This document shows positions 1 to 64,000 of a stretch of DNA of 64,000 nucleotides, one piece after another (position 1 is the stretch's first letter; the number at the start of each line of letters is the position of its first letter). The position numbers and the translations under genes are program-made. The notes under the pieces were generated by a model. That model did no database searches, was not told where the DNA came from, and saw only the letters and a list, made by a program, of their open reading frames with translations. Source of the DNA: Acidisoma sp. PAMC 29798 (GTDB taxonomy: Bacteria; Pseudomonadota; Alphaproteobacteria; Acetobacterales; Acetobacteraceae); NCBI RefSeq assembly GCF_030252425.1, contig NZ_CP126994.1, positions 3,405,001-3,469,000 of the forward strand, given 5' to 3'.

Positions 1-156
1 GCCCTGCGCCAGGAGGGTCGTGATTTCGGCAGTGTGGTGCCAGAGCCGGGTCGTGCCAATGCCATCAGCTGCCCCGGACGCGTGCCCGGCCGGTTCAAAA
101 GCTGTATCTGGTTGACCGATCCGCGTGGCGCCGGCATGGCCACAGGCAAGAACTAA
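1..156 (+). CDS. C-terminal end of an unidentified protein (5' truncated)
   Basis: An open frame runs from the first base to a TAA at 154-156 and gives 51 residues with no start in the window. The end is polar, with two cysteines and the terminal motif GMATGKN. I do not recognise the family. It lies on the same strand only 8 bases before the aminotransferase gene, so the two may be co-transcribed. The frame could be spurious, but no long competing frame covers this stretch. Confidence 0.45.
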   Translation, partial: ALRQEGRDFGSVVPEPGRANAISCPGRVPGRFKSCIWLTDPRGAGMATGKN

Positions 157-164
157 GGCCTGCC

Positions 165-1340
165 GTGTCGCTGAAGGTTGGGCGCGGCGGCGACATCCCC
201 CCGTTTCGGGTGATGGACGTCATTGCCGCGGCCAATGCCCATGATGCGGCGCGCGGCCCCGGCGACCCTGCGGTCATTCGCATGGAAGTCGGCCAGCCCG
301 CTCTCGGTGCCCCAGCCGGCGCTGTGGCCGCCGCATCCCATGCTCTGCGGAGCCTGCATCCCCTGGGCTATACGGAGGCTTTTGGCCTTCCCAGCCTTCG
401 CCGCCGAATCGCCGCACATTACGGCGCCTGGTACGACCTCGATCTGCCGCCCGAGCGGATTGCGGTGACCACGGGGGCTTCGGGCGCCTTCCCACTGGCT
501 TTCCTCGCGGCCTTCGACCAGGGCGATCGCGTGGCTATGGCCGCGCCCTATTATCCCCCTTACGTGAATATCCTGACGGCGCTGGGCATGCGGCCGGTGA
601 TTGTCGAGGCGGGCGCCGAAACCCGGTTTCAGCCGACCATCGCGGCATTGGAAGCACTCGACCCACCGATCGACGGCCTCATTCTCGCAAGTCCCTGCAA
701 TCCGGCCGGAACGATGCTCCATCGCGACGAATTGGCTGCGATCGCCCAGTGGTGCCACCGGCACGGCGTGCGGTTGGTGAGTGACGAGATTTATCACGGG
801 CTGCAATACGACAGCCCGATTGCGACGGCGGCTGAGTTCAGCCCTTCCGCGATCGTCGTGAATAGCTTTTCGAAATACTTTTCCATGACCGGCTGGCGGG
901 TTGGCTGGATGGTGCTGCCCGATGACCTGCGGCGCCCGGCCGAGCGGCTGGCGCAGAATATGTTCATCTCGGCACCCCATATCGCGCAAGTGGCGGCCGA
1001 AGCCGCCTTCGACTGCACGGAGGAGCTTGAGGCGCGGCGCGCGGGATATCTGCGGTCCCGTGATCTGCTGCTGGACGCGCTGCCCCGCGCGGGCTTCGCC
1101 CGGCTGAGTCCGGCGGAAGGCGCCTTCTATCTCTACGCTGATATTTCGGATCGGGACGAGGAGAGTCCGGCCTTCTGCGCGCGATTATTGCGAGAGCTGA
1201 GCATCGCCGCCACGCCCGGCGTAGATTTCGACGCCAGGCGTGGCCAGCATTTCGTGCGTTTTAGCTATTGCGCCGGGGAAGCGCAGATCGCCAATGCGGC
1301 ACATCGGCTTTTGGCGTGGCGAGATCAGGTGCGCGGATAA
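165..1340 (+). CDS. Class I/II pyridoxal-phosphate aminotransferase
   Basis: The 391-residue protein has the length and motif order of aspartate-type aminotransferases of fold type I. Visible motifs are the NPAGT segment of the cofactor pocket, the SDEIYHGL segment, and SFSKYFSMTGWRVGW, where Lys237 should form the PLP aldimine. The conserved arginine that binds the substrate carboxylate is probably in the VRFSYC segment near the C-terminus. The GTG at 165 is the first start that keeps the whole N-terminal domain. The exact amino donor cannot be told from sequence. The 3' end overlaps the convergent pstA gene by 16 bases, an arrangement that can allow antisense interference. Confidence 0.85.
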   Translation: MSLKVGRGGDIPPFRVMDVIAAANAHDAARGPGDPAVIRMEVGQPALGAPAGAVAAASHALRSLHPLGYTEAFGLPSLRRRIAAHYGAWYDLDLPPERIAVTTGASGAFPLAFLAAFDQGDRVAMAAPYYPPYVNILTALGMRPVIVEAGAETRFQPTIAALEALDPPIDGLILASPCNPAGTMLHRDELAAIAQWCHRHGVRLVSDEIYHGLQYDSPIATAAEFSPSAIVVNSFSKYFSMTGWRVGWMVLPDDLRRPAERLAQNMFISAPHIAQVAAEAAFDCTEELEARRAGYLRSRDLLLDALPRAGFARLSPAEGAFYLYADISDRDEESPAFCARLLRELSIAATPGVDFDARRGQHFVRFSYCAGEAQIANAAHRLLAWRDQVRG

Positions 1341-2206
1341 CGGCTCAAAATCGCGCGGGCGCCGAGATTGATGGCGAGCACCGTCAGCATGACGAGGAAG
1401 GCCGCTGCGAAGGCCAAGGCATGGGCCGATGCGAAGGGCTGATTGATAAAACTCCAGATCACATATGTCAGATAGCCGATCGGCTCATGCGTGAACTTGC
1501 CGTTCCAAACGTAGTTCGACCAGCCGGCCGTGTAGATCAGCGGCGCCGTCTCACCCACCGAAATCGCGAGGGAGAGCAGTGTCGCCGTCAGGATGCCCGG
1601 CAGTGCCACCGGCAACAGCACCCGTTGCACGACCAGCCGATCATTGGCGCCAAGAGCGTAAGCGGCCTCGCGCATCGGGATCGGAATCTGGCGCAGCACG
1701 AGTTCGGTCATCTTCGCCATATAGGGCAGGATCATGATGGCGATCGTGATGGAGGCGGCGAGAACGGAAAATTGCCAGCCGAGCCAGATCACCATGGTGA
1801 CATAGGAGAAGTAGCCCAGGACGATCGAAGGAACGCCGGTGAGCACATCGGCAAGAAACCGCACCATCGACCCGTAACGCGTGTTGCCGAATTCAGACAG
1901 GTAAATGCCCGCGCCGACCCCGATGGGCACACCGATGATGAGCGAACCGGCGGACAGAACCAGCGTGCCGGTTATGGCATTAAGCAAGCCGCCACTGACG
2001 CCCTGCGTCGTCGTCGTAAACAGCGCTGGCGACATCGCCGAAATGCCACGCACGAAGACGAGCACGATGATATCAATCAAAGGCGCCGCGACGAGCAGGA
2101 AGGCGATGCAGCACAATACCCAACCGATGAGGCTGCTGCTGCGACGTTTGCCAATCGAACGGCGCTTCGTCTGCGGAAGGGCCAGGGTCGCGGATGCGCT
2201 CGCCAT
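1325..2206 (-). CDS. pstA: Phosphate ABC transporter permease PstA
   Basis: This 293-residue inner-membrane protein has about six hydrophobic segments and the permease EAA-type loop (REAAYALGANDRLVVQRVLLP), which contacts the ATPase subunit. The segment GVPSIVLGYF is typical of PstA. With PstC it forms the membrane channel of the high-affinity phosphate importer. Its ATG shares one base with the pstC stop codon (TGATG), so translation is probably coupled. No pstB or phoU gene follows; the next gene downstream is the opposed aminotransferase, which overlaps pstA's 3' end. Confidence 0.93.
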   Translation of the reverse strand: MASASATLALPQTKRRSIGKRRSSSLIGWVLCCIAFLLVAAPLIDIIVLVFVRGISAMSPALFTTTTQGVSGGLLNAITGTLVLSAGSLIIGVPIGVGAGIYLSEFGNTRYGSMVRFLADVLTGVPSIVLGYFSYVTMVIWLGWQFSVLAASITIAIMILPYMAKMTELVLRQIPIPMREAAYALGANDRLVVQRVLLPVALPGILTATLLSLAISVGETAPLIYTAGWSNYVWNGKFTHEPIGYLTYVIWSFINQPFASAHALAFAAAFLVMLTVLAINLGARAILSRYPRT

Positions 2207-3234
2207 CAGGAAGCACTCCGTGAGCGGACCAGAAGTCGCGCAATGACATTGACGATAACGGTAATCACGAACAGCACGATGGCGATCTCGGCCAACGACT
2301 GCACGGCCAGGCCAGACTGATCCTGCTCCGCGCTGTCCAACTGGGACAGAATGAAGGAGGCCATGGTGCTGATCGGGCTCATCAGGCTGTGCGGCATATA
2401 GTTCAAGGCACCGCCGGACACCATCAGAACGGCCATGGTTTCACCCAAGGCGCGACCGAGGCCGAGGATGATGGCGCCGATGATGGCAGGGCGGACCATG
2501 GGCAGCATGGTGCGGCTGACCATTTCGAACTTGGTCGTGCCAAGGGCATAGGCCGCTTCCTTGGCTTCGCGCGGAATGCGCGTCAGCGCGTCATACACCG
2601 TGATCGTAATGACGGGGATGACCATCAGCGCCAAGACGAGTGAGGATGAAAGTAGACCGAAGCCACTGCCGCCACCGGCGGCGAAAAAGGGGAGAAAGCC
2701 AAAGATCGCCGCGAGGGCAGGGGCGATCAGATGCGCGACCAACGGAACCAGAACGATGATGCCCCAGAGGCCGTAGACGACGCTCGGCACGACGGCGAGC
2801 ATCTCGACGACGATTGACAAGGGCGTCCGCAGCGTACCGGGCACGCCTTCCGCGAGGAGCACAGAAATACCAAGGCTGATCGGCACGGCGACCAAAAGGG
2901 CGAGAGCCGAACTCGCAAGCGTGCCCGCGACAAAGACGAGGCAGCCATAGGTCGCACCGACAGGCGCGAGCACACCATGGGTCATCACCGGGTCGGCGTA
3001 GAGATTGCCAAGATCCCAGGTCTTGGTAAGCAAAAAGCCAAAGCCGTTGAACTTGATCGCAGGCCAGGCATAAACGACCAGGAACAGCAGAACTGCGAAG
3101 ATCGCGAGGGGTATAACCCCCGCGAGCACCAACAAAAGAACGCGGAACGGCTGAATAGCCGCTCCGCTCTTCGCGGTCTTCGATGCCGGCCCAGGAAGAC
3201 TGGCCGGCATCATATCAACCAAACGTTCGCTCAT
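2206..3234 (-). CDS. pstC: Phosphate ABC transporter permease PstC
   Basis: I chose the ATG at 3234 (MSERLVDMM), giving 342 residues. A longer frame exists but would run 104 bases into pstS, and its extra N-terminus looks like antisense-type sequence. The protein has a first membrane helix near residues 30-55, the PSVVYGLWG segment, and the EAAYALGTTKFEMVSRTMLP coupling loop. It is the partner of PstA in the phosphate importer. It starts 4 bases after the pstS stop codon, consistent with one pstSCA transcript. Confidence 0.93.
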   Translation of the reverse strand: MSERLVDMMPASLPGPASKTAKSGAAIQPFRVLLLVLAGVIPLAIFAVLLFLVVYAWPAIKFNGFGFLLTKTWDLGNLYADPVMTHGVLAPVGATYGCLVFVAGTLASSALALLVAVPISLGISVLLAEGVPGTLRTPLSIVVEMLAVVPSVVYGLWGIIVLVPLVAHLIAPALAAIFGFLPFFAAGGGSGFGLLSSSLVLALMVIPVITITVYDALTRIPREAKEAAYALGTTKFEMVSRTMLPMVRPAIIGAIILGLGRALGETMAVLMVSGGALNYMPHSLMSPISTMASFILSQLDSAEQDQSGLAVQSLAEIAIVLFVITVIVNVIARLLVRSRSAS

Positions 3235-3238
3235 CCGA

Positions 3239-4336
3239 TCAAGAAGAAATCGTCGCGATCCGAGCGTGGCTCTCGGCGCGGATCTTGTCGAGCAGCGGAA
3301 TGAAATGCACGCGGCCGAGGTAATCCATGGCGCTGCCGCCATTGGGATCGATCGCCCAGGTAAGCAGGCCCTTGATCGCCTTGGCCATCGCGGCGCTCGG
3401 CTGCATCTTATTCACGATGGCATATTCGTAGTTGATGATCGGATAGGCCATGTCGCCATCTGCGAAGATCAGGCTGATGCGCTGATCGGCCGGGGTCTTG
3501 TCGATCAGGCCGGCGGCGGCGGCGCCGACGGTGGCCGGGTTCGGCAGGACGAACTGGCCCGCCTTGTTCTGCAGGGCAGCGACGCCGAGGCCAGCGGCCT
3601 GAACCTGAGCCGCGAAGCTCACGCCGATATAGGACAGCGAGTAGGGGTTCTGCTGCGTGGTCTGCACCATGCCGGGGTTGCCGATGGCGCCGATGCCACC
3701 CTGAACGGCCGGCCAGCTGACCGTGGTGCCGTAGGCCGAGGTGCTGGCCCATTCCGGGGTGGAGAAGCTGAGATACTGCGTGAAGATGAAGGTATCGCCG
3801 CTGCCATCGGTGCGATGGATCGGGAGAATGACATGCTTCGGCAGCGTGATGCCGGGGTTCAGCGCCGCGATGGCGGCGTCATCCCAGGAGGTGATCTTGC
3901 CGCTGTAGATGCCGGCGAGCACGGGACCGCTCAGCTTCAGGTTACGGTCGTTCAGGCCGGGCAGGTTGTAGACGACATTCTGCGCCGAAATGGCGAGCGG
4001 AATGTTCAGCATGTCGGGGTGCTTCTTGACCTGCGGATTGGCCATATAGGCGTCCGAAGCGCCGATCTGCGCGATGCCCGCAACCGCCTGGGCGATGCCG
4101 GTGCCGCTGCCCGTGCTCTGCGTCGTGACGCGAATGCCGGGAACGATCTTCTGGTAGCCGCCAACCCACAGGTTGAACAGCGGGTAGAGCAGGCTGGAGC
4201 CGGTCTCGAGGATGGTCACCTCCTCGGCGCGTGCGGAACGCGCGATGCCGCCAACGGTGAGGCCGACCGCGGCAAGGCTGATCGACTTGAGGAATTGAGC
4301 GCGCGTGAGGCGCGCGGGCACCAAGTTGTCCGACAT
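3239..4336 (-). CDS. pstS: Periplasmic phosphate-binding protein PstS
   Basis: The 365-residue protein starts with a signal peptide that probably ends after ARA (residue 37). The phosphate-binding loop STGSGTG lies at residues 74-80, and HRTDGSGDTFIFTQYL, a second family hallmark, follows in the middle. It captures phosphate in the periplasm and delivers it to PstCA. It is the first gene of the operon, and a Pho box lies about 80 bases upstream. The Arg pattern before the hydrophobic core is not a clean twin-arginine motif, so Sec export is more likely. Confidence 0.95.
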   Translation of the reverse strand: MSDNLVPARLTRAQFLKSISLAAVGLTVGGIARSARAEEVTILETGSSLLYPLFNLWVGGYQKIVPGIRVTTQSTGSGTGIAQAVAGIAQIGASDAYMANPQVKKHPDMLNIPLAISAQNVVYNLPGLNDRNLKLSGPVLAGIYSGKITSWDDAAIAALNPGITLPKHVILPIHRTDGSGDTFIFTQYLSFSTPEWASTSAYGTTVSWPAVQGGIGAIGNPGMVQTTQQNPYSLSYIGVSFAAQVQAAGLGVAALQNKAGQFVLPNPATVGAAAAGLIDKTPADQRISLIFADGDMAYPIINYEYAIVNKMQPSAAMAKAIKGLLTWAIDPNGGSAMDYLGRVHFIPLLDKIRAESHARIATISS

Positions 4337-4413
4337 GAAATCTCCGAGCCAAATGAAAACGCAGCCAGAGCGGCTGTGTTGCAGGCGTGTAGGGAGGCAT
4401 AGCCGCGACTACG

Positions 4414-4442
4414 ATGACAGTCGCGTTGCAGTTTGATGACAT
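4414..4442 (-). promoter_or_regulatory. Pho box (three heptamers at 11-base spacing) upstream of pstS
   Basis: Read on the minus strand, ATGTCAT, CTGCAAC and CTGTCAT follow each other with 4-base spacers (4442-4436, 4431-4425, 4420-4414). This is the 7+4 periodicity of PhoB sites, with consensus CTGTCAT. The middle unit is degenerate. The site lies 78 bases before the pstS start codon, so phosphate starvation should activate pstSCA. A possible -10 hexamer follows about ten bases downstream but is weak. Confidence 0.75.
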
Positions 4443-4570
4443 CATCCCGTTGGGTGGCGGCGCGCGGCGCCGCTCCGTGATGAAAATGCGTGGCGCGACG
4501 CGGTCGAGCGCGATAGTCACACTGTCTCGGGATCGTCTCGCGCAAAGACATCCTCCGGAAGGGAGTTTCG

Positions 4571-6592
4571 ATGCAGTTCGACGTGATGCCGCCGTCCATC
4601 GCCAGCCTGCTGCATCAGCCGGAACTTCGGCTGCTGCTGGCCGGTCTCGATGTGCTGACGAACCGCAGTTTGCCCGAGTCCTTTATTCTATCCGGCCGCG
4701 CCCAGATCACGTTCGGTGCGCCGACGCTTTCCCCCTCGGCCGAAACCCTCTTCACGCTGCGGCAGGCGCTTGAACTCGGCTGGCTGAGCCAGGTTGCCGA
4801 ACCGGCGATCGCGGGACTTGCCGCGGCCCGCTGCGCGGCACTCGCCGTCGCCTTGGAGACCGACGCCGGAACCGGAATATCGCTTCCGGCCTGGGTCGCA
4901 CCCATGGCCGGCCAGGCGGCGCCCGACCTGACCCTCGCCCGATTGATCTGGGCCAGATTGGCACCGCATCAGCCAGGGGCCGCCGAGGCGATCCTCTCGC
5001 CAGAGGCGCATGGCAAGCTGATCGAGACCTGGCCGTTGATCGGCCCGACCGAGTGGCTGATGGAACAAGGCGGCGACGCGCGCCTGGCGACAGACCCGGT
5101 CAGCGGCCTTAACGGCTATGGTTGCAGCCATCGGCCACGCCCCTGGGCGGTGACCTTCGCCTCCTCGACCGCGTCCTCCTCCTCCGCGCGCGGCTATCTC
5201 GGCGCAGAGGAGGCCCGCCGGCGGATGATCGCGGCGAGTTTCGATGCATCTCGCCACGAGGCGGTGAGCGACGAGGCGGCGCGGGTACGGCAAGCGCTCG
5301 TCACCCATTTCATGCTGCCACATGATACCGCCGTTATTCTCGCGGCGTCAGGAACCGATTCGGAGCTGATCGCCCTGGCCCTGGCGCAGGCGGCAGAGGA
5401 CCGGCCGATCACCAACATTCTTCTGGCCCCTGAGGAGACCGGCAGCGGCGTACCGCTGGCGGCACGCGGGCGCCACTTCGCTGTCGATACGGCGCGGGGC
5501 GCGCTGGTGCCGAAGGGCGAGACAATTGCGGGCTTCCGGGACGACACGCTGCTTCACCCCGTCGGCGTACGGGCGCCGGATGGCAGCGTTCGCCCTGCGG
5601 CGGCCGTGGACGCGGATTGCGTCGCCGCTGTGACCGCTGCAATCAGCGCCGGCCGCAGACCCGTGCTTCATGTCCTCGATGTGTCCAAGACCGGCCTGCG
5701 CGCCCCGAGTCGAGGGTGCGTGGCCGAACTCCAGGCACGGTTCGGCGCCCAGATGGACGTCATCGTCGATGCCTGCCAGACGCGGCTGAACCCTGGTACC
5801 GTGCGGGACTACCTTAGCCAAGGCTGGATCGTGTTAATCACCGGATCGAAATTCTTCACGGGGCCGCCCTTCTCCGGCGCTGTCCTGGCGCCCCGTACCG
5901 TCACAGCGCGGTTGCAGCATGGCGCGCTTCCGCAAGGCCTGTCGCTCTATTCGGGCCGTCCCGAATGGCCGTCGGGTCACGCCGGCGTGGAGGCAATGTT
6001 ACCGGACGGTAATCACGGTCTTTGTATGCGTTGGCAGGCTGCCCTGGCTGAGATGCAGGCTTTCGCCGAAGTGCCGGCAGAGCGTCGCCGGGCGGTGCTG
6101 CATCGCTTCGTGGGCCATGTCGATCAGTGCATTGCGGAACGCCCGCAGCTTCTCGCCGTCAACCGGAGCGCCGCCGGGGAGAACGCGGATGATTGGGATG
6201 CGACGGAGACCATTCGATGTTTCGCGATGATCGACGCACAGGGCGCCTTCCTCGATCTGCCGACCGCCCGAAACGTCTATGTCTGGTTGAACGCGGATCT
6301 TCACGCCGCGCTTGACGCGGTGGTGCCCCCGGATGTCCGCGATATTCTGAGGCGCAAATGTCATATTGGTCAGCCCGTCGCCGTGAGCATCGGCGGTCGG
6401 CCGGCGGCTGTGCTTCGCGTGTCGGCCGGAGCCCGACTGGTCTCCGGTGAGCCCGCCATGGCGCATCTGCACCCGGATCTGCGTCTTGAGCGGGAACTGA
6501 GTGACGTCAGTCTGCTCTTCGCGAAGCTGACGCTGATCCTGGACCATATCGACCGCCTGACCGAGGCTGATCCGCGTCCCACATACTCTTAA
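4571..6592 (+). CDS. PLP-dependent (fold type I) enzyme of unknown function
   Basis: The 673-residue protein carries a fold-type-I core in its middle and C-terminal parts. ASGTDSELIAL (about residue 260) is the phosphate-binding turn, VDACQTRL has the Asp that should pair with the pyridine nitrogen (Asp400), and ITGSKFFTGPPFSGA has the probable Schiff-base Lys427. The first 200 residues are an unusual alanine-rich extension. An SD-like GGAAGGGAG precedes the ATG. It is divergent from the phosphate operon and ends at a strong terminator. I could not assign a substrate; a cysteine-desulfurase-like or aminotransferase-like reaction is possible. Confidence 0.7.
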   Translation: MQFDVMPPSIASLLHQPELRLLLAGLDVLTNRSLPESFILSGRAQITFGAPTLSPSAETLFTLRQALELGWLSQVAEPAIAGLAAARCAALAVALETDAGTGISLPAWVAPMAGQAAPDLTLARLIWARLAPHQPGAAEAILSPEAHGKLIETWPLIGPTEWLMEQGGDARLATDPVSGLNGYGCSHRPRPWAVTFASSTASSSSARGYLGAEEARRRMIAASFDASRHEAVSDEAARVRQALVTHFMLPHDTAVILAASGTDSELIALALAQAAEDRPITNILLAPEETGSGVPLAARGRHFAVDTARGALVPKGETIAGFRDDTLLHPVGVRAPDGSVRPAAAVDADCVAAVTAAISAGRRPVLHVLDVSKTGLRAPSRGCVAELQARFGAQMDVIVDACQTRLNPGTVRDYLSQGWIVLITGSKFFTGPPFSGAVLAPRTVTARLQHGALPQGLSLYSGRPEWPSGHAGVEAMLPDGNHGLCMRWQAALAEMQAFAEVPAERRRAVLHRFVGHVDQCIAERPQLLAVNRSAAGENADDWDATETIRCFAMIDAQGAFLDLPTARNVYVWLNADLHAALDAVVPPDVRDILRRKCHIGQPVAVSIGGRPAAVLRVSAGARLVSGEPAMAHLHPDLRLERELSDVSLLFAKLTLILDHIDRLTEADPRPTYS

Positions 6593-6620
6593 GTTCAGCC
6601 TCTTCAGGTTAGCCGCAATA

Positions 6621-6648
6621 AAAAAGGGCGCCCGAGGGCGCCCTTTTT
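6621..6648. terminator. Bidirectional rho-independent terminator
   Basis: A near-perfect inverted repeat pairs AAAAAGGGCGCC with GGCGCCCTTTTT around a CGAG loop. It has a T-run on the right and an A-run on the left, so it works for both strands. It lies between the convergent PLP-enzyme gene and the RTX-like gene. Confidence 0.92.
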
Positions 6649-6684
6649 GTCTCACGATCGTCGAGGCTATTCGCCCGCGATTGT

Positions 6685-7371
6685 TTAGCTTCCGAAGATC
6701 TTGCCGGTCACGCCTTCGATGTGGATGGTCGTGCCGTCCGTCAGGGTGATTGTATCGGTACCGCCGGCGAAGTTCTCCGAAGTGATCGGCTTCGCGCCCA
6801 GACCCGGATCGAAAGCGAAGGTCGAACCAGCGCCGAACTGGGTGATGGTTTCGGTGCCGCCGCCGTGGCCCGCGAAGAACTCGTAAATGTCGGCGCCGGA
6901 GCCGCCATTCACGGTTGTGTCGCCAGCGCCAGCGCCCAGAACGGTATTGGCGCCCGCATCCAGGTTGATCGTCGTCAGAGTGGACGCGGTCGCGAACGGG
7001 TTCACGCTGAACTCGTTGCCGGCCTTGTCCGTCGCGCTGGCATCGCCGAGGGTCGAATTGCCGGTGCCGGCGATCAGGGTGGAGTTACCGGATCCGGCAG
7101 CGGCTTGAATGACGGCATTGACGCCGCCGACGAGCAGCGAAGGAGCGCTACCGCCAATCAGGGTCGAATTCTGTCCGCCATAAACCGTCGCCGGGGCGGT
7201 GCCGCCGATGAAGGTAAGGTTCGTGGAGCCGGCACCGTGAATGGTGGTCGCGCCCGCGCCGCCGGTGATCGTTCCGCTGCTGCCAAACGGGACGAACACG
7301 TTGCTATTGGCCGGGGGTGTATAGTTAAAGGCGGTTGTAGAGCCGGGAACAGTGACTTGACTTGCACTCAT
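6685..7371 (-). CDS. Gly/Thr-rich RTX-like beta-roll protein
   Basis: The 228-residue protein has no N-terminal signal peptide and consists almost wholly of short Gly-rich repeats (for example TLIGGSAP, TVYGGQNS, SLLVGG), followed by GGSGADIYEFFAGHGGGTETITQF. That last segment is close to the end of RTX calcium-binding repeats. It has a short C-terminal tail rich in Thr and Ile, as in many type I secretion substrates. An SD (GGAGAC) lies at good spacing upstream. No type I secretion genes lie nearby. Export through a transporter elsewhere and a role as a surface or matrix protein are inferences. A long perfect nonapeptide array is absent, so calcium binding may be weak. Confidence 0.65.
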   Translation of the reverse strand: MSASQVTVPGSTTAFNYTPPANSNVFVPFGSSGTITGGAGATTIHGAGSTNLTFIGGTAPATVYGGQNSTLIGGSAPSLLVGGVNAVIQAAAGSGNSTLIAGTGNSTLGDASATDKAGNEFSVNPFATASTLTTINLDAGANTVLGAGAGDTTVNGGSGADIYEFFAGHGGGTETITQFGAGSTFAFDPGLGAKPITSENFAGGTDTITLTDGTTIHIEGVTGKIFGS

Positions 7372-7535
7372 ACGCTTGTCTCCATCTCGGTGTGGCTCCC
7401 GGCGTCCGCTGCCGTAGGTGGAGCTAAGTTAACGTCTCGTTAATCATGTATCCGATCGTGTGGTGCGGTGCAACCAAAACTTGGCGATTCTTTCAGTGCA
7501 TTGCTGGAGCGTATTGGAAGCACTGCACTGCTCTC

Positions 7536-7976
7536 TTAATCTCCTTCAGGGGTGGAAATCCCCTGAGACAGGGCCAAGCGTCGTGCCTCTCGCAGGAGCT
7601 GATGCCGTCCCTGTCCCTGAATTTGACGATAAAGGGCAAGAAGAGCCCGTTCGTCTGACGTTTCAGCGACATCTCCCTCGATTCCGGCCACTCCCGTGAC
7701 CAGGAAACTGACCGAAACACCGAGGGCGGCGGCGACACGGGCAAGGTTGGCACGAACCTGGCCGGACCGATCCGTCTCCCACTGAGCAACAGCACTTCGC
7801 GATACGCCCACAAGCTGGGCCAGCCGATCCTGCGTGAAGCCCAGGGCTTCCCGCGCGACACGGATCCGTGCGCCCGCGCCTTCACCGTCATAGGAGTTTA
7901 ACAGAGGATTCCTCCCAAACCATGAATCGAAGCCCGCATCAAAGCCCCTGCCATCGAAAAGGCACCCGATCGGCAT
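7536..7976 (-). CDS. XRE-family (Cro/CI-like) transcriptional regulator
   Basis: The 146-residue protein has a lambda-repressor-type helix-turn-helix near residues 35-90 (ARIRVAREALGFTQDRLAQLVGVSRSAVAQWETDRSG). Its C-terminal part is an uncharacterised helical region with no LexA-like Ser/Lys protease. The gene is divergent from the phage-like gene cluster, and a long palindrome separates them, so it probably represses its own gene and the early phage-side genes. The start codon lies only 5 bases from the palindrome; no alternative in-frame ATG precedes the HTH. Confidence 0.82.
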   Translation of the reverse strand: MPIGCLFDGRGFDAGFDSWFGRNPLLNSYDGEGAGARIRVAREALGFTQDRLAQLVGVSRSAVAQWETDRSGQVRANLARVAAALGVSVSFLVTGVAGIEGDVAETSDERALLALYRQIQGQGRHQLLREARRLALSQGISTPEGD

Positions 7977-7980
7977 TGCA

Positions 7981-8009
7981 CCGCAGCGTTAGTTATACTA
8001 ACGTTGCGG
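7981..8009. promoter_or_regulatory. 29-base palindromic operator between the XRE regulator and the phage genes
   Basis: CCGCAGCGTTAGT and ACTAACGTTGCGG form 13-base arms with one mismatch around TAT. The centre contains TATACT on the plus strand and TATAAC on the minus strand, both good -10 hexamers, so a bound dimer would block promoter melting in both directions. This is the expected place for a Cro/CI-type operator. Confidence 0.7.
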
Positions 8010-8033
8010 TATCGTTTGATTAAGGAGCGCTCG

Positions 8034-8309
8034 ATGAGGTCGGAACCGTCTCGCAGGTGCGAAGATCATGATACCGGAACCATTGCGCCGACCTCAACCG
8101 CCAATTGGTGGGATGCCCGCCTGGCAGAGCGTGCCGCCTGCCGACACCGCACTGCAGCGCAGGACCAACCCATGGATGTCGCGGATGAACGCCGCGGCTG
8201 CCTGCCATCCGGGCATCCTTTGAGCTGGGGCATGCTGACGGCGGGCACCGTTCTGGACGGCGATCCCTATCTGTCCTTCCCCTCTTTCAATCCCCAGGCC
8301 TTTTCATGA
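8034..8309 (+). CDS. Small phage-side protein of unknown function
   Basis: The ATG at 8034 follows a clear AAGGAG ribosome-binding site (8021-8026), giving 91 residues. The sequence is polar, with a WWDARLAERAACR segment and a C-terminal GHPLSWGMLTAGTVLDGDP segment. I do not recognise the family. The stop overlaps the start of the next gene as ATGA, so the two are translationally coupled. It lies just after the operator and is probably the first gene of the rightward early transcript. Confidence 0.6.
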   Translation: MRSEPSRRCEDHDTGTIAPTSTANWWDARLAERAACRHRTAAQDQPMDVADERRGCLPSGHPLSWGMLTAGTVLDGDPYLSFPSFNPQAFS

Positions 8310-8776
8310 GGTCGTCGCGCATGGCGACGGGCCGCGACAATGCTCCCGAATACGAAGCCCTGGTTGCTCTCCTGGAAGAGGCCGGGGCAACCTTGCTCGC
8401 CCTCCCCAAAACCGGCCACTCCACAGCCGTGAAGGTGAGCGCCCTGCCCATCCTGCGAGAGGCGACGGAGGCCTATGGCTGGTCGGCCGCGACGATTCGG
8501 CCCCCCATGCCATCCGCCGCGCGCATCAGCCGGATGGATATCGCGATGGGTTACCTCGGTCTCATCCCTCAAGATAAGTACATGCTGCGGCGCGTGGTGG
8601 GATGCCGTTCCCTGATCCATCCGCTGACCGATCGACACCTCTACTCCTGGCGGCGGCTCGGCGAAGTCCTCGGGGCCGATCACAAGGCCGTACAGCGCTG
8701 GCACGCCGAGGGCATCCACCTCATCATAATGGGCTTGCGGCGCAAGGCGGCGGCGCAGGCCGCCCGGATCGCTTGA
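8306..8776 (+). CDS. DUF6362-like helix-turn-helix phage protein (possible small terminase)
   Basis: The 156-residue protein resembles the DUF6362 family found in alphaproteobacterial prophages. Typical segments are PSAARISRMDIAM, VLRRVVGCRSLIHPLTDRHLYSWRRLGEVLGADHKAV and QRWHAEGI. The last is a helix-turn-helix-like motif at about residues 105-135. In this cluster it takes the place where a small terminase subunit would be expected before the large subunit. That role is an inference; a transcription regulator is equally possible. Confidence 0.65.
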   Translation: MRSSRMATGRDNAPEYEALVALLEEAGATLLALPKTGHSTAVKVSALPILREATEAYGWSAATIRPPMPSAARISRMDIAMGYLGLIPQDKYMLRRVVGCRSLIHPLTDRHLYSWRRLGEVLGADHKAVQRWHAEGIHLIIMGLRRKAAAQAARIA

Positions 8777-8863
8777 CCCCACGTTTGCTTGACCGCCCGC
8801 GCGCTTGACCTCGTGTACCCTCACCGGTACCAGCAGCCACCCAACGGCGTCAGGGGCCTCAGC

Positions 8864-10099
8864 GTGACGATCGCGACTTCCGCTCTGCGTGTGGCCGACC
8901 GCCTTTCGATGGCGAGCGGAATTGGCAGAGACCCCTTTCGGGCCGATGATTTCTTGAAAGGCGCGCTCGGCGGTCGTGACCCGACCGCTTTCGGCCGAGA
9001 CTTCGGGCCAGACCAGATCATGCCAGGCCTCCGCATCCTGCTGACAGCGCTGGATGACGAGGCCGAACTTTCCCTGGTTGGCCGGATCGCCGCACGGTGG
9101 GACGCGATCCGCTGCCTGCGCAATCTCATTCGCATGCGCGATGAGGAGGAACGATCGCCGGCGATCACCAAGATCCCGATCCGACGCCCGCTGATCATTA
9201 CCGGCCTCCCGCGGAGCGGCACGACCTTCCTGCACCGCTTGCTCGACTGCGACCCGCGGACACGCAGCCCAAGTTGTTGGCAGACGATGGCGCCCTACCC
9301 ACCGGCGCGCGGGCGCGATCGGCGGATCGAGACGACAGATCGGCAATTGCGCAGCTTTGCGCGCATGGCGCCGGGGTTCCGCGACGTCCATCCCCTCTCC
9401 GCCACCATGCCGCAGGAATGCACTGAAATCACCGCGCAGATTTTCCAGTCGCTGCGATACGACACCACATTCCGCGTGCCGCGCTATCTGGAATGGCTGG
9501 ACGGGCATGGCCACGACCTCGCCTACCGGTTCCACAAGCGCTTCCTCCAACATCTGCAGCATCAAACTGCGGACGACGCCGAGGCCATTCAATGGGTACT
9601 AAAATGCCCCGACCATGTCTTCGCCCTCGACGCGATCCATGCGGTCTACCCCGATGCCCGGATCGTTTTCGTGCATCGTGATCCACTGAAGGTTCTGCCC
9701 TCCGTCGCACGCCTGACCGAAATTCTTCGGAACCCCTTTGCGCGCGTCCAAAGCGCGGAGGATATCGGCGCGCAGGTGACGAGCCGCTGGCGGCTCGGCG
9801 TGGAGGCCATGGCACGCGCCGCCGATGACGATGCGGCGGGCGCGATCTTCCATATCCAGTATCGGGACCTGACGGATGATCCTCTCGCCACACTCTCGGC
9901 CCTCTATGATCATTTTCAGATGCCCTTGCACGATACGGCGCGCATCGCCATCGAGGCCGAGTTGAGCCGCACCACGAAGGGTGGCTATGGCGATAACGTC
10001 TACCGATTCAGCGATCATGGCCTGGATGCAAGCCGAGAGCGCGCACATTTCGCCGCCTATATGAATCGCTTCGACGTCGCCGAGGAAGTCTCGCTTTAA
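8864..10099 (+). CDS. Sulfotransferase-family protein (probable phage cargo gene)
   Basis: The protein shows the two PAPS-binding signatures of sulfotransferases: PRSGTTFLHRLLDCDP near residue 115 (5'-phosphosulfate loop) and VFVHRDPLKVLPSVA near residue 268 (3'-phosphate site). It would transfer sulfate from PAPS to a hydroxyl acceptor, perhaps a lipid or glycan. I took the GTG at 8864 because AGGGG sits 7 bases upstream; an upstream TTG at 8789 would add 25 residues. It sits between the DUF6362-like gene and the late promoter, where phages often carry genes that alter the host, so lysogenic surface modification is plausible but unproven. Confidence 0.8.
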   Translation: MTIATSALRVADRLSMASGIGRDPFRADDFLKGALGGRDPTAFGRDFGPDQIMPGLRILLTALDDEAELSLVGRIAARWDAIRCLRNLIRMRDEEERSPAITKIPIRRPLIITGLPRSGTTFLHRLLDCDPRTRSPSCWQTMAPYPPARGRDRRIETTDRQLRSFARMAPGFRDVHPLSATMPQECTEITAQIFQSLRYDTTFRVPRYLEWLDGHGHDLAYRFHKRFLQHLQHQTADDAEAIQWVLKCPDHVFALDAIHAVYPDARIVFVHRDPLKVLPSVARLTEILRNPFARVQSAEDIGAQVTSRWRLGVEAMARAADDDAAGAIFHIQYRDLTDDPLATLSALYDHFQMPLHDTARIAIEAELSRTTKGGYGDNVYRFSDHGLDASRERAHFAAYMNRFDVAEEVSL

Positions 10100-10123
10100 T
10101 AATTTACGATTTCGAAACTTTTA

Positions 10124-10152
10124 TTGACAAACGCCCCGGTTTCATCTATATA
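10124..10152 (+). promoter_or_regulatory. Strong sigma-70-type promoter before the structural operon
   Basis: TTGACA at 10124-10129 and TATATA at 10147-10152 are separated by exactly 17 bases, in an AT-rich patch that stands out from the GC-rich surroundings. Transcription should start near 10159, leaving a leader of about 145 bases before the terminase gene. No long gene is annotated over it. It is the best promoter match seen in the window. Confidence 0.8.
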
Positions 10153-10159
10153 ACTTTAT

Positions 10160-10305
10160 ATGATGTAGCGTTCTGTCGATGACGTTCCTATTCATGACAT
10201 GAAACCGCGCATCGTTTCCCCCATTCTCTTCAGTCCATGAACGAAGCTTTCGGCAGCTTGATCGTTTAAGAGTGGTGTCCGTATGCAAAGGGTTCAGAAC
10301 GCGCA
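10160..10305 (+). promoter_or_regulatory. 5' leader of the structural operon with three tiny ORFs
   Basis: Three ATG-initiated mini-ORFs lie in a row: 10199-10240 (13 codons), 10237-10269 (10 codons, overlapping the first as ATGA), and 10283-10321 (12 codons, overlapping the terminase start). None has a strong ribosome-binding site. They may be chance, or may influence terminase translation. No hairpin terminator or riboswitch pattern was recognised. Confidence 0.3.
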
Positions 10306-11664
10306 ATGGCGATCGTTCTGACCCTGGCCGAATGGTCAGAACTCGTTCTCCTTCAAGTTGAGCAATCACCCGCAGTCCATCACCGCTTGCTGATCGCACG
10401 GCTTGAAGATGTCAGCCAGGGTCGCACCGACCGGTTGATGGTGCTGATGCCACCAGGCTCAGCCAAGTCCACCTATGTCTCGATGCTCTTCCCCGCCTGG
10501 TGGCTGGCACAGCATCCGCGCCACGCACTGATCATGGCGTGCCATACCGATAGCCTGGCCAGCCATTTCGGCCGACGGACACGCGCCTTGGTGCAAGAGT
10601 TCGGCGCGACCCTCGGCTACAGCCTCGCCACCGACGAACGCGCCGCACACCGATGGCGGACAAAGGATGGCGGCGAGTATTTCAGTGCCGGCATTCGTGG
10701 TCCCATCGCCGGCCGCCGCGCCGACCTCGCGATCATCGACGATCCTGTAAAATCCTGGGCAGAAGCCGATTCACCGACGTCGCGCCAGCATGCCTGGGAT
10801 TGGTACCGATCCGATCTTCTGCCGCGGCTGAAGCCACGCGGCCGTGTCGTCATGGTCATGACACGCTGGCACCAGGATGACCTCGGCGGCCGCATTCTCG
10901 ACAACGAGACGGGCTGGACGGTGCTGAACCTGCCGGCCTTGGCGACGGCGAATGACCCGCTCGGCCGTCACGAGGGTGACGCGCTATGGCCCGATTGGGA
11001 AGACGCTGCCAGCCTACACCGGAAGAAAGCGGCCATGGGGGAGCGTGCCTTTGCGGCACTGTTTCAACAGGATCCCCGCCCCCTTGCGGGCGGCCTGTTC
11101 ATCACCGAGCGCATCGCGCTTTGCGACGTTCCGCCCGTGGACACGGATTGCATTCGCGCCTGGGATTTGGCGGCGACACTGCCCACCCCTGGGCGTGACC
11201 CCGACTGGACGGTGGGATTGCGATTGGAGCGCGATCGTGACGGGCGCTATATCGTAACCGATCTGCAACGCCTGCGCGGAACACCGGGCGAGGTGGAAAG
11301 TGCCATCACCGCCACTGCGCGGATGGATGGTGCGGCTGTCGCGATCGCCCTGCCGAAGGATCCTGGCCAGGCAGGCAATGCCCAAGTGGATTACCTCACT
11401 CGGCGGCTCGCCGGGTACCGTGTTGCGGCCACACCTGAAACGGGCGCGAAAATCACGCGCGCCGGCCCTGTGGCCGCACAGGTCGAGGCCGGCAATCTGC
11501 GACTTCTGCGCGGAGCCTGGAATCACACGTTCCTGGAAGAGCTTCGCGACTTTCCACATGGATCCAAGGACGATCAGGTCGATGCGCTGTCGCGCGCCTT
11601 CATGAGCCTGATCGCCAAAGGCACCGCCACCCATCGCGTCCAGGTGTCGATGTTCAGCCGTTAG
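10306..11664 (+). CDS. terL: Phage terminase large subunit
   Basis: The 452-residue protein is the packaging motor ATPase and nuclease. The Walker A-like motif PPGSAKST lies near residue 49, the Walker B motif LAIIDDP near residue 140, and the coupling segment VMVMTRWHQDDLGGRI follows. The C-terminal nuclease domain starts at IRAWDLAATLP and ends with HGSKDDQVDALSRAF, which has the metal-binding Asp residues. The length is normal for the family. It would cut concatemeric DNA and drive it into the prohead through the portal, which is encoded next. The start has only a weak SD. Confidence 0.93.
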   Translation: MAIVLTLAEWSELVLLQVEQSPAVHHRLLIARLEDVSQGRTDRLMVLMPPGSAKSTYVSMLFPAWWLAQHPRHALIMACHTDSLASHFGRRTRALVQEFGATLGYSLATDERAAHRWRTKDGGEYFSAGIRGPIAGRRADLAIIDDPVKSWAEADSPTSRQHAWDWYRSDLLPRLKPRGRVVMVMTRWHQDDLGGRILDNETGWTVLNLPALATANDPLGRHEGDALWPDWEDAASLHRKKAAMGERAFAALFQQDPRPLAGGLFITERIALCDVPPVDTDCIRAWDLAATLPTPGRDPDWTVGLRLERDRDGRYIVTDLQRLRGTPGEVESAITATARMDGAAVAIALPKDPGQAGNAQVDYLTRRLAGYRVAATPETGAKITRAGPVAAQVEAGNLRLLRGAWNHTFLEELRDFPHGSKDDQVDALSRAFMSLIAKGTATHRVQVSMFSR

Positions 11665-11676
11665 AGGGAGCCGATA

Positions 11677-13089
11677 ATGTTCGACGCGATCCGCGCGCTG
11701 ATACCGCGCGACGCTGATTATCCGGCCCGCGTCGGCACACTCGATGTTTTGCGCCGCATTCTCAACGGCACCCTGTACGATGTGTTGCCCTACCAATTCC
11801 GCGAGGAGCGCGGCGCTGGCGGTGAATACATTCCCATCCGTCAGCGGCGCCCCTCGATCCGCTACGCCCTCTGTCGCACCGTGGTGGAAGACAGCGTCGC
11901 CTTGCTCTTCAGCGAAGGCCATTTCCCAACCGTGGAATGCGCCGATCCTGCAACGCGCAGCTTCGTCGCCGATCTCATGGTCGATGCCGGGCTGAACGGG
12001 GTGATGATCGACGCCGCTTTGCGCGGCGCGGTGGGTTCGGTCGCGCTGCTGTTGCGTATCCTGAAGACCCGCGTCTTCGTCTCGGCGCTCGACACCATCT
12101 TCCTCACGCCCACATGGCGATCAGACGCGCCCGACACACTGGCGGCGGTGACGGAACAATATAAAGTGCGTGGTGCCGATCTCGCGGCCCAAGGCTATGA
12201 CATCGCCGAGCCTGCTGCGGACTACTGGTTCATGCGGCGGTGGGACGGCGATGCCGAAACCTGGTTCCTACCCTGGGCGGTGGGTTTGGCAATGTCGGCC
12301 GAGCCCGAAATCGATGCCGCGCGCACGCTGCGGCATGGCTTGGGCTTCGTCCCGATCGTTTGGATTCGCAACCTGCCCGGTGGCGACGGCATCGATGGCG
12401 CCTGCACCTTCCGCGCCGCGATCGAGACCAGCATCGAAATCGACTACCAACTCTCCCAGGCCGGTCGTGGCCTCACGTATAGTTCTGACCCAACCCTACT
12501 GATCAAGGAGCCGGCAACCACCGACCGGGAGATCATCAAGGGCGCCGGCAATGCCCTTGTCGTCAGCAAGGATGGTGACGCCCGGCTGCTGGAGATCGGC
12601 GGCACGGCGGCCAATGCGGTCATCGACTACGTCAGGGTCTTGCGCGAACTGGCGCTGGAAAGTGTCCATGGCAACCGCTCCAGCGCGGACCGCATCGCCG
12701 CCGCGCAATCCGGCCGCGCCCTGGAGTTGATGAACCAAGGCCTCATCTGGCTCGCCGACAACCTTCGCATTTCTTACGGCCAGAACGGCCTGCTTCCGCT
12801 GATCCGCATGATTATCGCGGCGGCCGAACGCTATCCCCTCACGGTGCTCGGCAAGCCGGTGCCGGCGATGGACCGTGGCGCGCGACTGTCACTCGATTGG
12901 CCACGCTGGTATCCGCCAAGCGCCGCCGACCAACTCGCCGAAGCGCAAACGCTGTCGACGCTTGCGGCCGCCGGCCAGATCAGCCGCGAGACCGCAATCC
13001 GCACCATCGCCGACAGCTACGGCATTCAGGATGTCGCGGCAGAACTCGACCGGATCACAAAGGAACACGCTTCGGATGACCATTCCTGA
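11677..13089 (+). CDS. Phage portal protein
   Basis: The 470-residue protein follows the terminase, the usual place of the portal. It has the pattern of SPP1-gp6-like portals: an N-terminal part with LPYQFREERG, a middle part with FVPIVWIRNLPGG, and the C-terminal LELMNQGLIWLADNLRISYG helix region. It forms the dodecameric ring at one capsid vertex. An SD-like AGGGAG precedes the ATG by 7 bases. Its 3' end overlaps the scaffold-like gene by 14 bases. Confidence 0.85.
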   Translation: MFDAIRALIPRDADYPARVGTLDVLRRILNGTLYDVLPYQFREERGAGGEYIPIRQRRPSIRYALCRTVVEDSVALLFSEGHFPTVECADPATRSFVADLMVDAGLNGVMIDAALRGAVGSVALLLRILKTRVFVSALDTIFLTPTWRSDAPDTLAAVTEQYKVRGADLAAQGYDIAEPAADYWFMRRWDGDAETWFLPWAVGLAMSAEPEIDAARTLRHGLGFVPIVWIRNLPGGDGIDGACTFRAAIETSIEIDYQLSQAGRGLTYSSDPTLLIKEPATTDREIIKGAGNALVVSKDGDARLLEIGGTAANAVIDYVRVLRELALESVHGNRSSADRIAAAQSGRALELMNQGLIWLADNLRISYGQNGLLPLIRMIIAAAERYPLTVLGKPVPAMDRGARLSLDWPRWYPPSAADQLAEAQTLSTLAAAGQISRETAIRTIADSYGIQDVAAELDRITKEHASDDHS

Positions 13090-13486
13090 ACCCGGCCCCG
13101 CACCGGCAGCCGCCGAGACGCTCGATTCCCTGCGCGAGCGAGCGGCGCAACTGGAACAGCAGGTCCGCAGTTTGAGCGAACAATCTCGCACACAATTGCT
13201 GATGGCGGAACTGAAGACCGAAGCGGTGCGCGCCGGCATCGTCGATCTCGACGGGCTGCGCCTGGTCGACACGACAACCCTTCAGGTCAATGAGCGCGGC
13301 GAGGTCACCGGCGCATCGGCGTTGATGGAGCATTTCAAACGCCAAAAGCCGTGGCTTTTCGGCAGTGCCTCCAGCTCACCCACGGCCGCTCCGCCCCCGT
13401 CCCAACCGGCCCGCAGGAAGCAGGCAGTCGATATGAGCCACGACGAATATCGCGCCGCCCGCGCGGCGCTGCTTCGGCGCGTGTGA
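13076..13486 (+). CDS. Probable head scaffolding protein
   Basis: The start at 13076 overlaps the portal stop region, giving 136 residues. An early coiled-coil segment (DSLRERAAQLEQQVRSLSEQSR, residues ~17-40) is followed by a Pro/Ser-rich linker and a basic C-terminal helix (SHDEYRAARAALLRRV). Small acidic coiled-coil proteins with a basic tail between portal and capsid genes are often scaffolds. No protease domain is seen here or nearby. The role is assigned from position and shape, not from a recognised family. Confidence 0.6.
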   Translation: MTIPEPGPAPAAAETLDSLRERAAQLEQQVRSLSEQSRTQLLMAELKTEAVRAGIVDLDGLRLVDTTTLQVNERGEVTGASALMEHFKRQKPWLFGSASSSPTAAPPPSQPARRKQAVDMSHDEYRAARAALLRRV

Positions 13487-13532
13487 CACCGTGTCCGTCA
13501 TCCGCTTCACCATTGAAGAATAAACGAGGATC

Positions 13533-14858
13533 GTGATGGGCATTGAAAATTTTCCCCTGGCCTTGCAGCCGATCATTCAGGAGGGCTTTCTGGAGCGCGA
13601 GTTCCAGCAGGCGCTCCGATCCCGCCTCGGCTATCGCGCCGTCGCGGATCGGGAAGATATTTCCGTCGGCATCGGTGAGACGCTCACAAAGACGCGCGCC
13701 GGCCTCAAGCCGAGCGTGACGACCCCGCTCTCCCCCGCTGCCAACACCAACCTCGATAATGGCCTCACGCCCTCCGGTTGGGGCATCGAGCAATATACCC
13801 TCACGCTCAACTTCTATGCCGCGACCGCCGATCTGAACATGGTGACCAGCCGCGTCGGCATCGCCAACCAGTTCCTGCAAAACGCCTATACCAATGGTGA
13901 GCAGGCGGCGCGCAGCCTGGATGAGCTGGCAAGGAACGCACTGTTCCAGGCGTATTTCGGCGGCAATACCCGTGTAACCGCCACGTTGTCGGCCGCCGGG
14001 CCGACGATCCTGGTCGATGACGTGCGCGGCTTCCAGACCGTCTTTGTCAACGGCGTGCAAGTTCCCGTCTCCTCCGCCAATCCGCTGGCGGTGACCGTGG
14101 GCGCGGATATCTATACGCTGAGCGCGGTGACGACGGACACGGTCAGCCTATCCTCGACGCCGAATGGCGCTTCCGGCAGCCTGATCTTCACCACCAGCGT
14201 CGCGGTGGCTGACGGCACCATCGGCATGACCGTTCAGGCGGCCACCGCAAGCGCCATCCTGCGGCCGGGTGGGCGGACCAATACCGCCCTGCTGCAGCCC
14301 AATGACAGCCTGACGATGGGTAATCTTCTCGATGCCGTCGCGACCTTGCGCAAGAATGCCGTGCCGGAGATCGATGGCGTCTATAATTGCTACCTCGACC
14401 CGGTTTCGTCGCGTCAGCTTTTCGCCGATCCCGACTTCAAGACTCTGTTCACCGGCGCCACATCAGGCAATGCCGTCTTTCATGATGGCATGGTCAATGA
14501 CTTCCTCGGGCTGCGCTTTATTCCCACCACCGAGGCCTTCGTGCAGGCACATCCGACGATCGCCGGCCTCGCCGTGCGTCGCCCGATCATCTGCGGCCAA
14601 GGCGCGCTCATCGAAGGCGATTTCGCCGGCATCGGCGCAGATGATGTGGCACCGAAGGACTCCATCGTGACCATCGTCGATCAGGTGGCCATGGTGACGC
14701 GGGAACCGATCGATCGCTTGCAGCAGATCATCGCCCAAAGCTGGTATTGGATCGGCGGCTTCTGCGCGCCGTCCGATACCACCACAACGCCCTTGACCGT
14801 GCCGACCGCGACCAACGCCGCCTATAAGCGCGCGGTGATGGTCGAGCATGCAGGCTGA
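13533..14858 (+). CDS. Major capsid protein
   Basis: The 441-residue protein begins with a predicted N-terminal arm (IIQEGFLEREFQQALRSRLGYR) and has the YNCYLDPVSSRQLFADPDFKTLF segment often seen in HK97-fold capsids of the N4-gp56 type. Residues about 147-242 form a Thr/Val-rich beta stretch that looks like an inserted surface domain. AGGAT lies at SD distance from the ATG. It would assemble into the icosahedral shell. Family assignment is moderate; the position after portal and scaffold supports the role. Confidence 0.8.
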   Translation: MMGIENFPLALQPIIQEGFLEREFQQALRSRLGYRAVADREDISVGIGETLTKTRAGLKPSVTTPLSPAANTNLDNGLTPSGWGIEQYTLTLNFYAATADLNMVTSRVGIANQFLQNAYTNGEQAARSLDELARNALFQAYFGGNTRVTATLSAAGPTILVDDVRGFQTVFVNGVQVPVSSANPLAVTVGADIYTLSAVTTDTVSLSSTPNGASGSLIFTTSVAVADGTIGMTVQAATASAILRPGGRTNTALLQPNDSLTMGNLLDAVATLRKNAVPEIDGVYNCYLDPVSSRQLFADPDFKTLFTGATSGNAVFHDGMVNDFLGLRFIPTTEAFVQAHPTIAGLAVRRPIICGQGALIEGDFAGIGADDVAPKDSIVTIVDQVAMVTREPIDRLQQIIAQSWYWIGGFCAPSDTTTTPLTVPTATNAAYKRAVMVEHAG

Positions 14859-14863
14859 CGCGA

Positions 14864-15172
14864 ATGGCAAGCGGCAGCATCTCCGCCTTCAATCCTGAAG
14901 GCACAGTCTCGGTCGCGGCTGGCACGACCAGTCAGGCGGCATCTCTTCCCGGCACCGGCCCATCCCTCCTCGTCTATAACAGCACGACCGCCATCGCCTA
15001 TCTTCGCCTTGGTGCGACGACAAGTCTCACCGCGACAAGCAGCGATTTGCCGATACCGGCGGGTAGCCAGATGCTGTTGAGCGTGAGTACGACCGTGACG
15101 GCAGCGGCCGTTGTGCTGTCTACGGCAAGTGGGCGCGTCTACCTCACCCGCGGCTCGGGCTCGGTATACTAG
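14864..15172 (+). CDS. Probable capsid decoration or head-associated protein
   Basis: The 102-residue protein is Ser/Thr/Ala-rich with regular beta-strand alternation and no charged core, like small head decoration proteins. It starts 5 bases after the capsid gene stop. I do not recognise a named family; decoration is inferred from position and composition. Confidence 0.5.
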   Translation: MASGSISAFNPEGTVSVAAGTTSQAASLPGTGPSLLVYNSTTAIAYLRLGATTSLTATSSDLPIPAGSQMLLSVSTTVTAAAVVLSTASGRVYLTRGSGSVY

Positions 15173-15181
15173 GAAACGACG

Positions 15182-15559
15182 ATGAGTTTCACGGATGCGC
15201 AGCGCACGGATATTCGCCGTTTTTGCGGCTATCCAGCGTATGGCGCGGGTGCCAGCGGTTTCCAGGGCTGGCGATTTTTTCAGGCCTACGGGTTGTTGGA
15301 ATATCGACTGAACAACCTGTCCGCGGCTGAAGAAGCGGTCGCGCTGCAATATGTCGTGACCTTACAAAATCTCGAAATGGCGGTGCCGAACGCCGCGGAG
15401 AATCTTGATACGGACCAGGCCGCGGTCTGGACTCGCAACCGTGATGAGCCGCGAGACCGGGCCGCCTTATTCGACGATTGGCGCCGCCGGCTATGCGCTT
15501 TTCTCGGCATTCCTCCAGGTCCGGCCGTCGCCGATCCTGGAATTACCTTGGTTGTGTGA
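15182..15559 (+). CDS. Head-tail connector-type protein
   Basis: The 125-residue protein is mostly helical, with DAQRTDIRRFCGYP at the N-terminus and a RRRLCAFLGIPPG segment near the C-terminus. Small helical proteins in this position commonly form the adaptor ring under the portal. Its TGA shares a base with the next ATG (TGATG). The exact adaptor family was not recognised. Confidence 0.55.
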   Translation: MSFTDAQRTDIRRFCGYPAYGAGASGFQGWRFFQAYGLLEYRLNNLSAAEEAVALQYVVTLQNLEMAVPNAAENLDTDQAAVWTRNRDEPRDRAALFDDWRRRLCAFLGIPPGPAVADPGITLVV

Positions 15560-16212
15560 TGGACGCAGCGCGCTTGAATGATCGCGTCGCCCGCGGATTG
15601 GGGCAGGCGGCACTCCGGATTGGGGACCCCTATGACGCATACCGACCCTGCGGGCCCCTCGCCCCGCTCGCGCGGACGAATTTTGTGGTGCAGCTCGCGG
15701 TCGCCTTCCATGGCGAGGATCGCGATTGGCATCGCAGCGCACGGTACGGCCAACCGCTGTGGTTCGCCATTTGCGATAATGCCTATACCTGCCCTGGCGA
15801 CTATCTGGTGGGTCCGCTCGGCACTTTCTTTGTCGCGGCGCAACCGCCACTGCTACCCACCGTCTGTGTGCAGACAAATCGCCTGCTGCGCGTGACGCGG
15901 GCGGGTGGCGCGCGTGCACCGGGCATCAACGCTTATGGCGGCGTCCAGCAAGGTGAGCAGGATCTGCTCCTCGATGCTTGGCCCGCAAGCGTGCTCGCCG
16001 CCGGTGGCGGCAGTGGCCACGGCGGACCTTTGCCTGGACAACCGGGGCCGCCGAGCATGACCGTGCTGCTGCCCGCATTGCGGGGGAAGCAAGCCCTGGA
16101 ACTTCGTCAGGGCGATCTGATCACCGATGAGGCGGGGTCTGTGTCCGTCGTCTCCAGCGTCGAGCTCAGCCCACTTGGTTGGCGCCTCAATGCCGTCGAA
16201 GCGGTGGTGTGA
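15559..16212 (+). CDS. Neck/connector protein of unknown family
   Basis: The ATG at 15559 overlaps the previous stop by one base and gives 217 residues. A longer upstream frame would overlap the connector gene and is less likely. The protein has TFFVAAQPPLLPTVCVQTNRLLRVTRAG and a C-terminal beta region. It lies between the connector and the tail-terminator candidate, and its TGA shares a base with the next ATG. The function is inferred from position only. Confidence 0.55.
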   Translation: MDAARLNDRVARGLGQAALRIGDPYDAYRPCGPLAPLARTNFVVQLAVAFHGEDRDWHRSARYGQPLWFAICDNAYTCPGDYLVGPLGTFFVAAQPPLLPTVCVQTNRLLRVTRAGGARAPGINAYGGVQQGEQDLLLDAWPASVLAAGGGSGHGGPLPGQPGPPSMTVLLPALRGKQALELRQGDLITDEAGSVSVVSSVELSPLGWRLNAVEAVV

Positions 16213-17015
16213 TGGCCGATCAATCCGACGTCGAAACCGCAATCGTCACCGCCGTCGCCACAGCTCTCGCCGGCGGGTCGGTTCCGAACCGCGTCTATCG
16301 CGGTTGGCCGACGACAGCCGCCCTGAGCGAAGATCTTGCCGTCGGCATCGTCAATGTCAGCGTCTTTCCCGCCGACAACCCGCGCGATACGACACGCTAC
16401 CCGGCGACATGGCGGGTGATCAAGACCACCACGCCGACCATGTCCGTCACTGTCGCGGGCGCCACGATCACCTTCACCGGCACGCCGGCCGCAGGCCAGA
16501 TGGCGGGCGCAGCCGTAGACGGCGCAACCTTCGTCTATCTTGTGCAGGCGGGCGATACCACGGCCCTGGTCGCCGCAAGCCTCGCGGCCCAGCTCATTGC
16601 CAGCGGGTGGATCGTGCAGGTCGCCGATGCCACGGTCACCATCCCCGCCGCGTTTCGCTTGGCCGCGCGTGTCGAGCAAGCACAAACTGCCTACCGCGAG
16701 ACACGGCGACAAATGCAGACCTTTCGCGTCAGCTGCTGGTGCCCGGGGCCTGCGCCGCGTGACCTGGTGGCGGGGATGATCGATTCGGCCATGGCCGATA
16801 CCGCGTTCCTCCCGCTGGTTGACGGCACATCGGCGCGGATCACGGCCGCCGGCGGCGCCACCATCGACCAAAGTGAAAACGCGACCCTTTATCGCCGCGA
16901 CCTTCTCTACGCCGCAGACTACCCCACGATCGTCACCGCCGCATTGCCGGCCATGCTGTTCGGTATTGGCACTCTCACCAGCCCCGCCGGAACGCTCGCG
17001 CCCCTTCTCGGCTGA
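16212..17015 (+). CDS. Probable tail terminator or tail-completion protein
   Basis: The ATG at 16212 overlaps the previous stop, giving 267 residues. The sequence DVETAIVTAVATALAGG at the start and ARVEQAQTAYRETRRQMQTFRVSCWCPGPAPRDLVAGMIDSAMA later resemble terminator-like proteins that cap the tube before head joining. A gene of this size directly before the sheath is the usual place of a tail terminator in Mu-like contractile phages. A middle beta segment (residues ~70-115) may be an inserted domain. Family identity is not certain. Confidence 0.55.
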   Translation: MADQSDVETAIVTAVATALAGGSVPNRVYRGWPTTAALSEDLAVGIVNVSVFPADNPRDTTRYPATWRVIKTTTPTMSVTVAGATITFTGTPAAGQMAGAAVDGATFVYLVQAGDTTALVAASLAAQLIASGWIVQVADATVTIPAAFRLAARVEQAQTAYRETRRQMQTFRVSCWCPGPAPRDLVAGMIDSAMADTAFLPLVDGTSARITAAGGATIDQSENATLYRRDLLYAADYPTIVTAALPAMLFGIGTLTSPAGTLAPLLG

Positions 17016-17038
17016 TCCGTGTTTTCGAAGGAAACATC

Positions 17039-18586
17039 ATGCCCATTGTCCAACAGGGGTCTATCAACACCACCGCCCTTGTGGTGCCCGACCTCTATGT
17101 GCAGATCGTGCCACCGCAAACGCTTCTGCTCAACGGCGTGCCGACCGACATCCTCGGCATCGTCGGCAGTGCAAGCTGGGGCCCTGTCGGGCTGCCGGTG
17201 ACCATCGGCACCATGGCGCAATACGCGGCGGCCTTCGGCCCGGTGATGCCCAGGGCCTTCGATCTCGGCACCCCGATCGCGACTGCGGTGCAGCAGGGCG
17301 CGCAGAACTTCCGCTGTGTCCGGGTGACGGATGGCACCGACACGCCCGCGAGCCTGACGTTGCAGACGGCCATCACTTTGACGGCGCGTTACACCGGCAG
17401 CCTGGGCAGTGGCATTTCCGTTGTGCTGTCCACGGGATCGAAAGCCAATACCTGGCGCATCACGGTCGCACTCTCCGCCTCCACGCCCGAGATTTTTGAC
17501 AATATCGCGGGGACGGGTGCGGCGCTGTGGCAAGCGATTGTCAGTGCCATCAACATCGGCAACGGCGCGTTGCGCGGCGCATCCCAGACCGTGGTCGCGA
17601 GCTATGCCGGCGGTACGGCGGTCCCAGTCGCTGGCAGCTTCACCTTCACCACCGGCACGCCCGGCACAGATGGCGCAAGCGGGGTCACAGCAGCCACACT
17701 GATCGGCAGCGATTCCGTGCCCCGCGCTGGCATGTATGCCTTGCGCGGACAAGGCTGCTCAGTCGCTTTGCTCTCGGACGCGACCGACGTGACGCAGTAT
17801 ACGACGCAGGCGGAGTTCGGACTCTCCGAAGGCATCTACATGATCCTGGCGGGTCCCGCCGGTGACACCACCGCCAACGCTGTTGCGACCAAGGCCTCCG
17901 CCGGGCTGGACAGCTATGCTGCGAAGCTGATGTTCGGCGACTGGCTCTATTGGAATGATCAAACCAACGCGATGCTGCGGCTGGTCTCTCCGCAAGGTTT
18001 CGCGGCCCGTCGATTGGTCAATCTCTCGCCTGAGCAGTCGAGCCTAAACAAGCAGCTCTATAGCATCGCGGGCAGCCAGCGCAGCGGATCGGTCGCCTCC
18101 GGCCAGTCCAGCACCTATGCGACCGCCGATCTGCAGGCTCTGTTTCAAGCCGGCATCGACGTCATCTGCAATCCGCAGCCCGGCGGCACCTATTGGGGGG
18201 TGCGTTGCGGTCACAACTCCTCCTCCAACGCGGCCGTGAATGGCGACAACTACACGCGGCTCACCAATTACATCGCCGCGACCCTCAGTGCGGGGATGGG
18301 CGTCTATGTCGGTTCCGTCATCAACAGCACGCTGTTCCAGAACATCCGGGCCACTCTGCTCTCCTTCCTGCAAGCCATGCTCGGTGAAGGTCTGCTCGGC
18401 AGTACCGACGGCAGCCAACCCTTTGCCGTGATCTGCGACACCACCAATAACCCGCAGACCCGAACGGCGCTCGGCTATGTGCAGGCCGATGTACAGGTGC
18501 AGTTCCAGGGCATCAACGAGAAGTTCATCGTCAATGTCGAAGGTGGCCAGACCGTGCAGGTCAGTCACCAGACCTTGACCAGTTAA
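17039..18586 (+). CDS. Contractile tail sheath protein (primary copy)
   Basis: The 515-residue protein has the sheath hallmarks: an early VGSASWGPVG segment, EGIYMILAGP in the middle, and in the C-terminal core LVNLSPEQSSLNKQL, NGDNYTRLTNYIAATL and VQADVQVQFQGINEKFIVNVEGG. It surrounds the tail tube and contracts on infection. It is followed at once by the tube gene, the standard order, so this is the primary sheath. A close paralogue with a C-terminal fusion lies at 31487-33418. Confidence 0.95.
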   Translation: MPIVQQGSINTTALVVPDLYVQIVPPQTLLLNGVPTDILGIVGSASWGPVGLPVTIGTMAQYAAAFGPVMPRAFDLGTPIATAVQQGAQNFRCVRVTDGTDTPASLTLQTAITLTARYTGSLGSGISVVLSTGSKANTWRITVALSASTPEIFDNIAGTGAALWQAIVSAINIGNGALRGASQTVVASYAGGTAVPVAGSFTFTTGTPGTDGASGVTAATLIGSDSVPRAGMYALRGQGCSVALLSDATDVTQYTTQAEFGLSEGIYMILAGPAGDTTANAVATKASAGLDSYAAKLMFGDWLYWNDQTNAMLRLVSPQGFAARRLVNLSPEQSSLNKQLYSIAGSQRSGSVASGQSSTYATADLQALFQAGIDVICNPQPGGTYWGVRCGHNSSSNAAVNGDNYTRLTNYIAATLSAGMGVYVGSVINSTLFQNIRATLLSFLQAMLGEGLLGSTDGSQPFAVICDTTNNPQTRTALGYVQADVQVQFQGINEKFIVNVEGGQTVQVSHQTLTS

Positions 18587-18598
18587 GGAGCGCGGGTC

Positions 18599-19030
18599 AT
18601 GCCCCTCAATACCTTCTCGATCGGCAAGGACTGCCAGGTCGTCGTGCTCGGTCCTTTCGGTCGCGTCGATCTGGAACATGTCACCGGCTTTGAAAGTCGG
18701 CAGATCACCGCATCGGTTCGTGTCGACCGCATGGACGGTACGATGCTTGGCGCCGAACTGCCTAAAGGCTGGGACGGATCCTTCGATATCGAACGCGGCT
18801 CCTCCGCCGTCGACGATTTGCTTGCGCAAATCGAGCAGACCTATCTCTCCGGTGGCAGTGTCGCGCCGGGCACGCTCTATCAATATGTCGATGAGGTCGA
18901 TGGCTCAACCTCGACTTATCAATACAATAGCGTCGTCTTCAAGCTGACGTCATCGGGTCTGTATAAGGGTGATGCCAGCGTCAAGCAGAAGCTGGAATTC
19001 TACGCGACCAGCCGAAGCCGCGTCTCATGA
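18599..19030 (+). CDS. Tail tube protein
   Basis: The 143-residue protein directly after the sheath has the size and alternating strand pattern of contractile-tail tube proteins (FDIERGSSAVDDLLAQIEQ, YQYNSVVFKLTSSGLYKGDASVKQKLEFYATSR). It would form the inner tube that passes through the sheath. AAGGAG lies upstream of the ATG. Its stop overlaps the chaperone start (ATGA). Only one tube gene is seen although there are two sheath genes. Confidence 0.88.
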   Translation: MPLNTFSIGKDCQVVVLGPFGRVDLEHVTGFESRQITASVRVDRMDGTMLGAELPKGWDGSFDIERGSSAVDDLLAQIEQTYLSGGSVAPGTLYQYVDEVDGSTSTYQYNSVVFKLTSSGLYKGDASVKQKLEFYATSRSRVS

Positions 19031-19389
19031 CACGACCCTCCGTTCTGCTCAACGGCATTGCCTCTACAACCGATGAGATTACCGACAGCGACGGACGGCA
19101 TCTGACCCTTCGCCGGATGCATGCGCTGGACAAGCTGCGCCTGTTCAAAGCCGTGGGACCTGAACTCGCGCAGAACCAACCTTATCTCGGTCTGGCGCTT
19201 CTCGCTTGCTCCGTCACCGCCATCGATGGCGTGCCGGTGCCGGTTCCGATAACCGAGGCACAGATCGAAGCCCTGGTCGCACGCCTTGGCGATGCGGGCA
19301 TGACGGCCGTGGCCGCCTTCCTTGAACCTCCGCCGGCCGATGACGCGGTGCGGACCCAGTCGGGAAACTCAGCCGGCACCCCGATCTGA
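19027..19389 (+). CDS. Tail assembly chaperone, short (zero-frame) product
   Basis: The 120-residue protein lies between tube and tape-measure positions, where lambda gpG-like chaperones lie. It has a globular first part (LRRMHALDKLRLFKAVGPELAQ) and ends soon after a slippery heptamer at 19362-19368. Most ribosomes would stop at the TGA at 19387-19389. It would coat the tape measure during tail assembly. See the longer frameshift product. Confidence 0.78.
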   Translation: MTRPSVLLNGIASTTDEITDSDGRHLTLRRMHALDKLRLFKAVGPELAQNQPYLGLALLACSVTAIDGVPVPVPITEAQIEALVARLGDAGMTAVAAFLEPPPADDAVRTQSGNSAGTPI

Positions 19390-19535
19390 TCGATTGCCTG
19401 TTCCTGCTGCGGAACGGTGTGCCATTCGACATTGCCTTCAGCCTGCCGCCGATCGAGCGGTTGGCCTTCATCGTCGCCCTCGGCGAACTCGACGGACGCC
19501 AGTTCGACTGGCGCGACTTCACCTGGAAGGAGTGA
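19027..19535 (+). CDS. Tail assembly chaperone, predicted -1 frameshift product
   Basis: A -1 slip on GGGAAAC (19362-19368) lets ribosomes leave the first frame and read codons from 19368 to the TGA at 19533-19535. This gives about 169 residues. The added C-terminal part (PFDIAFSLPPIERLAFIVALGE, then a WRDFTWKE end) has no start codon of its own, reads like real protein and fits the gpG-T extension that recruits tube subunits. The heptamer is in the exact X-XXY-YYZ phase of the zero frame. Confidence 0.75.
19362..19368 (+). promoter_or_regulatory. Slippery heptamer GGGAAAC for -1 ribosomal frameshift
   Basis: G-GGA-AAC is in the correct zero-frame phase (TCG GGA AAC). It is the same type of site as in lambda-like G/GT genes, where the heptamer is GGGAAAG. 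I see no strong downstream hairpin or pseudoknot by eye; phage sites of this type often lack one. Confidence 0.75.
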
Positions 19536-19537
19536 GC

Positions 19538-20635
19538 GTGGACAAAGTTCAATCCATCGGTATCGCGCTTCTGCTCGACAATGGCGTCGCCGAAGGGCTG
19601 CGGCAGATCAGCCGGGACATGGCGCTGTTCGGGCAGCTCATGGATGATACGGCCGCGCGCATGGGCCGATTGGCGCAGCGGCAGCTCGCCCCGATCATGA
19701 TGCGACAGGCCGTGCAAGAGTCTCAGCGTCTCTCTCTTGCCGAGAGCCCCGTATTCGCCCGCTCGCCACAGCCCACCGCGAACATGCGACCGGAGCAAAG
19801 TCGCGCTGTCGCGCCGAAACTGCCGGAGAAGCCGCAATCCGCCGCACCGCGCTTGATCGCGCAAAACACCGATCCATCACCGCCGGTGCGGCCGGTCTCG
19901 GCGCCGAATGCGCCCGTCCTGGCCAAGACCGCCCTCCTCCGCAGCGCCGCGCCGCCCGCGCCGGCGCCGAAGACCACAGCGGTTGCAACCGTGGCGCCGC
20001 CACCGAAGACGACCCCCATCGTCACAAAAACCGTGGCGCCACCCGCACGCGCTTTGGCACCTCGGACACCGCTTGCAGCTTCCTTGCCCACCCTCGTCGC
20101 GACGCCAGCCGCCCTGCCGCCCGCCGCCAGGCCAGCGGCCGCACCGCGTATCACTATTGCGCTATCAAGCTCAGCCGCGCCCATCGCGGCGCCCGTCCCG
20201 CCATTGCTCGCTCAAGCCGCAACGTCACGGATGGCGGCCCCGCGTATGACGCCGACAGCGTCACAACCGCCGACGCCAACTCAGCCGAGCACGCCCGCGC
20301 CGGGTCCCGTCACCGCCTCTTCGCAGGCACCCCGTGCGCCACGCGCCTTGGCGTCTGTGCCCTTTGCGCCGGTGCCTCCGACCTCCGGCGCGGATCGCCC
20401 AAGCGACGCGACCCGCCTTGACCGAACAATCGCAACGGCGCCTGAGCCCCAAAACACGACCTCAGCCGACGGACAGGCTGCGGTGGCCTCGCTGCAAGGA
20501 GACGTGATGCTCGACGGCATGAAGGTCGGGCGTTGGATCTCCGGCATGATGGCGCGCGAAGCGACCCGACCGCCGACTTCGGCCCGTGGTTTCAACACAC
20601 GCATGGCACCGGCTTGGCCGGGCACACCGCTTTAG
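19538..20635 (+). CDS. Short Pro/Ala-rich protein in the tape-measure position
   Basis: The GTG at 19538 follows the frameshifted stop by two bases and gives 365 residues. The first ~65 residues are helical (GIALLLDNGVAEGLRQISRDMALFGQLMDD), as at a tape-measure N-terminus. Residues ~75-300 are a Pro/Ala/Thr-rich low-complexity stretch. The C-terminus (GDVMLDGMKVGRWISGMMAREATRPP) is conserved-looking. It is much shorter than usual tape-measure proteins, so it either sets a short tail or is a separate tail factor with the tape measure lost. The position after chaperone genes favours the tape measure. Confidence 0.6.
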   Translation: MDKVQSIGIALLLDNGVAEGLRQISRDMALFGQLMDDTAARMGRLAQRQLAPIMMRQAVQESQRLSLAESPVFARSPQPTANMRPEQSRAVAPKLPEKPQSAAPRLIAQNTDPSPPVRPVSAPNAPVLAKTALLRSAAPPAPAPKTTAVATVAPPPKTTPIVTKTVAPPARALAPRTPLAASLPTLVATPAALPPAARPAAAPRITIALSSSAAPIAAPVPPLLAQAATSRMAAPRMTPTASQPPTPTQPSTPAPGPVTASSQAPRAPRALASVPFAPVPPTSGADRPSDATRLDRTIATAPEPQNTTSADGQAAVASLQGDVMLDGMKVGRWISGMMAREATRPPTSARGFNTRMAPAWPGTPL

Positions 20636-20636
20636 C

Positions 20637-21371
20637 ATGACCACGATCGTGACTTTGGGCGGCATGACGCTCGAGTCTTTCGAGGTTCCCGCGACCATCA
20701 GTTTCGGCGGCAGCCAGCGTATGGCGGTGCATGACTTGCCGGGTGGCGGCCGGGTGATTGATGTGTTGGGCGCGGTGTCCGCCGACATCACTTTCGCCGG
20801 GATCATCTCAGGGTCGGATGCCGAAACACGCGTCTCCCTCATCGACACCATGCGTATCTCAGGCGCCGCGCTGGTTTTGGGGTGGGATGCGCAATATTGC
20901 ACGGTCATCCTGCGTGAGGCCGTCTTTGAGTGCGAGAAACCCTGGTGGATTCCTTATCGGCTGCGCTGCGTCGTTCAGAACACGGCTGTGTTCGCAGCCG
21001 CAATCGCATCGGCCGCCGCGAGCATCACGGCGGATCTCGCCACGGCCGCCGGCGTGCTGGGCGGCCTGCCGATTTCCCTTGACGCCGCAAATGCTGCCCT
21101 GGCCGTTACCGGCGCCACCACTTTCGGCACAGCCGCCTATGCGCAAAGCGTCGTTGCCCTGACATCGGCTCAAGCTGCCGTCTCCACTTCCCTCACCAGC
21201 ATCGGCGCGCCGCTTTCAGGATTAGGTCTTGGCTTGGGTGGTAACGACACAAGTGCGATGGTCGCCGCCATGACCGCAGCCACGACCACCGCAGGATCCT
21301 TGGCGGCACTGGCCTCGGCGCAAGGGTCGATAGGAAGCGCCTGTTCTGATTTGCAAACAATCGGAGCGTGA
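20637..21371 (+). CDS. Baseplate hub-associated tail protein
   Basis: The ATG at 20637 follows the previous stop by one base and gives 244 residues. The N-terminal half has beta strands with VTLGGMTLESFEVPATISFGG and WWIPYRLRCVVQNTA, similar to DNA-circulation/hub-type proteins. The C-terminal half is Ala/Thr-rich and helical. It lies before the LysM-like gpX gene, as in Mu/P2-type baseplates. Confidence 0.6.
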   Translation: MTTIVTLGGMTLESFEVPATISFGGSQRMAVHDLPGGGRVIDVLGAVSADITFAGIISGSDAETRVSLIDTMRISGAALVLGWDAQYCTVILREAVFECEKPWWIPYRLRCVVQNTAVFAAAIASAAASITADLATAAGVLGGLPISLDAANAALAVTGATTFGTAAYAQSVVALTSAQAAVSTSLTSIGAPLSGLGLGLGGNDTSAMVAAMTAATTTAGSLAALASAQGSIGSACSDLQTIGA

Positions 21372-21373
21372 GG

Positions 21374-21559
21374 ATGGCGCAAGTGACCGTCGCCGGCGGC
21401 GACCTGTATCACATCGCCGCCGCATTGCTGGGTGACGCTACGCAGTGGATTCGCATTGCGCAGATGAACGGCTTGTCCGATCCCTATCTCTACGGCGTGA
21501 CGATCCTCACGCTGCCAGCGGTCAATCCCACGGCCGGAGGCGGCATTGCCGAGCAGTGA
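21374..21559 (+). CDS. gpX-like LysM-fold tail protein
   Basis: The 61-residue protein has a LysM-like pattern (AGGDLYHIAAALLGDATQWIRIAQMNGLSDP, then a hydrophobic strand near ILTLP). It matches the small P2 tail protein X, which has a LysM fold and joins baseplate and tail tube. A GTG at 21368 is an alternative start. It overlaps the hub gene by 14 bases. Confidence 0.7.
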   Translation: MAQVTVAGGDLYHIAAALLGDATQWIRIAQMNGLSDPYLYGVTILTLPAVNPTAGGGIAEQ

Positions 21560-22631
21560 CCTTGCAACTGCGCGCGGCGTCTTCCTGCGTCTGCTGATCG
21601 ACGGACTGCCGGTCGAAGGCGCGATCGAGGCCGAGGTGACAGCGAGCGACCATCAGGCCGCCGACCATTTCAGGATCACGCTGGCCCTCGGCGTTGACCC
21701 GATCTTCACGGCCGCGACTTTCGCTAGTCTGACCCAGGCGAATGCCGAAATCCTGGTCGGTCTGGCGCCCCCTGGCGCGCCGGCCGCCGCTGCTCTTTGG
21801 CAAAGTCTGATTCTCGGGCCCATCGACGACATCGCCATCGATGTGCCTCAACGCAGCGTGGCGCTGAGCGGGCGGGATCTCAGCGCGCTGTTCATCGACG
21901 CGCTGACGGCGGAGACATTCTCGAACAACACTGCGAGCGAGATTGCGCAGACGCTCGCGGTGCGTCATGGCATGATACCCGCCATTACGCCGACGACGAC
22001 GCCGATCGGTCGCTATTACCAGGCTGGGCAGGACCTCTCCTCCCTCTACCAGTCCAGCCGCACCGTGACGGAATGGGATTTGCTCGTGACGCTCGCCGCG
22101 CGCGAGGGTTTCGACCTCTACGTTCAGAACGAAACCTTGTTTTTCGCGCCTCCACTGGCCGCGACACTGCCTGAAATTTGGCAGTGGGGCGGCGCTGCTT
22201 TGATCGATCTTCGGCTCAATCGCACCCTCGCGTTCGCGCGCGACATCAGCGTGACGGTTCAAAGTTGGAACAGCAAGCAGGCGACGATGATTACACAAAC
22301 TGTACGCGCATCGCATGAGGTGGTGAAAGCCTCCAGCACCGCGACGTCTTCGGCCGCGACCACGACCTATGTGCTGGTGCGGCCCAATCTGACGGCGGCG
22401 CAAGCGCTCACCCTCGCGACCCAGACGCTTTCCGACCTCAGTCGCCATGAGCGCGTGGCCACCGCCACGATGGTCGGAGACCTGACACTCGCACCACGGT
22501 CCGCGATTCTGCTTGCGGGCACGGACACGGCCTTCGATCAGCTCTATATCGTCGATGAAATTACCCGCCACATTTCCACGCGCGACGGCTTCACGCAGAC
22601 CGTGCGCGCCGTCAATCGCCCGTCGATGTAA
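21546..22631 (+). CDS. Baseplate hub protein gpD-like (late control protein D family)
   Basis: The 361-residue protein has the gpD/gp27-like pattern: ALSGRDLSALFIDALTAETFSNNTASEIAQTLA near residue 110, then YYQAGQDLSSLYQSSRTVTEWDLLVTLAAREGFDLYVQNETLFFAP near 170-210. It makes the central hub that carries the spike. The TTG at 21546 was taken as start because no later codon keeps the N-terminal strand region. It is followed by the gpV-like spike gene. Confidence 0.78.
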   Translation: MPSSDLATARGVFLRLLIDGLPVEGAIEAEVTASDHQAADHFRITLALGVDPIFTAATFASLTQANAEILVGLAPPGAPAAAALWQSLILGPIDDIAIDVPQRSVALSGRDLSALFIDALTAETFSNNTASEIAQTLAVRHGMIPAITPTTTPIGRYYQAGQDLSSLYQSSRTVTEWDLLVTLAAREGFDLYVQNETLFFAPPLAATLPEIWQWGGAALIDLRLNRTLAFARDISVTVQSWNSKQATMITQTVRASHEVVKASSTATSSAATTTYVLVRPNLTAAQALTLATQTLSDLSRHERVATATMVGDLTLAPRSAILLAGTDTAFDQLYIVDEITRHISTRDGFTQTVRAVNRPSM

Positions 22632-22640
22632 GCGGAAGCG

Positions 22641-23216
22641 ATGATGATGGAAGGATGGCTCAACGCCATGCGGGCGCAGGCTGCGGTCATGGCCGGGGCC
22701 ATTGGCCAAGTCCGCTGCGGTATCGTCCAAAATGTCGATCCATCGACCTATTGCGCAAAGGTGAGCCTGCAACCGGAAGACGTACTGACCGGCTGGCTGC
22801 CGATCGCGTCCGCCTGGGTCGGCGCCGGCTGGGGGCTCGTCACGCCGCCGACGCCGGGCCAGCAGGTTCTGGTGCTGGCGCAAGAAGGCCATGCCGAACA
22901 CGGCTTGATCATCGGCGGCCTATTTTCCATCGCCGCCAAACCGCCGCAAGCACCCACGGGAGAGCTTTGGATGGTGCATGCCACTGGCAGCTTCCTGAAG
23001 CTACAAAATGACGGCAGCATCGCGGGTCATGCGACTGTCTGGACGCTGACAGGTGATATTCACCTCACGGGAAACCTCGTCGCCAGCGGCGATATTTCTG
23101 ACAAGGGCGGTGCCCACGGTACGCTCGATCATTTCCGCACGATCTATGATGTCCATGTTCATCCGAATGTAGCGAACGGACCGGGCGATACCGGGCTGCC
23201 AATACAACAGGCTTAG
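22641..23216 (+). CDS. Baseplate spike protein gpV-like
   Basis: The 191-residue protein has an OB-fold-like region (GIVQNVDPSTYCAKVSLQPEDVLTGWLPI, then WGLVTPPTPGQQVLVLAQEGH). It is followed by a beta-rich C-terminus ending in HVHPNVANGPGDTGLP. This is the usual build of P2 gpV/Mu gp45-type membrane-piercing spikes. The histidines near the C-terminus (HVH) could bind a metal as in some spike tips, but this is only a guess. Confidence 0.82.
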   Translation: MMMEGWLNAMRAQAAVMAGAIGQVRCGIVQNVDPSTYCAKVSLQPEDVLTGWLPIASAWVGAGWGLVTPPTPGQQVLVLAQEGHAEHGLIIGGLFSIAAKPPQAPTGELWMVHATGSFLKLQNDGSIAGHATVWTLTGDIHLTGNLVASGDISDKGGAHGTLDHFRTIYDVHVHPNVANGPGDTGLPIQQA

Positions 23217-23221
23217 GTCAG

Positions 23222-23587
23222 ATGTCCGATCTCAACCATACATTCGACGGTGATCTCAGCGTGAGTGCCGGCGGAGATCTGGCTTTGGCATCTGGAAGTT
23301 TGCTCGGTCAACAGCGTGTGCTGCGGCGCCTGTTAACCAATCCTGGAGACTATATTTGGCATCTGAGCTATGGTGCGGGCTTGCCCGCCCAAATTGGCAC
23401 ACCCGCGAGCGCCGCCACCATTCGCGGTGTCGTACGCAACCAGATTTTCAACGAGCCACTCGTCGCAGCGGATCCGGCGCCCGTCATCACGGTGCAGACG
23501 ACCGACAACTACGTATCGCTCCAGATCAGCTATAGCGATGCCGTCGCCACCCAAACGCAGACGCTCGCGATAACGCTCACAGCGTGA
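23222..23587 (+). CDS. Baseplate wedge protein (Mu gp46 / gp25-like)
   Basis: The 121-residue protein lies between gpV-like and gpJ-like genes. It has GDLALASGSLLGQQRVLRRLLTNPGDYIWHLSYGAGLP and a conserved-looking IRGVVRNQIFNEP segment, which places it with gp46/gp25-type wedge proteins. It would connect the baseplate periphery to the first sheath ring. Confidence 0.75.
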   Translation: MSDLNHTFDGDLSVSAGGDLALASGSLLGQQRVLRRLLTNPGDYIWHLSYGAGLPAQIGTPASAATIRGVVRNQIFNEPLVAADPAPVITVQTTDNYVSLQISYSDAVATQTQTLAITLTA

Positions 23588-23593
23588 GGCATT

Positions 23594-24718
23594 ATGCAGA
23601 TCTCGCTTCAGAATTTCTCGACGCTCGTCACGTCGATGGCAACGGCGGTGCAAGGCAGCGCCGCGCAATTGGTGAATTTCACCACTGGCTCAGTCTTGAA
23701 TGCCATTATCGAAGCGAATGCCTCCGTCGCACTGTGGCTACAGTGGCTGATCCTGCAGGTGCTGCAATGCACACGCCTCGCCACCAGCAACGGCACGGAT
23801 GTGGATAGCTTCGGCGCTGATTTCGGCATGACGCGATTGGCGGCCGTGGCCGCGCAAGGTGCCGTCACCTTCAGTCGCTTCACCCCGAGCATGGCCGCAC
23901 TGGTGCCGACTGGCGTCATCGTCACGACAAGTGATGGCGCAACACGCTTTGCCGTCTCGACAGACACGACGAATGCCGCCTGGAATACGGTGCAGGGTGG
24001 CTATTTGCTGGGCATCGGCGTTGCAGGCGTCACCGTGCCTGTCTCGGCTTTGGTGGCGGGCAGTGCCGGCAATGTGGTTGCGGGCACAATCGGACTGATC
24101 GCGTCCGCGCTACCCGGTATCGATACCGTGACCAACGCCCTGCCGCTCGCCGGCGGTCTGGATGCCGAGACCGACACGGCCTTTCGTATCCGCTTCCAAA
24201 GCTTCATGGATAGCCGCACGCGGGCGACCGTGCAGGCCGTGGTCTTTGCCGCAACCGGCGTTCAGCAAGGCTTGAACTGCACGGTTCAGGAAAACACCAA
24301 TGGCGGAGGCGGCTTCGTGCCAGGCCAGTTCCTGGTAACAATCGATGATGGCTCGGGGGCGCCACCCGCCGCCGTGTTGACATCTGTCCAGGCCGCGGTG
24401 GATGCCGTACGACCGATCGGCACCATCTTCGCGGTCAGTGCGCCCATACCGGTGCTTGCCAATATCGCGGTCACGCTCGGCCTGGCTACAGGCACGGATA
24501 GCGCCACCGCAATTGCGAGTGTGAACACTGCCATCTCGAGTTTTGTCGAATCTCTGGCGGTGGGTGCCAGCTTGCCATACACGCGCCTCGCCCAACTGGC
24601 CTATGACGCGAGCGCCAGCGTCACCAACGTCACCGGGCTGACGCTGCAAGGGGGCACCAGCGATCTGAGCGCGGGTCCAGGGTCCGTCATCAAGCTCGGC
24701 TCGCTCGCGGTGGGTTGA
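23594..24718 (+). CDS. Baseplate protein J (gpJ / Mu gp47-like)
   Basis: The 374-residue protein has the order of baseplate J: FTTGSVLNAIIEANASVALWLQWL, then a beta-rich middle, LAGGLDAETDTAFRIRFQSFMDSRTRATVQAVVFAATGVQQG near residue 190 and the late VLTSVQAAVDAVRPIGTIF segment. It is a wedge component. It is encoded in the usual gp46-J-I order. Confidence 0.88.
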   Translation: MQISLQNFSTLVTSMATAVQGSAAQLVNFTTGSVLNAIIEANASVALWLQWLILQVLQCTRLATSNGTDVDSFGADFGMTRLAAVAAQGAVTFSRFTPSMAALVPTGVIVTTSDGATRFAVSTDTTNAAWNTVQGGYLLGIGVAGVTVPVSALVAGSAGNVVAGTIGLIASALPGIDTVTNALPLAGGLDAETDTAFRIRFQSFMDSRTRATVQAVVFAATGVQQGLNCTVQENTNGGGGFVPGQFLVTIDDGSGAPPAAVLTSVQAAVDAVRPIGTIFAVSAPIPVLANIAVTLGLATGTDSATAIASVNTAISSFVESLAVGASLPYTRLAQLAYDASASVTNVTGLTLQGGTSDLSAGPGSVIKLGSLAVG

Positions 24719-24728
24719 GGACACATCG

Positions 24729-25403
24729 ATGATCGGCGATCAGAACGACATGATGGCGCGGCTGCGTGCCGTGCTGCCCACCGGCTGGTTTCCCGACGAA
24801 ACCCCGGTCTTGAACGGCGTGCTCAGCGGTCTCGCCGTGAGCTGGGCCTGGCTTTACCGCGTGATTGGCTATGCCATGTCCCAAACCCGGCTAGCGACCG
24901 CGACGGATGGCTGGCTCGATCTGATCGCGCGTGATTTCGGCGGCGCGCGATGGGCACGCGAACCGGCCGAGCTCGATGCCGCCTTTCGCACCCGGGTCGG
25001 TCGCAACCTGCGGCGCCTGCGTGGTACCCGCGCGGCGGTAGTCGGCGCCCTCACGGATCTCACAGGCCGCGTGCCGATTGTCTTCGAACCCGCCTATCCG
25101 CCGGATACCGGTGGCTGGGGCAGCGCGGGCCTGGGCTTTAACAGCCTGGGCGGATGGGGCAGCCTCACCTTGCCCTATCAATGTTTTATCACCGCCTACC
25201 GGCCCACCGGCGGCGGCATCGCCAATACCGGCGGCTATGGCGGTGACGGCACAACCGCAGCGCTCGGCGGCTGGAACGCGGGCGCGTTGCAATGGGGCAA
25301 TCTCGACATGATCGAGGGCCGGGTCACTGACGCGCAGATCTACGCCGGCATCGCGGATGCCATGCCCACGGCGGCCATCGCCTGGACCACCATCTCCAAC
25401 TGA
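24729..25403 (+). CDS. Tail protein I-like (Mu gp48 / P2 gpI)
   Basis: The 224-residue protein has MARLRAVLPTGWFPDETPVLNGVLSGLAVSWAWLY and TDGWLDLIARDFGG, as in gpI-type wedge proteins, followed by FRTRVGRNLRRLRGTRAAVVGAL. A Gly-rich C-terminal part (residues ~125-185) probably meets the fibre. It closes the baseplate block and directly precedes the fibre genes. Confidence 0.78.
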   Translation: MIGDQNDMMARLRAVLPTGWFPDETPVLNGVLSGLAVSWAWLYRVIGYAMSQTRLATATDGWLDLIARDFGGARWAREPAELDAAFRTRVGRNLRRLRGTRAAVVGALTDLTGRVPIVFEPAYPPDTGGWGSAGLGFNSLGGWGSLTLPYQCFITAYRPTGGGIANTGGYGGDGTTAALGGWNAGALQWGNLDMIEGRVTDAQIYAGIADAMPTAAIAWTTISN

Positions 25404-25412
25404 GGACGGCTC

Positions 25413-26654
25413 ATGGATCGGCAGATCGTCTATCCCGCGTCCATTCCTCTGGACACGGATTTCCTGTCGCTGAACCGCGACACGCTGGTGGCGATCGGCG
25501 CCCTGGCGCAAGCGACGCTGGGTAGCGGCGTCGTGGCGGATGGGCTTGCCTGTCAACCGACCTCGCCCGCCTCCCTCGCGGTTACCGTTGGCGCCGGGTC
25601 GATCACACAACTCGGCGCGCTCGACAGCGTGAGTTACGGGTCGCTGGCTGCGGATACCGTGTCCCAGATCGTCAAAATGGGCATCAACCTGGCGCCCACG
25701 CGCTTCACGCTGACGTCACCTGCGATTTCTGGGCAGAGCATCATCTACCTCATCGAGGCGAGCTTCGTGGAGCAGGACACCACCGCCGTGGTGTTGCCCT
25801 ATGTGAACGCCGCCAATCCTTCGATGCCGTATTCCGGCCCGGCAAATTCAGGCGCTGCACAGAATACGCAAAGGCTTGAACGGGTTCAGCTTCAGCTCAA
25901 GACGGGGGCTGCCGCGAATACCGGCACGCAGACGCCGCCCCCGGTCGATGCCGGATGGGTCGGGCTTCATCTGATCACCGTCAACTATGGCCAGACGGCC
26001 ATCACCTCCGGGTCCCTGGCGCTTTATCCCGGCTCACCCTTGATCCAATTCAAAGTGCCGACACTCACGCCGGGCTTTTCCCGCCGCCTCGTGCTGGGCG
26101 CCACCACCACCTTCACCGTGCCTGTCGGCGTGACGATCATGCGGGCGACGGTGGTGGGCGGCGGCGGCGGCGGCGGCGGCACGAATGGGGCCTATGGCGC
26201 GGCCGGCGGCGGTGCCGGCGGCTTCGCCTCGGGCACCTTCAGCGTGACCCCCGGCAGCGCCATCGCAGTCACGGTCGGCGTCGGTGGCGCCTCCGGCCTG
26301 ATAGCAGCGTCAGGCGGCAATGGCGGCACCTCAAGCTTCGGGGCCTTCTGCAGCGCCACCGGCGGCCAAGGCGGCCAGTTCGTCAGCACCACGGATACGT
26401 TCGGCGGTGGTGGCGGCACCGGCAGCGGCGGCGATCTGATCGGCAGCGGCGGCTATGGCGCGGACGGCCAGAACGGCAGCACCATCTTGGCGGGGAATGG
26501 CGGTGCCAGCCTGCTGGGCGGCGGCGGCCGCGCTTCGGCCGGCAGTACCGTCGCGGTCGGCGGCCAGGCCCCAGGGTCCGGCGGCGGCGGCACCTACAAC
26601 GCCAATGGCAACGGTGGCCCCGGCGCTACCGGCATCGTCATCCTGGAGTATTGA
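25413..26654 (+). CDS. Tail fibre with a long Gly-rich C-terminal region
   Basis: The 413-residue protein has an N-terminal baseplate-binding region followed by a short strand motif (LGATTTFTVPVGVTIMRATVVGG). It then has a Gly-rich region from about residue 245 to the end with many GGG and GGxGG clusters. Such glycine-rich ends are known in phage fibre tip proteins and pack as polyglycine helices. The region is likely to form the receptor contact. Confidence 0.72.
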   Translation: MDRQIVYPASIPLDTDFLSLNRDTLVAIGALAQATLGSGVVADGLACQPTSPASLAVTVGAGSITQLGALDSVSYGSLAADTVSQIVKMGINLAPTRFTLTSPAISGQSIIYLIEASFVEQDTTAVVLPYVNAANPSMPYSGPANSGAAQNTQRLERVQLQLKTGAAANTGTQTPPPVDAGWVGLHLITVNYGQTAITSGSLALYPGSPLIQFKVPTLTPGFSRRLVLGATTTFTVPVGVTIMRATVVGGGGGGGGTNGAYGAAGGGAGGFASGTFSVTPGSAIAVTVGVGGASGLIAASGGNGGTSSFGAFCSATGGQGGQFVSTTDTFGGGGGTGSGGDLIGSGGYGADGQNGSTILAGNGGASLLGGGGRASAGSTVAVGGQAPGSGGGGTYNANGNGGPGATGIVILEY

Positions 26655-26657
26655 GCC

Positions 26658-26933
26658 ATGGCACCGAACGCCCCGCGCAGCTTCGCCCTTCTTCAAAACG
26701 GTGTGGTCCATGAGATCATCCGGACGGAGACCGCCATCGGCGATCTGTTCCACGCGGGCCTGACCCTGATCGAGGTCACCGCTGAGATCGCCGTTGGCTG
26801 GCATTGGACAGGCAGTGCCTTCCTGCCGCCCGTGCCAGTGGCGCCCAGACTCCCAGCACCGTCACCGCTCGATCTGCTCCGCGATGAGGTGCAGGCCTTG
26901 CGCCTGCGCGTGGATGCACGCGGCGCCTCCTGA
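26658..26933 (+). CDS. Small fibre-associated protein of unknown family
   Basis: The 91-residue protein has a strand-rich first part (ALLQNGVVHEIIRTE) with the phrase VGWHWTGSAFLPP, common in small proteins after phage fibres, and a short C-terminal helix (LDLLRDEVQALRLRV). It follows the Gly-rich fibre by 3 bases. A fibre assembly or accessory role is inferred from position. Confidence 0.5.
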   Translation: MAPNAPRSFALLQNGVVHEIIRTETAIGDLFHAGLTLIEVTAEIAVGWHWTGSAFLPPVPVAPRLPAPSPLDLLRDEVQALRLRVDARGAS

Positions 26934-26965
26934 GCAACACCAAACCTCCTGCGTCGGGAGCCATC

Positions 26966-27466
26966 ATGTCCACTCCGGCCACCCATTCCTGGGCCCCAAG
27001 TGCCGCGCGTATTCTGACGATCACGGGCTTTACGCCCCGGCCACGCGGTTCGGGCTTCCCGTCGCTCGCATCGGCACTCGGCACCGCGCCCTCCTGGCCC
27101 GCCAAGGACCCGGCCGACGTGCTGGATTACGTCTATGACATCGGCCCGGCGGTTTGGGGAGATGATGGTGACAGCATCGCTTTCCTCGATGTCACGATCA
27201 CGCCGAGTGCGGCCGGCGACCTTGTGCTGTCATCAAGCTCCACCAATGGGCAGCACGCGATTCTGTGGCTCGGCGGCGGCCAGAGCGGCACGATCTATAC
27301 CATCACGCTGATGCTCGGCACGCTGGCGGGTCGCAGCTTCCAACGGTCCGTCTCTCTGCCTGTGCTGTCGCTTTCAAGCGAACCCGCCGCCGGCGCGGAT
27401 CTGGTGACAGATGAGGGCGCGCCCATCACCGACCAGAACGGCAATCCCATCACCATTGACGATTGA
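26966..27466 (+). CDS. Probable fibre-tail adaptor protein
   Basis: The 166-residue protein has WPAKDPADVLDYVYDIGPAVWGDDGDSIAFLDVTITPS and a late GGGQSGTIYTITLMLGTLAGRSFQRSV, a pattern seen in small phage fibre-adaptor proteins. It ends with an acidic repeat-like DEGAPITDQNGNPITIDD tail. It lies between fibre and tailspike. The name is tentative. Confidence 0.55.
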   Translation: MSTPATHSWAPSAARILTITGFTPRPRGSGFPSLASALGTAPSWPAKDPADVLDYVYDIGPAVWGDDGDSIAFLDVTITPSAAGDLVLSSSSTNGQHAILWLGGGQSGTIYTITLMLGTLAGRSFQRSVSLPVLSLSSEPAAGADLVTDEGAPITDQNGNPITIDD

Positions 27467-27473
27467 GGACTCA

Positions 27474-30029
27474 ATGCCGACGATCGACGACCTACCGGCA
27501 GCGACCGCCGCCGCCGATACCGATGCCCTGATGGTGTCACAGACAAACTCAGCCCGGAAAGTCACGCGTGCCCAGCTTCTGGCCGGCCTGCAACCCGCCA
27601 TTGTCGTGCCAGCGGGAGATCTGCTGGGCAATGGTGGCTCCACCAGCGCTGGCCCACTTCCGATTACGGTCGGCAGCAATCTTGTTCTTGCCGGGGGCAC
27701 CCTTTCGGCGACTGCGGCACCGTTCATCATCAGCGCCTTACCGGTCGGCGCGGCACCCGGCTCGGCCGATCTTGTTGCCGTTTCGCAAAGCGGCACGATC
27801 AATGCCGTGTCCTATGCCAGTTTCGCGAATGGTCTTGCAGCCCTGCCCGCCTTCGATACCTCCCCGCTGAAAGCGAAAGCCATCGGTGGCAGCATCAGCC
27901 GTACCCTGGGCGCTCTTTTCAGCGATGTCTTGACGATCGAGGATTTTGGCGCGGTTGGGGACGGCGTGACCGATGACACAGCCGCATTCCTGGCAGCCGT
28001 CGCGGCAGGACGGCCGCTTCGCCTCGGCGCCAAGACCTATGTCATCAACGGCCCCGTCGCCCTCACCAACTCCGCCTTCATCACCATCCTCGGCGTGCCC
28101 GGCCAGACCACCGTGCGTCGCCTGGCCCAAACCAGCGGTGCGACCTGGATCTCCATCACCGCGCCGGTGGTTCATGCCGATGGTGTGGTCTTCGATGCCA
28201 ATATCAGCCTGAGCGGCGCTGTAAACGCGGTCGGCATTGCACCGAGTTGCCTCCGCTCGACCTTCCTGCGCTGCGCCTTCATTAATGCCAAGGGCGGGTC
28301 CGGACTGCTGTATAACCAGTCCGATCCCGTCCAGGCCCGCCATAGTATCGTGGCCTGCGAAGCCTACGGCAATGTCCGCGGCATTTACTGTGCCGCGGCC
28401 GACGGCCTGATCATCAGCGCCTGCCATGTGCACGACAATTCCGTGGCCGGCGTCACCGTCGATTACGTCGATCCAGCCTATGTCATAAAGTCGCGTCTGG
28501 CGGAGATCATCGGCAACGAATGCTGGAACAACCTCGTCGGCATTCAGGTCGGTGACTACACAACCGCCGACGCCGTGCCTGCGACCATCGCCAATACCAC
28601 GTCAGACGCCGTGATCTGCCTGATCGGCAGCAATATCTGCCACGACAACGCCGAATATGGCATCGCCGCACAAGGCTACAACCTGCTTGTTCAGAGCAAT
28701 ATCGTCTACAACAATGGCGGCACGAACCTGAACAACGGCGGCATCCTGGTGAATATGTATTCCAGCGCCGTGATCGGCAATCTTGTTACCAACCACTTGG
28801 GCTTTGGCATCGACGCGGGGGCTGCAAACTTCACGCAGATCTCCGGCAATGTCGTGACCAACTCACGCATCGCCATCAATGCCGGCGGCGCGCAGGAAGC
28901 CCGCGTCATCGGCAATGCCGTCGCCAATGCAAGCACCTATGGCATTTGCATCTATAACAACGAAACCACGGGCGGGGGCGCGCCCATTGGGGTGCCCTCG
29001 CTCGACGTTTCGATCATCGATAATACGATTGATATGCCAATGGGTGGCACCGGCATCGCGCTTCTGGACGGCCCACAAGGCGTTCAGGTCGCGCGAAACA
29101 ATTTCATCACCCCCGCCGCCAATCTCAGCATGTGTCTGATTGCCCTCACAGACTCCGTGCTGATCGAAGGCAACCTTCTCAACGGATCCCCCAGTCTTCA
29201 CCTCTATGACCCAGGAACGACTACGAGCGGCCAGTTCAGCGGCCTCTATTCCTTCAACTACCCCGACATTCTCGACAATGTTTCGATTATGGCCAGTGCC
29301 GCGCCAATCCAGTCGATCAGGTCGGTAAACGCGGCGAACTACGGCCCCTATGTGACGTTTCTCAAACTGACAGCCGGCGGCAGCGGCTATTCGGCGGCAC
29401 CCACCATCACCTTCAGCGGCGGCGGCGGATCAGGCGCGACGGCCACGGCCTATATCACCAACGGCGTGGTGATTGGGTATCGCATGGCCTCCCTGGGTTC
29501 GGGTTATACCTCCGCGCCGACCGCCATCATCAGCGGTGGCGGCGGCAGCGGCGCGGCCGCCACCGCCTTCATCGGCATTCCAGTGCCGCCCAACCGCAAG
29601 CTGCGCATCTTCTGCGGCGTGCCAGTCACTTGGGCCAATGCGGGCAGCAATCCACGGCAACTCACAGGCTCCGGCACGCTCATCTCCACGCCCGCGAATT
29701 CCGATATCGAATGGGTGGGGCTGAACGGGGGCTGGTATGCCAGTCGCTACGAACAATCCGATTACGTTCTTGGCGCGTCGGACGGCAGTGTCACGCTGCG
29801 CAGCATCGCCGGCAATCTGCGGCTGCATCCCGCCGGTAGTGGCGTCGTGCAATGGGCGAATGACAGCCAGGCCACGGGCTGCACGACAACCATCGGCAGC
29901 GGTCTCCCGAATGGTGTGGTGTCCGCACCCGTCGGCTCGGACTACCGCAACCTCTCAGGTGTGGCGGGCAACGTCTACTGGATCAAGCAAAGCGGCACCG
30001 GCAGTAGCGGCTGGGCGGCGATCGCCTGA
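27474..30029 (+). CDS. Tailspike with pectate-lyase-type beta-helix (probable depolymerase)
   Basis: I chose the ATG at 27474, giving 851 residues. Residues 1-150 form a baseplate-binding region (IDDLPAATAAADTDALMV). At ~154 the segment VLTIEDFGAVGDGVTDDTAAF marks the start of a right-handed parallel beta-helix, which runs to about residue 590 with repeated strand-turn units. Residues ~630-700 hold two copies of a Gly-rich GGSGY motif. The C-terminal part is a globular tip. It probably binds and cuts a capsular or O-antigen glycan; active residues cannot be named from sequence. Confidence 0.82.
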   Translation: MPTIDDLPAATAAADTDALMVSQTNSARKVTRAQLLAGLQPAIVVPAGDLLGNGGSTSAGPLPITVGSNLVLAGGTLSATAAPFIISALPVGAAPGSADLVAVSQSGTINAVSYASFANGLAALPAFDTSPLKAKAIGGSISRTLGALFSDVLTIEDFGAVGDGVTDDTAAFLAAVAAGRPLRLGAKTYVINGPVALTNSAFITILGVPGQTTVRRLAQTSGATWISITAPVVHADGVVFDANISLSGAVNAVGIAPSCLRSTFLRCAFINAKGGSGLLYNQSDPVQARHSIVACEAYGNVRGIYCAAADGLIISACHVHDNSVAGVTVDYVDPAYVIKSRLAEIIGNECWNNLVGIQVGDYTTADAVPATIANTTSDAVICLIGSNICHDNAEYGIAAQGYNLLVQSNIVYNNGGTNLNNGGILVNMYSSAVIGNLVTNHLGFGIDAGAANFTQISGNVVTNSRIAINAGGAQEARVIGNAVANASTYGICIYNNETTGGGAPIGVPSLDVSIIDNTIDMPMGGTGIALLDGPQGVQVARNNFITPAANLSMCLIALTDSVLIEGNLLNGSPSLHLYDPGTTTSGQFSGLYSFNYPDILDNVSIMASAAPIQSIRSVNAANYGPYVTFLKLTAGGSGYSAAPTITFSGGGGSGATATAYITNGVVIGYRMASLGSGYTSAPTAIISGGGGSGAAATAFIGIPVPPNRKLRIFCGVPVTWANAGSNPRQLTGSGTLISTPANSDIEWVGLNGGWYASRYEQSDYVLGASDGSVTLRSIAGNLRLHPAGSGVVQWANDSQATGCTTTIGSGLPNGVVSAPVGSDYRNLSGVAGNVYWIKQSGTGSSGWAAIA
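29376..29573 (+). repeat. Two in-frame copies of a GGSGY-type repeat inside the tailspike
   Basis: Copy 1 (29376-29456) and copy 2 (29493-29573) encode GSGYSAAPTITFSGGGGSG and GSGYTSAPTAIISGGGGSG, each followed by A-A/T-A and a hydrophobic strand. The DNA is also similar. It looks like a tandem duplication of a short strand-loop unit. Confidence 0.7.
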
Positions 30030-30058
30030 AGCCCGCCGCGATCGTCAGGAGAGACCCG

Positions 30059-31468
30059 ATGCCGATGATTTCCAACCTGCCCAGCGCGACCGCGGTATTG
30101 GCCACGGATCTGCTGCCGATCGAGCAGCCGAGCGGCACCCATGCCGTGACGGTCGCGGGCCTGACGGCGGGTCTGCAACCAACCATTCTGGCGCCGACCG
30201 GCAGCCTGCTCGGCCGCATCTCGCTCGGCCCCGGAGGCCCGGAGGCGATCACCCTCGGGGCGGGTCTCACACTCACGGCGGGCACGATTTCCGTCTCCGG
30301 CGCCATTGGCCAGGGCCTCCCCGCCCCCGGGGCGGGCAATACGGTCAGCACGATCGCGGCGACGGATCTGGTCGCCGCCTATAGCAGCGGCGGCGATGTC
30401 TGGCTGACGCTCGCCGATCTGCTGAACGGTGAGACACTGGACCAGTTGCAGCCCGCAGCGCCCGCCGCCGACACTGATACGCTGGCGGTCGGCCAGGGTG
30501 GCGCTTCCTTGGTGCAGCAAAGCTTCTCTGCCCTCTGGACCTATCTCGCCACCAAGCTGCCGATCGCCAAGAAGCGCATCGTAGAGCTGACAACGAGCAC
30601 GGTCCTGGACGCGACATCGCATAACGACGCCATTCTGGTCTGCAGCCAACCCCTGACGCTGACGGCCAATTACGCAAATATGGGGCCAGGCTTCGTTTGC
30701 GACGTGATCAATCTATCGACCGGCAGCGTGACCATGGGCAGCGGCATTATCACCGGCACGGGCACGCCGGCGCTCGCATCCCAGGGCGCCGCGCGCCTGC
30801 TCGGTATTAGCTATTCCGGGGGCAGTTTTGCCTTCTGGCCGGGCGCTGCCATGTCCGGCGGCTCATCCTCCGGCAGCACCAGCAGCACGATCACCGTCGC
30901 GGCGCCGGCCACCGGCACCACCGGCACTGCCCTCGGCCTGTCCGGCACGGTGTCGCCTGGGGGCGATAGCGTGACGGTGGTGCTCGGCATTTCCGCAACC
31001 TCGGCGCCGACCACGGGCGCGGTCTCCGCCACGGTTACGACGGGCGCCTGGACTGCGAGCCTGACACCCACCGCCGCCGGCACCTATTTCGCCTGGGCGA
31101 CCGACACGACCCTCGGCACGACTGCGGTGAGCACGGCCATCACCGTGGCGGCAGCGGCCAGTGCGACGACGGTCACCTGGGGGCTGGAGCCTGCCGGCAG
31201 CTATAGCCTCGGCGAGACCGGCATCGGCGCGAATGCCGTCATGGCGCCCGGCACCGCCGCACCCGGCCTGCAATTCGGCTGGTCGACGACCACGACGGTC
31301 GCGCCCACCGCTTGGACCGCCGGCGCTTTGGTCAATACCCAGGGCAATGGCGATACGCTGTGGGGCGCTTATCTCACCGCGCCCGCCGCTGCCGGCACCT
31401 GGTATTGCTGGGCCGAAACGACGGATGCGGGTGCCAGCACCGTCAGCGCCGCAATCACCGTCGCGTAG
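30059..31468 (+). CDS. Modular fibre-like protein with two C-terminal Ig-like domains
   Basis: The 469-residue protein begins with MPMISNLPSATAVLATDLLPIE, which matches the start of the tailspike (DDLPAATAAADTDALMV, then LxAGLQP), so both probably use the same docking module. A Ser/Gly linker near residue 270 leads to two beta-sandwich, Ig-like domains (about 280-365 and 370-469). The second is closely related to the domain fused to the second sheath. No enzyme motif was seen. It probably displays adhesive domains on the tail. Confidence 0.65.
   Translation: MPMISNLPSATAVLATDLLPIEQPSGTHAVTVAGLTAGLQPTILAPTGSLLGRISLGPGGPEAITLGAGLTLTAGTISVSGAIGQGLPAPGAGNTVSTIAATDLVAAYSSGGDVWLTLADLLNGETLDQLQPAAPAADTDTLAVGQGGASLVQQSFSALWTYLATKLPIAKKRIVELTTSTVLDATSHNDAILVCSQPLTLTANYANMGPGFVCDVINLSTGSVTMGSGIITGTGTPALASQGAARLLGISYSGGSFAFWPGAAMSGGSSSGSTSSTITVAAPATGTTGTALGLSGTVSPGGDSVTVVLGISATSAPTTGAVSATVTTGAWTASLTPTAAGTYFAWATDTTLGTTAVSTAITVAAAASATTVTWGLEPAGSYSLGETGIGANAVMAPGTAAPGLQFGWSTTTTVAPTAWTAGALVNTQGNGDTLWGAYLTAPAAAGTWYCWAETTDAGASTVSAAITVA
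31178..31468 (+). repeat. Ig-like domain repeat, copy 1 (in the fibre-like protein)
   Basis: This stretch encodes the last Ig-like domain of the fibre-like gene. It matches 33121-33418 in the fused sheath gene in its order of strands and in shared phrases such as VAPTAWTAG, VNTQG and AYLTAP. The relation is visible both in protein and in DNA, and suggests duplication or recombination between the two genes. Confidence 0.72.
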
Positions 31469-31486
31469 AACCTCGGAACGAGAAGA

Positions 31487-33418
31487 ATGATCACGCAACA
31501 AGGCGCCTTGAACACGACGGCGCTCGTCGTGCCGGATCTCTATGTCCAGCTCGTGCCGCCCAATGCCGTGGTGCTCAATGGTGTGCCGAGCAATGTCGTG
31601 GGCGTCGTCGGCTCCGCGAGTTGGGGTCCGGTCGGCGCGCCGGTCATCATCGGCAGCATGACGGAGTATGCGGCCGGTTTCGGGCCGGTGATGGATCGCG
31701 GCCTCGACATGGGCACCCATGTCGCCATTGCCGTGCAGCAGGGCGCGAATGCCTTTCGCTGCCTACGCGTGACGGATGGCACGGATGAGCCGGCAACCGC
31801 GCCTGGCACCGCTGGCTGCATCACCTTCACCGCGCGCCATTCCGGCAGTCTTGGCAATGCGATCACCGTCGCACTCGATGTCGGCAGCATGGCCGGAAGC
31901 TGGGCCGCAACCATCGGCCTGTCCGGCCTGCTACCTGAACGATTCGACAATATTACTGGCACAGGCGACAGTTTTTGGAATGCACTGGCCGCCGCCATCA
32001 ATGCCGGCACCGGCACGCGGTCGGCCTCGGTCTTCGTCACGGCGAGCGCCAGCGGTGGAACGACGGCACCAGTGGCCGCACGCTACGCGCTTGCCGGCGG
32101 ATCGGACGGCGCCACCGGTGTCACTGCCGCGAGCCTCATCGGCACCGATACCGCGCCACGCCTCGGCATGTATGCCCTGCGGGGACAAGGCTGCGCCATT
32201 CTCGATCTTTGCGATTGCACGGATGCGACGCAATGGTCGACGGTAGAAGGCTTCGCCGCTGCAGAAGGGCTTTATGCGATGCTCACGGGCCCATCCGCGG
32301 ATACGCTAACGAATGCCATCGCCACGAAAGCCTTAGCCGAGCTCGACAGTTCTGCCGTGAAACTGCTGTTCGGCGATTGGCTGTGGTGGTGGGACGCCGC
32401 GAATGAAACGCAACGGCTGGTCTCGCCCCAGGCCTTCGCGGCTGGTCGGCTCGCCAATCTCTCGCCCGAGCAGTCGGGCCTCAACAAGCCGCTGTCGGCC
32501 ATCGGCGGCAGCCAGACAATCGGCTCACCGGCATCCGGCCTCATCAATCGCTACAGTGCCGCCGAGCTGGGCGCCTTGTTCGAAGCCGGCATCGACGTCA
32601 TTACCAATCCAGGCGCGGGCGGCCAGCTGATCTGGACGCTGCGCCTCGGTCATAACAGTTCCACCGATGCCAGCATCAATGGCGATAATTATACGCGCCT
32701 GACGAACTACATCGCCGCGACGCTCGCGGCCGGCATGGGCATTTATGTCGGGAAAGTTGTCAATGCCGCCTTGCTGCGCAATATTCGCAGCACACTGCTC
32801 GGCTATTTGTCAGGCCTGCTGAGCCAGGGATTGCTGGGCAGCACGGATGGTACGTTGCCCTTCGCCGTCATATGCGACACCGGTAACAACCCGTTTGGCC
32901 GATTGGCACTTGGCTATGTGCAGGCGGACGTGCAAATCCGCTACCAGGGCATCACGGAGAAATTCCTGGTCAATCTCGATGGCGGCGCGACCGTGCTTGT
33001 TAGCACAACGAGCACCGGTACATCAGACAGCGGCACATCAGGCGGAAGTGGATCGGGCAGCGGCTCTGGCTCAGGCGCCGGTTCTGGCGGAAGCGGCTCA
33101 GGCTCAGGAAGTTCGGAAACGCTCACCTTCCAGATACCGCCGACCGGCACATACACGCCCGGCCAGGCGAGCATCGGCGTCAATGCCACGCTGCATCCTG
33201 GCAGTGCCACGGCCGCGATCCAGTTCGGCTTTTCCACCTCCGCGACGGTCGCACCCACCGCCTGGACGGCCGGTATTTATGTCAACACGCAGGGCGATGG
33301 CGACGCGCTCTACGCGGCCTATCTCACCGCGCCCTCCGGCGCCGGGACCTATTATGGTTGGGTTGCCACGACGGACGGCACGGTGTCCGCAGTCTCCGCC
33401 AGTGTGACGGTGAGCTGA
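31487..33418 (+). CDS. Second tail sheath protein fused to a Gly/Ser linker and Ig-like domain
   Basis: The 643-residue protein is a full-length paralogue of the primary sheath. Shared segments include VGSASWGPVG, LSPEQSGLNK, NGDNYTRLTNYIAATL, LLGSTDG and VQADVQ. The sheath part ends near residue 506. A Gly/Ser linker (about 507-544, GTSGGSGSGSGSGSG-like) follows, then a ~95-residue Ig-like domain. The primary copy lacks this extension. It lies far from the tube gene, among the fibre genes, so it may form a mixed sheath or a specific ring, or may be a display protein. Its stop overlaps the next start (TGATG). Confidence 0.85.
   Translation: MITQQGALNTTALVVPDLYVQLVPPNAVVLNGVPSNVVGVVGSASWGPVGAPVIIGSMTEYAAGFGPVMDRGLDMGTHVAIAVQQGANAFRCLRVTDGTDEPATAPGTAGCITFTARHSGSLGNAITVALDVGSMAGSWAATIGLSGLLPERFDNITGTGDSFWNALAAAINAGTGTRSASVFVTASASGGTTAPVAARYALAGGSDGATGVTAASLIGTDTAPRLGMYALRGQGCAILDLCDCTDATQWSTVEGFAAAEGLYAMLTGPSADTLTNAIATKALAELDSSAVKLLFGDWLWWWDAANETQRLVSPQAFAAGRLANLSPEQSGLNKPLSAIGGSQTIGSPASGLINRYSAAELGALFEAGIDVITNPGAGGQLIWTLRLGHNSSTDASINGDNYTRLTNYIAATLAAGMGIYVGKVVNAALLRNIRSTLLGYLSGLLSQGLLGSTDGTLPFAVICDTGNNPFGRLALGYVQADVQIRYQGITEKFLVNLDGGATVLVSTTSTGTSDSGTSGGSGSGSGSGSGAGSGGSGSGSGSSETLTFQIPPTGTYTPGQASIGVNATLHPGSATAAIQFGFSTSATVAPTAWTAGIYVNTQGDGDALYAAYLTAPSGAGTYYGWVATTDGTVSAVSASVTVS
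33121..33418 (+). repeat. Ig-like domain repeat, copy 2 (fused to the second sheath)
   Basis: This stretch encodes the C-terminal Ig-like domain of the fused sheath and is related to 31178-31468. The primary sheath gene (17039-18586) has no counterpart, so the domain was probably gained from the neighbouring fibre gene. Confidence 0.72.
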
Positions 33419-35511
33419 TGCTCTTCGCGCGTTCCAACAGGCCGCTGTTCACGGCAGCCGGCCGCCCGCTTCTCAGCACGCTCGGCGTGAGCAGCGGGGG
33501 CGGCACCGCGCCCAGCACCGGCAGTTTTTCGGGACCCTATCCCTCTACCATCACCGGCCTATCCGGCTGGTGGGATGCCGGGGCGCTGCTCTCCCCCGGC
33601 GCCGTCGTGACCAGCCTCACCGATGCCTCGGGCCATGGCGCGGCCATGACCGCCTATCACTACTATACTGGCACTGGCGCCACGGCGGCGGCCCTCATCG
33701 CCACGCCGCGCCTCAATGGGCTTCTCGGCGGTGTCGGCGCACCGATACCGCAAGCCTCGACCTATGCGCCGACGCTCGACCCGGACACTGGCTTGCAACT
33801 GGCGAGCCTCGCCTTCGGGCCCGATATGGCCTGGACGCGCATGCTGGTTTGGAGCCGCCCGAACCGTCGCCAGGGCACCTATTACGTCAATGCGAATGAC
33901 ATTTCCCTCATTCGCTCCAACGGGATTTCGCTCGTCACCGTCTCCTCCACCGGCGCGACGCTGACGCTTTTCCCGACCGCCGCCGCCGTCGTGCTCAGCA
34001 GCACCATCACGCGCCGCCACACCCATTGCCTGATCCTGCGCAACACGCCTGGCACCGGCGTCGATGCCTGGCTCGACGGCACGCAGGTCGCGACCGCCGT
34101 CACCAATCCCATGCCCACGGGTGCGACCGGTCCCTGTGTGCTGCTGCATGAAATGGATCTGCAAGGTGCGGCGCAGTGCTGGTTCCATGAAATGGCGAGT
34201 TGGGAACGCGCGCTGTCGAGCACCGACATGACCACGCTGATCGCCTGCGGTGGGCGTTGGACGTTCGGGGCCCGTAAAGGCGCGTCACTGCTCATCATGG
34301 GCCAGTCCAATGCGAGTTACTTCCAGGTCTCGGGCGGCGCGCAGGCCATGGCCGATGGCCTCGCCTGGTATCTCGGTGCCATCGCGGGGAATATCCTCTT
34401 CCAACCCTCCGGCACCTATGCGAGCCCGGCGCGCTATACGCAGATCAATGGCCACCCGATCTCCAATTCCACCGCGCCACTGTTCCCGCCCGGCGCCGGC
34501 GCCGGCACCTTCCTGACCAATCCGGGTGACGGTTCCGATCCCTCGACCTGGGCGCTGGGGCCGGACGGCCTCGCGGTCGAGGCCTATCTCACCGGCAGCG
34601 CGGCCATCCCAACCGCCGAGGACCTGGCGGATATTGCCGCCATCGTCTGGCCCTGGACGGAGCAGGACAGCACGGCGCCGTATAGTCAGAAGGCGCTGTA
34701 TACGGGAACGGTGAGGCGCCTCGCGGCCCTCACGCGGACGATGCTGAGCCGCACGGCGCCCGAACTGCCGCTGCTGCTGTGGAACGCGATTCCTTATGAG
34801 ACCGATGCCGGCGTGCAAATGGTGCGCGAAAGTCTCGCCGACATCGTGGCCGACAGCACGCAGAACGCGGCCCTGTTTGCCGCCCAGACTGCCGACAGCA
34901 TTCCGCTGAGCGCGACCTATAACGCGACAGACGGCACCTGGACCGGCGGCGACCCCCAGCATCGGGACGAGACCGATGAGGCGCGTTTCGGCCATTGCGG
35001 CGCCCATGTCGCGGCGCGTATGGCCCTCGCCGCCGGTTTTGGCGATACACTCTCAGCCATTCCCTCCGGCATGCCGCTGGTGGGGCCGAGCATCGCGCAT
35101 GCCTTCCGCCAGAGCAGCACGCAGATCGTAATCACCATTGTGCATGATCAGGGCACGGACATTGCCGTGCCGCTGCAAGCCGCCAACGGTGCCGGCTGGG
35201 GGGTGATGGATGGCGGATCGGTCGCAGCCCCCGGCACGATCATCACCGCGTTATCCGCCACGCGGATCGATGCCACGCATCTGTTGCTGACGCTGGCAGT
35301 GGCGATCAGCAACATCAGCGCGGATTGCCAAGTCTTCTATCCCTATGGCTCGACGCAGATCGGGCGGGGCGACGCGGTGACGGATAATTTCGCGGACATC
35401 GGCTGGCCTACGGGCTGGAACATGGCGGGCGACCTCGGCTCGGCATGGACCGTTAATATGCCGTTGCAGGCGACGCGTTACGGCATTCCCCTCAGCGACA
35501 GCGCAACCTGA
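33418..35511 (+). CDS. LamG-like plus SASA-type esterase tail protein
   Basis: The 697-residue protein overlaps the second sheath stop by one base. Residues ~45-290 show a LamG/concanavalin-like beta-sandwich (GLSGWWDAGALLSPGAVVTSLTDASGHG). Residues ~292-530 have the signature of sialate-O-acetylesterase (SASA)/SGNH enzymes: LLIMGQSN, with Ser297 as nucleophile, and a late HRDETDEARFGHCGAH segment with the likely catalytic His (515 or 526). The last ~160 residues are a beta-rich tip. It probably removes acetyl groups from a surface glycan. Confidence 0.75.
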   Translation: MLFARSNRPLFTAAGRPLLSTLGVSSGGGTAPSTGSFSGPYPSTITGLSGWWDAGALLSPGAVVTSLTDASGHGAAMTAYHYYTGTGATAAALIATPRLNGLLGGVGAPIPQASTYAPTLDPDTGLQLASLAFGPDMAWTRMLVWSRPNRRQGTYYVNANDISLIRSNGISLVTVSSTGATLTLFPTAAAVVLSSTITRRHTHCLILRNTPGTGVDAWLDGTQVATAVTNPMPTGATGPCVLLHEMDLQGAAQCWFHEMASWERALSSTDMTTLIACGGRWTFGARKGASLLIMGQSNASYFQVSGGAQAMADGLAWYLGAIAGNILFQPSGTYASPARYTQINGHPISNSTAPLFPPGAGAGTFLTNPGDGSDPSTWALGPDGLAVEAYLTGSAAIPTAEDLADIAAIVWPWTEQDSTAPYSQKALYTGTVRRLAALTRTMLSRTAPELPLLLWNAIPYETDAGVQMVRESLADIVADSTQNAALFAAQTADSIPLSATYNATDGTWTGGDPQHRDETDEARFGHCGAHVAARMALAAGFGDTLSAIPSGMPLVGPSIAHAFRQSSTQIVITIVHDQGTDIAVPLQAANGAGWGVMDGGSVAAPGTIITALSATRIDATHLLLTLAVAISNISADCQVFYPYGSTQIGRGDAVTDNFADIGWPTGWNMAGDLGSAWTVNMPLQATRYGIPLSDSAT

Positions 35512-35963
35512 TGACATCCTTGGGGAGCGACGGCGTGATGACCGGGAACGACTGGGTCGGCATCATCACCATTACGGTGACGGTTTTCGCCCTGTATTCC
35601 TCGGCGCTCGCGTGGCTGGTGGGTCAGAACGGGCGGCTGCGCGCGGAGACGAAGCGCGATCTGGAGCGGCTGGAGGGGCGGCAGGGCGCCGATGCGAGTG
35701 TGGTACGCGCGGAAGTTCAGGCCGGGATCCTCGCCATTCAGCAGCAGGTGAACCAATTGCGGGACGGCAGTGCGACCAAGCCGGAGCTGGTCGCGGTCGA
35801 GCAGCGGCTGGCCTTCAGCCTCAACGAATTCAAGGCAGAATCGCGGGCGGAGTTCGCCAAGATCGGCCAGAAGGTGGACCGGCTGCCGGCGATGGAGGCG
35901 AACCTAGTCGCGGTCAGCCGGACGGTGGAGAAGATCGGCGCGGCGTTGAGCCAGAGGGTTTAG
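35511..35963 (+). CDS. Membrane-anchored coiled-coil protein (lysis-type candidate)
   Basis: The 150-residue protein has one membrane segment near residues 15-40 (WVGIITITVTVFALYSSALAWLV) and a long coiled coil over ~45-145. Its start overlaps the esterase stop by one base. The shape fits an inner-membrane spanin or an XhlA-like phage protein, but no outer-membrane partner is seen. The lysis role is uncertain. Confidence 0.6.
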   Translation: MTSLGSDGVMTGNDWVGIITITVTVFALYSSALAWLVGQNGRLRAETKRDLERLEGRQGADASVVRAEVQAGILAIQQQVNQLRDGSATKPELVAVEQRLAFSLNEFKAESRAEFAKIGQKVDRLPAMEANLVAVSRTVEKIGAALSQRV

Positions 35964-36158
35964 GGCTGCCACTCTCGCGCCGTGCCATCCACGCCTTGCC
36001 GTCGTCCCGCCAGGAAGGCGTGGATGCTCGGCCTGCGCCGAGCATGACGCAGTGGGTGGAGGACGATTATACGCCCCCGGCACCTCCCAAAAGCCATCTT
36101 GGCGGAACGATCCTTCCGGTGAACGATCCCCATCCGTATCCAGAAGAGGGCGTCACCC

Positions 36159-36458
36159 ATGTTGACCGTCATTGCCACTGTCGCGCTGGTCTTGTGCGTC
36201 CTCAACTGGTTGCTCTTTGTCGCTCTCGAAGCGCCGACCATCCGGGAGGCATTGCGACCGCACCGGCTTAACGCTGTCACGGCCACGCATCCCGGCATCG
36301 GGTCTCACGCGCTCGTCGCGGACCTGGACAAGCTCGCAGGAACCACCGGTCATCTCGCGAATGACTTCAAGAAAGCCGGTCCGGCCTTCAGCGCGGCGGC
36401 GCTGTCGGTTCTGTTCCTCTTCGTCGCTCTCATCGCTGCCGCCGCCGGCAAGTTCTGA
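36159..36458 (+). CDS. Small two-helix membrane protein (holin-like or unknown)
   Basis: The 99-residue protein has two hydrophobic stretches (residues ~3-24 and ~76-95) separated by a polar region with LVADLDKLAGTTGHLANDFKKAG. It lies about 195 bases after the coiled-coil gene; the gap holds no clear gene. Holin is one option, but no endolysin is nearby. Confidence 0.5.
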   Translation: MLTVIATVALVLCVLNWLLFVALEAPTIREALRPHRLNAVTATHPGIGSHALVADLDKLAGTTGHLANDFKKAGPAFSAAALSVLFLFVALIAAAAGKF

Positions 36459-36469
36459 CACCACGCCCG

Positions 36470-37429
36470 CTACAGACAACCCAGACCGACCAAGGTGGTG
36501 CGCAAGGCATCGAGCGCCGGCGTATGCGGTTCCTCGCCAAGGAAAGCGACGAGACGGCGGTTGTCCAGGCGCAACGGCTGCCGCCAGAGATAGGTCATCT
36601 CCAGCATTTCGCGGAACGTCTCCACAAAGGGCGACGCCATGCAAATGAGCCACCACGGAAACCGGCGCACCGGCATGCGTGGGGCGGACACAGCGACGCG
36701 GATAGCCTCGGCAATCTCCACGCCGCGTTCGAACCAGTGGCCATTGAAATGGAACACCGCAAACCTGGGCAGATCGGCGTCGCGGTCGATCAGACGCATT
36801 GCCGTCTCCGCGAGATCGGGGAGATAGGCCCAGGCGTGACCCACATCGCGACGACCGGGATAGACGACGGCGCGGACCGGGCGCCCCGGCTTCACCAGTG
36901 CCGCGCCGAACCAGCTATTGCCGCTTGTGCCGGCGCCAAAAAAATCACCGGCACGGAGGATCAAGACCTTCACGCCCTCATCACTGGCGGCGGCCAGACG
37001 CGCTTCCATCTCGACGCGGATCGCGCCTTTGCGCGTGCGCGGTGCCTGGGGCTCATCCTCCGCCACCAGCGGAAAGGTTTCTGGGCCGAAGTTGTAGACC
37101 GTGCCAGGGAAGACGATGCGGGCGCCTGAGGTGCGGGCTGCCGCGATGGTGTTGTCGATCATCGGCAGAGCGAGGGCGCGCCAGTTCCGGTAGCCGGGCG
37201 GATTGACCCCGTGGACGATCAGCGCGGCCCCTTCAGCGGCCGCGACGACGTCGGCGCGGTTCATGGCATCGCCCCTGATCCACGCGATGCCCGCCAGCGG
37301 CTTGGCGATTTTGGCGGGATCGCGATTGATGGCGCGGACCTTCCACCCACGGGCGACCAAGGCCTCCGCAATGGCACCGCCGACGCCACCCGTTGCACCC
37401 AAGACAAGAGCTGTTTTCTGACCAGGCAT
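36470..37429 (-). CDS. NAD(P)-binding SDR-family epimerase/dehydratase-like protein
   Basis: I chose the ATG at 37429 (MPGQKTALVLGATGGVGG), giving 319 residues. The N-terminal Rossmann motif GATGGVGG is clear, and the fold matches extended SDR/NmrA-like proteins. The catalytic YxxxK motif is not obvious, so the protein may bind a nucleotide sugar or serve as a sensor. The 3' end is convergent with the phage-like membrane protein, and the gene is divergent from the LysR gene, which probably regulates it. Confidence 0.78.
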   Translation of the reverse strand: MPGQKTALVLGATGGVGGAIAEALVARGWKVRAINRDPAKIAKPLAGIAWIRGDAMNRADVVAAAEGAALIVHGVNPPGYRNWRALALPMIDNTIAAARTSGARIVFPGTVYNFGPETFPLVAEDEPQAPRTRKGAIRVEMEARLAAASDEGVKVLILRAGDFFGAGTSGNSWFGAALVKPGRPVRAVVYPGRRDVGHAWAYLPDLAETAMRLIDRDADLPRFAVFHFNGHWFERGVEIAEAIRVAVSAPRMPVRRFPWWLICMASPFVETFREMLEMTYLWRQPLRLDNRRLVAFLGEEPHTPALDALRTTLVGLGCL

Positions 37430-37484
37430 AGCGTGTCTCCTCATGTGATGAACGGAGAATGACGCCCGGCCCGACCAAACGAAA

Positions 37485-37512
37485 TTGCCTTAATTTCAAC
37501 AGTCGCTATACA
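37485..37512 (+). promoter_or_regulatory. Promoter of the LysR gene
   Basis: TTGCCT at 37485-37490 and TATACA at 37507-37512 are separated by 16 bases. Transcription would begin about 7 bases later, at or next to the ATG at 37520, so the mRNA may be leaderless. A palindrome (ATACA-TTCC-TGTAT, 37508-37521) overlaps the -10 and the start codon and could be an autoregulatory site. Confidence 0.55.
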
Positions 37513-37519
37513 TTCCTGT

Positions 37520-38416
37520 ATGGCAGACGCGATCTCCTGGGAGCTCTATCGATCCTTTCTGGCGGTGGCCCGGAACGGCAGCCTGTCAGGGGCCGCGCGC
37601 GCGTTGCGTCTGACCCAGCCGACCATCGGCCGCCATATCGACCAGTTGGAACAGGCGCTCGGCCTGCCGATCTTCACCCGCTCGCCCCAGGGTCTGCTGC
37701 CGACCGACACGGCGCTGGCGCTTGTGCCGCTCGCTGAAGCGATGGAGAGCGCGGCGGAGGCTATGGCCCGCGTCGCGTCCGGCCCCACCGACGAGCTATC
37801 CGGCGCGGTGCGCATCACGGCGAGTGAGATCGTGGGGGCGGAGGTGCTTCCCCCCATCCTGGCGGCGTTTGCCGAGCATCACCCGAAGATCGCGTTCGAA
37901 CTGCATCTCTCGAACCTGACCGAGGATTTGCTCCATCGCAGCGCGGATATCGCAGTCCGCATGACGCGCCCGACCCAAACCGGGCTGGTGGCGCGCAAGC
38001 TCGGCGCGACGGTCATCGGCGTCTATGCCCACCGCCGGTATCTGGAGGGTCGCCCGGCGCCGCAAACACCGTCCCATCTTGCCGACCTGCGGGTCATCGG
38101 CTTCGATCGTGACCGCACGGCCGTGAAAGCCATGGGCGAGGCCGGCATTCCACTGACGCGCGAGACCTTTTCGCTTCTAACAGACAGTCACCTCGCGCAG
38201 CTCGCCGCTCTCCGGGCCGGCTACGGCGTCGGCGTCTGCCAGGTCGGGATCGCCAGGCGCGACCCGGACCTGATCCGTCTTTTGCCCGAGTCCTTTGCCG
38301 TGCCTTTGGACACCTGGCTCGTTATGCACGAAGATCTGCGGTCGAGCCTTCGCGTCCGCTCCCTGTTCGACCATCTGGCCGCTGGCCTGACGGCCTATCT
38401 CGCCACCTCACGCTGA
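37520..38416 (+). CDS. LysR-family transcriptional regulator
   Basis: The 298-residue protein has an N-terminal winged helix-turn-helix (LYRSFLAVARNGSLSGAARALRLTQPTIGRHIDQLEQALG, about residues 8-50) and a C-terminal effector-binding part. The length is typical. It is divergent from the SDR gene, the classic LysR layout, so it probably controls that gene. No SD is visible before the ATG, which fits leaderless translation. A terminator follows. Confidence 0.9.
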   Translation: MADAISWELYRSFLAVARNGSLSGAARALRLTQPTIGRHIDQLEQALGLPIFTRSPQGLLPTDTALALVPLAEAMESAAEAMARVASGPTDELSGAVRITASEIVGAEVLPPILAAFAEHHPKIAFELHLSNLTEDLLHRSADIAVRMTRPTQTGLVARKLGATVIGVYAHRRYLEGRPAPQTPSHLADLRVIGFDRDRTAVKAMGEAGIPLTRETFSLLTDSHLAQLAALRAGYGVGVCQVGIARRDPDLIRLLPESFAVPLDTWLVMHEDLRSSLRVRSLFDHLAAGLTAYLATSR

Positions 38417-38438
38417 TAGGTCCCTCTCGCTTTTCCCC

Positions 38439-38465
38439 AGCCCCGCATTCCGCGGGGCTTTTTTT
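38439..38465 (+). terminator. Rho-independent terminator after the LysR gene
   Basis: AGCCCCGC and GCGGGGCT form an 8-base stem around ATTCC, followed by seven T residues. Confidence 0.9.
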
Positions 38466-38478
38466 GTTGGAGACTCCC

Positions 38479-38883
38479 ATGGATCTCTCTCCCCTCCTGG
38501 ACATGGCGGCGACCCTCGCCTCCGCCGTGCTCGCCGCCTGCGCGCCGGTCGTGGTGCTCAAGATCAGCCGCATGCTGACCCTCAACCTCGACCAGACCCA
38601 TCGCCAGGCGGTCACCACAGCGCTGGATACCGCCCTCGGCCTTGGCCTCAAACTCGCCCAGGAAGCCGGTGACGCCCGGCTCGCCAACGTCAATATCCGC
38701 AGTGCGGCGCTCGCCACCATGGTCGGCTATGTGAAGGAAACGGTGCCGGCGGCGGTCGGCCATTTTGGCCTGACGGATGATGCCATCGCCCAGAAGGCGG
38801 CGGCGCGGCTCGCCAGCGCGCTCCATACCTTGCCGGCCGTCGCCGTCGTCACGGCCGGCGCGTCACTCGCGGCTGCCGCCTAA
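38479..38883 (+). CDS. Phage LLH-type holin-like protein
   Basis: The ATG at 38479 has a GGAG ribosome-binding site at about 12 bases. The 134-residue protein has an N-terminal membrane segment (LLDMAATLASAVLAACAPVVVL) followed by an amphipathic helix (RQAVTTALDTALGLGLKLAQEAG), as in the Holin_LLH family. It is probably a displaced lysis gene of the phage-like element, cut off from the structural genes by the SDR/LysR pair. It lies 89 bases before mreB. Confidence 0.6.
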   Translation: MDLSPLLDMAATLASAVLAACAPVVVLKISRMLTLNLDQTHRQAVTTALDTALGLGLKLAQEAGDARLANVNIRSAALATMVGYVKETVPAAVGHFGLTDDAIAQKAAARLASALHTLPAVAVVTAGASLAAAA

Positions 38884-38915
38884 CGACCATAGAGTCTGGG
38901 GCTGCCCCCTTGTGA

Positions 38916-40016
<1,101 letters not shown>

Positions 40017-40144
40017 TCGGCGTGTCTGACAGATGAAGGGCGGCAGGTTAAGAAGGTTTTAAGTCGCGCCCGGCGCCGTCCCTCGCTATAGCCCCCACTT
40101 CTCGGACATACTCAGGTGCGGGTCAGATTGGAGATGCGGGCGCG

Positions 40145-41068
40145 GTGATAAGGCTATCCATTCCCGTCCGCCAGGCGCTGGAGAAACTCTCCCTTCCTGT
40201 GCTCATTGCGGCGGCCTTCGCCTTGATGCTGATCGGCAAGGCCGATGCGGTGCTCGCCGTTCGGGTGCGCATGGCACTGACGGATACGCTGTCCCCGATC
40301 TATGCGACAATGGCCCAGCCTCTCGCCAATCTGCGTGGCGTTGCGTCGGACGTCGTCGATATCTGGGACATCCGCGCGGAAAACACCCGGCTTCGGGCCG
40401 AGAACGAGCAATTGCGCCGCTGGCAGGCGGCGGCCCTGGCCCTCGAAGCTCAAAACCAGGAATTCAAGGCCCAGCTCAACTGGATGCCCATGGCCGCGCC
40501 GGCCTTTACCACCGCCCCGGTGGTCGCCGATTCCGGCGGCGTCTATGCCCGTTCGGTTCTGCTTGCCGTGACACCGCCCCATCATCTCACCAAGGGCGAA
40601 ATCGCGCTGGACGACCGCGGCGTGGTTGGCCGGGTGACGGAAGTTGGCGCCCGCAGCGCGCGGGTGCTGCTGATCACCGACATCAACAGCCGCATTCCCG
40701 TCGTGCTTGCAAGCGGCGGGCACGCGGTGATGGAGGGCACCAATGGCGCCTTCCCCGTGCTGCGCTATTGGCCGGAGGGCAGCGCCCCGATCGATGGCGA
40801 GCGGGTGATGACCAGCGCCGCCGCCGATGCCTTTCCCGCCGGCCTGCCGCTGGGCACCGTTCACTACAACAGCGATAACGTGCCGCAGGTTTATCCCGAG
40901 GCAGACCTCGATCACCTCTCCATGCTGCGGCTGTTCGACTACGACAGCACGGGTGTGCTCGCACCTGACGCGCCGGCCGGAAGGCTTGCCACACCCGCGA
41001 CCCCAGGCGCCGGCAGTGCCGGCGCCACGACCCAGGGGCGAACCAGTCCGGCGATCCGGTCGCGGTGA
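40145..41068 (+). CDS. mreC: Rod shape-determining protein MreC
   Basis: The GTG at 40145 gives 307 residues. A membrane helix near residues 15-40 is followed by a coiled coil (about 75-115, ENTRLRAENEQLRRWQAAALALEAQNQEFK), and then the periplasmic beta domain with VVGRVTEVGARSARVLLITDINSRIPV. It links MreB to the wall-building complex. A 128-base gap separates it from mreB. Its stop codon lies just before the mreD start. Confidence 0.95.
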   Translation: MIRLSIPVRQALEKLSLPVLIAAAFALMLIGKADAVLAVRVRMALTDTLSPIYATMAQPLANLRGVASDVVDIWDIRAENTRLRAENEQLRRWQAAALALEAQNQEFKAQLNWMPMAAPAFTTAPVVADSGGVYARSVLLAVTPPHHLTKGEIALDDRGVVGRVTEVGARSARVLLITDINSRIPVVLASGGHAVMEGTNGAFPVLRYWPEGSAPIDGERVMTSAAADAFPAGLPLGTVHYNSDNVPQVYPEADLDHLSMLRLFDYDSTGVLAPDAPAGRLATPATPGAGSAGATTQGRTSPAIRSR

Positions 41069-41071
41069 CCG

Positions 41072-41617
41072 ATGGACAAAACGCCCGGCATCCGACCGCG
41101 CCGCAGCCTGGGGCAGCGCATGGACAAGGCCGCCCGGCGCGGCTTTCCCGCCGGGACCACGATTCTGGGCATCTTCCTGATCTCGGCGCCGCTCGGCCTG
41201 CCGGGTCAGGCGCAGGTGATGCCGGCCTTCTCGCTCTCCGCCATCTTCTTCTGGACCCTGTTCCGCCCCGCCTCCGTGCCGCCGCCGGCGGTCTTCTTGA
41301 TCGGGCTACTGGCGGATCTGCTGGGCGAGATGCCCATCGGCACCTCGGTCCTCACGCTGCTTCTGACGCAGTATTTGGTGGTGCGAAGCCGGCGGTACCT
41401 GCTGCAAAAGGGGTTCCTGTTCGTCTGGCTGCTATTCGTGGCCGTCGCGGCGGTCGCGGCGGCCCTGCAATGGGCCCTGGCCTGCCTGATGAACTGGGCG
41501 CTGTATCCGCCGATTGCCGGCGTCTTCCAGTTCCTGCTCAGCGCCGGGCTCTATCCGTTGCTGGCCACCGCCTTCACGCAGGCGCATCGCGCCGTCGCCG
41601 CGCCGGAACGCGTGTGA
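41072..41617 (+). CDS. mreD: Rod shape-determining protein MreD
   Basis: The 181-residue membrane protein has about five hydrophobic segments and the PSVPPPAVFLIGLLADLLGEMPIG-type segment with a conserved DLL. It sits between MreC and PBP2 in the operon and is thought to help the shape complex. An overlapping frame at 41065 is charged and repetitive and was rejected as a shadow. Confidence 0.9.
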   Translation: MDKTPGIRPRRSLGQRMDKAARRGFPAGTTILGIFLISAPLGLPGQAQVMPAFSLSAIFFWTLFRPASVPPPAVFLIGLLADLLGEMPIGTSVLTLLLTQYLVVRSRRYLLQKGFLFVWLLFVAVAAVAAALQWALACLMNWALYPPIAGVFQFLLSAGLYPLLATAFTQAHRAVAAPERV

Positions 41618-41627
41618 GGACGGCGGC

Positions 41628-43511
41628 GTGAAGCGCGAGATCATGCGCAGCGGCATCTTCACGCGCCGCGCCCTGCTGGTTGCGGGCGCGGAGATCGGGA
41701 TCTTCGGCCTGCTCGGCGCCCGCCTGTACAAGATGCAGGTCGTCGATGGCGCGAAATACACCGCCATGGCGCGCGGCAATTCGGTCAGCATTCGCCTGCT
41801 GCCGGCCTCCCGCGGGCGCATCTTCGACCGCTTCGGGGCGGAGGTCGCGGGCAATCGCCAGAACTGGCGCGCCCTGCTGATGGTCGAACAGACCAACGAC
41901 ACAGACTCTGTGCTGGACGCGTTTTCCAAACTCGTCGCGTTATCGGATAGCGAGCGCAGCCGGATCATCCGTGAGCTGCATACCCATCAGCGCTACGTCC
42001 CAGTCATGCTGCGGGACTTCCTGACTTGGGACCAGATGGCGCTGATCGAGGTCAATGCCCCCGATCTCCCCGGCGTGCTGATCGATGTCGGCGCCACCCG
42101 CATCTATCCGAAGTCGGAGCTGCTCGCCCATGTCGTGGGCTATGTCGGGCCGCCCCACGACCAGGACGTGAAATCCGACCCGACGCTGTCGATGCCGGGC
42201 ATGCGCGTCGGCCGCACTGGGGTCGAGGCCTTCAATGACATCGCCTTGCGCGGCCATGCCGGGGCGCAGCAGTTGGAGGTCAATGCCGTCGGGCGCGTCA
42301 TCCGCGAGCTTGATCGCCAGGAAGGAACGCCCGGCACCGATATCGGCTTGAGCATCGACACCATGCTGCAGCAGGCCGTGACCGATCGCCTCGACGGGCT
42401 CAGCGCCAGCGCCGTGGTCATGGATCCGCGCAACGGCGAAGTGCTGGCCATGGTGAGCCAGCCCGGCTTCGACCCCAGCCTGTTCGATGCCGGCGTCAGC
42501 AATACCCAGTGGCAGAGCTGGATGAACGATCCGCGCAAGCCGCTGGTGAACAAGGCCGCCGCCGGCCTGTATCCGCCGGGCTCGACCTTCAAGACCGTGA
42601 CCGCCATGGCGGCAATGACCTCGGGCGCCGTCGGGCCCAATGACACCATCTTCTGCCCCGGGCATTACGATCTGGGCAACGCGCGCTTCTATTGTTGGAA
42701 GAAGGGCGGCCATGGCCCGCTGGATATGCGGGGCGGCCTCAAGAATAGTTGCGACGTGTTCTTCTACAATGCGGCGCTGCGGACCGGCATCGGTCCGCTC
42801 GCCGCCATGGCCAACCGCTTCGGCATCGGCGTCGATGACGGCATGGACATCGCGAATGTGCCGCCCGGTCTGATGCCGACGAAGGCCTGGCGTCTGAAGC
42901 AAAAGAAGCCCTGGGCGCTCGGCGACACCGTCATCAGCGGCATCGGCCAGGGTTTTATCCTCACTAGCCCGCTGCAACTCGCGACCCTCGCCTCCCGCGT
43001 CGCGACCGGCCGGGCCGTCGGGCCGCATGTTGCCCGCCATCGAGACGGGGTGATCCAGCAGGGCACGGCGGCGGAGGACTGGCCCGAAATGAGCCTGTCC
43101 GAGCACCATTTCACGACGATCCGCGAAGGCATGTGGGACGTGGTGAACGCCCAACACGGCACGGCCCCCACGGCGCGGCTGAAGCTGCCCGGCGTGCAGA
43201 TGGCGGGCAAGACCGGCAGTGCCCAGGTGGTGCGCATCGGCCGAGCGGCGCGCGAACGCGGCTTCAACTCCATGAACCTGCCCTGGGCTCTGCGGCCCCA
43301 CGCGCTGTTCATCGGCTTCGCGCCCTATGACGCGCCGCGTTATGCCCTGGCTATCGTGGTTGAACACGGCAATGCCGGCGCCGATGTCGCAGGGCCATTG
43401 GCGCGCGACATTATGACCGATGCCCTGACCCTGGACCCCGCCGGCCGGGACACGCCACTGGCCCCGAAACCAACCGCGCAGATCACCATTCCACCGGTGC
43501 GCGCGTCATGA
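41628..43511 (+). CDS. mrdA: Penicillin-binding protein 2 (elongation transpeptidase)
   Basis: The GTG at 41628, 10 bases after the mreD stop, gives 627 residues. An N-terminal membrane anchor (ALLVAGAEIGIFGLLGARLYKMQ) is followed by a dimerisation-type domain (RLLPASRGRIFDRFG) and the transpeptidase domain. The active-site motifs are STFK (Ser319-Lys322), SCD (374-376, the SxN-type motif) and KTG (528-530). It crosslinks peptidoglycan during elongation together with RodA, encoded next with a 4-base overlap. Confidence 0.96.
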   Translation: MKREIMRSGIFTRRALLVAGAEIGIFGLLGARLYKMQVVDGAKYTAMARGNSVSIRLLPASRGRIFDRFGAEVAGNRQNWRALLMVEQTNDTDSVLDAFSKLVALSDSERSRIIRELHTHQRYVPVMLRDFLTWDQMALIEVNAPDLPGVLIDVGATRIYPKSELLAHVVGYVGPPHDQDVKSDPTLSMPGMRVGRTGVEAFNDIALRGHAGAQQLEVNAVGRVIRELDRQEGTPGTDIGLSIDTMLQQAVTDRLDGLSASAVVMDPRNGEVLAMVSQPGFDPSLFDAGVSNTQWQSWMNDPRKPLVNKAAAGLYPPGSTFKTVTAMAAMTSGAVGPNDTIFCPGHYDLGNARFYCWKKGGHGPLDMRGGLKNSCDVFFYNAALRTGIGPLAAMANRFGIGVDDGMDIANVPPGLMPTKAWRLKQKKPWALGDTVISGIGQGFILTSPLQLATLASRVATGRAVGPHVARHRDGVIQQGTAAEDWPEMSLSEHHFTTIREGMWDVVNAQHGTAPTARLKLPGVQMAGKTGSAQVVRIGRAARERGFNSMNLPWALRPHALFIGFAPYDAPRYALAIVVEHGNAGADVAGPLARDIMTDALTLDPAGRDTPLAPKPTAQITIPPVRAS

Positions 43512-44659
43512 TGGAACGTCGGCTGTGGCGTGAAGGCTCCCTCGGGATCGCCGGCAAGGTCTGGCAGACCAACTGGATCTATCTTCTGCTGATCTGCGCC
43601 CTCGCGGCTGTGGGCTATGTCGCCCTCTATACGGCCGCGGGCGGGTCCTCCGAGCCTTATGCCCAGAAGCAGCTCATCCGCTTCGGCATCGGTCTGGTGC
43701 TGATGATCGCGCTGGCGATGACGGATATCCGCATCATCGCGAAATGGTCCTGGCCGCTTTATGTCGTCGGCATCATCCTGCTGCTGGTGGTGGCGCGCTA
43801 TGGCCATGTCGGCAAAGGCGCGCAGCGCTGGATCGCCATTGGCGGCTTCCAGCTACAGCCCAGCGAATTGATGAAGATCTGCCTGGTGCTCGCCCTCGCC
43901 CATTGGTTCCACCGCGCAAGCTATGAACGCGTGGGCAAGCTGTTGTTCCTGGTGCCGCCAACCCTGGCCGTGCTGCTGCCGGTGGGGCTGATCCTGAAGG
44001 AGCCCAATCTCGGCACGGCGGTCATCACCGGCGCGATCGGCGCCGCCATCTTCCTGGCGGCAGGCGTGCGGTGGTGGAAGTTCGTCATCGTCATCGCAGC
44101 ACTCGGGGCGGCGCTGCCCATCGCCTACCACCACCTGCATGACTATCAGCGCCAGCGCATCCTGACCTTCATGCATCCTGAGCGGGACCCGCTCGGCACC
44201 GGCTACAACATCATCCAGTCCAAGATCGCCCTCGGCTCGGGCGGCATGTATGGACGCGGCTTTCTCAACGGTAGCCAGGGCAACCTGGACTTCCTGCCTG
44301 AGAAGCAGACCGACTTCATCTTCGACCTGATCGCGGAGCAGTTCGGCCTGGTCGGCAGCCTGTCTGTGCTGTTCCTGCTGCTGCTGATCGTGCTGGGCGG
44401 CATGTTGATCGCCTTGCGCTGCCGGCATCAGTTCGGTCGGCTGGTGGCGCTCGGCATCAGCGTCGATCTGTTCCTGTATGTCTTCGTCAATATCGCCATG
44501 GTCATGGGCGCAATCCCGGTCGGCGGCGTGCCGCTGCCGCTGATCTCCTATGGCGGATCGGTTCTCATCACCGCCATGCTCGCCTTCGGCATCCTGATGT
44601 CGGTCCATGTCCATCGGGATGTGGAGTTCCCCGAAAGCAACGCCTGGCCGCCGCCTTGA
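43508..44659 (+). CDS. rodA: Peptidoglycan polymerase RodA (SEDS family)
   Basis: The ATG at 43508 overlaps the mrdA stop (ATGA). The 383-residue protein has about ten membrane helices with the SEDS landmarks RWIAIGGFQLQPSELMK, KEPNLGTA, the extracellular LGTGYNIIQSKIALGSGGMYGRGFLNGSQ loop and the late PVGGVPLPLISYGGS motif. It polymerises glycan strands with PBP2. Confidence 0.97.
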   Translation: MMERRLWREGSLGIAGKVWQTNWIYLLLICALAAVGYVALYTAAGGSSEPYAQKQLIRFGIGLVLMIALAMTDIRIIAKWSWPLYVVGIILLLVVARYGHVGKGAQRWIAIGGFQLQPSELMKICLVLALAHWFHRASYERVGKLLFLVPPTLAVLLPVGLILKEPNLGTAVITGAIGAAIFLAAGVRWWKFVIVIAALGAALPIAYHHLHDYQRQRILTFMHPERDPLGTGYNIIQSKIALGSGGMYGRGFLNGSQGNLDFLPEKQTDFIFDLIAEQFGLVGSLSVLFLLLLIVLGGMLIALRCRHQFGRLVALGISVDLFLYVFVNIAMVMGAIPVGGVPLPLISYGGSVLITAMLAFGILMSVHVHRDVEFPESNAWPPP

Positions 44660-44669
44660 GATAGTGGCC

Positions 44670-45854
44670 TTAGCTGGTCGCGTCCCGCGGCCGCAGGTGG
44701 TTGAACACCGTCGTGCAGATCGCGCCAAAGACCATGCACAGCGCCATGGCGCGCGGCGTTCCATCACTCAGCACACCGACCAACATCCCGGCAATCGCGC
44801 CCAGGCTGAACTGGAAGGTTCCGGTCAGGGCCGAGGCGATGCCGGCATTTGCGTGATGGCGCGCCATCACCGCCACCGTGCCGTTCGGGAAGATGAACCC
44901 AAGGCTGGCCAGCACCACGAACAGCCCCGCGAGCAGACCGAAGAGGCCGCCGAAGCCGATGAAGGCGAGGGCGAAGATGTAGATCGTCGCTGCCATCATC
45001 ACCCGCACCGCGCCTGTGAGCGTACGGTCCAGGCCAAACCGCGCCATGATGATGCGGCCGTTCAACTGGCTGCCCATGACAAGGCCGAAGCCGTTGAGGC
45101 CGAAGATCATGCCATAGACCACCGGGCTGACGTGGAAGCCCGTGATGAAGACCTGCGGCGACCCACTGAGATAGGCGAACAGCGTCCAGCTCGCGAACCC
45201 CACCACCAGCGCACTCGGCAGAAATGTCCGGTCACGACCGATCTGCATATAGCGCTGGATGACGCTGATGAAGCTGTGGCGAACCCGCCTCTCCTTCGGC
45301 AGCGTGTCGGGCAGGAAGAACCAGACCAGCACCAGGTTGATGACGCCGTAGCCGGCCTGGAACCAGAAGATGGACCGCCAGCCGGTCCATTGCAGGATAA
45401 CGCCGCCGAGCGCCGGCGCCAGAATGGGCGAGAGACCCATGACGAGCATCAGTTGCGCCAGGATCCGCGCGGCGGCCTGGCCGGTTGCAAGATCGCGCAC
45501 CACCGCACGCGGCACGACGATGCTCACGGCGCCGCCCAAGGCCGCGATGAACCGGAAGACCGAGAAGGAGACAAGGTCGGTCGACAGCGCGCAGCCAATG
45601 GTCGCCAAGGTGTAGACGCTCATGCCGATGATCAGTGGCACCTTGCGGCCCATGCGATCGGCGATGGGTCCGAAGACCATCTGGCCGATCGCGAGACCCA
45701 CGAAGAAGGTCGCCAGGGTGATCTGCGCGCCGCCCTGGATATTGCCCAGTTCATGGGCGATCTGCGGGAAGGCAGGCAGATACATGTCGATCGACACGGA
45801 GCCGACGGCGGTCATGAAGCCGAGCAGGGCCGGGAGCCAGCGAGACACAGTCAT
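44670..45854 (-). CDS. Bcr/CflA-family MFS multidrug exporter
   Basis: I chose the ATG at 45854 (MTVSRWLPALLGFMTAVGSVSIDMYLPAFPQIA), giving 394 residues and 12 predicted membrane helices. The loop motif GPIADRMGRKVPL is the MFS signature between helices 2 and 3, and the SIDMYLPAFP start is typical of Bcr/CflA drug exporters. It is convergent with rodA (10-base gap). Substrate is unknown. Confidence 0.9.
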   Translation of the reverse strand: MTVSRWLPALLGFMTAVGSVSIDMYLPAFPQIAHELGNIQGGAQITLATFFVGLAIGQMVFGPIADRMGRKVPLIIGMSVYTLATIGCALSTDLVSFSVFRFIAALGGAVSIVVPRAVVRDLATGQAAARILAQLMLVMGLSPILAPALGGVILQWTGWRSIFWFQAGYGVINLVLVWFFLPDTLPKERRVRHSFISVIQRYMQIGRDRTFLPSALVVGFASWTLFAYLSGSPQVFITGFHVSPVVYGMIFGLNGFGLVMGSQLNGRIIMARFGLDRTLTGAVRVMMAATIYIFALAFIGFGGLFGLLAGLFVVLASLGFIFPNGTVAVMARHHANAGIASALTGTFQFSLGAIAGMLVGVLSDGTPRAMALCMVFGAICTTVFNHLRPRDATS

Positions 45855-45938
45855 ATGCCTCTGTCGCATAGACTGCGCCCGCATGCGCGCCCGGAATTAC
45901 GGCATCAGCTCTGCCCGCTGACGAAAAGCAGCCTCCGC

Positions 45939-46166
45939 TTAGGGTGCGGTGGCCGCGCCGCCCGCCGCACCGACGCCGGCGCCGATAAGCGCACCCGTGC
46001 CGGCGTTGCCGCCGGCTGCGGCACCCACGGCGGCACCGGCGCCGGCGCCAATCGCGCCGCCCGTAAGAGCGCGCATTCCCGGCGACCGGCCGCAGGCCGA
46101 CAGTGAAAGCGATGCCGCGCCGAGCATGAGGCCCATGGCAATCGCGCGCAGAGAGAGGGTTTTCAT
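45939..46166 (-). CDS. Glycine-zipper lipoprotein
   Basis: The ATG at 46166 has a GGGAG site upstream and gives 75 residues. The N-terminus is a lipoprotein signal with the lipobox LSAC. It is followed by alternating Gly/Ala zipper repeats (TGGAIGAGAGAAVGAAAGG and GALIGAGVGAAGG), typical of small outer-membrane proteins of the glycine-zipper class. The longer frame upstream lacks a good start. Confidence 0.82.
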   Translation of the reverse strand: MKTLSLRAIAMGLMLGAASLSLSACGRSPGMRALTGGAIGAGAGAAVGAAAGGNAGTGALIGAGVGAAGGAATAP

Positions 46167-46336
46167 CGAGCTAACTCCCGTAAAGGCGGGGCCCAAAGCC
46201 CCAACAGGAGGAGAATGTTGGGGCACAACAGGCCGCTCGCAAGACGCCGGCATGGCACCCGATGCCTTGACGTCAGCGGCGACAGATCATTTTGTCACGA
46301 CTTCGATTTAATCATCCACCCGCCGGAGCGGCTTAG

Positions 46337-46586
46337 ATGGTTGCCACACTCGCCGACTTGCGAAGACATGCCCAGGGAAACTGGACCATCCACGATGTTA
46401 TTAGGATCTGCCGACTTGCTGGCATTCTTCGATCCGCCGACCGGTGGCGGCAGCCACTACAAGGTGTCGCATCCGAGCATGGCGCGGATTGTTACTGTTC
46501 CTTTCAGACGGCCCATCAAACCGATCTACATCAGGCTTGTAGTCCGGTTCATCGACGAGGTACATGACCTTCATGGCGATCCATGA
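46337..46586 (+). pseudogene. hicA: HicA-like toxin gene with a frameshift
   Basis: Residues encoded in frame from 46337 (LADLRRHAQGNWTIHDVIRICRLAGI) match the first half of HicA. The second half (DPPTGGGSHYKVSHPSMARIVTVPFRRPIKPIYIR), with the catalytic-type His in GSHYK, is in a different frame that ends at 46586. The change of frame is at about 46427-46431 and equals one extra base. The gene overlaps hicB as usual. It is likely inactive unless the extra base is a sequencing error. Confidence 0.72.
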
Positions 46587-46794
46587 ATACTCCGTCATCA
46601 TCGAGCCGATGGCGCCAGAGGACGGATCAGGCTTCCTGGCTTACGTCCCAGATCTGCCTGGATGCATCTCCGACGGCGAGAGCTATGCCGAGGCAGCAGC
46701 GAACGTGGCGGACGCGATCATCTGCTGGATCGAAGCCGCACAGAACTTGGGTCGACCCGTCCCAGAGCCGACGCGCCACCTTCAGCTGACGTAA
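46564..46794 (+). CDS. hicB: HicB-family antitoxin
   Basis: The 76-residue protein has the HicB fold: YSVIIEPMAPEDGSGFLAYVPDLPGCISDGESYAEAAANVADAIICWIEAAQNLG, with a short C-terminal tail that lacks a visible DNA-binding domain. It overlaps the hicA reading frame. It would bind and block HicA. A second ATG at 46573 is another possible start. Confidence 0.85.
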   Translation: MTFMAIHEYSVIIEPMAPEDGSGFLAYVPDLPGCISDGESYAEAAANVADAIICWIEAAQNLGRPVPEPTRHLQLT

Positions 46795-46808
46795 GGCGAG
46801 AGCGTCGC

Positions 46809-48380
46809 CTACGCCGCCCTTGCCAAAGCCCCTTCGATCAACGTCACCGTCTCCGCCACGCCGTAAAGCGCCACGAAACCGCCGAAGCGCGGCCCCTCGG
46901 TCTGGCCGAGAAGCACCTGGTACAAACACCCGAACCAGGCCTTCAGCTCCGGGAATGGATGCCGTTTGCCGACCTCATAGACTGCCGTCTGGATCGTCTC
47001 GGCATCCGTCCCAGGCACCATGCCGCGCAAGGTCTCGGCGAGGTCCGACAAGGCCGACCGCTCGACTTCTGTGGCCGCGCGGAACTCCTTCTTCGGCCGC
47101 ACGAAGTCCTGGTAATAGACCACGGCGTAGCCGACGAGCTGGGCCAGAAACGGCGCCGTCTCGGGCGTCAGGTCCGGTGAATAGCGCCGGATAAAGCCCC
47201 AGAGCATGTCTGGCGTCTCGGCATTCACGACGCTCGCCAGGTTGAGCAACATGCCGAAGCTGATCGGGCTGCCGGCATCCGCAGGCACGGCGCCACCATG
47301 GATGAACCAGGCCGGGTTTGACACGTCCGGCGCTTCGTCCCGCTTCGCCTTGGCGACATGGGCAAGATAGTCATCCACCGCGCGCGGAATGACATCGAAG
47401 AACAGCCGCTTGGCGCGCTGCGGCTGGTTGTACATGAACAGCGACAGGCTCTCGGCCGGGGCATAGGTCAGCCACTCGTCGATCGACAACCCATTGCCCT
47501 TGGACTTGCTGATCTTCTGGCCCTTATCGTCCAGGAACAACTCGTAGTTGAAGCCGGCAGGCGGCGGGCTGCCGAGGATCTGGCAGATCCGGCCCGAGAG
47601 CTTGATGCCCTCGATATGATCCTTCCCAGCCATTTCGTAGTCGACGCCCAGGGCATGCCACCGCATCGCCCAATCGGCCTTCCACTGCATCTTGGCGTGA
47701 CCGCCGGTCACCAGCGTTTCGTACCACACGCCGTCTTCCGGATCGCGCCAACTCACCGTGCCGGCATCCGGGTCGCGCTTTTCGATCAAGACCTGCATGA
47801 CGATGCCGGTCTTGGGATGAACCGGCAGGATGGGCGAATAGGTGGCGCGGCGGTCCGGCCCCAGCGTCGGCAGCACGACGTCGACGATCGCGTCATGATG
47901 CCGCAGCGCCTGTAGCAGAGCGGTGTCGAAGCTGCCGGAGCGATAGGCCTCGGTCGCGGAAATGAACTCGTAATCGAAGCCGAACCCGTCAAGGAAGGCG
48001 CGCAGCCGGGCGTTGTTATGGGCGCCAAAACTCGCATGGGTGCCGAAGGGATCGGGCACATCCGTCAGCGGGCGGCCGAGGAACTCCATCAGCATCTCGC
48101 GCTGGGGCACATTGTCCGGCACCTTGCGCATCCCGTCCATGTCGTCCGAAAAGGCGATCAGGCGGGACGGCAGACCTGTCAGGGCGGTAAAAGCCTGTCG
48201 CACCCAGGTGGTGCGCGCGACCTCGCCGAAGGTGCCAATATGCGGCAGGCCGGATGGGCCATAACCGGTTTCGAACAGCGCCGTGCCTTTGCCGCTCGCC
48301 TCCATCCGGGCGACGACCTTCGCCGCCTCCTCAAAAGGCCAGATTTTAGGCGCGGGCGCGTTCCGTGCTAGCTGGTTCAT
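46809..48380 (-). CDS. lysK: Lysyl-tRNA synthetase, class I
   Basis: The ATG at 48380 ([16 protein letters not shown]) gives 523 residues; an upstream frame extension was rejected as it overlaps the divergent helicase's start. The class I signatures PHIG (residues 46-49) and KISKS (288-292) are present. It charges tRNA-Lys. Class I LysRS is typical of alphaproteobacteria and archaea and differs from the class II enzyme of E. coli. Confidence 0.95.
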
Positions 48381-48429
48381 AGGACGACCACTAGAAAAGG
48401 CATGAATTGCGGTCAATGACGGTTGCGGT

Positions 48430-51264
48430 ATGAGTGCGTCCCACGACTCCGCCGCCATCGCCTTGCCCGAGTGGTCCGCGCTGGTCACCGGCGCCGGCAT
48501 CGCCGTCCTGATGACGGCCGACGGCGAAATGCTGTCCCTCACACCCACCGAAGCGATCGAGCGTCTTGCCGTCCTCGGGCCGCCGCTACTGGTCCATGCC
48601 CCCGCGACCTGGCGGCGGCTGGGGTCGGCGGCATCACCCGCCTACGACCTGCTTGAATTGTTTGCCTTCGTCCTGCCCACGCAGGCCGCCGTGCCGACAG
48701 CGCGGGGATTGGCCCAGGCACTCGGCCTGCCGGTGCCGGCCAGCGGCCTGGAAAACGCGGCGGCTTTGTTGCCCGCGATCGCTGTCGCGCTGCTCCGCAG
48801 GCTGCAGCAGGACGCCGCCATGACGAACAACAAGGACGCTGGCGCCCTGGCCACCCGCATGGGCAAGGCCGGCTGGTCTTGGGGACCGATCATCGCCGAA
48901 GCCTTGGCACTCGCCAATGTGTCGCCCGGTGCGGAGGGTGCCGCGCTTCGCGTCTGGCGGCGACTGCCGGAATGGGAGGAGCAGGCGCCACCGCCACCAC
49001 CCTCCTCGCTCGCCGTTTCCTCGTCCGAGGCCCGTGCGCGTCTCGTGCAATTGGTCGGGCCGCAGGCTGAACAGCGCCAGGGCCAATCGGATTACGCCTC
49101 GGCCGCCGCCGCGGCCTTCGCACCCCGGGTGACAGAGGGTTCGCCGCATATGGTGCTGGCGGAAGCCGGCACCGGCACCGGCAAGACGCTGGGCTATGTC
49201 GCACCCGCCAGCCTTTGGGCCGAGCGCAATCATGCCCCGGTCTGGATCAGCACCTTCACCCGCCATCTGCAACGCCAAGTGGAGACGGAGCTGGAGCGGC
49301 TGTTCCCCGATCCCGTTGAGCGCCGCCGCCGCGTCGTCCTGCGCAAAGGGCGGGAAAACTATCTCTGCCTGCTGAACATGGAAGATGCGGTGACGGCCGC
49401 GCTGAGCGGCTTGAACCCGGCGCTGGTCATTCCCCTCGGCCTCATCGCCCGCTGGGCAGCGCTGACGACGGACGGAGATATCCTCGGCGGCGATCTTCCC
49501 GGCTGGTTCATTGAGCTGTTCGGCGCCGTTCTGGTCACCAGCCTGGGCGACCGGCGCGGCGAATGCATCTATGCCGCCTGCACCCATTGGAAGCGCTGCT
49601 TCGTGGAGCACGGCATCCGCCGCGCGCGGGAGGCCGACCTCGTCGTCGCCAACCACGCCTTGGTGCTGACCCAGGCTGCCTGGGGCGGTCTTGATGACGC
49701 GCAGATCCCCACGCGCTATGTCTTCGACGAAGGCCATCACCTGTTCGATGCGGCGGACGCCGCCTTCTCGGCCGAACTCTCGGGCCGCGAAGCGGCGGAG
49801 TTGCGACGCTGGCTGCTCGGCGCCGAGGGTGCGCGGTCGCGCGGCAAGGGCATCCAGACCCGCATCGGCAATTTGGTCGTGGATCGGCCGGACCTCATCT
49901 CCCCCCTCGAAGCGGCGTTAAACGCGGCACGCGCCCTGCCCGCGCCAGGCTGGGGCAGCCGGCTGTCGCAGGAGCTGCCTCAGCCCCATGCCGAGAACGC
50001 CATCGCCAATGCGTCCGAGACCTTCTTCGTCGCCCTTCGCGCCCAGGTTCTGGCACGCCTTTCCGGTAGCGGGCACGACGATGAAGCCCGCTCCGGTTTT
50101 GCCGCCGAATGCGACCTCCATCCGGTTTCGCTGGAGGTTACAGAGACCGGCGCCATGCTCAAGCGTGCGCTCAGCCGGATCGAGGAGCCGCTCACTACCC
50201 TGATGAACCGCCTGCTGGCCCGGCTGGACGACGAAGCCGAGGAGTTGGATGCGGCGACCCGCGCCCGGATCGAGGGCATGGCCCGCTCCATCAAACGCCG
50301 CGCGGTGGAACCGCTCAAGGCCTGGCAGGCGATGCTGTCGGATATGGTCGAAGCGGCGCCCGCCGCCGGTGCCTATCCCAGCCATATCCAGTTCCTCCGG
50401 CTCGATCGCGGTGAGATCGGGCTGCGGGATGTGGCGCTGCTGCGCCATTGGCTCGACCCCACGATCCCCTTCTCGCTCGTTCTCGCGGCGCCGTCGCATG
50501 GCGTGCTCGTCACTTCCGCCACCTTGCGGGATGGCGGAGACGAGGACCCAGAGCATTCCTGGGAAGCGGCGGAAGCCCGTGTCGGCGCCAATCACCTGCC
50601 GCTGCCGGCCATTCGCGCCAGCCTGCCGAGCCCCTTCGACTATGCCGCCCGCACACGCGCCTTTGTCGTCACGGATGTCGATGGCCAGGATCCGGCGGCC
50701 CTGGCGGCGGCCTATCGCACGCTGTTCCTCGCCTCCGGCGGCGGCGGATTGGGTCTGTTCACCGCCATCGGCAGGCTGCGTTCGGTTCATCGTCGCATCG
50801 CGCCAGCCCTGGAACAGGCGGGCATCCCGCTCTACGGCCAGCATATCGACGCCATGAACAACGCCACGCTGGTGGATATCTTCCGGGCCGAGGAAAATGC
50901 CTGCCTGCTCGGCACAGATGCGATGCGTGACGGCGTCGATGTCCCAGGTCGCGCCCTGCGGCTGGTGGTGTTCGAGCGCGTGCCATGGCCGCGCCCGGAC
51001 ATTCTGCATCGGGAGCGTCGCATCCACCTCTCCGGCGCCGCGCCCAAGGAATATGACGACCGGATCGCGCGCCTGCGCCTGCGGCAGGCTTTCGGCCGCC
51101 TCATCCGTCGGGTAGATGACCGCGGCGTCTTCGTGCTGCTGGACCGGCGAACGCCGACCCGGCTGCTCTCGGCTTTTCCGGCCGGGGTCGAAGTGCGCCG
51201 GGTCGGCCTCGCCGAGGCCGCCCGCGAAAGCCACGATTTCCTACAGCAGGACGGAACCACGTAG
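48430..51264 (+). CDS. DinG/XPD-like ATP-dependent DNA helicase with a predicted Fe-S cluster
   Basis: The 944-residue protein has the Walker A motif AGTGTGKT (residues 246-253), the DEGHH box (433-437), and four cysteines (313, 379, 384, 389), the pattern of the XPD/DinG Fe-S domain. The C-terminal motif V/VI region lies near [19 protein letters not shown]. It unwinds DNA in the 5'-3' direction in related enzymes. An N-terminal part of ~200 residues before the motor is unusual. It is the first gene of a same-strand group with the YqhA-like gene. Confidence 0.9.
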
Positions 51265-51807
51265 ATGTCCAATACCGAGCGCGGGATGAGGCACCTGCCC
51301 GCCCGACTCATCCTTGCCAGTCGCTGGATGATGGCACCGCTCTATCTCGGCCTCATCGTCAGCTTCCTGCTCATCCTGCTGCGGTTCTTTACTAAGCTGT
51401 TCGGGCTTTTCTGGACCGCGCAGACCCAGTCAACCAACGAAGTCATCGTCGGCGTCTTGTCGCTAGTGGAGCTGTCGCTGATGGGCAACCTCATCATCAT
51501 GGTGGTCTTTTCCGGCTACGAAAATTACGTCTCGCGCATCTATGCCGAGAATGACCCCGAGCGACCGAGTTGGATGGAGCATGTCGATTTCAGCGATATC
51601 AAGCTGAAGCTGATGGGCTCAATCGTCGCCATTACCGCCATCCAACTTCTCGAACTCTTCCTGGACGTGACCACCCATACCGATCGGGAGCTTTATTTCG
51701 CGATCGGTATCCACATGGTCTTCGTTTTCTCCTGTGTCATGCTCGCCCTGATGGATCGTCTGTCGGCGCCGCACTCTTCAGGCGAAGCACCCGCGCCGTC
51801 GCCGTGA
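51265..51807 (+). CDS. UPF0114 (YqhA) family membrane protein
   Basis: The 180-residue protein starts right after the helicase stop. It has four hydrophobic segments and the family phrase SLVELSLMGNLIIMVVFSGYENYVSRI, typical of YqhA. The function is unknown; it is a conserved inner-membrane protein. Confidence 0.88.
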   Translation: MSNTERGMRHLPARLILASRWMMAPLYLGLIVSFLLILLRFFTKLFGLFWTAQTQSTNEVIVGVLSLVELSLMGNLIIMVVFSGYENYVSRIYAENDPERPSWMEHVDFSDIKLKLMGSIVAITAIQLLELFLDVTTHTDRELYFAIGIHMVFVFSCVMLALMDRLSAPHSSGEAPAPSP

Positions 51808-51809
51808 CC

Positions 51810-53255
51810 ATGACCGGGCGCAAGACCCGCCCGAAGCTGATCGTGGCGGCCATGCTGATCTCCACCTTCATGGCGGCCGTCGAGGTCACGGTGATCAGCA
51901 TCGCCATGCCGACCATCGTCGCCAAGCTCGGCGGCTTCAGCCTGTTTTCCTGGACCTTCGGCATCTATCTGCTGACCCAGGCGGTGATGACACCGCTCTA
52001 TGGCCGGCTTGCAGATAGTTTTGGGCGGAAGACCGTCTATCTGTGGAGTACCGCGCTGTTCCTGCTGGGCTCGCTCCTATGCGGCCTATCTTGGAGCATG
52101 GAATCGCTCATCCTGTTCCGCGCCATACAGGGGATCGGTGGCGGCGCGCTGGCACCCCTCGCGACGACGATCATCGGGGATGTCTGCAAGCCGGAAGATC
52201 GCGCCCGGATCATGGGCTATGGCAGCGGCATCTGGGGCATTGCCGCCCTGGCCGGGCCGCTGCTCGGCGCCTTTTTCGTCAATACCCTCGGCTGGCCCTT
52301 CGTGTTCTGGGTCAATCTCCCGATCGGCATCATCACGATGATCATGGTGATCCGGTTCCTGCATGAGCCCGCCAGCGGCAAAAGTGGCGCGCCGATCGAT
52401 CTGCTGGGCGCCGGCCTGCTGATCCTCGGCATCGGGGCGATGATGGTGGCGCTGGTCCAATTCGAGACCCTTTTGGCTTGGGAACTCGCGGTCTTACTGA
52501 TCATCACGCTCTTCGCCCTGGCCGGCTTCGCGCTGCGCGAGCGGCAGTTGCTCCATCCGATGCTGCCCCTGCATCTCATGACCCGGCCCGTGATCCTGGC
52601 GGCCCAGGCCTCCGCTTTGCTCGCCGGCGGTATCCTGATCGGCCTGACAGCCTTCCTGCCCGCCTGGGTTCAGGGGGTGGAGGGTGGCTCGGCGCTGCAA
52701 TCCGGCATCGTCCTCGGAGTGCTGACGGTGGCCTGGACGGCCGCGACCATGACCATCGGCCGCGCTGTCGGCCGCAGCCGGGACCGCGTGATTGCGATCG
52801 GGGCCGGGTTGGTCATGGTCGCTGCCAGCATCGGCCTACTGTTCGTGAGCCGGGGGCAGGGCCTGATGCTGCTCTACGTTGTCTGCGTGCCTCTCGGCGC
52901 CGGCATGGGTCTCACCAGCCTTGTTTTCACGATCGCGGTTCAGTCCGGCGTCGCTCATGTCGATCGCGGCCGCGCCACCGCGCTCTTCTATTTCAGCCGG
53001 TTGATCGGCCAGGCGTTGGGGGCAGCGGCCTTTGGCGGAGTCTTGAACAGCGGCCTCGCCGGTGCCGGCACCCATGACGCGTTGCGCGCCCTGGTCAGCC
53101 CCGCCCGACGTGCCGCGCTCTCACCCATGGATCTCGACCGGCTAACCGGCCTACTCGGTGCCGCCCTGCATGGCGTGTTCATCCTCTCCGCCGTCCTCGC
53201 GGTCGGCGCTTTGCTCGCGGCGCTGCTGGTGCCGCGTCAGCGCGTCAATCGCTGA
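51810..53255 (+). CDS. MFS drug exporter, DHA2 type
   Basis: The ATG at 51810 gives 481 residues and about 14 membrane helices. The start region (LIVAAMLISTFMAAVEVTVISIAMPTIV) and the RLADSFGRK loop are typical of EmrB/QacA-type exporters. It begins 2 bases after the YqhA-like stop. A GTG at 51804 is an alternative. The substrate is unknown. Confidence 0.9.
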   Translation: MTGRKTRPKLIVAAMLISTFMAAVEVTVISIAMPTIVAKLGGFSLFSWTFGIYLLTQAVMTPLYGRLADSFGRKTVYLWSTALFLLGSLLCGLSWSMESLILFRAIQGIGGGALAPLATTIIGDVCKPEDRARIMGYGSGIWGIAALAGPLLGAFFVNTLGWPFVFWVNLPIGIITMIMVIRFLHEPASGKSGAPIDLLGAGLLILGIGAMMVALVQFETLLAWELAVLLIITLFALAGFALRERQLLHPMLPLHLMTRPVILAAQASALLAGGILIGLTAFLPAWVQGVEGGSALQSGIVLGVLTVAWTAATMTIGRAVGRSRDRVIAIGAGLVMVAASIGLLFVSRGQGLMLLYVVCVPLGAGMGLTSLVFTIAVQSGVAHVDRGRATALFYFSRLIGQALGAAAFGGVLNSGLAGAGTHDALRALVSPARRAALSPMDLDRLTGLLGAALHGVFILSAVLAVGALLAALLVPRQRVNR

Positions 53256-53775
53256 CGCGCTTGAGATACGCCATGCTCCAAGAAAACGGGATGAACATCA
53301 CGGCACCCGTGGCGGGATCGATCGCAAAGCTTACAATGGGACAGCGACCATCCTTCAGCGGCACGCCATCGTTTCGGCAATGGTCTAAGTCGATGTAGAT
53401 GTAATCGAGCCGCCGATGCGCATCTGGAAAATCATGGCCGCTCACACTCGCTGATTCCCCGACTATGGACGCCAAGGTTGCGGTCTGCTGGGTGCTGCCC
53501 ACCGGTTTGCCGTCGAGAACAGTCCAGATGGCAAGATGATCGCGATGTATCGTAATTTCACGGCCGATCAGTCTGTGCAGATTGTCGACCTCCAACATCG
53601 TTGGACCGTCGCCGGTGACGGCATCGATCGTCCAGGTGCCGAGAAGCGCCGCGGGCACCGGAGAGCTTTGCCCCGATTGCGGCCGAGAGGGGCCCACTAA
53701 GCCCGGCGCGGCCTGCGCGGAGAGAGCGAGGACCACGCTGCCGGTGGCAACGAACGCCAGAAAACGACCGATCAT
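53245..53775 (-). CDS. Secreted protein of unknown function
   Basis: I chose the ATG at 53775 (MIGRFLAFVATGSVVLALSAQAA), giving 176 residues with a clear signal peptide ending near AQAA. The mature part has LLGTWTIDAVTGDGPTMLEVDN, similar to lipocalin-like small secreted proteins, but no family was assigned. It is convergent with the MFS gene by 11 bases and overlaps the next minus-strand gene at its start. Confidence 0.65.
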   Translation of the reverse strand: MIGRFLAFVATGSVVLALSAQAAPGLVGPSRPQSGQSSPVPAALLGTWTIDAVTGDGPTMLEVDNLHRLIGREITIHRDHLAIWTVLDGKPVGSTQQTATLASIVGESASVSGHDFPDAHRRLDYIYIDLDHCRNDGVPLKDGRCPIVSFAIDPATGAVMFIPFSWSMAYLKRVSD

Positions 53776-54368
53776 CCCTGCGTCCAAGCCAGAGAAATCC
53801 CGACCAGTTCTCCTGGTACCATGTCGGCATTGTTTTGGCTGCCGAAGTTGCGTTGAAAACTACTGTTGCCTTCAACGTTCACGACCCCGATGTCACCGCC
53901 TACCTTTGCGCCCGCCGAGATGGTGTTGGTCGGACCGATACTCGTCGCCGTCACTGTCGACCGAATCGGCGAGGCATTGAACAAAAGCCGATGACCATCA
54001 ACCCGGCCGTAGCGGCACGTTTTCAGCAAGTGAAACGGTAGGACATTCGGATCATGGTTGCTTGCGGGATCACCCAAAAATACATTGTGATTTGGGCAAT
54101 ATCCGTTCAGCGTGAATGATCCGCCCCTGGGGTCCACCATAACCCCCTGATAGACGAGAATACCGTCCTCATTAACTGGCCGATATTCCCGCAGTTTTAC
54201 GGTCACATAACTGCAAATAACATCGCCGCCGAAGTCTGCCAGCCCAATAGCCCACAGGTAAGGGGAGAGTATATCTGGCGATACAGAGTTATCAATGATG
54301 ACTTGCAAGTTGAGCGGATGCAGATTTGACGACTTGCCTCTTCCTTTTGTCAACGACGAACTGCCCAT
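53772..54368 (-). CDS. Low-GC unknown protein
   Basis: The 198-residue protein has no signal peptide in its first residues and is rich in strands: FGGDVICSYVTVKLREYRPVNEDGILVYQGVMVDPRGGSFTLNGYCPNHN, later ISAGAKVGGDIGVVNVEGNSSFQR. The DNA is visibly lower in GC than its neighbours, so recent transfer is likely. It overlaps the secreted protein start by 4 bases (ATGA on the minus strand). No family was recognised. Confidence 0.6.
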   Translation of the reverse strand: MGSSSLTKGRGKSSNLHPLNLQVIIDNSVSPDILSPYLWAIGLADFGGDVICSYVTVKLREYRPVNEDGILVYQGVMVDPRGGSFTLNGYCPNHNVFLGDPASNHDPNVLPFHLLKTCRYGRVDGHRLLFNASPIRSTVTATSIGPTNTISAGAKVGGDIGVVNVEGNSSFQRNFGSQNNADMVPGELVGISLAWTQG

Positions 54369-54644
54369 GACGACCTCACAAGTGTTGGTAGTTCTTTACA
54401 TATTGATACCTCTCCCCCACGCGCCACAGAAGGTCGGCGCGCGTGACATTTATGGAGGCGCGCGACGCGTCCCCACTGGGGAACGATCCGAAGGGTATTG
54501 GCCGGAGGCCCGCCGACAAAAGACAATGCTCCTCCTGCCCACACAATGAGAGCCCCCCTGTCCCTGGCGCGCGGAGCCGGTTAGGGTTTCGCCCGGACGA
54601 AAAGACGCGCGCGTAAACGCGCTTAATAGACTGGGAAAAACCGC

Positions 54645-55673
<1,029 letters not shown>

Positions 55674-55683
55674 TTTATTCCTT

Positions 55684-55784
55684 CGTCATCCCCGGGCTTG
55701 ACCCGGGGACCTACCCGCTGCGGCGCCCAAGCGCCCTCTTGGCGCAACAACGGGTAGGCCCGCGCATCAAGTGCGCGGGTGACG
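55684..55784. repeat. Intergenic palindromic repeat pair, CGTCATCCCCGGG type
   Basis: The unit starts with CGTCATCCCCGGGCTTGACC, whose arms pair with themselves, continues with CTACCCG, and ends with CGGGTAGG and a CGCGC...GCGCGGGTGACG hairpin. The ends CGTCA and TGACG and the CCTACCCG/CGGGTAGG pair form an outer stem, so the whole acts as a cruciform. Such elements are widespread in alphaproteobacteria. It follows the reductase and may end its transcript. Confidence 0.75.
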
Positions 55785-55897
55785 GTGAATAAGGGGCTGA
55801 CGAGGCGGCCGCGTGAGCCGGCGATGCGTTGCGGCCTTGCGCGGAGCGGCGGCCGGTGCACCTTAGGGGCGCACCCTCCCCGCCCGAAAGGAAGGCC

Positions 55898-58096
55898 GTG
55901 ACCGTTCAGACCGCCGCGCCCGTTTCGCCCCATACCACCGCCCCGCCCAGTGCGCCGCCCTATGCGGTGTCGGCAACCATTTCCCTTCAGGAACGCCAGT
56001 TTCGTACCCTGAAGAACGCCGACATGTTCGGCGTCTTCGACCTTACCGGCAGTATCAACCCCTGCGACGGTGGCACCGAGGGTCTGTACAACCGCGACAC
56101 CCGCTACCTGTCGCTGTTCGACCTGCGTATCGGCGGCGGCCGGCCCATCCTGCTCAGCTCGACACTGCGGGACGATAACGGCGCGCTGACCTGCGACCTG
56201 ACGAACCCGGACATGTCGCTGGACGGCAAGGTCTTGCTGGAACACGACGTTATCCACATCCGCCGCTCCCGCTTCATGATCAACGCCACCTGCTTCGAGC
56301 GTATGCAGGTGCGCAATTTCTCGACCGAGCCGCAGCGGCTGCAAATCGAACTCCGCTTCGATTCCGACTTCGTGGACCTGTTCGAGGTGCGTGGTACGCC
56401 GCGCGCCCATCGCGGCACCCGGGAGCCGAGCGAGGTCACCGCCAATTCCGTCAGCCTCCATTACCTGGGGCTCGATCACATCCGCCGCTCCACACACCTG
56501 CGCTTTTACCCGCAGCCGACCGAACTCGACGCCAATCGGGCGATGTTCGACCTCACCATCGGCCCGCGCGAGCGAACGCTCATCTTCCTCGAAATCGCCT
56601 GCGACGTTGTGCCGACGCGCGACGTGCGGGAAAACTTCCTCGTCTCGATGGTGGAGACGCGCCGCTGGATGCGGTCACGCTCCGCACGGGCGGCGGCGAT
56701 CGCCAGTTCCAATGAGGTGTTCAACGAGGCGATCCGCCGCGCGATCGCGGATCTTTATATGCTCATCACCGAAAAACCGACCGGTCTCTATCCCTATGCC
56801 GGCATTCCCTGGTTCAGCGCGCCTTTCGGTCGCGACGCTTTGATCACCGCCCTGCATACGCTGTGGCTCGATCCGCTGATCGCCCGTGGCGTGCTCGGCT
56901 ATCTCGCCGAAAACCAGGCGACGACGGTGGATGCGGCCGCCGATGCCGAGCCGGGCAAGATCCTGCATGAGGTGCGGCAGGGTGAGATGGCGATGCTGGG
57001 GGAAGTGCCCTTCCGCCACTATTACGGCAGCGTGGACAGCACGCCGTTGTTCCTCATGCTCGCCGGCGCCTATGTCGAGCGCACGCAGGATGACGAGACG
57101 GCGCGGCTGCTGTGGCCGCATTTCGTCGCGGCCCTCGACTGGATCGAGCGATACGGCGACCGTGATGGCGATGGCTTCGTCGAATACTATCGCGCGACGG
57201 AGAACGGCCTCGCCAACCAGGGCTGGAAGGATAGCTGGGATAGCGTTTTCCATGCCGATGGCGCGCTCGCCAAAGGCGCCATCGCCCTGTGCGAAGTCCA
57301 AGGCTATGTCTATGCCGCACGGAAAGCGATGGGGATGATCGGCCGCCGGTTGGGTCATGAGGATCTCGCCGCCGCGCAGGAGACGAAAGCCGAAGCACTG
57401 CGCGTCGCGTTCGAGGCGGCCTATTGGTGCGAGGAGATCGGCACCTATGCCCTCGCGCTCGACGGTGAAAAGAAGCCCTGCCGCGTGCGGTCATCGAATG
57501 CCGGGCACCTGATGCTGAGCGGCATCGTCTCGGCCGAGCGTGCGGCGATCATGGCGCAAGGCTTTATGTCGAGCCAGTTCTTCACCGGTTGGGGCATTCG
57601 CACCATCGCCTCCTCCGAAGCGCGGTACAATCCCATGGCCTATCACAATGGTTCCGTCTGGCCGCATGATAATGCCCTGATCGGCATGGGCCTCGCGCGG
57701 TATGGCCATACCGATGCGGTGGCGAAGATCTTCGGCGGCATCTTCGACGCCGCGCATGCAATCGAGCTGCGCCGGCTGCCGGAATTGTTTTGTGGCTTTG
57801 CGCGCCGCCGCGCGCAGGGGCCGACCTTCTATCCCGTCGCCTGCTCGCCCCAGGCCTGGGCGGCCAGCACCCTTCCGGCCCTGATGCAGGCAAGCCTCGG
57901 CATCACCTTCGATGTGGCCAATCGGTCGGTGGTCTTCAACAAACCATCCCTGCCGGCGTTCCTGGATGAGGTGACGCTGCACAACCTGTCGCCCGGCACC
58001 GGTCGGATCAGCGTCGTGCTGCGCCGCATCGGCAACGAGGTCGCTCTCAACGTCTTGGAGCGGCACGGCGACGTGCATGTGCTGCTGCGGAGTTAG
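55898..58096 (+). CDS. Amylo-alpha-1,6-glucosidase / glycogen-debranching-type enzyme
   Basis: The GTG at 55898 has an AGGAAGG site upstream and gives 732 residues. The N-terminal part (about 25-230) is the GDE_N beta domain (FGVFDLTGSINPCDGGTEGLYNRDTRYLSLFDLRI), and the C-terminal part is an (alpha/alpha)6 barrel with YPYAGIPWFSAPFGRDALIT, NQGWKDSWDSVFHADGALA and YNPMAYHNGSVWPHDN. It is likely to hydrolyse alpha-glucosyl bonds in glycogen-like or surface glucans. No signal peptide is seen. Confidence 0.85.
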   Translation: MTVQTAAPVSPHTTAPPSAPPYAVSATISLQERQFRTLKNADMFGVFDLTGSINPCDGGTEGLYNRDTRYLSLFDLRIGGGRPILLSSTLRDDNGALTCDLTNPDMSLDGKVLLEHDVIHIRRSRFMINATCFERMQVRNFSTEPQRLQIELRFDSDFVDLFEVRGTPRAHRGTREPSEVTANSVSLHYLGLDHIRRSTHLRFYPQPTELDANRAMFDLTIGPRERTLIFLEIACDVVPTRDVRENFLVSMVETRRWMRSRSARAAAIASSNEVFNEAIRRAIADLYMLITEKPTGLYPYAGIPWFSAPFGRDALITALHTLWLDPLIARGVLGYLAENQATTVDAAADAEPGKILHEVRQGEMAMLGEVPFRHYYGSVDSTPLFLMLAGAYVERTQDDETARLLWPHFVAALDWIERYGDRDGDGFVEYYRATENGLANQGWKDSWDSVFHADGALAKGAIALCEVQGYVYAARKAMGMIGRRLGHEDLAAAQETKAEALRVAFEAAYWCEEIGTYALALDGEKKPCRVRSSNAGHLMLSGIVSAERAAIMAQGFMSSQFFTGWGIRTIASSEARYNPMAYHNGSVWPHDNALIGMGLARYGHTDAVAKIFGGIFDAAHAIELRRLPELFCGFARRRAQGPTFYPVACSPQAWAASTLPALMQASLGITFDVANRSVVFNKPSLPAFLDEVTLHNLSPGTGRISVVLRRIGNEVALNVLERHGDVHVLLRS

Positions 58097-58108
58097 GGCC
58101 ACCGTCAT

Positions 58109-58183
58109 GGCGAATAACGCTTCGCTCATTCGCCCTACAAAGTGCCGCGATATGTAGGGCGGAAAAGCGCAGCGCATTCCGCC
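58109..58183. repeat. Intergenic repeat of the GTAGGGCGGAA type
   Basis: GGCGAATAACGC...TTCGCCCTACA and TGTAGGGCGGAAAAGCGC...CATTCCGCC form an imperfect inverted pair. Similar dispersed repeats are frequent in proteobacteria. It lies between convergent genes and may serve as a two-way terminator. Confidence 0.7.
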
Positions 58184-58185
58184 GA

Positions 58186-58716
58186 TTACGCACCCAAAAC
58201 GTAGCCCACGACGCCACACGACACCGCGACGATCAGCGGGTTCGTCTTGCTCACGCACAGAATGCCGGTCGCGATGACCGTCATGGCCAGCTGGACCCAA
58301 TTGGACTCGGCATGTTGCGCCACGACGACACCGCCCGCCAGGATCAGCCCGACGGCGATTGGCGCCATCCCATCCTGCAAGGCATGGCGCCACACCTTTT
58401 CGCCATGTCCCCGGTCCCATAGCTTGGCCACCCCCCAGACGATGATGCCGGTCGGAATGACCATGGCGGCCGTCGCGATCAACGCGCCCCAGACGCCGCC
58501 GGCCCGAAAGCCCAGAAGGCTCACGATCAGGGTGCTGGGTCCAGGCGCCGCTTGAGCGATGGCGAAGGAATCCGTGAACTGCTGCGCCGTCAGCCAATGG
58601 TGGACGGTGACCGTGAGCAGCTCGAATTGCGGAATGACGGCATTGCCGCCCCCGAAGGCGAGCAGGGAGGTGATGCCGAACACCGAGCAGAGCTGAAGCG
58701 CCAGGGTCAACGTCAC
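58186..58716 (-). CDS. chrA: Chromate transporter, second subunit
   Basis: The GTG at 58716 overlaps the stop of the other half by 4 bases (GTGA) and gives 176 residues. The signature FGGGNAVIPQFELL and a later AIAQAAPGPSTLIVSLLGFRAGG are those of the CHR family. A longer upstream frame is not plausible. It pairs with the upstream gene to form a two-subunit exporter. Confidence 0.85.
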   Translation of the reverse strand: MTLTLALQLCSVFGITSLLAFGGGNAVIPQFELLTVTVHHWLTAQQFTDSFAIAQAAPGPSTLIVSLLGFRAGGVWGALIATAAMVIPTGIIVWGVAKLWDRGHGEKVWRHALQDGMAPIAVGLILAGGVVVAQHAESNWVQLAMTVIATGILCVSKTNPLIVAVSCGVVGYVLGA

Positions 58717-59324
58717 GGCGCATGCGCCTTCACAGCGAGCGCCTTGCGATGAGCACGGTTCCAGGCCCAGGCAATGCCGAAGGGGGCGGTCGCCAGCAGC
58801 GTCCACCACAGCGGCCAGCGCAGCAGGCCGTTGAACACGAAGGTCGCCGCGAACAGGATGATCGGCACGATCGATGTCAGGGTCGTGCGACCGGTCTTCC
58901 ACACCATCTGCAAGGTCATCGCGACGGCGGCGGCGGCGAAGCCATCCAGTACATGATGCAAGGCATGGGAATGCTGGAAGGCCGCATAGAGTGCGGCGAT
59001 GCCCACAAGCAAGAGTGTCGGCATGGCGATCAACCCGGCGAGTGCTGCGAAGGCGCCCCGTGCGCCGGCGAGCTTGGTGCCGACGAAGACCGCGACATTG
59101 ACCTGATTGGCGCCCGGCAGGATGCGACAGATCGTCATAGCGCTGAGGAACTCAGCGTCATCCATCCATTTGCGCCGCGCCACCACCATTTCCCGTGACC
59201 AGGCGGACAGGCCGCCGCCGAAGCTCGACAAGGAAATTTCGTTGAAGGTCACCGCGATTTCCCATGCCGTGGCATGGGGTGGCGGCTTTTCCGCTTCGAC
59301 CTCCTCGGCCACCGCTTCGGTCAT
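58713..59324 (-). CDS. chrA: Chromate transporter, first subunit
   Basis: The 203-residue protein has the CHR signature SFGGGLSAWSREMVVARRKWMDDAEFLSAMTICRILPGANQVN. The two genes together match the split (short-chain) ChrA layout, in which both proteins are needed. Actual substrate (chromate or another anion) cannot be proven by sequence. The downstream half overlaps it. Confidence 0.88.
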   Translation of the reverse strand: MTEAVAEEVEAEKPPPHATAWEIAVTFNEISLSSFGGGLSAWSREMVVARRKWMDDAEFLSAMTICRILPGANQVNVAVFVGTKLAGARGAFAALAGLIAMPTLLLVGIAALYAAFQHSHALHHVLDGFAAAAVAMTLQMVWKTGRTTLTSIVPIILFAATFVFNGLLRWPLWWTLLATAPFGIAWAWNRAHRKALAVKAHAP

Positions 59325-59330
59325 GGCGAG

Positions 59331-60341
59331 CTATTCGTGTACGAGGTCGGCGTCGTGTGCGTGATCGTCCTCATCGATCAGATGGACGCTCAGCGGGTCT
59401 GGCGGATCGTAGTGGCTCGCTTCGTGCCAGTCGTCCGTGAAGCATTGGTGGAAGGCCTCCACCGCCTCAGGTGCGTCCAGGAAGCAGCCGAGTTCACGCC
59501 TGAGGTCGAAGGCGCTGCGGTCGATGTTCATCGAGCCGATCAGGGCCTTCTGGCCATCCGCCAAAAGCAGCTTTGCGTGAAGCCGCAGCGTCTTTTGCTT
59601 GCGGATCTTGATGCCGTTCAGCTTCATCAGGCGTAGGGACGCGAAGGTATCCAGAATGTCCCAGGTGCTGATGCCGTGCTTGCCGCCGCAAATCACGCGC
59701 ACGCGCACGCCACGCTCATGGGCCTGGATCAGGCGATCTAGCACCACCGCATCGACGAATTTTGGATGCTGGACATCCAGGGTATGCTTCGCTTGGTCGA
59801 TGAAGTTACACATCAGCGCGCGGGAGCCGCGGTTGCTCCAGAGCAGGGCGCTGTTTTCGGGCCGCACGAATTCGCGGCGGTCCCAATCCGCCTGGAAGCA
59901 CTGCTCGATCTCGGCGACGACATTGGCATCCTCGGTAATGACGCCATAGTCCCGCGTGGTGGTGAAGTATTTCACGCCAAAATTATAGGTGGCGATCATC
60001 GCGAAGCGGCTATCGACCACCATCGACTTCTCATGGGTCACGGCGAAGGCCGGGCTGCTCCAGGACACCGTGACGCCACCGGCTTGCAGCCGCATCTTCA
60101 TATCGTCATTGGCGCGGCTGCCGGAGGATCGGGCCGGGTTGAGCATCACACGCACCTTCACGCCACGCTTCTGGGCCGCGAGGAGCGCCTCGGCGATATC
60201 ATCGGACGTGAAGGTGAACATCTTCAAACCGATCGTCTTTTCGGCCCCATTGATCAGGTCAATGACCGGTTGGGAACCGTGAGCGGGCTCGATGATCGCG
60301 CGGGCGGCGCTGATCCAGCTGATGTCTTGGGTTGTGTCCAT
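59331..60341 (-). CDS. Phospholipase-D-family protein (cardiolipin-synthase-like)
   Basis: The ATG at 60341 (MDTTQDISW) gives 336 residues. It has two HKD motifs, HxKxxxxD at His103/Lys105/Asp110 and at His255/Lys257/Asp262, so it would act as a phosphatidyl-transferase or nuclease. There are no N-terminal membrane helices, unlike most cardiolipin synthases. The His/Asp-rich C-terminus (DEDDHAHDADLVHE) is unusual. Confidence 0.82.
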   Translation of the reverse strand: MDTTQDISWISAARAIIEPAHGSQPVIDLINGAEKTIGLKMFTFTSDDIAEALLAAQKRGVKVRVMLNPARSSGSRANDDMKMRLQAGGVTVSWSSPAFAVTHEKSMVVDSRFAMIATYNFGVKYFTTTRDYGVITEDANVVAEIEQCFQADWDRREFVRPENSALLWSNRGSRALMCNFIDQAKHTLDVQHPKFVDAVVLDRLIQAHERGVRVRVICGGKHGISTWDILDTFASLRLMKLNGIKIRKQKTLRLHAKLLLADGQKALIGSMNIDRSAFDLRRELGCFLDAPEAVEAFHQCFTDDWHEASHYDPPDPLSVHLIDEDDHAHDADLVHE

Positions 60342-60453
60342 AAAGCGTTCGTTTGCCCCCCGTCGCCGATGAATTAGCCTTGTGCCCTTTTCCTCATACC
60401 GAGGGCAGCCCATTAACGTGGCTATCGCCAGCGTCACGAGTCAGGAGAGCCAA

Positions 60454-60642
60454 ATGCCGCCCGATGATCTTCCCATCGAGACACCACAACAGGATAGCAC
60501 CAAGTCGCCTACCACCAAGCCTTCCTTGAATCAGAACCCTTCCTTCAAGAAAGGCATCGGGCCGGAGGGCGAGGTGCGCGGCGGCGCCGAGCGGTCGGAT
60601 GACCTGCCGCTGGAACAGCAACGGCGCAACGAAACACCATAA
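60454..60642 (+). CDS. Small hydrophilic protein of unknown function
   Basis: The ATG at 60454 has an AGGAGA site at good spacing and gives 62 residues, rich in Pro, Asp, Glu and Gln. It has the segment KKGIGPEGEVRGGAERSDDLPLEQQRRNETP. No membrane or catalytic motif. It is convergent with hutI and divergent from the PLD-family gene. Confidence 0.6.
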   Translation: MPPDDLPIETPQQDSTKSPTTKPSLNQNPSFKKGIGPEGEVRGGAERSDDLPLEQQRRNETP

Positions 60643-60648
60643 GGCACG

Positions 60649-61866
60649 TCAGAGTCCCCTGAAAACCCGCGCATGGAGGGGATTGAGGCCAAGGGTGTGG
60701 AAGATTTCGGCCGGTCGATCGACGTTCCAAATCGCCAGGTCGCAGGCCTTGCCGACCTCCAGCGAACCGATCTCGTTGAAGATTCCAAGGGCGCGCGCAG
60801 CCTCCCGCGTCACCCCGGCCAAAACCTCGTCAACTGTCAGGCCGAACAGGACGGCGGCCATGTTCATGGTCAGGAGCAGTGACACAAGCGGCGCGGTGCC
60901 GGGGTTGCAGTCCGTGGACACCGCCATCCGCACGCCATGCCGGCGGAAGGCGGCCACGGGCGGCGCCTGCCTCTCCCGCAGCATATAAAAGGCGCCGGGC
61001 AAGAGCACGGCGACGGTGCCGGCGCGGCCCATGGCCTCGGCGCCCGCCTCATCCGTGTATTCGACGTGATCGGCCGAGAGCGCCCCGTGGCGGGCGGCGA
61101 GCGCCGCGCCGCCGCCATTCGACAATTGGTCGGCATGCAGCTTCACCGGCAGACCCAGCGCGCGGGCGGCCAGGAACACCCGATCCATCTGCGCGGGGGA
61201 GAAGGCGATGCCCTCGCAAAAGCCATCGACGGCGTCGGCCAAACCAAGCTTCGCGATCGCCGGCAGCATGGTATCGCAGACGAGATCGATGAAAGCCTCC
61301 TTGTCGCCCCCCGCCTCCGGGGGCAGGGCATGGGCGCCGAGGAAGGTGGTGAGCAGACGCACTGGCCGGGACGCACCCAGCCTACGCGCCGTTCGCAGCA
61401 GCTTGATTTCCTGGCCAAGGTCCAGACCGTACCCGGATTTCGCCTCGATCGTGGTGACACCTTCGGCCATCAGATGATCCAGCCGCAACAGAGCCTGTTC
61501 GAGAAGGGCAACCTCGCTTGCCGCGCGCACCGCACGGACGGAGGACATGATGCCGCCCCCGGCGCGGGAGATATCTTCATAATTGGCGCCGCCGAGGCGC
61601 ATCTCCCATTCCGTCGCGCGATTGCCCGCATACACGATATGGGTGTGGCAATCGACGAGGCCGGGCGTGATCCACTGACCGTCCAACCGAATCGTTTCCT
61701 GCGCCCAAACCTTCGGCGCTAGATCGGCCTGTTCACCCACGAAGGCGATCCGACCATCCCGTGACGCCACCGCACCACGCTCGATGATACCGATGCCGGC
61801 AGCATCAGGCTGCATGGTTGCTATGCGACCGCCTAGCCAAAGACGGTCGTACGGAGCCTCTGTCAT
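60649..61866 (-). CDS. hutI: Imidazolonepropionase HutI
   Basis: The 405-residue protein is an amidohydrolase with the metal-binding motif [10 protein letters not shown], the KSGYGLD motif near residue 140 and a late STDCNPGT motif. It hydrolyses imidazolonepropionate in histidine degradation. No other hut genes are in view. The start ATG gives a standard N-terminus. Confidence 0.95.
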
Positions 61867-61898
61867 CGTCGCAGTCGCTGCCTGAAGGCTTTCGGCCC

Positions 61899-62168
61899 TC
61901 AGACGACTTTCTTGAGGGACGGAGAGGCCTTGAAGCGAACTGTTTTGCCGGCTTTGACTTTGATCGATTCCCCGGTGCGGGGGTTGAGGCCCTTACGCGC
62001 CTTTGTCTTCCGAACGATGAAGGTTCCAAAGCTCGGAAGCGTAAATCGGCCGCTCTTTTTCAGCTCCTTCACAATCGCCTGCATCACATCGGTAGCAGCG
62101 CGATTGGCGGCGACGCCCGTTGTTTCAGCGGACTCTTGAATAACCTGGGCGAGAAATGCTTTCGACAT
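61899..62168 (-). CDS. HU-family DNA-binding protein
   Basis: The ATG at 62168 has GAGG upstream and gives 89 residues. The beta-arm region [32 protein letters not shown] is typical of HU/IHF proteins, with the conserved proline at the arm tip (LNPRTGE). It bends and compacts DNA. Upstream lies a perfect palindrome at 62204-62220. The intergenic stretch to the next gene (62172-62397) has no clear gene. Confidence 0.92.
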
Positions 62169-62203
62169 CAAAACCTCGATGATTGTCAGAGTTGTCGCGC
62201 CAC

Positions 62204-62220
62204 CTTGTTCTCAGAACAAG
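62204..62220. promoter_or_regulatory. 17-base perfect palindrome upstream of the HU gene
   Basis: CTTGTTCT and AGAACAAG are perfect inverted 8-base arms around a single C. It lies 36-52 bases before the HU start codon. It could be a regulator site; it is not a LexA box, which needs other spacing. Confidence 0.5.
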
Positions 62221-62397
62221 ACCGAATCGCGTCTAAGCCTGATACAAGCGTCACGCTTCTTCCGCATCTTCGGTTGTGCGTCAACTAGTTTATGATCGTT
62301 CCATGCAAAAGACTGATATGATCAGCCGCACGATTGCAAACGATCGATTTTTGCAGTCGATGAGAGGAGCTTTATGAAGATCCCCTCATGAAAGCGT

Positions 62398-63726
62398 TCA
62401 GAAACTACGAAGAACATGTCGCAATATTGCGAACATCTCGTCTAGGTCGGACTTTTCACAAATGAAGGGTGGCGCCAGAATGACGGTGTCGCCCGCCAGA
62501 CGCGGCACCAGCCCAGCCTCGAAGCAACGCTTCATCACCTCGAAGCCTCGGGCACCCGGCGTGGCGCCAGGTGCGAGGTCGAAGGCGCCGAGTAAACCGA
62601 AACCTCGTGTATCTGTCACGATGGGCATGTCGCGCATGCCCCCGATCAGGTCCAGGAAATACGGGGACAGCGCCTGGCCGCGCGCGAAGAGGTCATCATC
62701 CTCATAAAGCCGCAGCGCCGCGATTGCCGCCGCACAGGCCACCGGATGGGCCGAATAGGTATAACCGTGAAAGAACTCGATCGCGTCGGGTGCCGCGACA
62801 TCCATGATCGTCTGGCAGATGCCCTCGCGCACGGCGACGGCGCCCATTGGAATATTGCCGTTATTGATCGCCTTGGCCATGGTCATGATATCGGGCGTGA
62901 CGCCGAAGGCCTGCGACCCGAAGGCCGGTCCGGTGCGGCCGAATCCGCAGATCACTTCGTCGAAGATCAGCAAGATGCCATGCTTGTCGCAAATCGCGCG
63001 CAGGCGATCGAGGTAGCCTTTGGGCGGAACGAGAATTCCAACCGAACCCGCGATGGGCTCGACGATGCAGGCCGCAATCGTATCGGCGCCATAAAGATCG
63101 ACCTGACGCTGCAGGTCGTCCGCCAAGGCTTCGCCGCCATGCTCGCCCTGACCCATCTGAAACCGGTTTTCGGGGATCATGGTATGGCGGATATGGGAAA
63201 CGCCGGGCAGGCCCAGGCCGAACATCTGGCGGTTCTTCACCATCCCGCCGACCGACCAACCACCGAAGTTGACGCCGTGGTAGCCCTTCTCACGACCGAC
63301 CAGGCGCAGACGTTGCCCTTCGCCACGGGCACGGTGATAATTGATCGCGATCTTCAAGGCGGTCTCGACCGATTCAGATCCGCCGCCGGTGAAGAAGATA
63401 CGATTGAGATCGCCGGGCGTCATCGCCGCCAGCATCGAGGCAAGACGGAAGGACCCGGGCGTGCCGAACTGGAAGGCAGGGGCGTAGTCGAGCTCGGCCA
63501 TCTGCTTCGTCACGGCCTCGCGAATCTCGACGCGGCCATGTCCTGCGGGCGTCGTATAGAGACCGGAAATGCCGTCGATAATGCGGTCGCCTTGCGGATT
63601 CCAGTAATGGATGCCTTCCGCGCGCACGATAATACGCGGCGCCTCCCGGAACTGCCGATTGGCCGTGAACGGCATCCAGTGATTGTCCAACGGCTCGTTG
63701 AACAGGGCGGCGGTTGAATGATCCAT
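62398..63726 (-). CDS. Class III aminotransferase (omega-amino-acid:pyruvate type)
   Basis: The ATG at 63726 (MDHSTAALFNEPLDNHWMPF) gives 442 residues. It matches class III aminotransferases with the LIFDEVICGFGRTGPAFG segment and the PLP lysine in TMAKAINNGNIPMGAV (Lys285). The substrate is probably an omega-amino acid such as beta-alanine; exact use is not resolved. An upstream frame extension lacks a good start. Confidence 0.92.
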   Translation of the reverse strand: MDHSTAALFNEPLDNHWMPFTANRQFREAPRIIVRAEGIHYWNPQGDRIIDGISGLYTTPAGHGRVEIREAVTKQMAELDYAPAFQFGTPGSFRLASMLAAMTPGDLNRIFFTGGGSESVETALKIAINYHRARGEGQRLRLVGREKGYHGVNFGGWSVGGMVKNRQMFGLGLPGVSHIRHTMIPENRFQMGQGEHGGEALADDLQRQVDLYGADTIAACIVEPIAGSVGILVPPKGYLDRLRAICDKHGILLIFDEVICGFGRTGPAFGSQAFGVTPDIMTMAKAINNGNIPMGAVAVREGICQTIMDVAAPDAIEFFHGYTYSAHPVACAAAIAALRLYEDDDLFARGQALSPYFLDLIGGMRDMPIVTDTRGFGLLGAFDLAPGATPGARGFEVMKRCFEAGLVPRLAGDTVILAPPFICEKSDLDEMFAILRHVLRSF

Positions 63727-63900
63727 AGTCGGTGACCTCATCGCGAGACGGAGCGATTGGTATAGACATCCGTCCGTGCCACGACCAGTGTTTGGGATCA
63801 AACCAATTACCTGCCGTTCAGTGGAATGCGCTACGCTTTTCCACCCTACGACGTCGCGGCTTGGAACTCCTTCGTGGCAAGGCAATTAGCTTGCAGGAGT

Positions 63901-63918
63901 GATATCGTATGCGATATC
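63901..63918. promoter_or_regulatory. 18-base palindrome near the right end of the window
   Basis: GATATCG and CGATATC are perfect 7-base arms around TATG. It lies just before a short PIN-like frame at 63928 and about 175 bases upstream of the aminotransferase start. It may be an operator. Confidence 0.4.
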
Positions 63919-63927
63919 GTCTTTTGG

Positions 63928-63999
63928 GTGATCATCGCCGATGCGAACGTTGTTCTGAGCGCTCTTCGGTCTCGGAACGGAGCGTCGTTTCTGGTGTAA
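63928..63999 (+). pseudogene. Possible truncated PIN-domain toxin start
   Basis: A GTG at 63928 opens a 23-residue frame, VIIADANVVLSALRSRNGAS plus FLV, that ends at TAA 63997-63999. The text looks like the start of a PIN-domain toxin, with its first acidic residue in DANV. The stop after 23 codons suggests a remnant or a frameshift beyond the window. This is a low-confidence call. Confidence 0.35.
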
Positions 64000-64000
64000 A

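What the first reader, a model, noticed from the sequence alone, without database searches (positions are those of the whole stretch)
31487..33418. Second tail sheath gene fused to a linker and Ig-like domain
Directly seen: a full-length paralogue of the primary sheath (17039-18586) lies among the fibre genes. It has a Gly/Ser linker (about residues 507-544) and an extra C-terminal Ig-like domain that the primary sheath lacks. Known: contractile tails normally use one sheath gene next to the tube gene, though contractile injection systems can use several sheath paralogues; Ig-like domains on phage structural proteins are usually surface-exposed and adhesive. Inference: the particle may build a mixed sheath or a special ring that displays an adhesive domain along the tail. 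I know of no described phage with this layout, but I could not search.
Basis: partly seen in the sequence, partly recalled or inferred. Interest (0 to 1): 0.88.

Follow-up and report, generated by a model that had tools for sequence, protein, structure and literature searches.

The report
Second tail sheath carrying adhesin-like domain
A phage-like particle encoded in these bacteria has kept a second, specialised copy of its tail-sheath protein with a flexible tether and an antibody-like domain related to the one on the neighbouring tail fibre, which suggests that the outside of the contractile tail itself is used to stick to something.

Summary
ORF 31487-33418 is a full-length sheath paralogue (62% identical to sheath 17039-18586 over 509 columns) followed by a Gly/Ser tether and a ~99-aa beta-sandwich domain (pLDDT 97). 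The design recurs in eight genomes or contigs: all five genomes of the genus held (truncated in one, intact in a near-identical relative) and three metagenomic contigs. Sheath body and domain are both under purifying selection; tether length varies, and there are one to three C-terminal domains.

The same domain ends the adjacent fibre gene (30059-31468). In 12 of 12 inspected loci from seven other genera, sheath 2 is absent and that fibre gene abuts or overlaps the next gene. So sheath 2 looks like a lineage-specific addition carrying a fibre-tip module. It keeps most conserved sheath residues but has 32 clade-fixed residue differences, so it looks specialised rather than a spare copy.

Correction: this is probably not an ordinary phage. 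No tyrosine or serine recombinase was found in the window; the cluster is usually single copy and follows host genera, as a domesticated, possibly gene-transfer-agent-like, element would. Two-sheath tails are known (PaBG, Afp). My ten literature searches showed no sheath paralogue with a tethered Ig-like domain. Incorporation into particles and surface exposure are untested.

The parts
31487..33004 (+). Sheath 2 body, residues 1-506, including the conserved C-terminal strand region
   Evidence: 62% identical to sheath 1; PHROG 23 E 2.6e-47; alignment A1; 207 of 239 columns conserved in 40 sheath-1 rows are retained
33005..33118 (+). Gly/Ser tether, residues ~507-544; roughly 25 to 60 residues in relatives
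   Evidence: Sequence and alignment; pLDDT below 50 over residues 486-541
33119..33415 (+). C-terminal Ig-like beta-sandwich domain, residues ~545-643
   Evidence: HMMER domain scan; AlphaFold2 mean pLDDT 97, eight strands; dN/dS 0.09-0.25
17039..18586 (+). Sheath 1, primary tail sheath, directly before the tube gene
   Evidence: PHROG 23 E 7.6e-43; 83% identical in G053, G179 and G200
18599..19030 (+). Putative tail tube gene (by position after sheath 1); no second copy seen in the cluster
   Evidence: PHROG 12993, function unknown; conserved next to sheath 1; the name 'tube' is inference
30059..31468 (+). Fibre-like gene; N-terminal stretch resembles that of the 27411 product by eye; residues 276-363 and 370-468 are two domains of the same Ig-like family
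   Evidence: Sequences; HMMER scan; Ig domain 55% identical to that of sheath 2
27411..30029 (+). Beta-helix tail-spike-like protein
   Evidence: Pfam Beta_helix E 7.9e-12
33418..35511 (+). Conserved gene directly after sheath 2, start codon overlapping the sheath-2 stop; unknown function
   Evidence: TGATG overlap; conserved in relatives; no Pfam, PHROG or NCBIfam match
10306..11664 (+). Terminase large subunit
   Evidence: PHROG 38 E 9.5e-93; open in the four genomes compared
13533..14858 (+). Major capsid protein
   Evidence: PHROG 1357 E 1.8e-38; 86-87% identical in G053, G179 and G200
21546..25403 (+). Baseplate and hub genes
   Evidence: PHROG 52, 6142 and 6

Best explanation
31487-33418 encodes a specialised second tail-sheath subunit of a contractile, capsid-bearing, phage-derived particle. 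SHOWN: a sheath copy became joined, through a disordered Gly/Ser tether, to the terminal Ig-like module of the adjacent fibre family, and sat between the fibre gene and gene 33418-35511 in the ancestor of one Acetobacteraceae genus. It has been kept intact by selection since, alongside sheath 1. INFERRED: the subunit assembles into the sheath through the normal sheath fold, either at a dedicated ring (slightly favoured) or mixed with sheath 1. The tether lets the domain reach the outside of the tail, where six or more copies act as lateral, low-affinity adhesins for a surface glycan or other surface structure, adding to the fibres at the baseplate. The particle is probably produced by a domesticated, vertically inherited element rather than by a free phage.
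For: Sheath family and fold. Intact in 8 genomes or contigs; all five genus genomes have a match. Purifying selection on body and domain. Each of six sheath-2 rows keeps 203-209 of 239 columns that are at least 95% conserved in 40 sheath-1 rows, 185 in all six. Tether length varies while domain and body are conserved, as for a spacer. Sheath-2 and same-genus fibre domains form one group against fibres of other genera (95/95). In 12 of 12 loci from seven other genera the fibre gene abuts or overlaps gene 33418's homologue with no sheath 2 between. Sheath 2 is one clade (100/100) with 36 clade-fixed columns, 32 of them residues, against 2-5 in three sheath-1 clades and 17 in the genus sheath-1 clade. 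Vertical element: shared left flank, shared right flank in three genomes, element dS 0.54-0.85 against host 0.30-0.87 for G179-G200, 9 of 10 genera monophyletic, TerL single in 77 of 79 genomes.
Against: No proof of expression, incorporation, exposure or binding. Sheath 2 keeps fewer conserved sheath columns (85-87%) than sheath-1 rows do of each other (95-100%), so co-assembly could be impaired; a distant sheath, L041, keeps 68%. The full-length model is weak (mean pLDDT 67, pTM 0.50; Foldseek query TM at most about 0.42). The Ig-like call rests on a predicted fold: one PDB match at E below 0.001, TM about 0.5, and no Pfam family above its cut-off. Sheath C-termini are, from recall, on the inner side of the sheath, so the tether would have to thread outwards. 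G130 has lost most of the element, sheath 1 included, so it is dispensable there.
Confidence: 0.6

Rival explanations
1. Sheath 2 forms one dedicated ring (baseplate- or neck-proximal, as different sheath paralogues do in Afp-like systems) and the domain makes an internal structural contact instead of displaying an adhesin.
For: 32 clade-fixed residue changes, mostly after residue 238 in the conserved part of the protein; multi-sheath contractile systems exist (passages).
Against: The domain belongs to a fibre-tip family that is repeated one to three times, and the tether is long, variable and Gly/Ser-rich, unlike a fixed structural contact.
Confidence: 0.2
2. Sheath 2 is not a virion sheath: it is a decoy, a free polysheath or a cell-surface tube, or an expendable duplicate on its way out.
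For: It lies away from the sheath-tube pair and has a long stem branch (0.38). Sheath proteins can self-assemble alone (FV3 gp053, passages of PMC6357053).
Against: dN/dS 0.11-0.20 and no internal stops in seven sequences; a fixed position in the structural operon, with its stop overlapping the next start.
Confidence: 0.15
3. The cluster is an ordinary temperate phage, and the shared locus reflects one favoured integration site.
For: Terminase, portal and capsid are present. Relatives occur in IMG/VR viral contigs, and a sheath 50% identical occurs in Komagataeibacter phages phiKX1 and phiKX2.
Against: No tyrosine (PF00589) or serine (PF00239) recombinase match in the window. Same gene order in W, G053, G179 and G200. 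Element dS close to host dS, sheath-1 tree following genera, single copy in 77 of 79 genomes. DDE transposases were not specifically searched.
Confidence: 0.25

Closest known systems
Two-component tail sheath of jumbo phage PaBG (passages of PMC7412058 seen; the primary 2018 paper seen only in a reference list)
   Same: Two homologous full-length sheath proteins in one genome, from gene duplication; both listed among virion proteins in PaBG
   Different: The PaBG proteins are 38% identical and of similar size (58.5 and 57.9 kDa), with no tethered extra domain mentioned in the passages seen; a lytic jumbo phage
Afp and other contractile injection systems with several sheath proteins (passage of PMC12961389; Bacteroidales BIS with two sheaths, passage of PMC7394362)
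   Same: More than one sheath paralogue in one contractile machine
   Different: Those are headless; no Ig-like C-terminal display domain mentioned in the passages seen
'Hairy' myoviruses CBB, phAPEC6 and Y3 (passages of PMC5259590, PMC7247149 and PMC13282480)
   Same: Adhesion-like appendages along the side of a contractile sheath
   Different: There ~119-nm fibres (CBB); the CBB authors could not pinpoint the genes. Here the predicted appendage is a small domain on a sheath subunit
Ig-like domains on phage structural proteins (Fraser et al. 2006, seen only as a citation)
   Same: An Ig-like domain appended to a virion structural protein
   Different: Here on a separate sheath paralogue through a long tether, and of a family without a Pfam match above cut-off
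Alphaproteobacterial gene transfer agents (passages of PMC8987985)
   Same: Defective, vertically inherited phage structural clusters
   Different: This one has a contractile sheath; packaging of host DNA is untested. RcGTA being siphovirus-like is recalled

Membership tests
Phage tail sheath (PHROG 23) | Sheath sequence profile over the full body | tested here: met
   E 2.6e-47, residues 2-515; no Pfam sheath model matched sheath 2 at E up to 1
Phage tail sheath (PHROG 23) | Sheath fold | tested here: inconclusive
   Best PDB matches are contractile tail and sheath entries, E down to 3.5e-18, but query TM only about 0.24-0.42 on a model with pLDDT 67
Phage tail sheath (PHROG 23) | Assembles into hexameric rings and contracts | not testable with these tools
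   Only single chains could be predicted
Two-component sheath (PaBG type) | Two homologous sheath genes in one element | tested here: met
   Window; also G053, G179, G200 and L111/L103
Two-component sheath (PaBG type) | Both proteins present in particles | not testable with these tools
   Needs proteomics
Ig-like domain proteins | Ig-like beta-sandwich fold | tested here: inconclusive
   Confident eight-strand model, but Foldseek matches weak (best E 8.9e-4, TM about 0.5)
Ig-like domain proteins | Match to a curated Ig-like family | tested here: not met
   22 members scanned, best E 0.047 (Big_1, one member); none for the window domain
Gene transfer agent | Structural genes without own integration genes, vertically inherited | tested here: met
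   DDE transposases and replication genes not specifically searched genome-wide
Gene transfer agent | Packages host DNA and transfers it | not testable with these tools
   Needs sequencing of encapsidated DNA

The most novel reading that the evidence does not exclude
The element is a contractile-tailed gene-transfer-agent-like particle widespread in Acetobacteraceae. One genus has evolved a decorated sheath, in which a dedicated sheath paralogue carries fibre-tip Ig-like modules on flexible tethers so that the tail shaft itself helps bind recipient cells or their matrix.
Probability: 0.25. Interest if true: 0.85.

Novelty: new variant of a known kind. Interest (0 to 1): 0.62.

Why it matters
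If true, it gives a simple genetic route to lateral adhesins on contractile tails: copy the sheath and add a fibre-tip module. For the 'hairy' tails of phage CBB the responsible genes could not be pinpointed. It would also be a natural example of stable cargo display on a contractile sheath, and it points to a widespread, vertically inherited contractile element in Acetobacteraceae whose function is open.

Tried and rejected
Chance ORF or assembly artefact: rejected, since seven other genomes or contigs carry the intact design. Recent decaying duplicate: rejected on dN/dS and absence of stops. Simple duplication of the genus's own sheath 1: not settled; sheath 2 is not its sister in the tree, but holding both as one clade is not rejected (p-AU 0.087), nor is holding all other non-outgroup sheaths as one clade (p 0.13). 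In the first tree the long-branch row L082 joined sheath 2 (98/96); L082 and L081 were dropped. Splitting of an ancestral fibre gene as the source of the fusion: not supported, because L077's fibre has the same length and layout as the window's (472 aa, 44% over 469). Sequence search of the Ig domain against PDB: nothing at E up to 1. A hexameric ring model: not possible, only single chains can be predicted. VIA-align structure comparison: library absent. Literature: ten searches gave no sheath-Ig fusion and no contractile gene transfer agent; only open-licence PMC papers are held, and I saw listings, abstract starts and passages, no whole papers.

Full report
What is there. The ORF at 31487-33418 encodes 643 residues. 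Residues 2-506 align to the primary sheath (17039-18586) with 314 of 509 identities, and both proteins match PHROG 23 tail sheath. A Gly/Ser stretch, about residues 507-544, follows the conserved end of the sheath, then a ~99-residue domain. The full-length AlphaFold2 model is weak (pLDDT 67, pTM 0.50) but shows a disordered stretch at 486-541 and a confident last domain. That domain alone is modelled as an eight-strand beta sandwich at mean pLDDT 97. Its PDB matches by fold are weak (best E 8.9e-4, sulfite dehydrogenase, then shark IgNAR, intimin and others; TM about 0.5). No Pfam family reaches its cut-off for any of 22 members scanned. 'Ig-like' is therefore a statement about predicted fold.

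Relatives. In the host genus, 5 of 5 genomes held have a match. Genome G130 keeps only a fusion of the first ~197 capsid residues to the end of sheath 2. Its shared stretches are 99.8-99.9% identical to L111 and L103, two overlapping pieces of one contig that hold both sheath genes, so G130 lacks about 18.8 kb that its close relative has, with an 8-base overlap at the junction. Among 85 full-length sheath ORFs in the loci fetched from viral and genome contigs, 80 are 500-539 aa without the domain and 5 are 645-818 aa with it.

Origin. The Ig-like domain also ends the fibre gene just upstream (30059-31468), 55% identical. A HMMER scan (jackhmmer, or phmmer if that was missing from the machine) finds one such domain in seven of the sheath-2 proteins and three in L103 and in the G130 fusion. 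In a tree of last domains, those of sheath 2 and of same-genus fibres form one group against fibres of other genera (95/95). The nine sheath-2 domains fall together but with low support (51/32); seven of them are well supported (98/95). In 12 of 12 loci from seven other genera that hold the fibre gene with this domain, the fibre gene abuts or overlaps the homologue of gene 33418-35511, with no sheath between them. Sheath 2 thus appears inserted at this point in one lineage. Sheath 2 is one clade (7 rows, 100/100) on a stem of 0.38 changes per column. Whether it came from the genus's own sheath 1 or from another element is unresolved (p-AU 0.087).

Selection and specialisation. dN/dS for the sheath-2 body is 0.113-0.204 and for the domain 0.089-0.254 over 21 pairs each, against 0.068-0.117 for sheath 1 over 6 pairs (dS is often near or above 1, so treat these as rough). 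Sheath-2 rows keep 203-209 of 239 columns that are conserved in 40 sheath-1 rows; sheath-1 rows left out one at a time keep 95-100%; two outlying sheaths keep 219 (L040) and 163 (L041). At 36 columns the seven sheath-2 rows share a state that is rare in other sheaths; 32 are residues, and the other four are gap columns at the ends, where the rows had been trimmed to BLAST hits. Clades of sheath 1 show 5, 17, 2 and 2 (the 17 is the genus's own sheath 1, four rows). I read this as a specialised subunit; it could also reflect age or relaxed constraint on the stem.

Element. The cluster holds terminase, portal, capsid, sheath, baseplate and fibre genes. No tyrosine or serine recombinase match lies in the window (18 and 7 matches elsewhere in the genome). 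The left flank (transporter and aminotransferase genes) is shared with G179, G200 and G130, and gene 4571-6592 also with G053. The right flank is shared among G179, G200 and G053 but differs in the window, where mreBCD follows. Between G179 and G200, element genes have dS 0.54-0.85; host genes have 0.53 (argS), 0.62 and 0.30, and the flank gene 4571-6592 has 0.87. Of ten genera with two or more sheath-1 rows, nine are single clades; g99 is not. Those rows came mostly from the best hits and so are a selected set. A TerL match at E up to 1e-60 occurs in 79 of 200 family genomes, 47 of 102 genera, once in 77 of the 79. Together these favour a domesticated, vertically inherited element. Against it: relatives occur in viral contigs and in Komagataeibacter phages (sheath 50% identical); the portal gene is split in the G179 assembly, and gene 33418's homologue is split in G153. 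TerL motifs looking intact by eye is recalled knowledge, not a test.

Mechanism. Most likely the second sheath subunit joins the tail, at a dedicated ring or mixed in, and its tether lets the fibre-type domain project outside as a lateral adhesin. Shown: fusion, conservation, selection, kinship of the domain with the fibre. Inferred: assembly, exposure, adhesion. The tether matters because sheath C-termini lie, from recall, on the inner side.

Known systems. Two sheath proteins, both among virion proteins, are described for phage PaBG (passages of PMC7412058), three for Afp (passage of PMC12961389) and two for one BIS architecture (passage of PMC7394362). Tails with lateral hairs are described (passages); for CBB the authors could not pinpoint the genes. 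I found no described sheath paralogue with a tethered Ig-like domain, nor a contractile gene transfer agent, in ten searches of open-licence papers.

Noticed in passing
G130 (L064:14302-16146) compared with L111 and L103: About 18.8 kb is missing, joining the first ~197 capsid residues in frame to the end of sheath 2 and three Ig-like domains, with an 8-base overlap at the junction; the 99.8-99.9% identical relative is intact. Could be a real deletion or an assembly error.
   Followed up: partly
window 7536-38883 (approximate limits): The whole head-tail cluster appears vertically inherited and usually single copy in Acetobacteraceae: TerL match in 79 of 200 family genomes, 47 of 102 genera. 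A candidate contractile gene-transfer-agent-like element.
   Followed up: partly
window 8789-10099: A sulfotransferase-family gene (Pfam Sulfotransfer_3, E 1.7e-44) sits between a DUF6362 gene and the terminase large subunit, and is conserved at 60-70% identity in G053, G130, G179 and G200.
   Followed up: no
L057:15210-16004 (G179) and the matching gap in L060 (G200): A 264-aa minus-strand ORF that looks like a metallophosphoesterase by eye lies between the fibre gene and sheath 2 in these two genomes only; sheath 2 remains intact.
   Followed up: no
L040:6049-12303: In this metagenomic contig, fibre-like genes with the Ig-like domain and a g33358-like gene lie directly upstream of the sheath (cut by the contig end), a different gene order.
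   Followed up: no
window 36470-38416: An epimerase-like gene on the minus strand and a LysR regulator separate the conserved gene at 38464-38883 from the rest of the cluster.
   Followed up: no
G200:C5:183157-184692 (L051, L066): G200 carries another, more distant contractile cluster (sheath 46% identical to sheath 2), without a second sheath in the stretch fetched.
   Followed up: no
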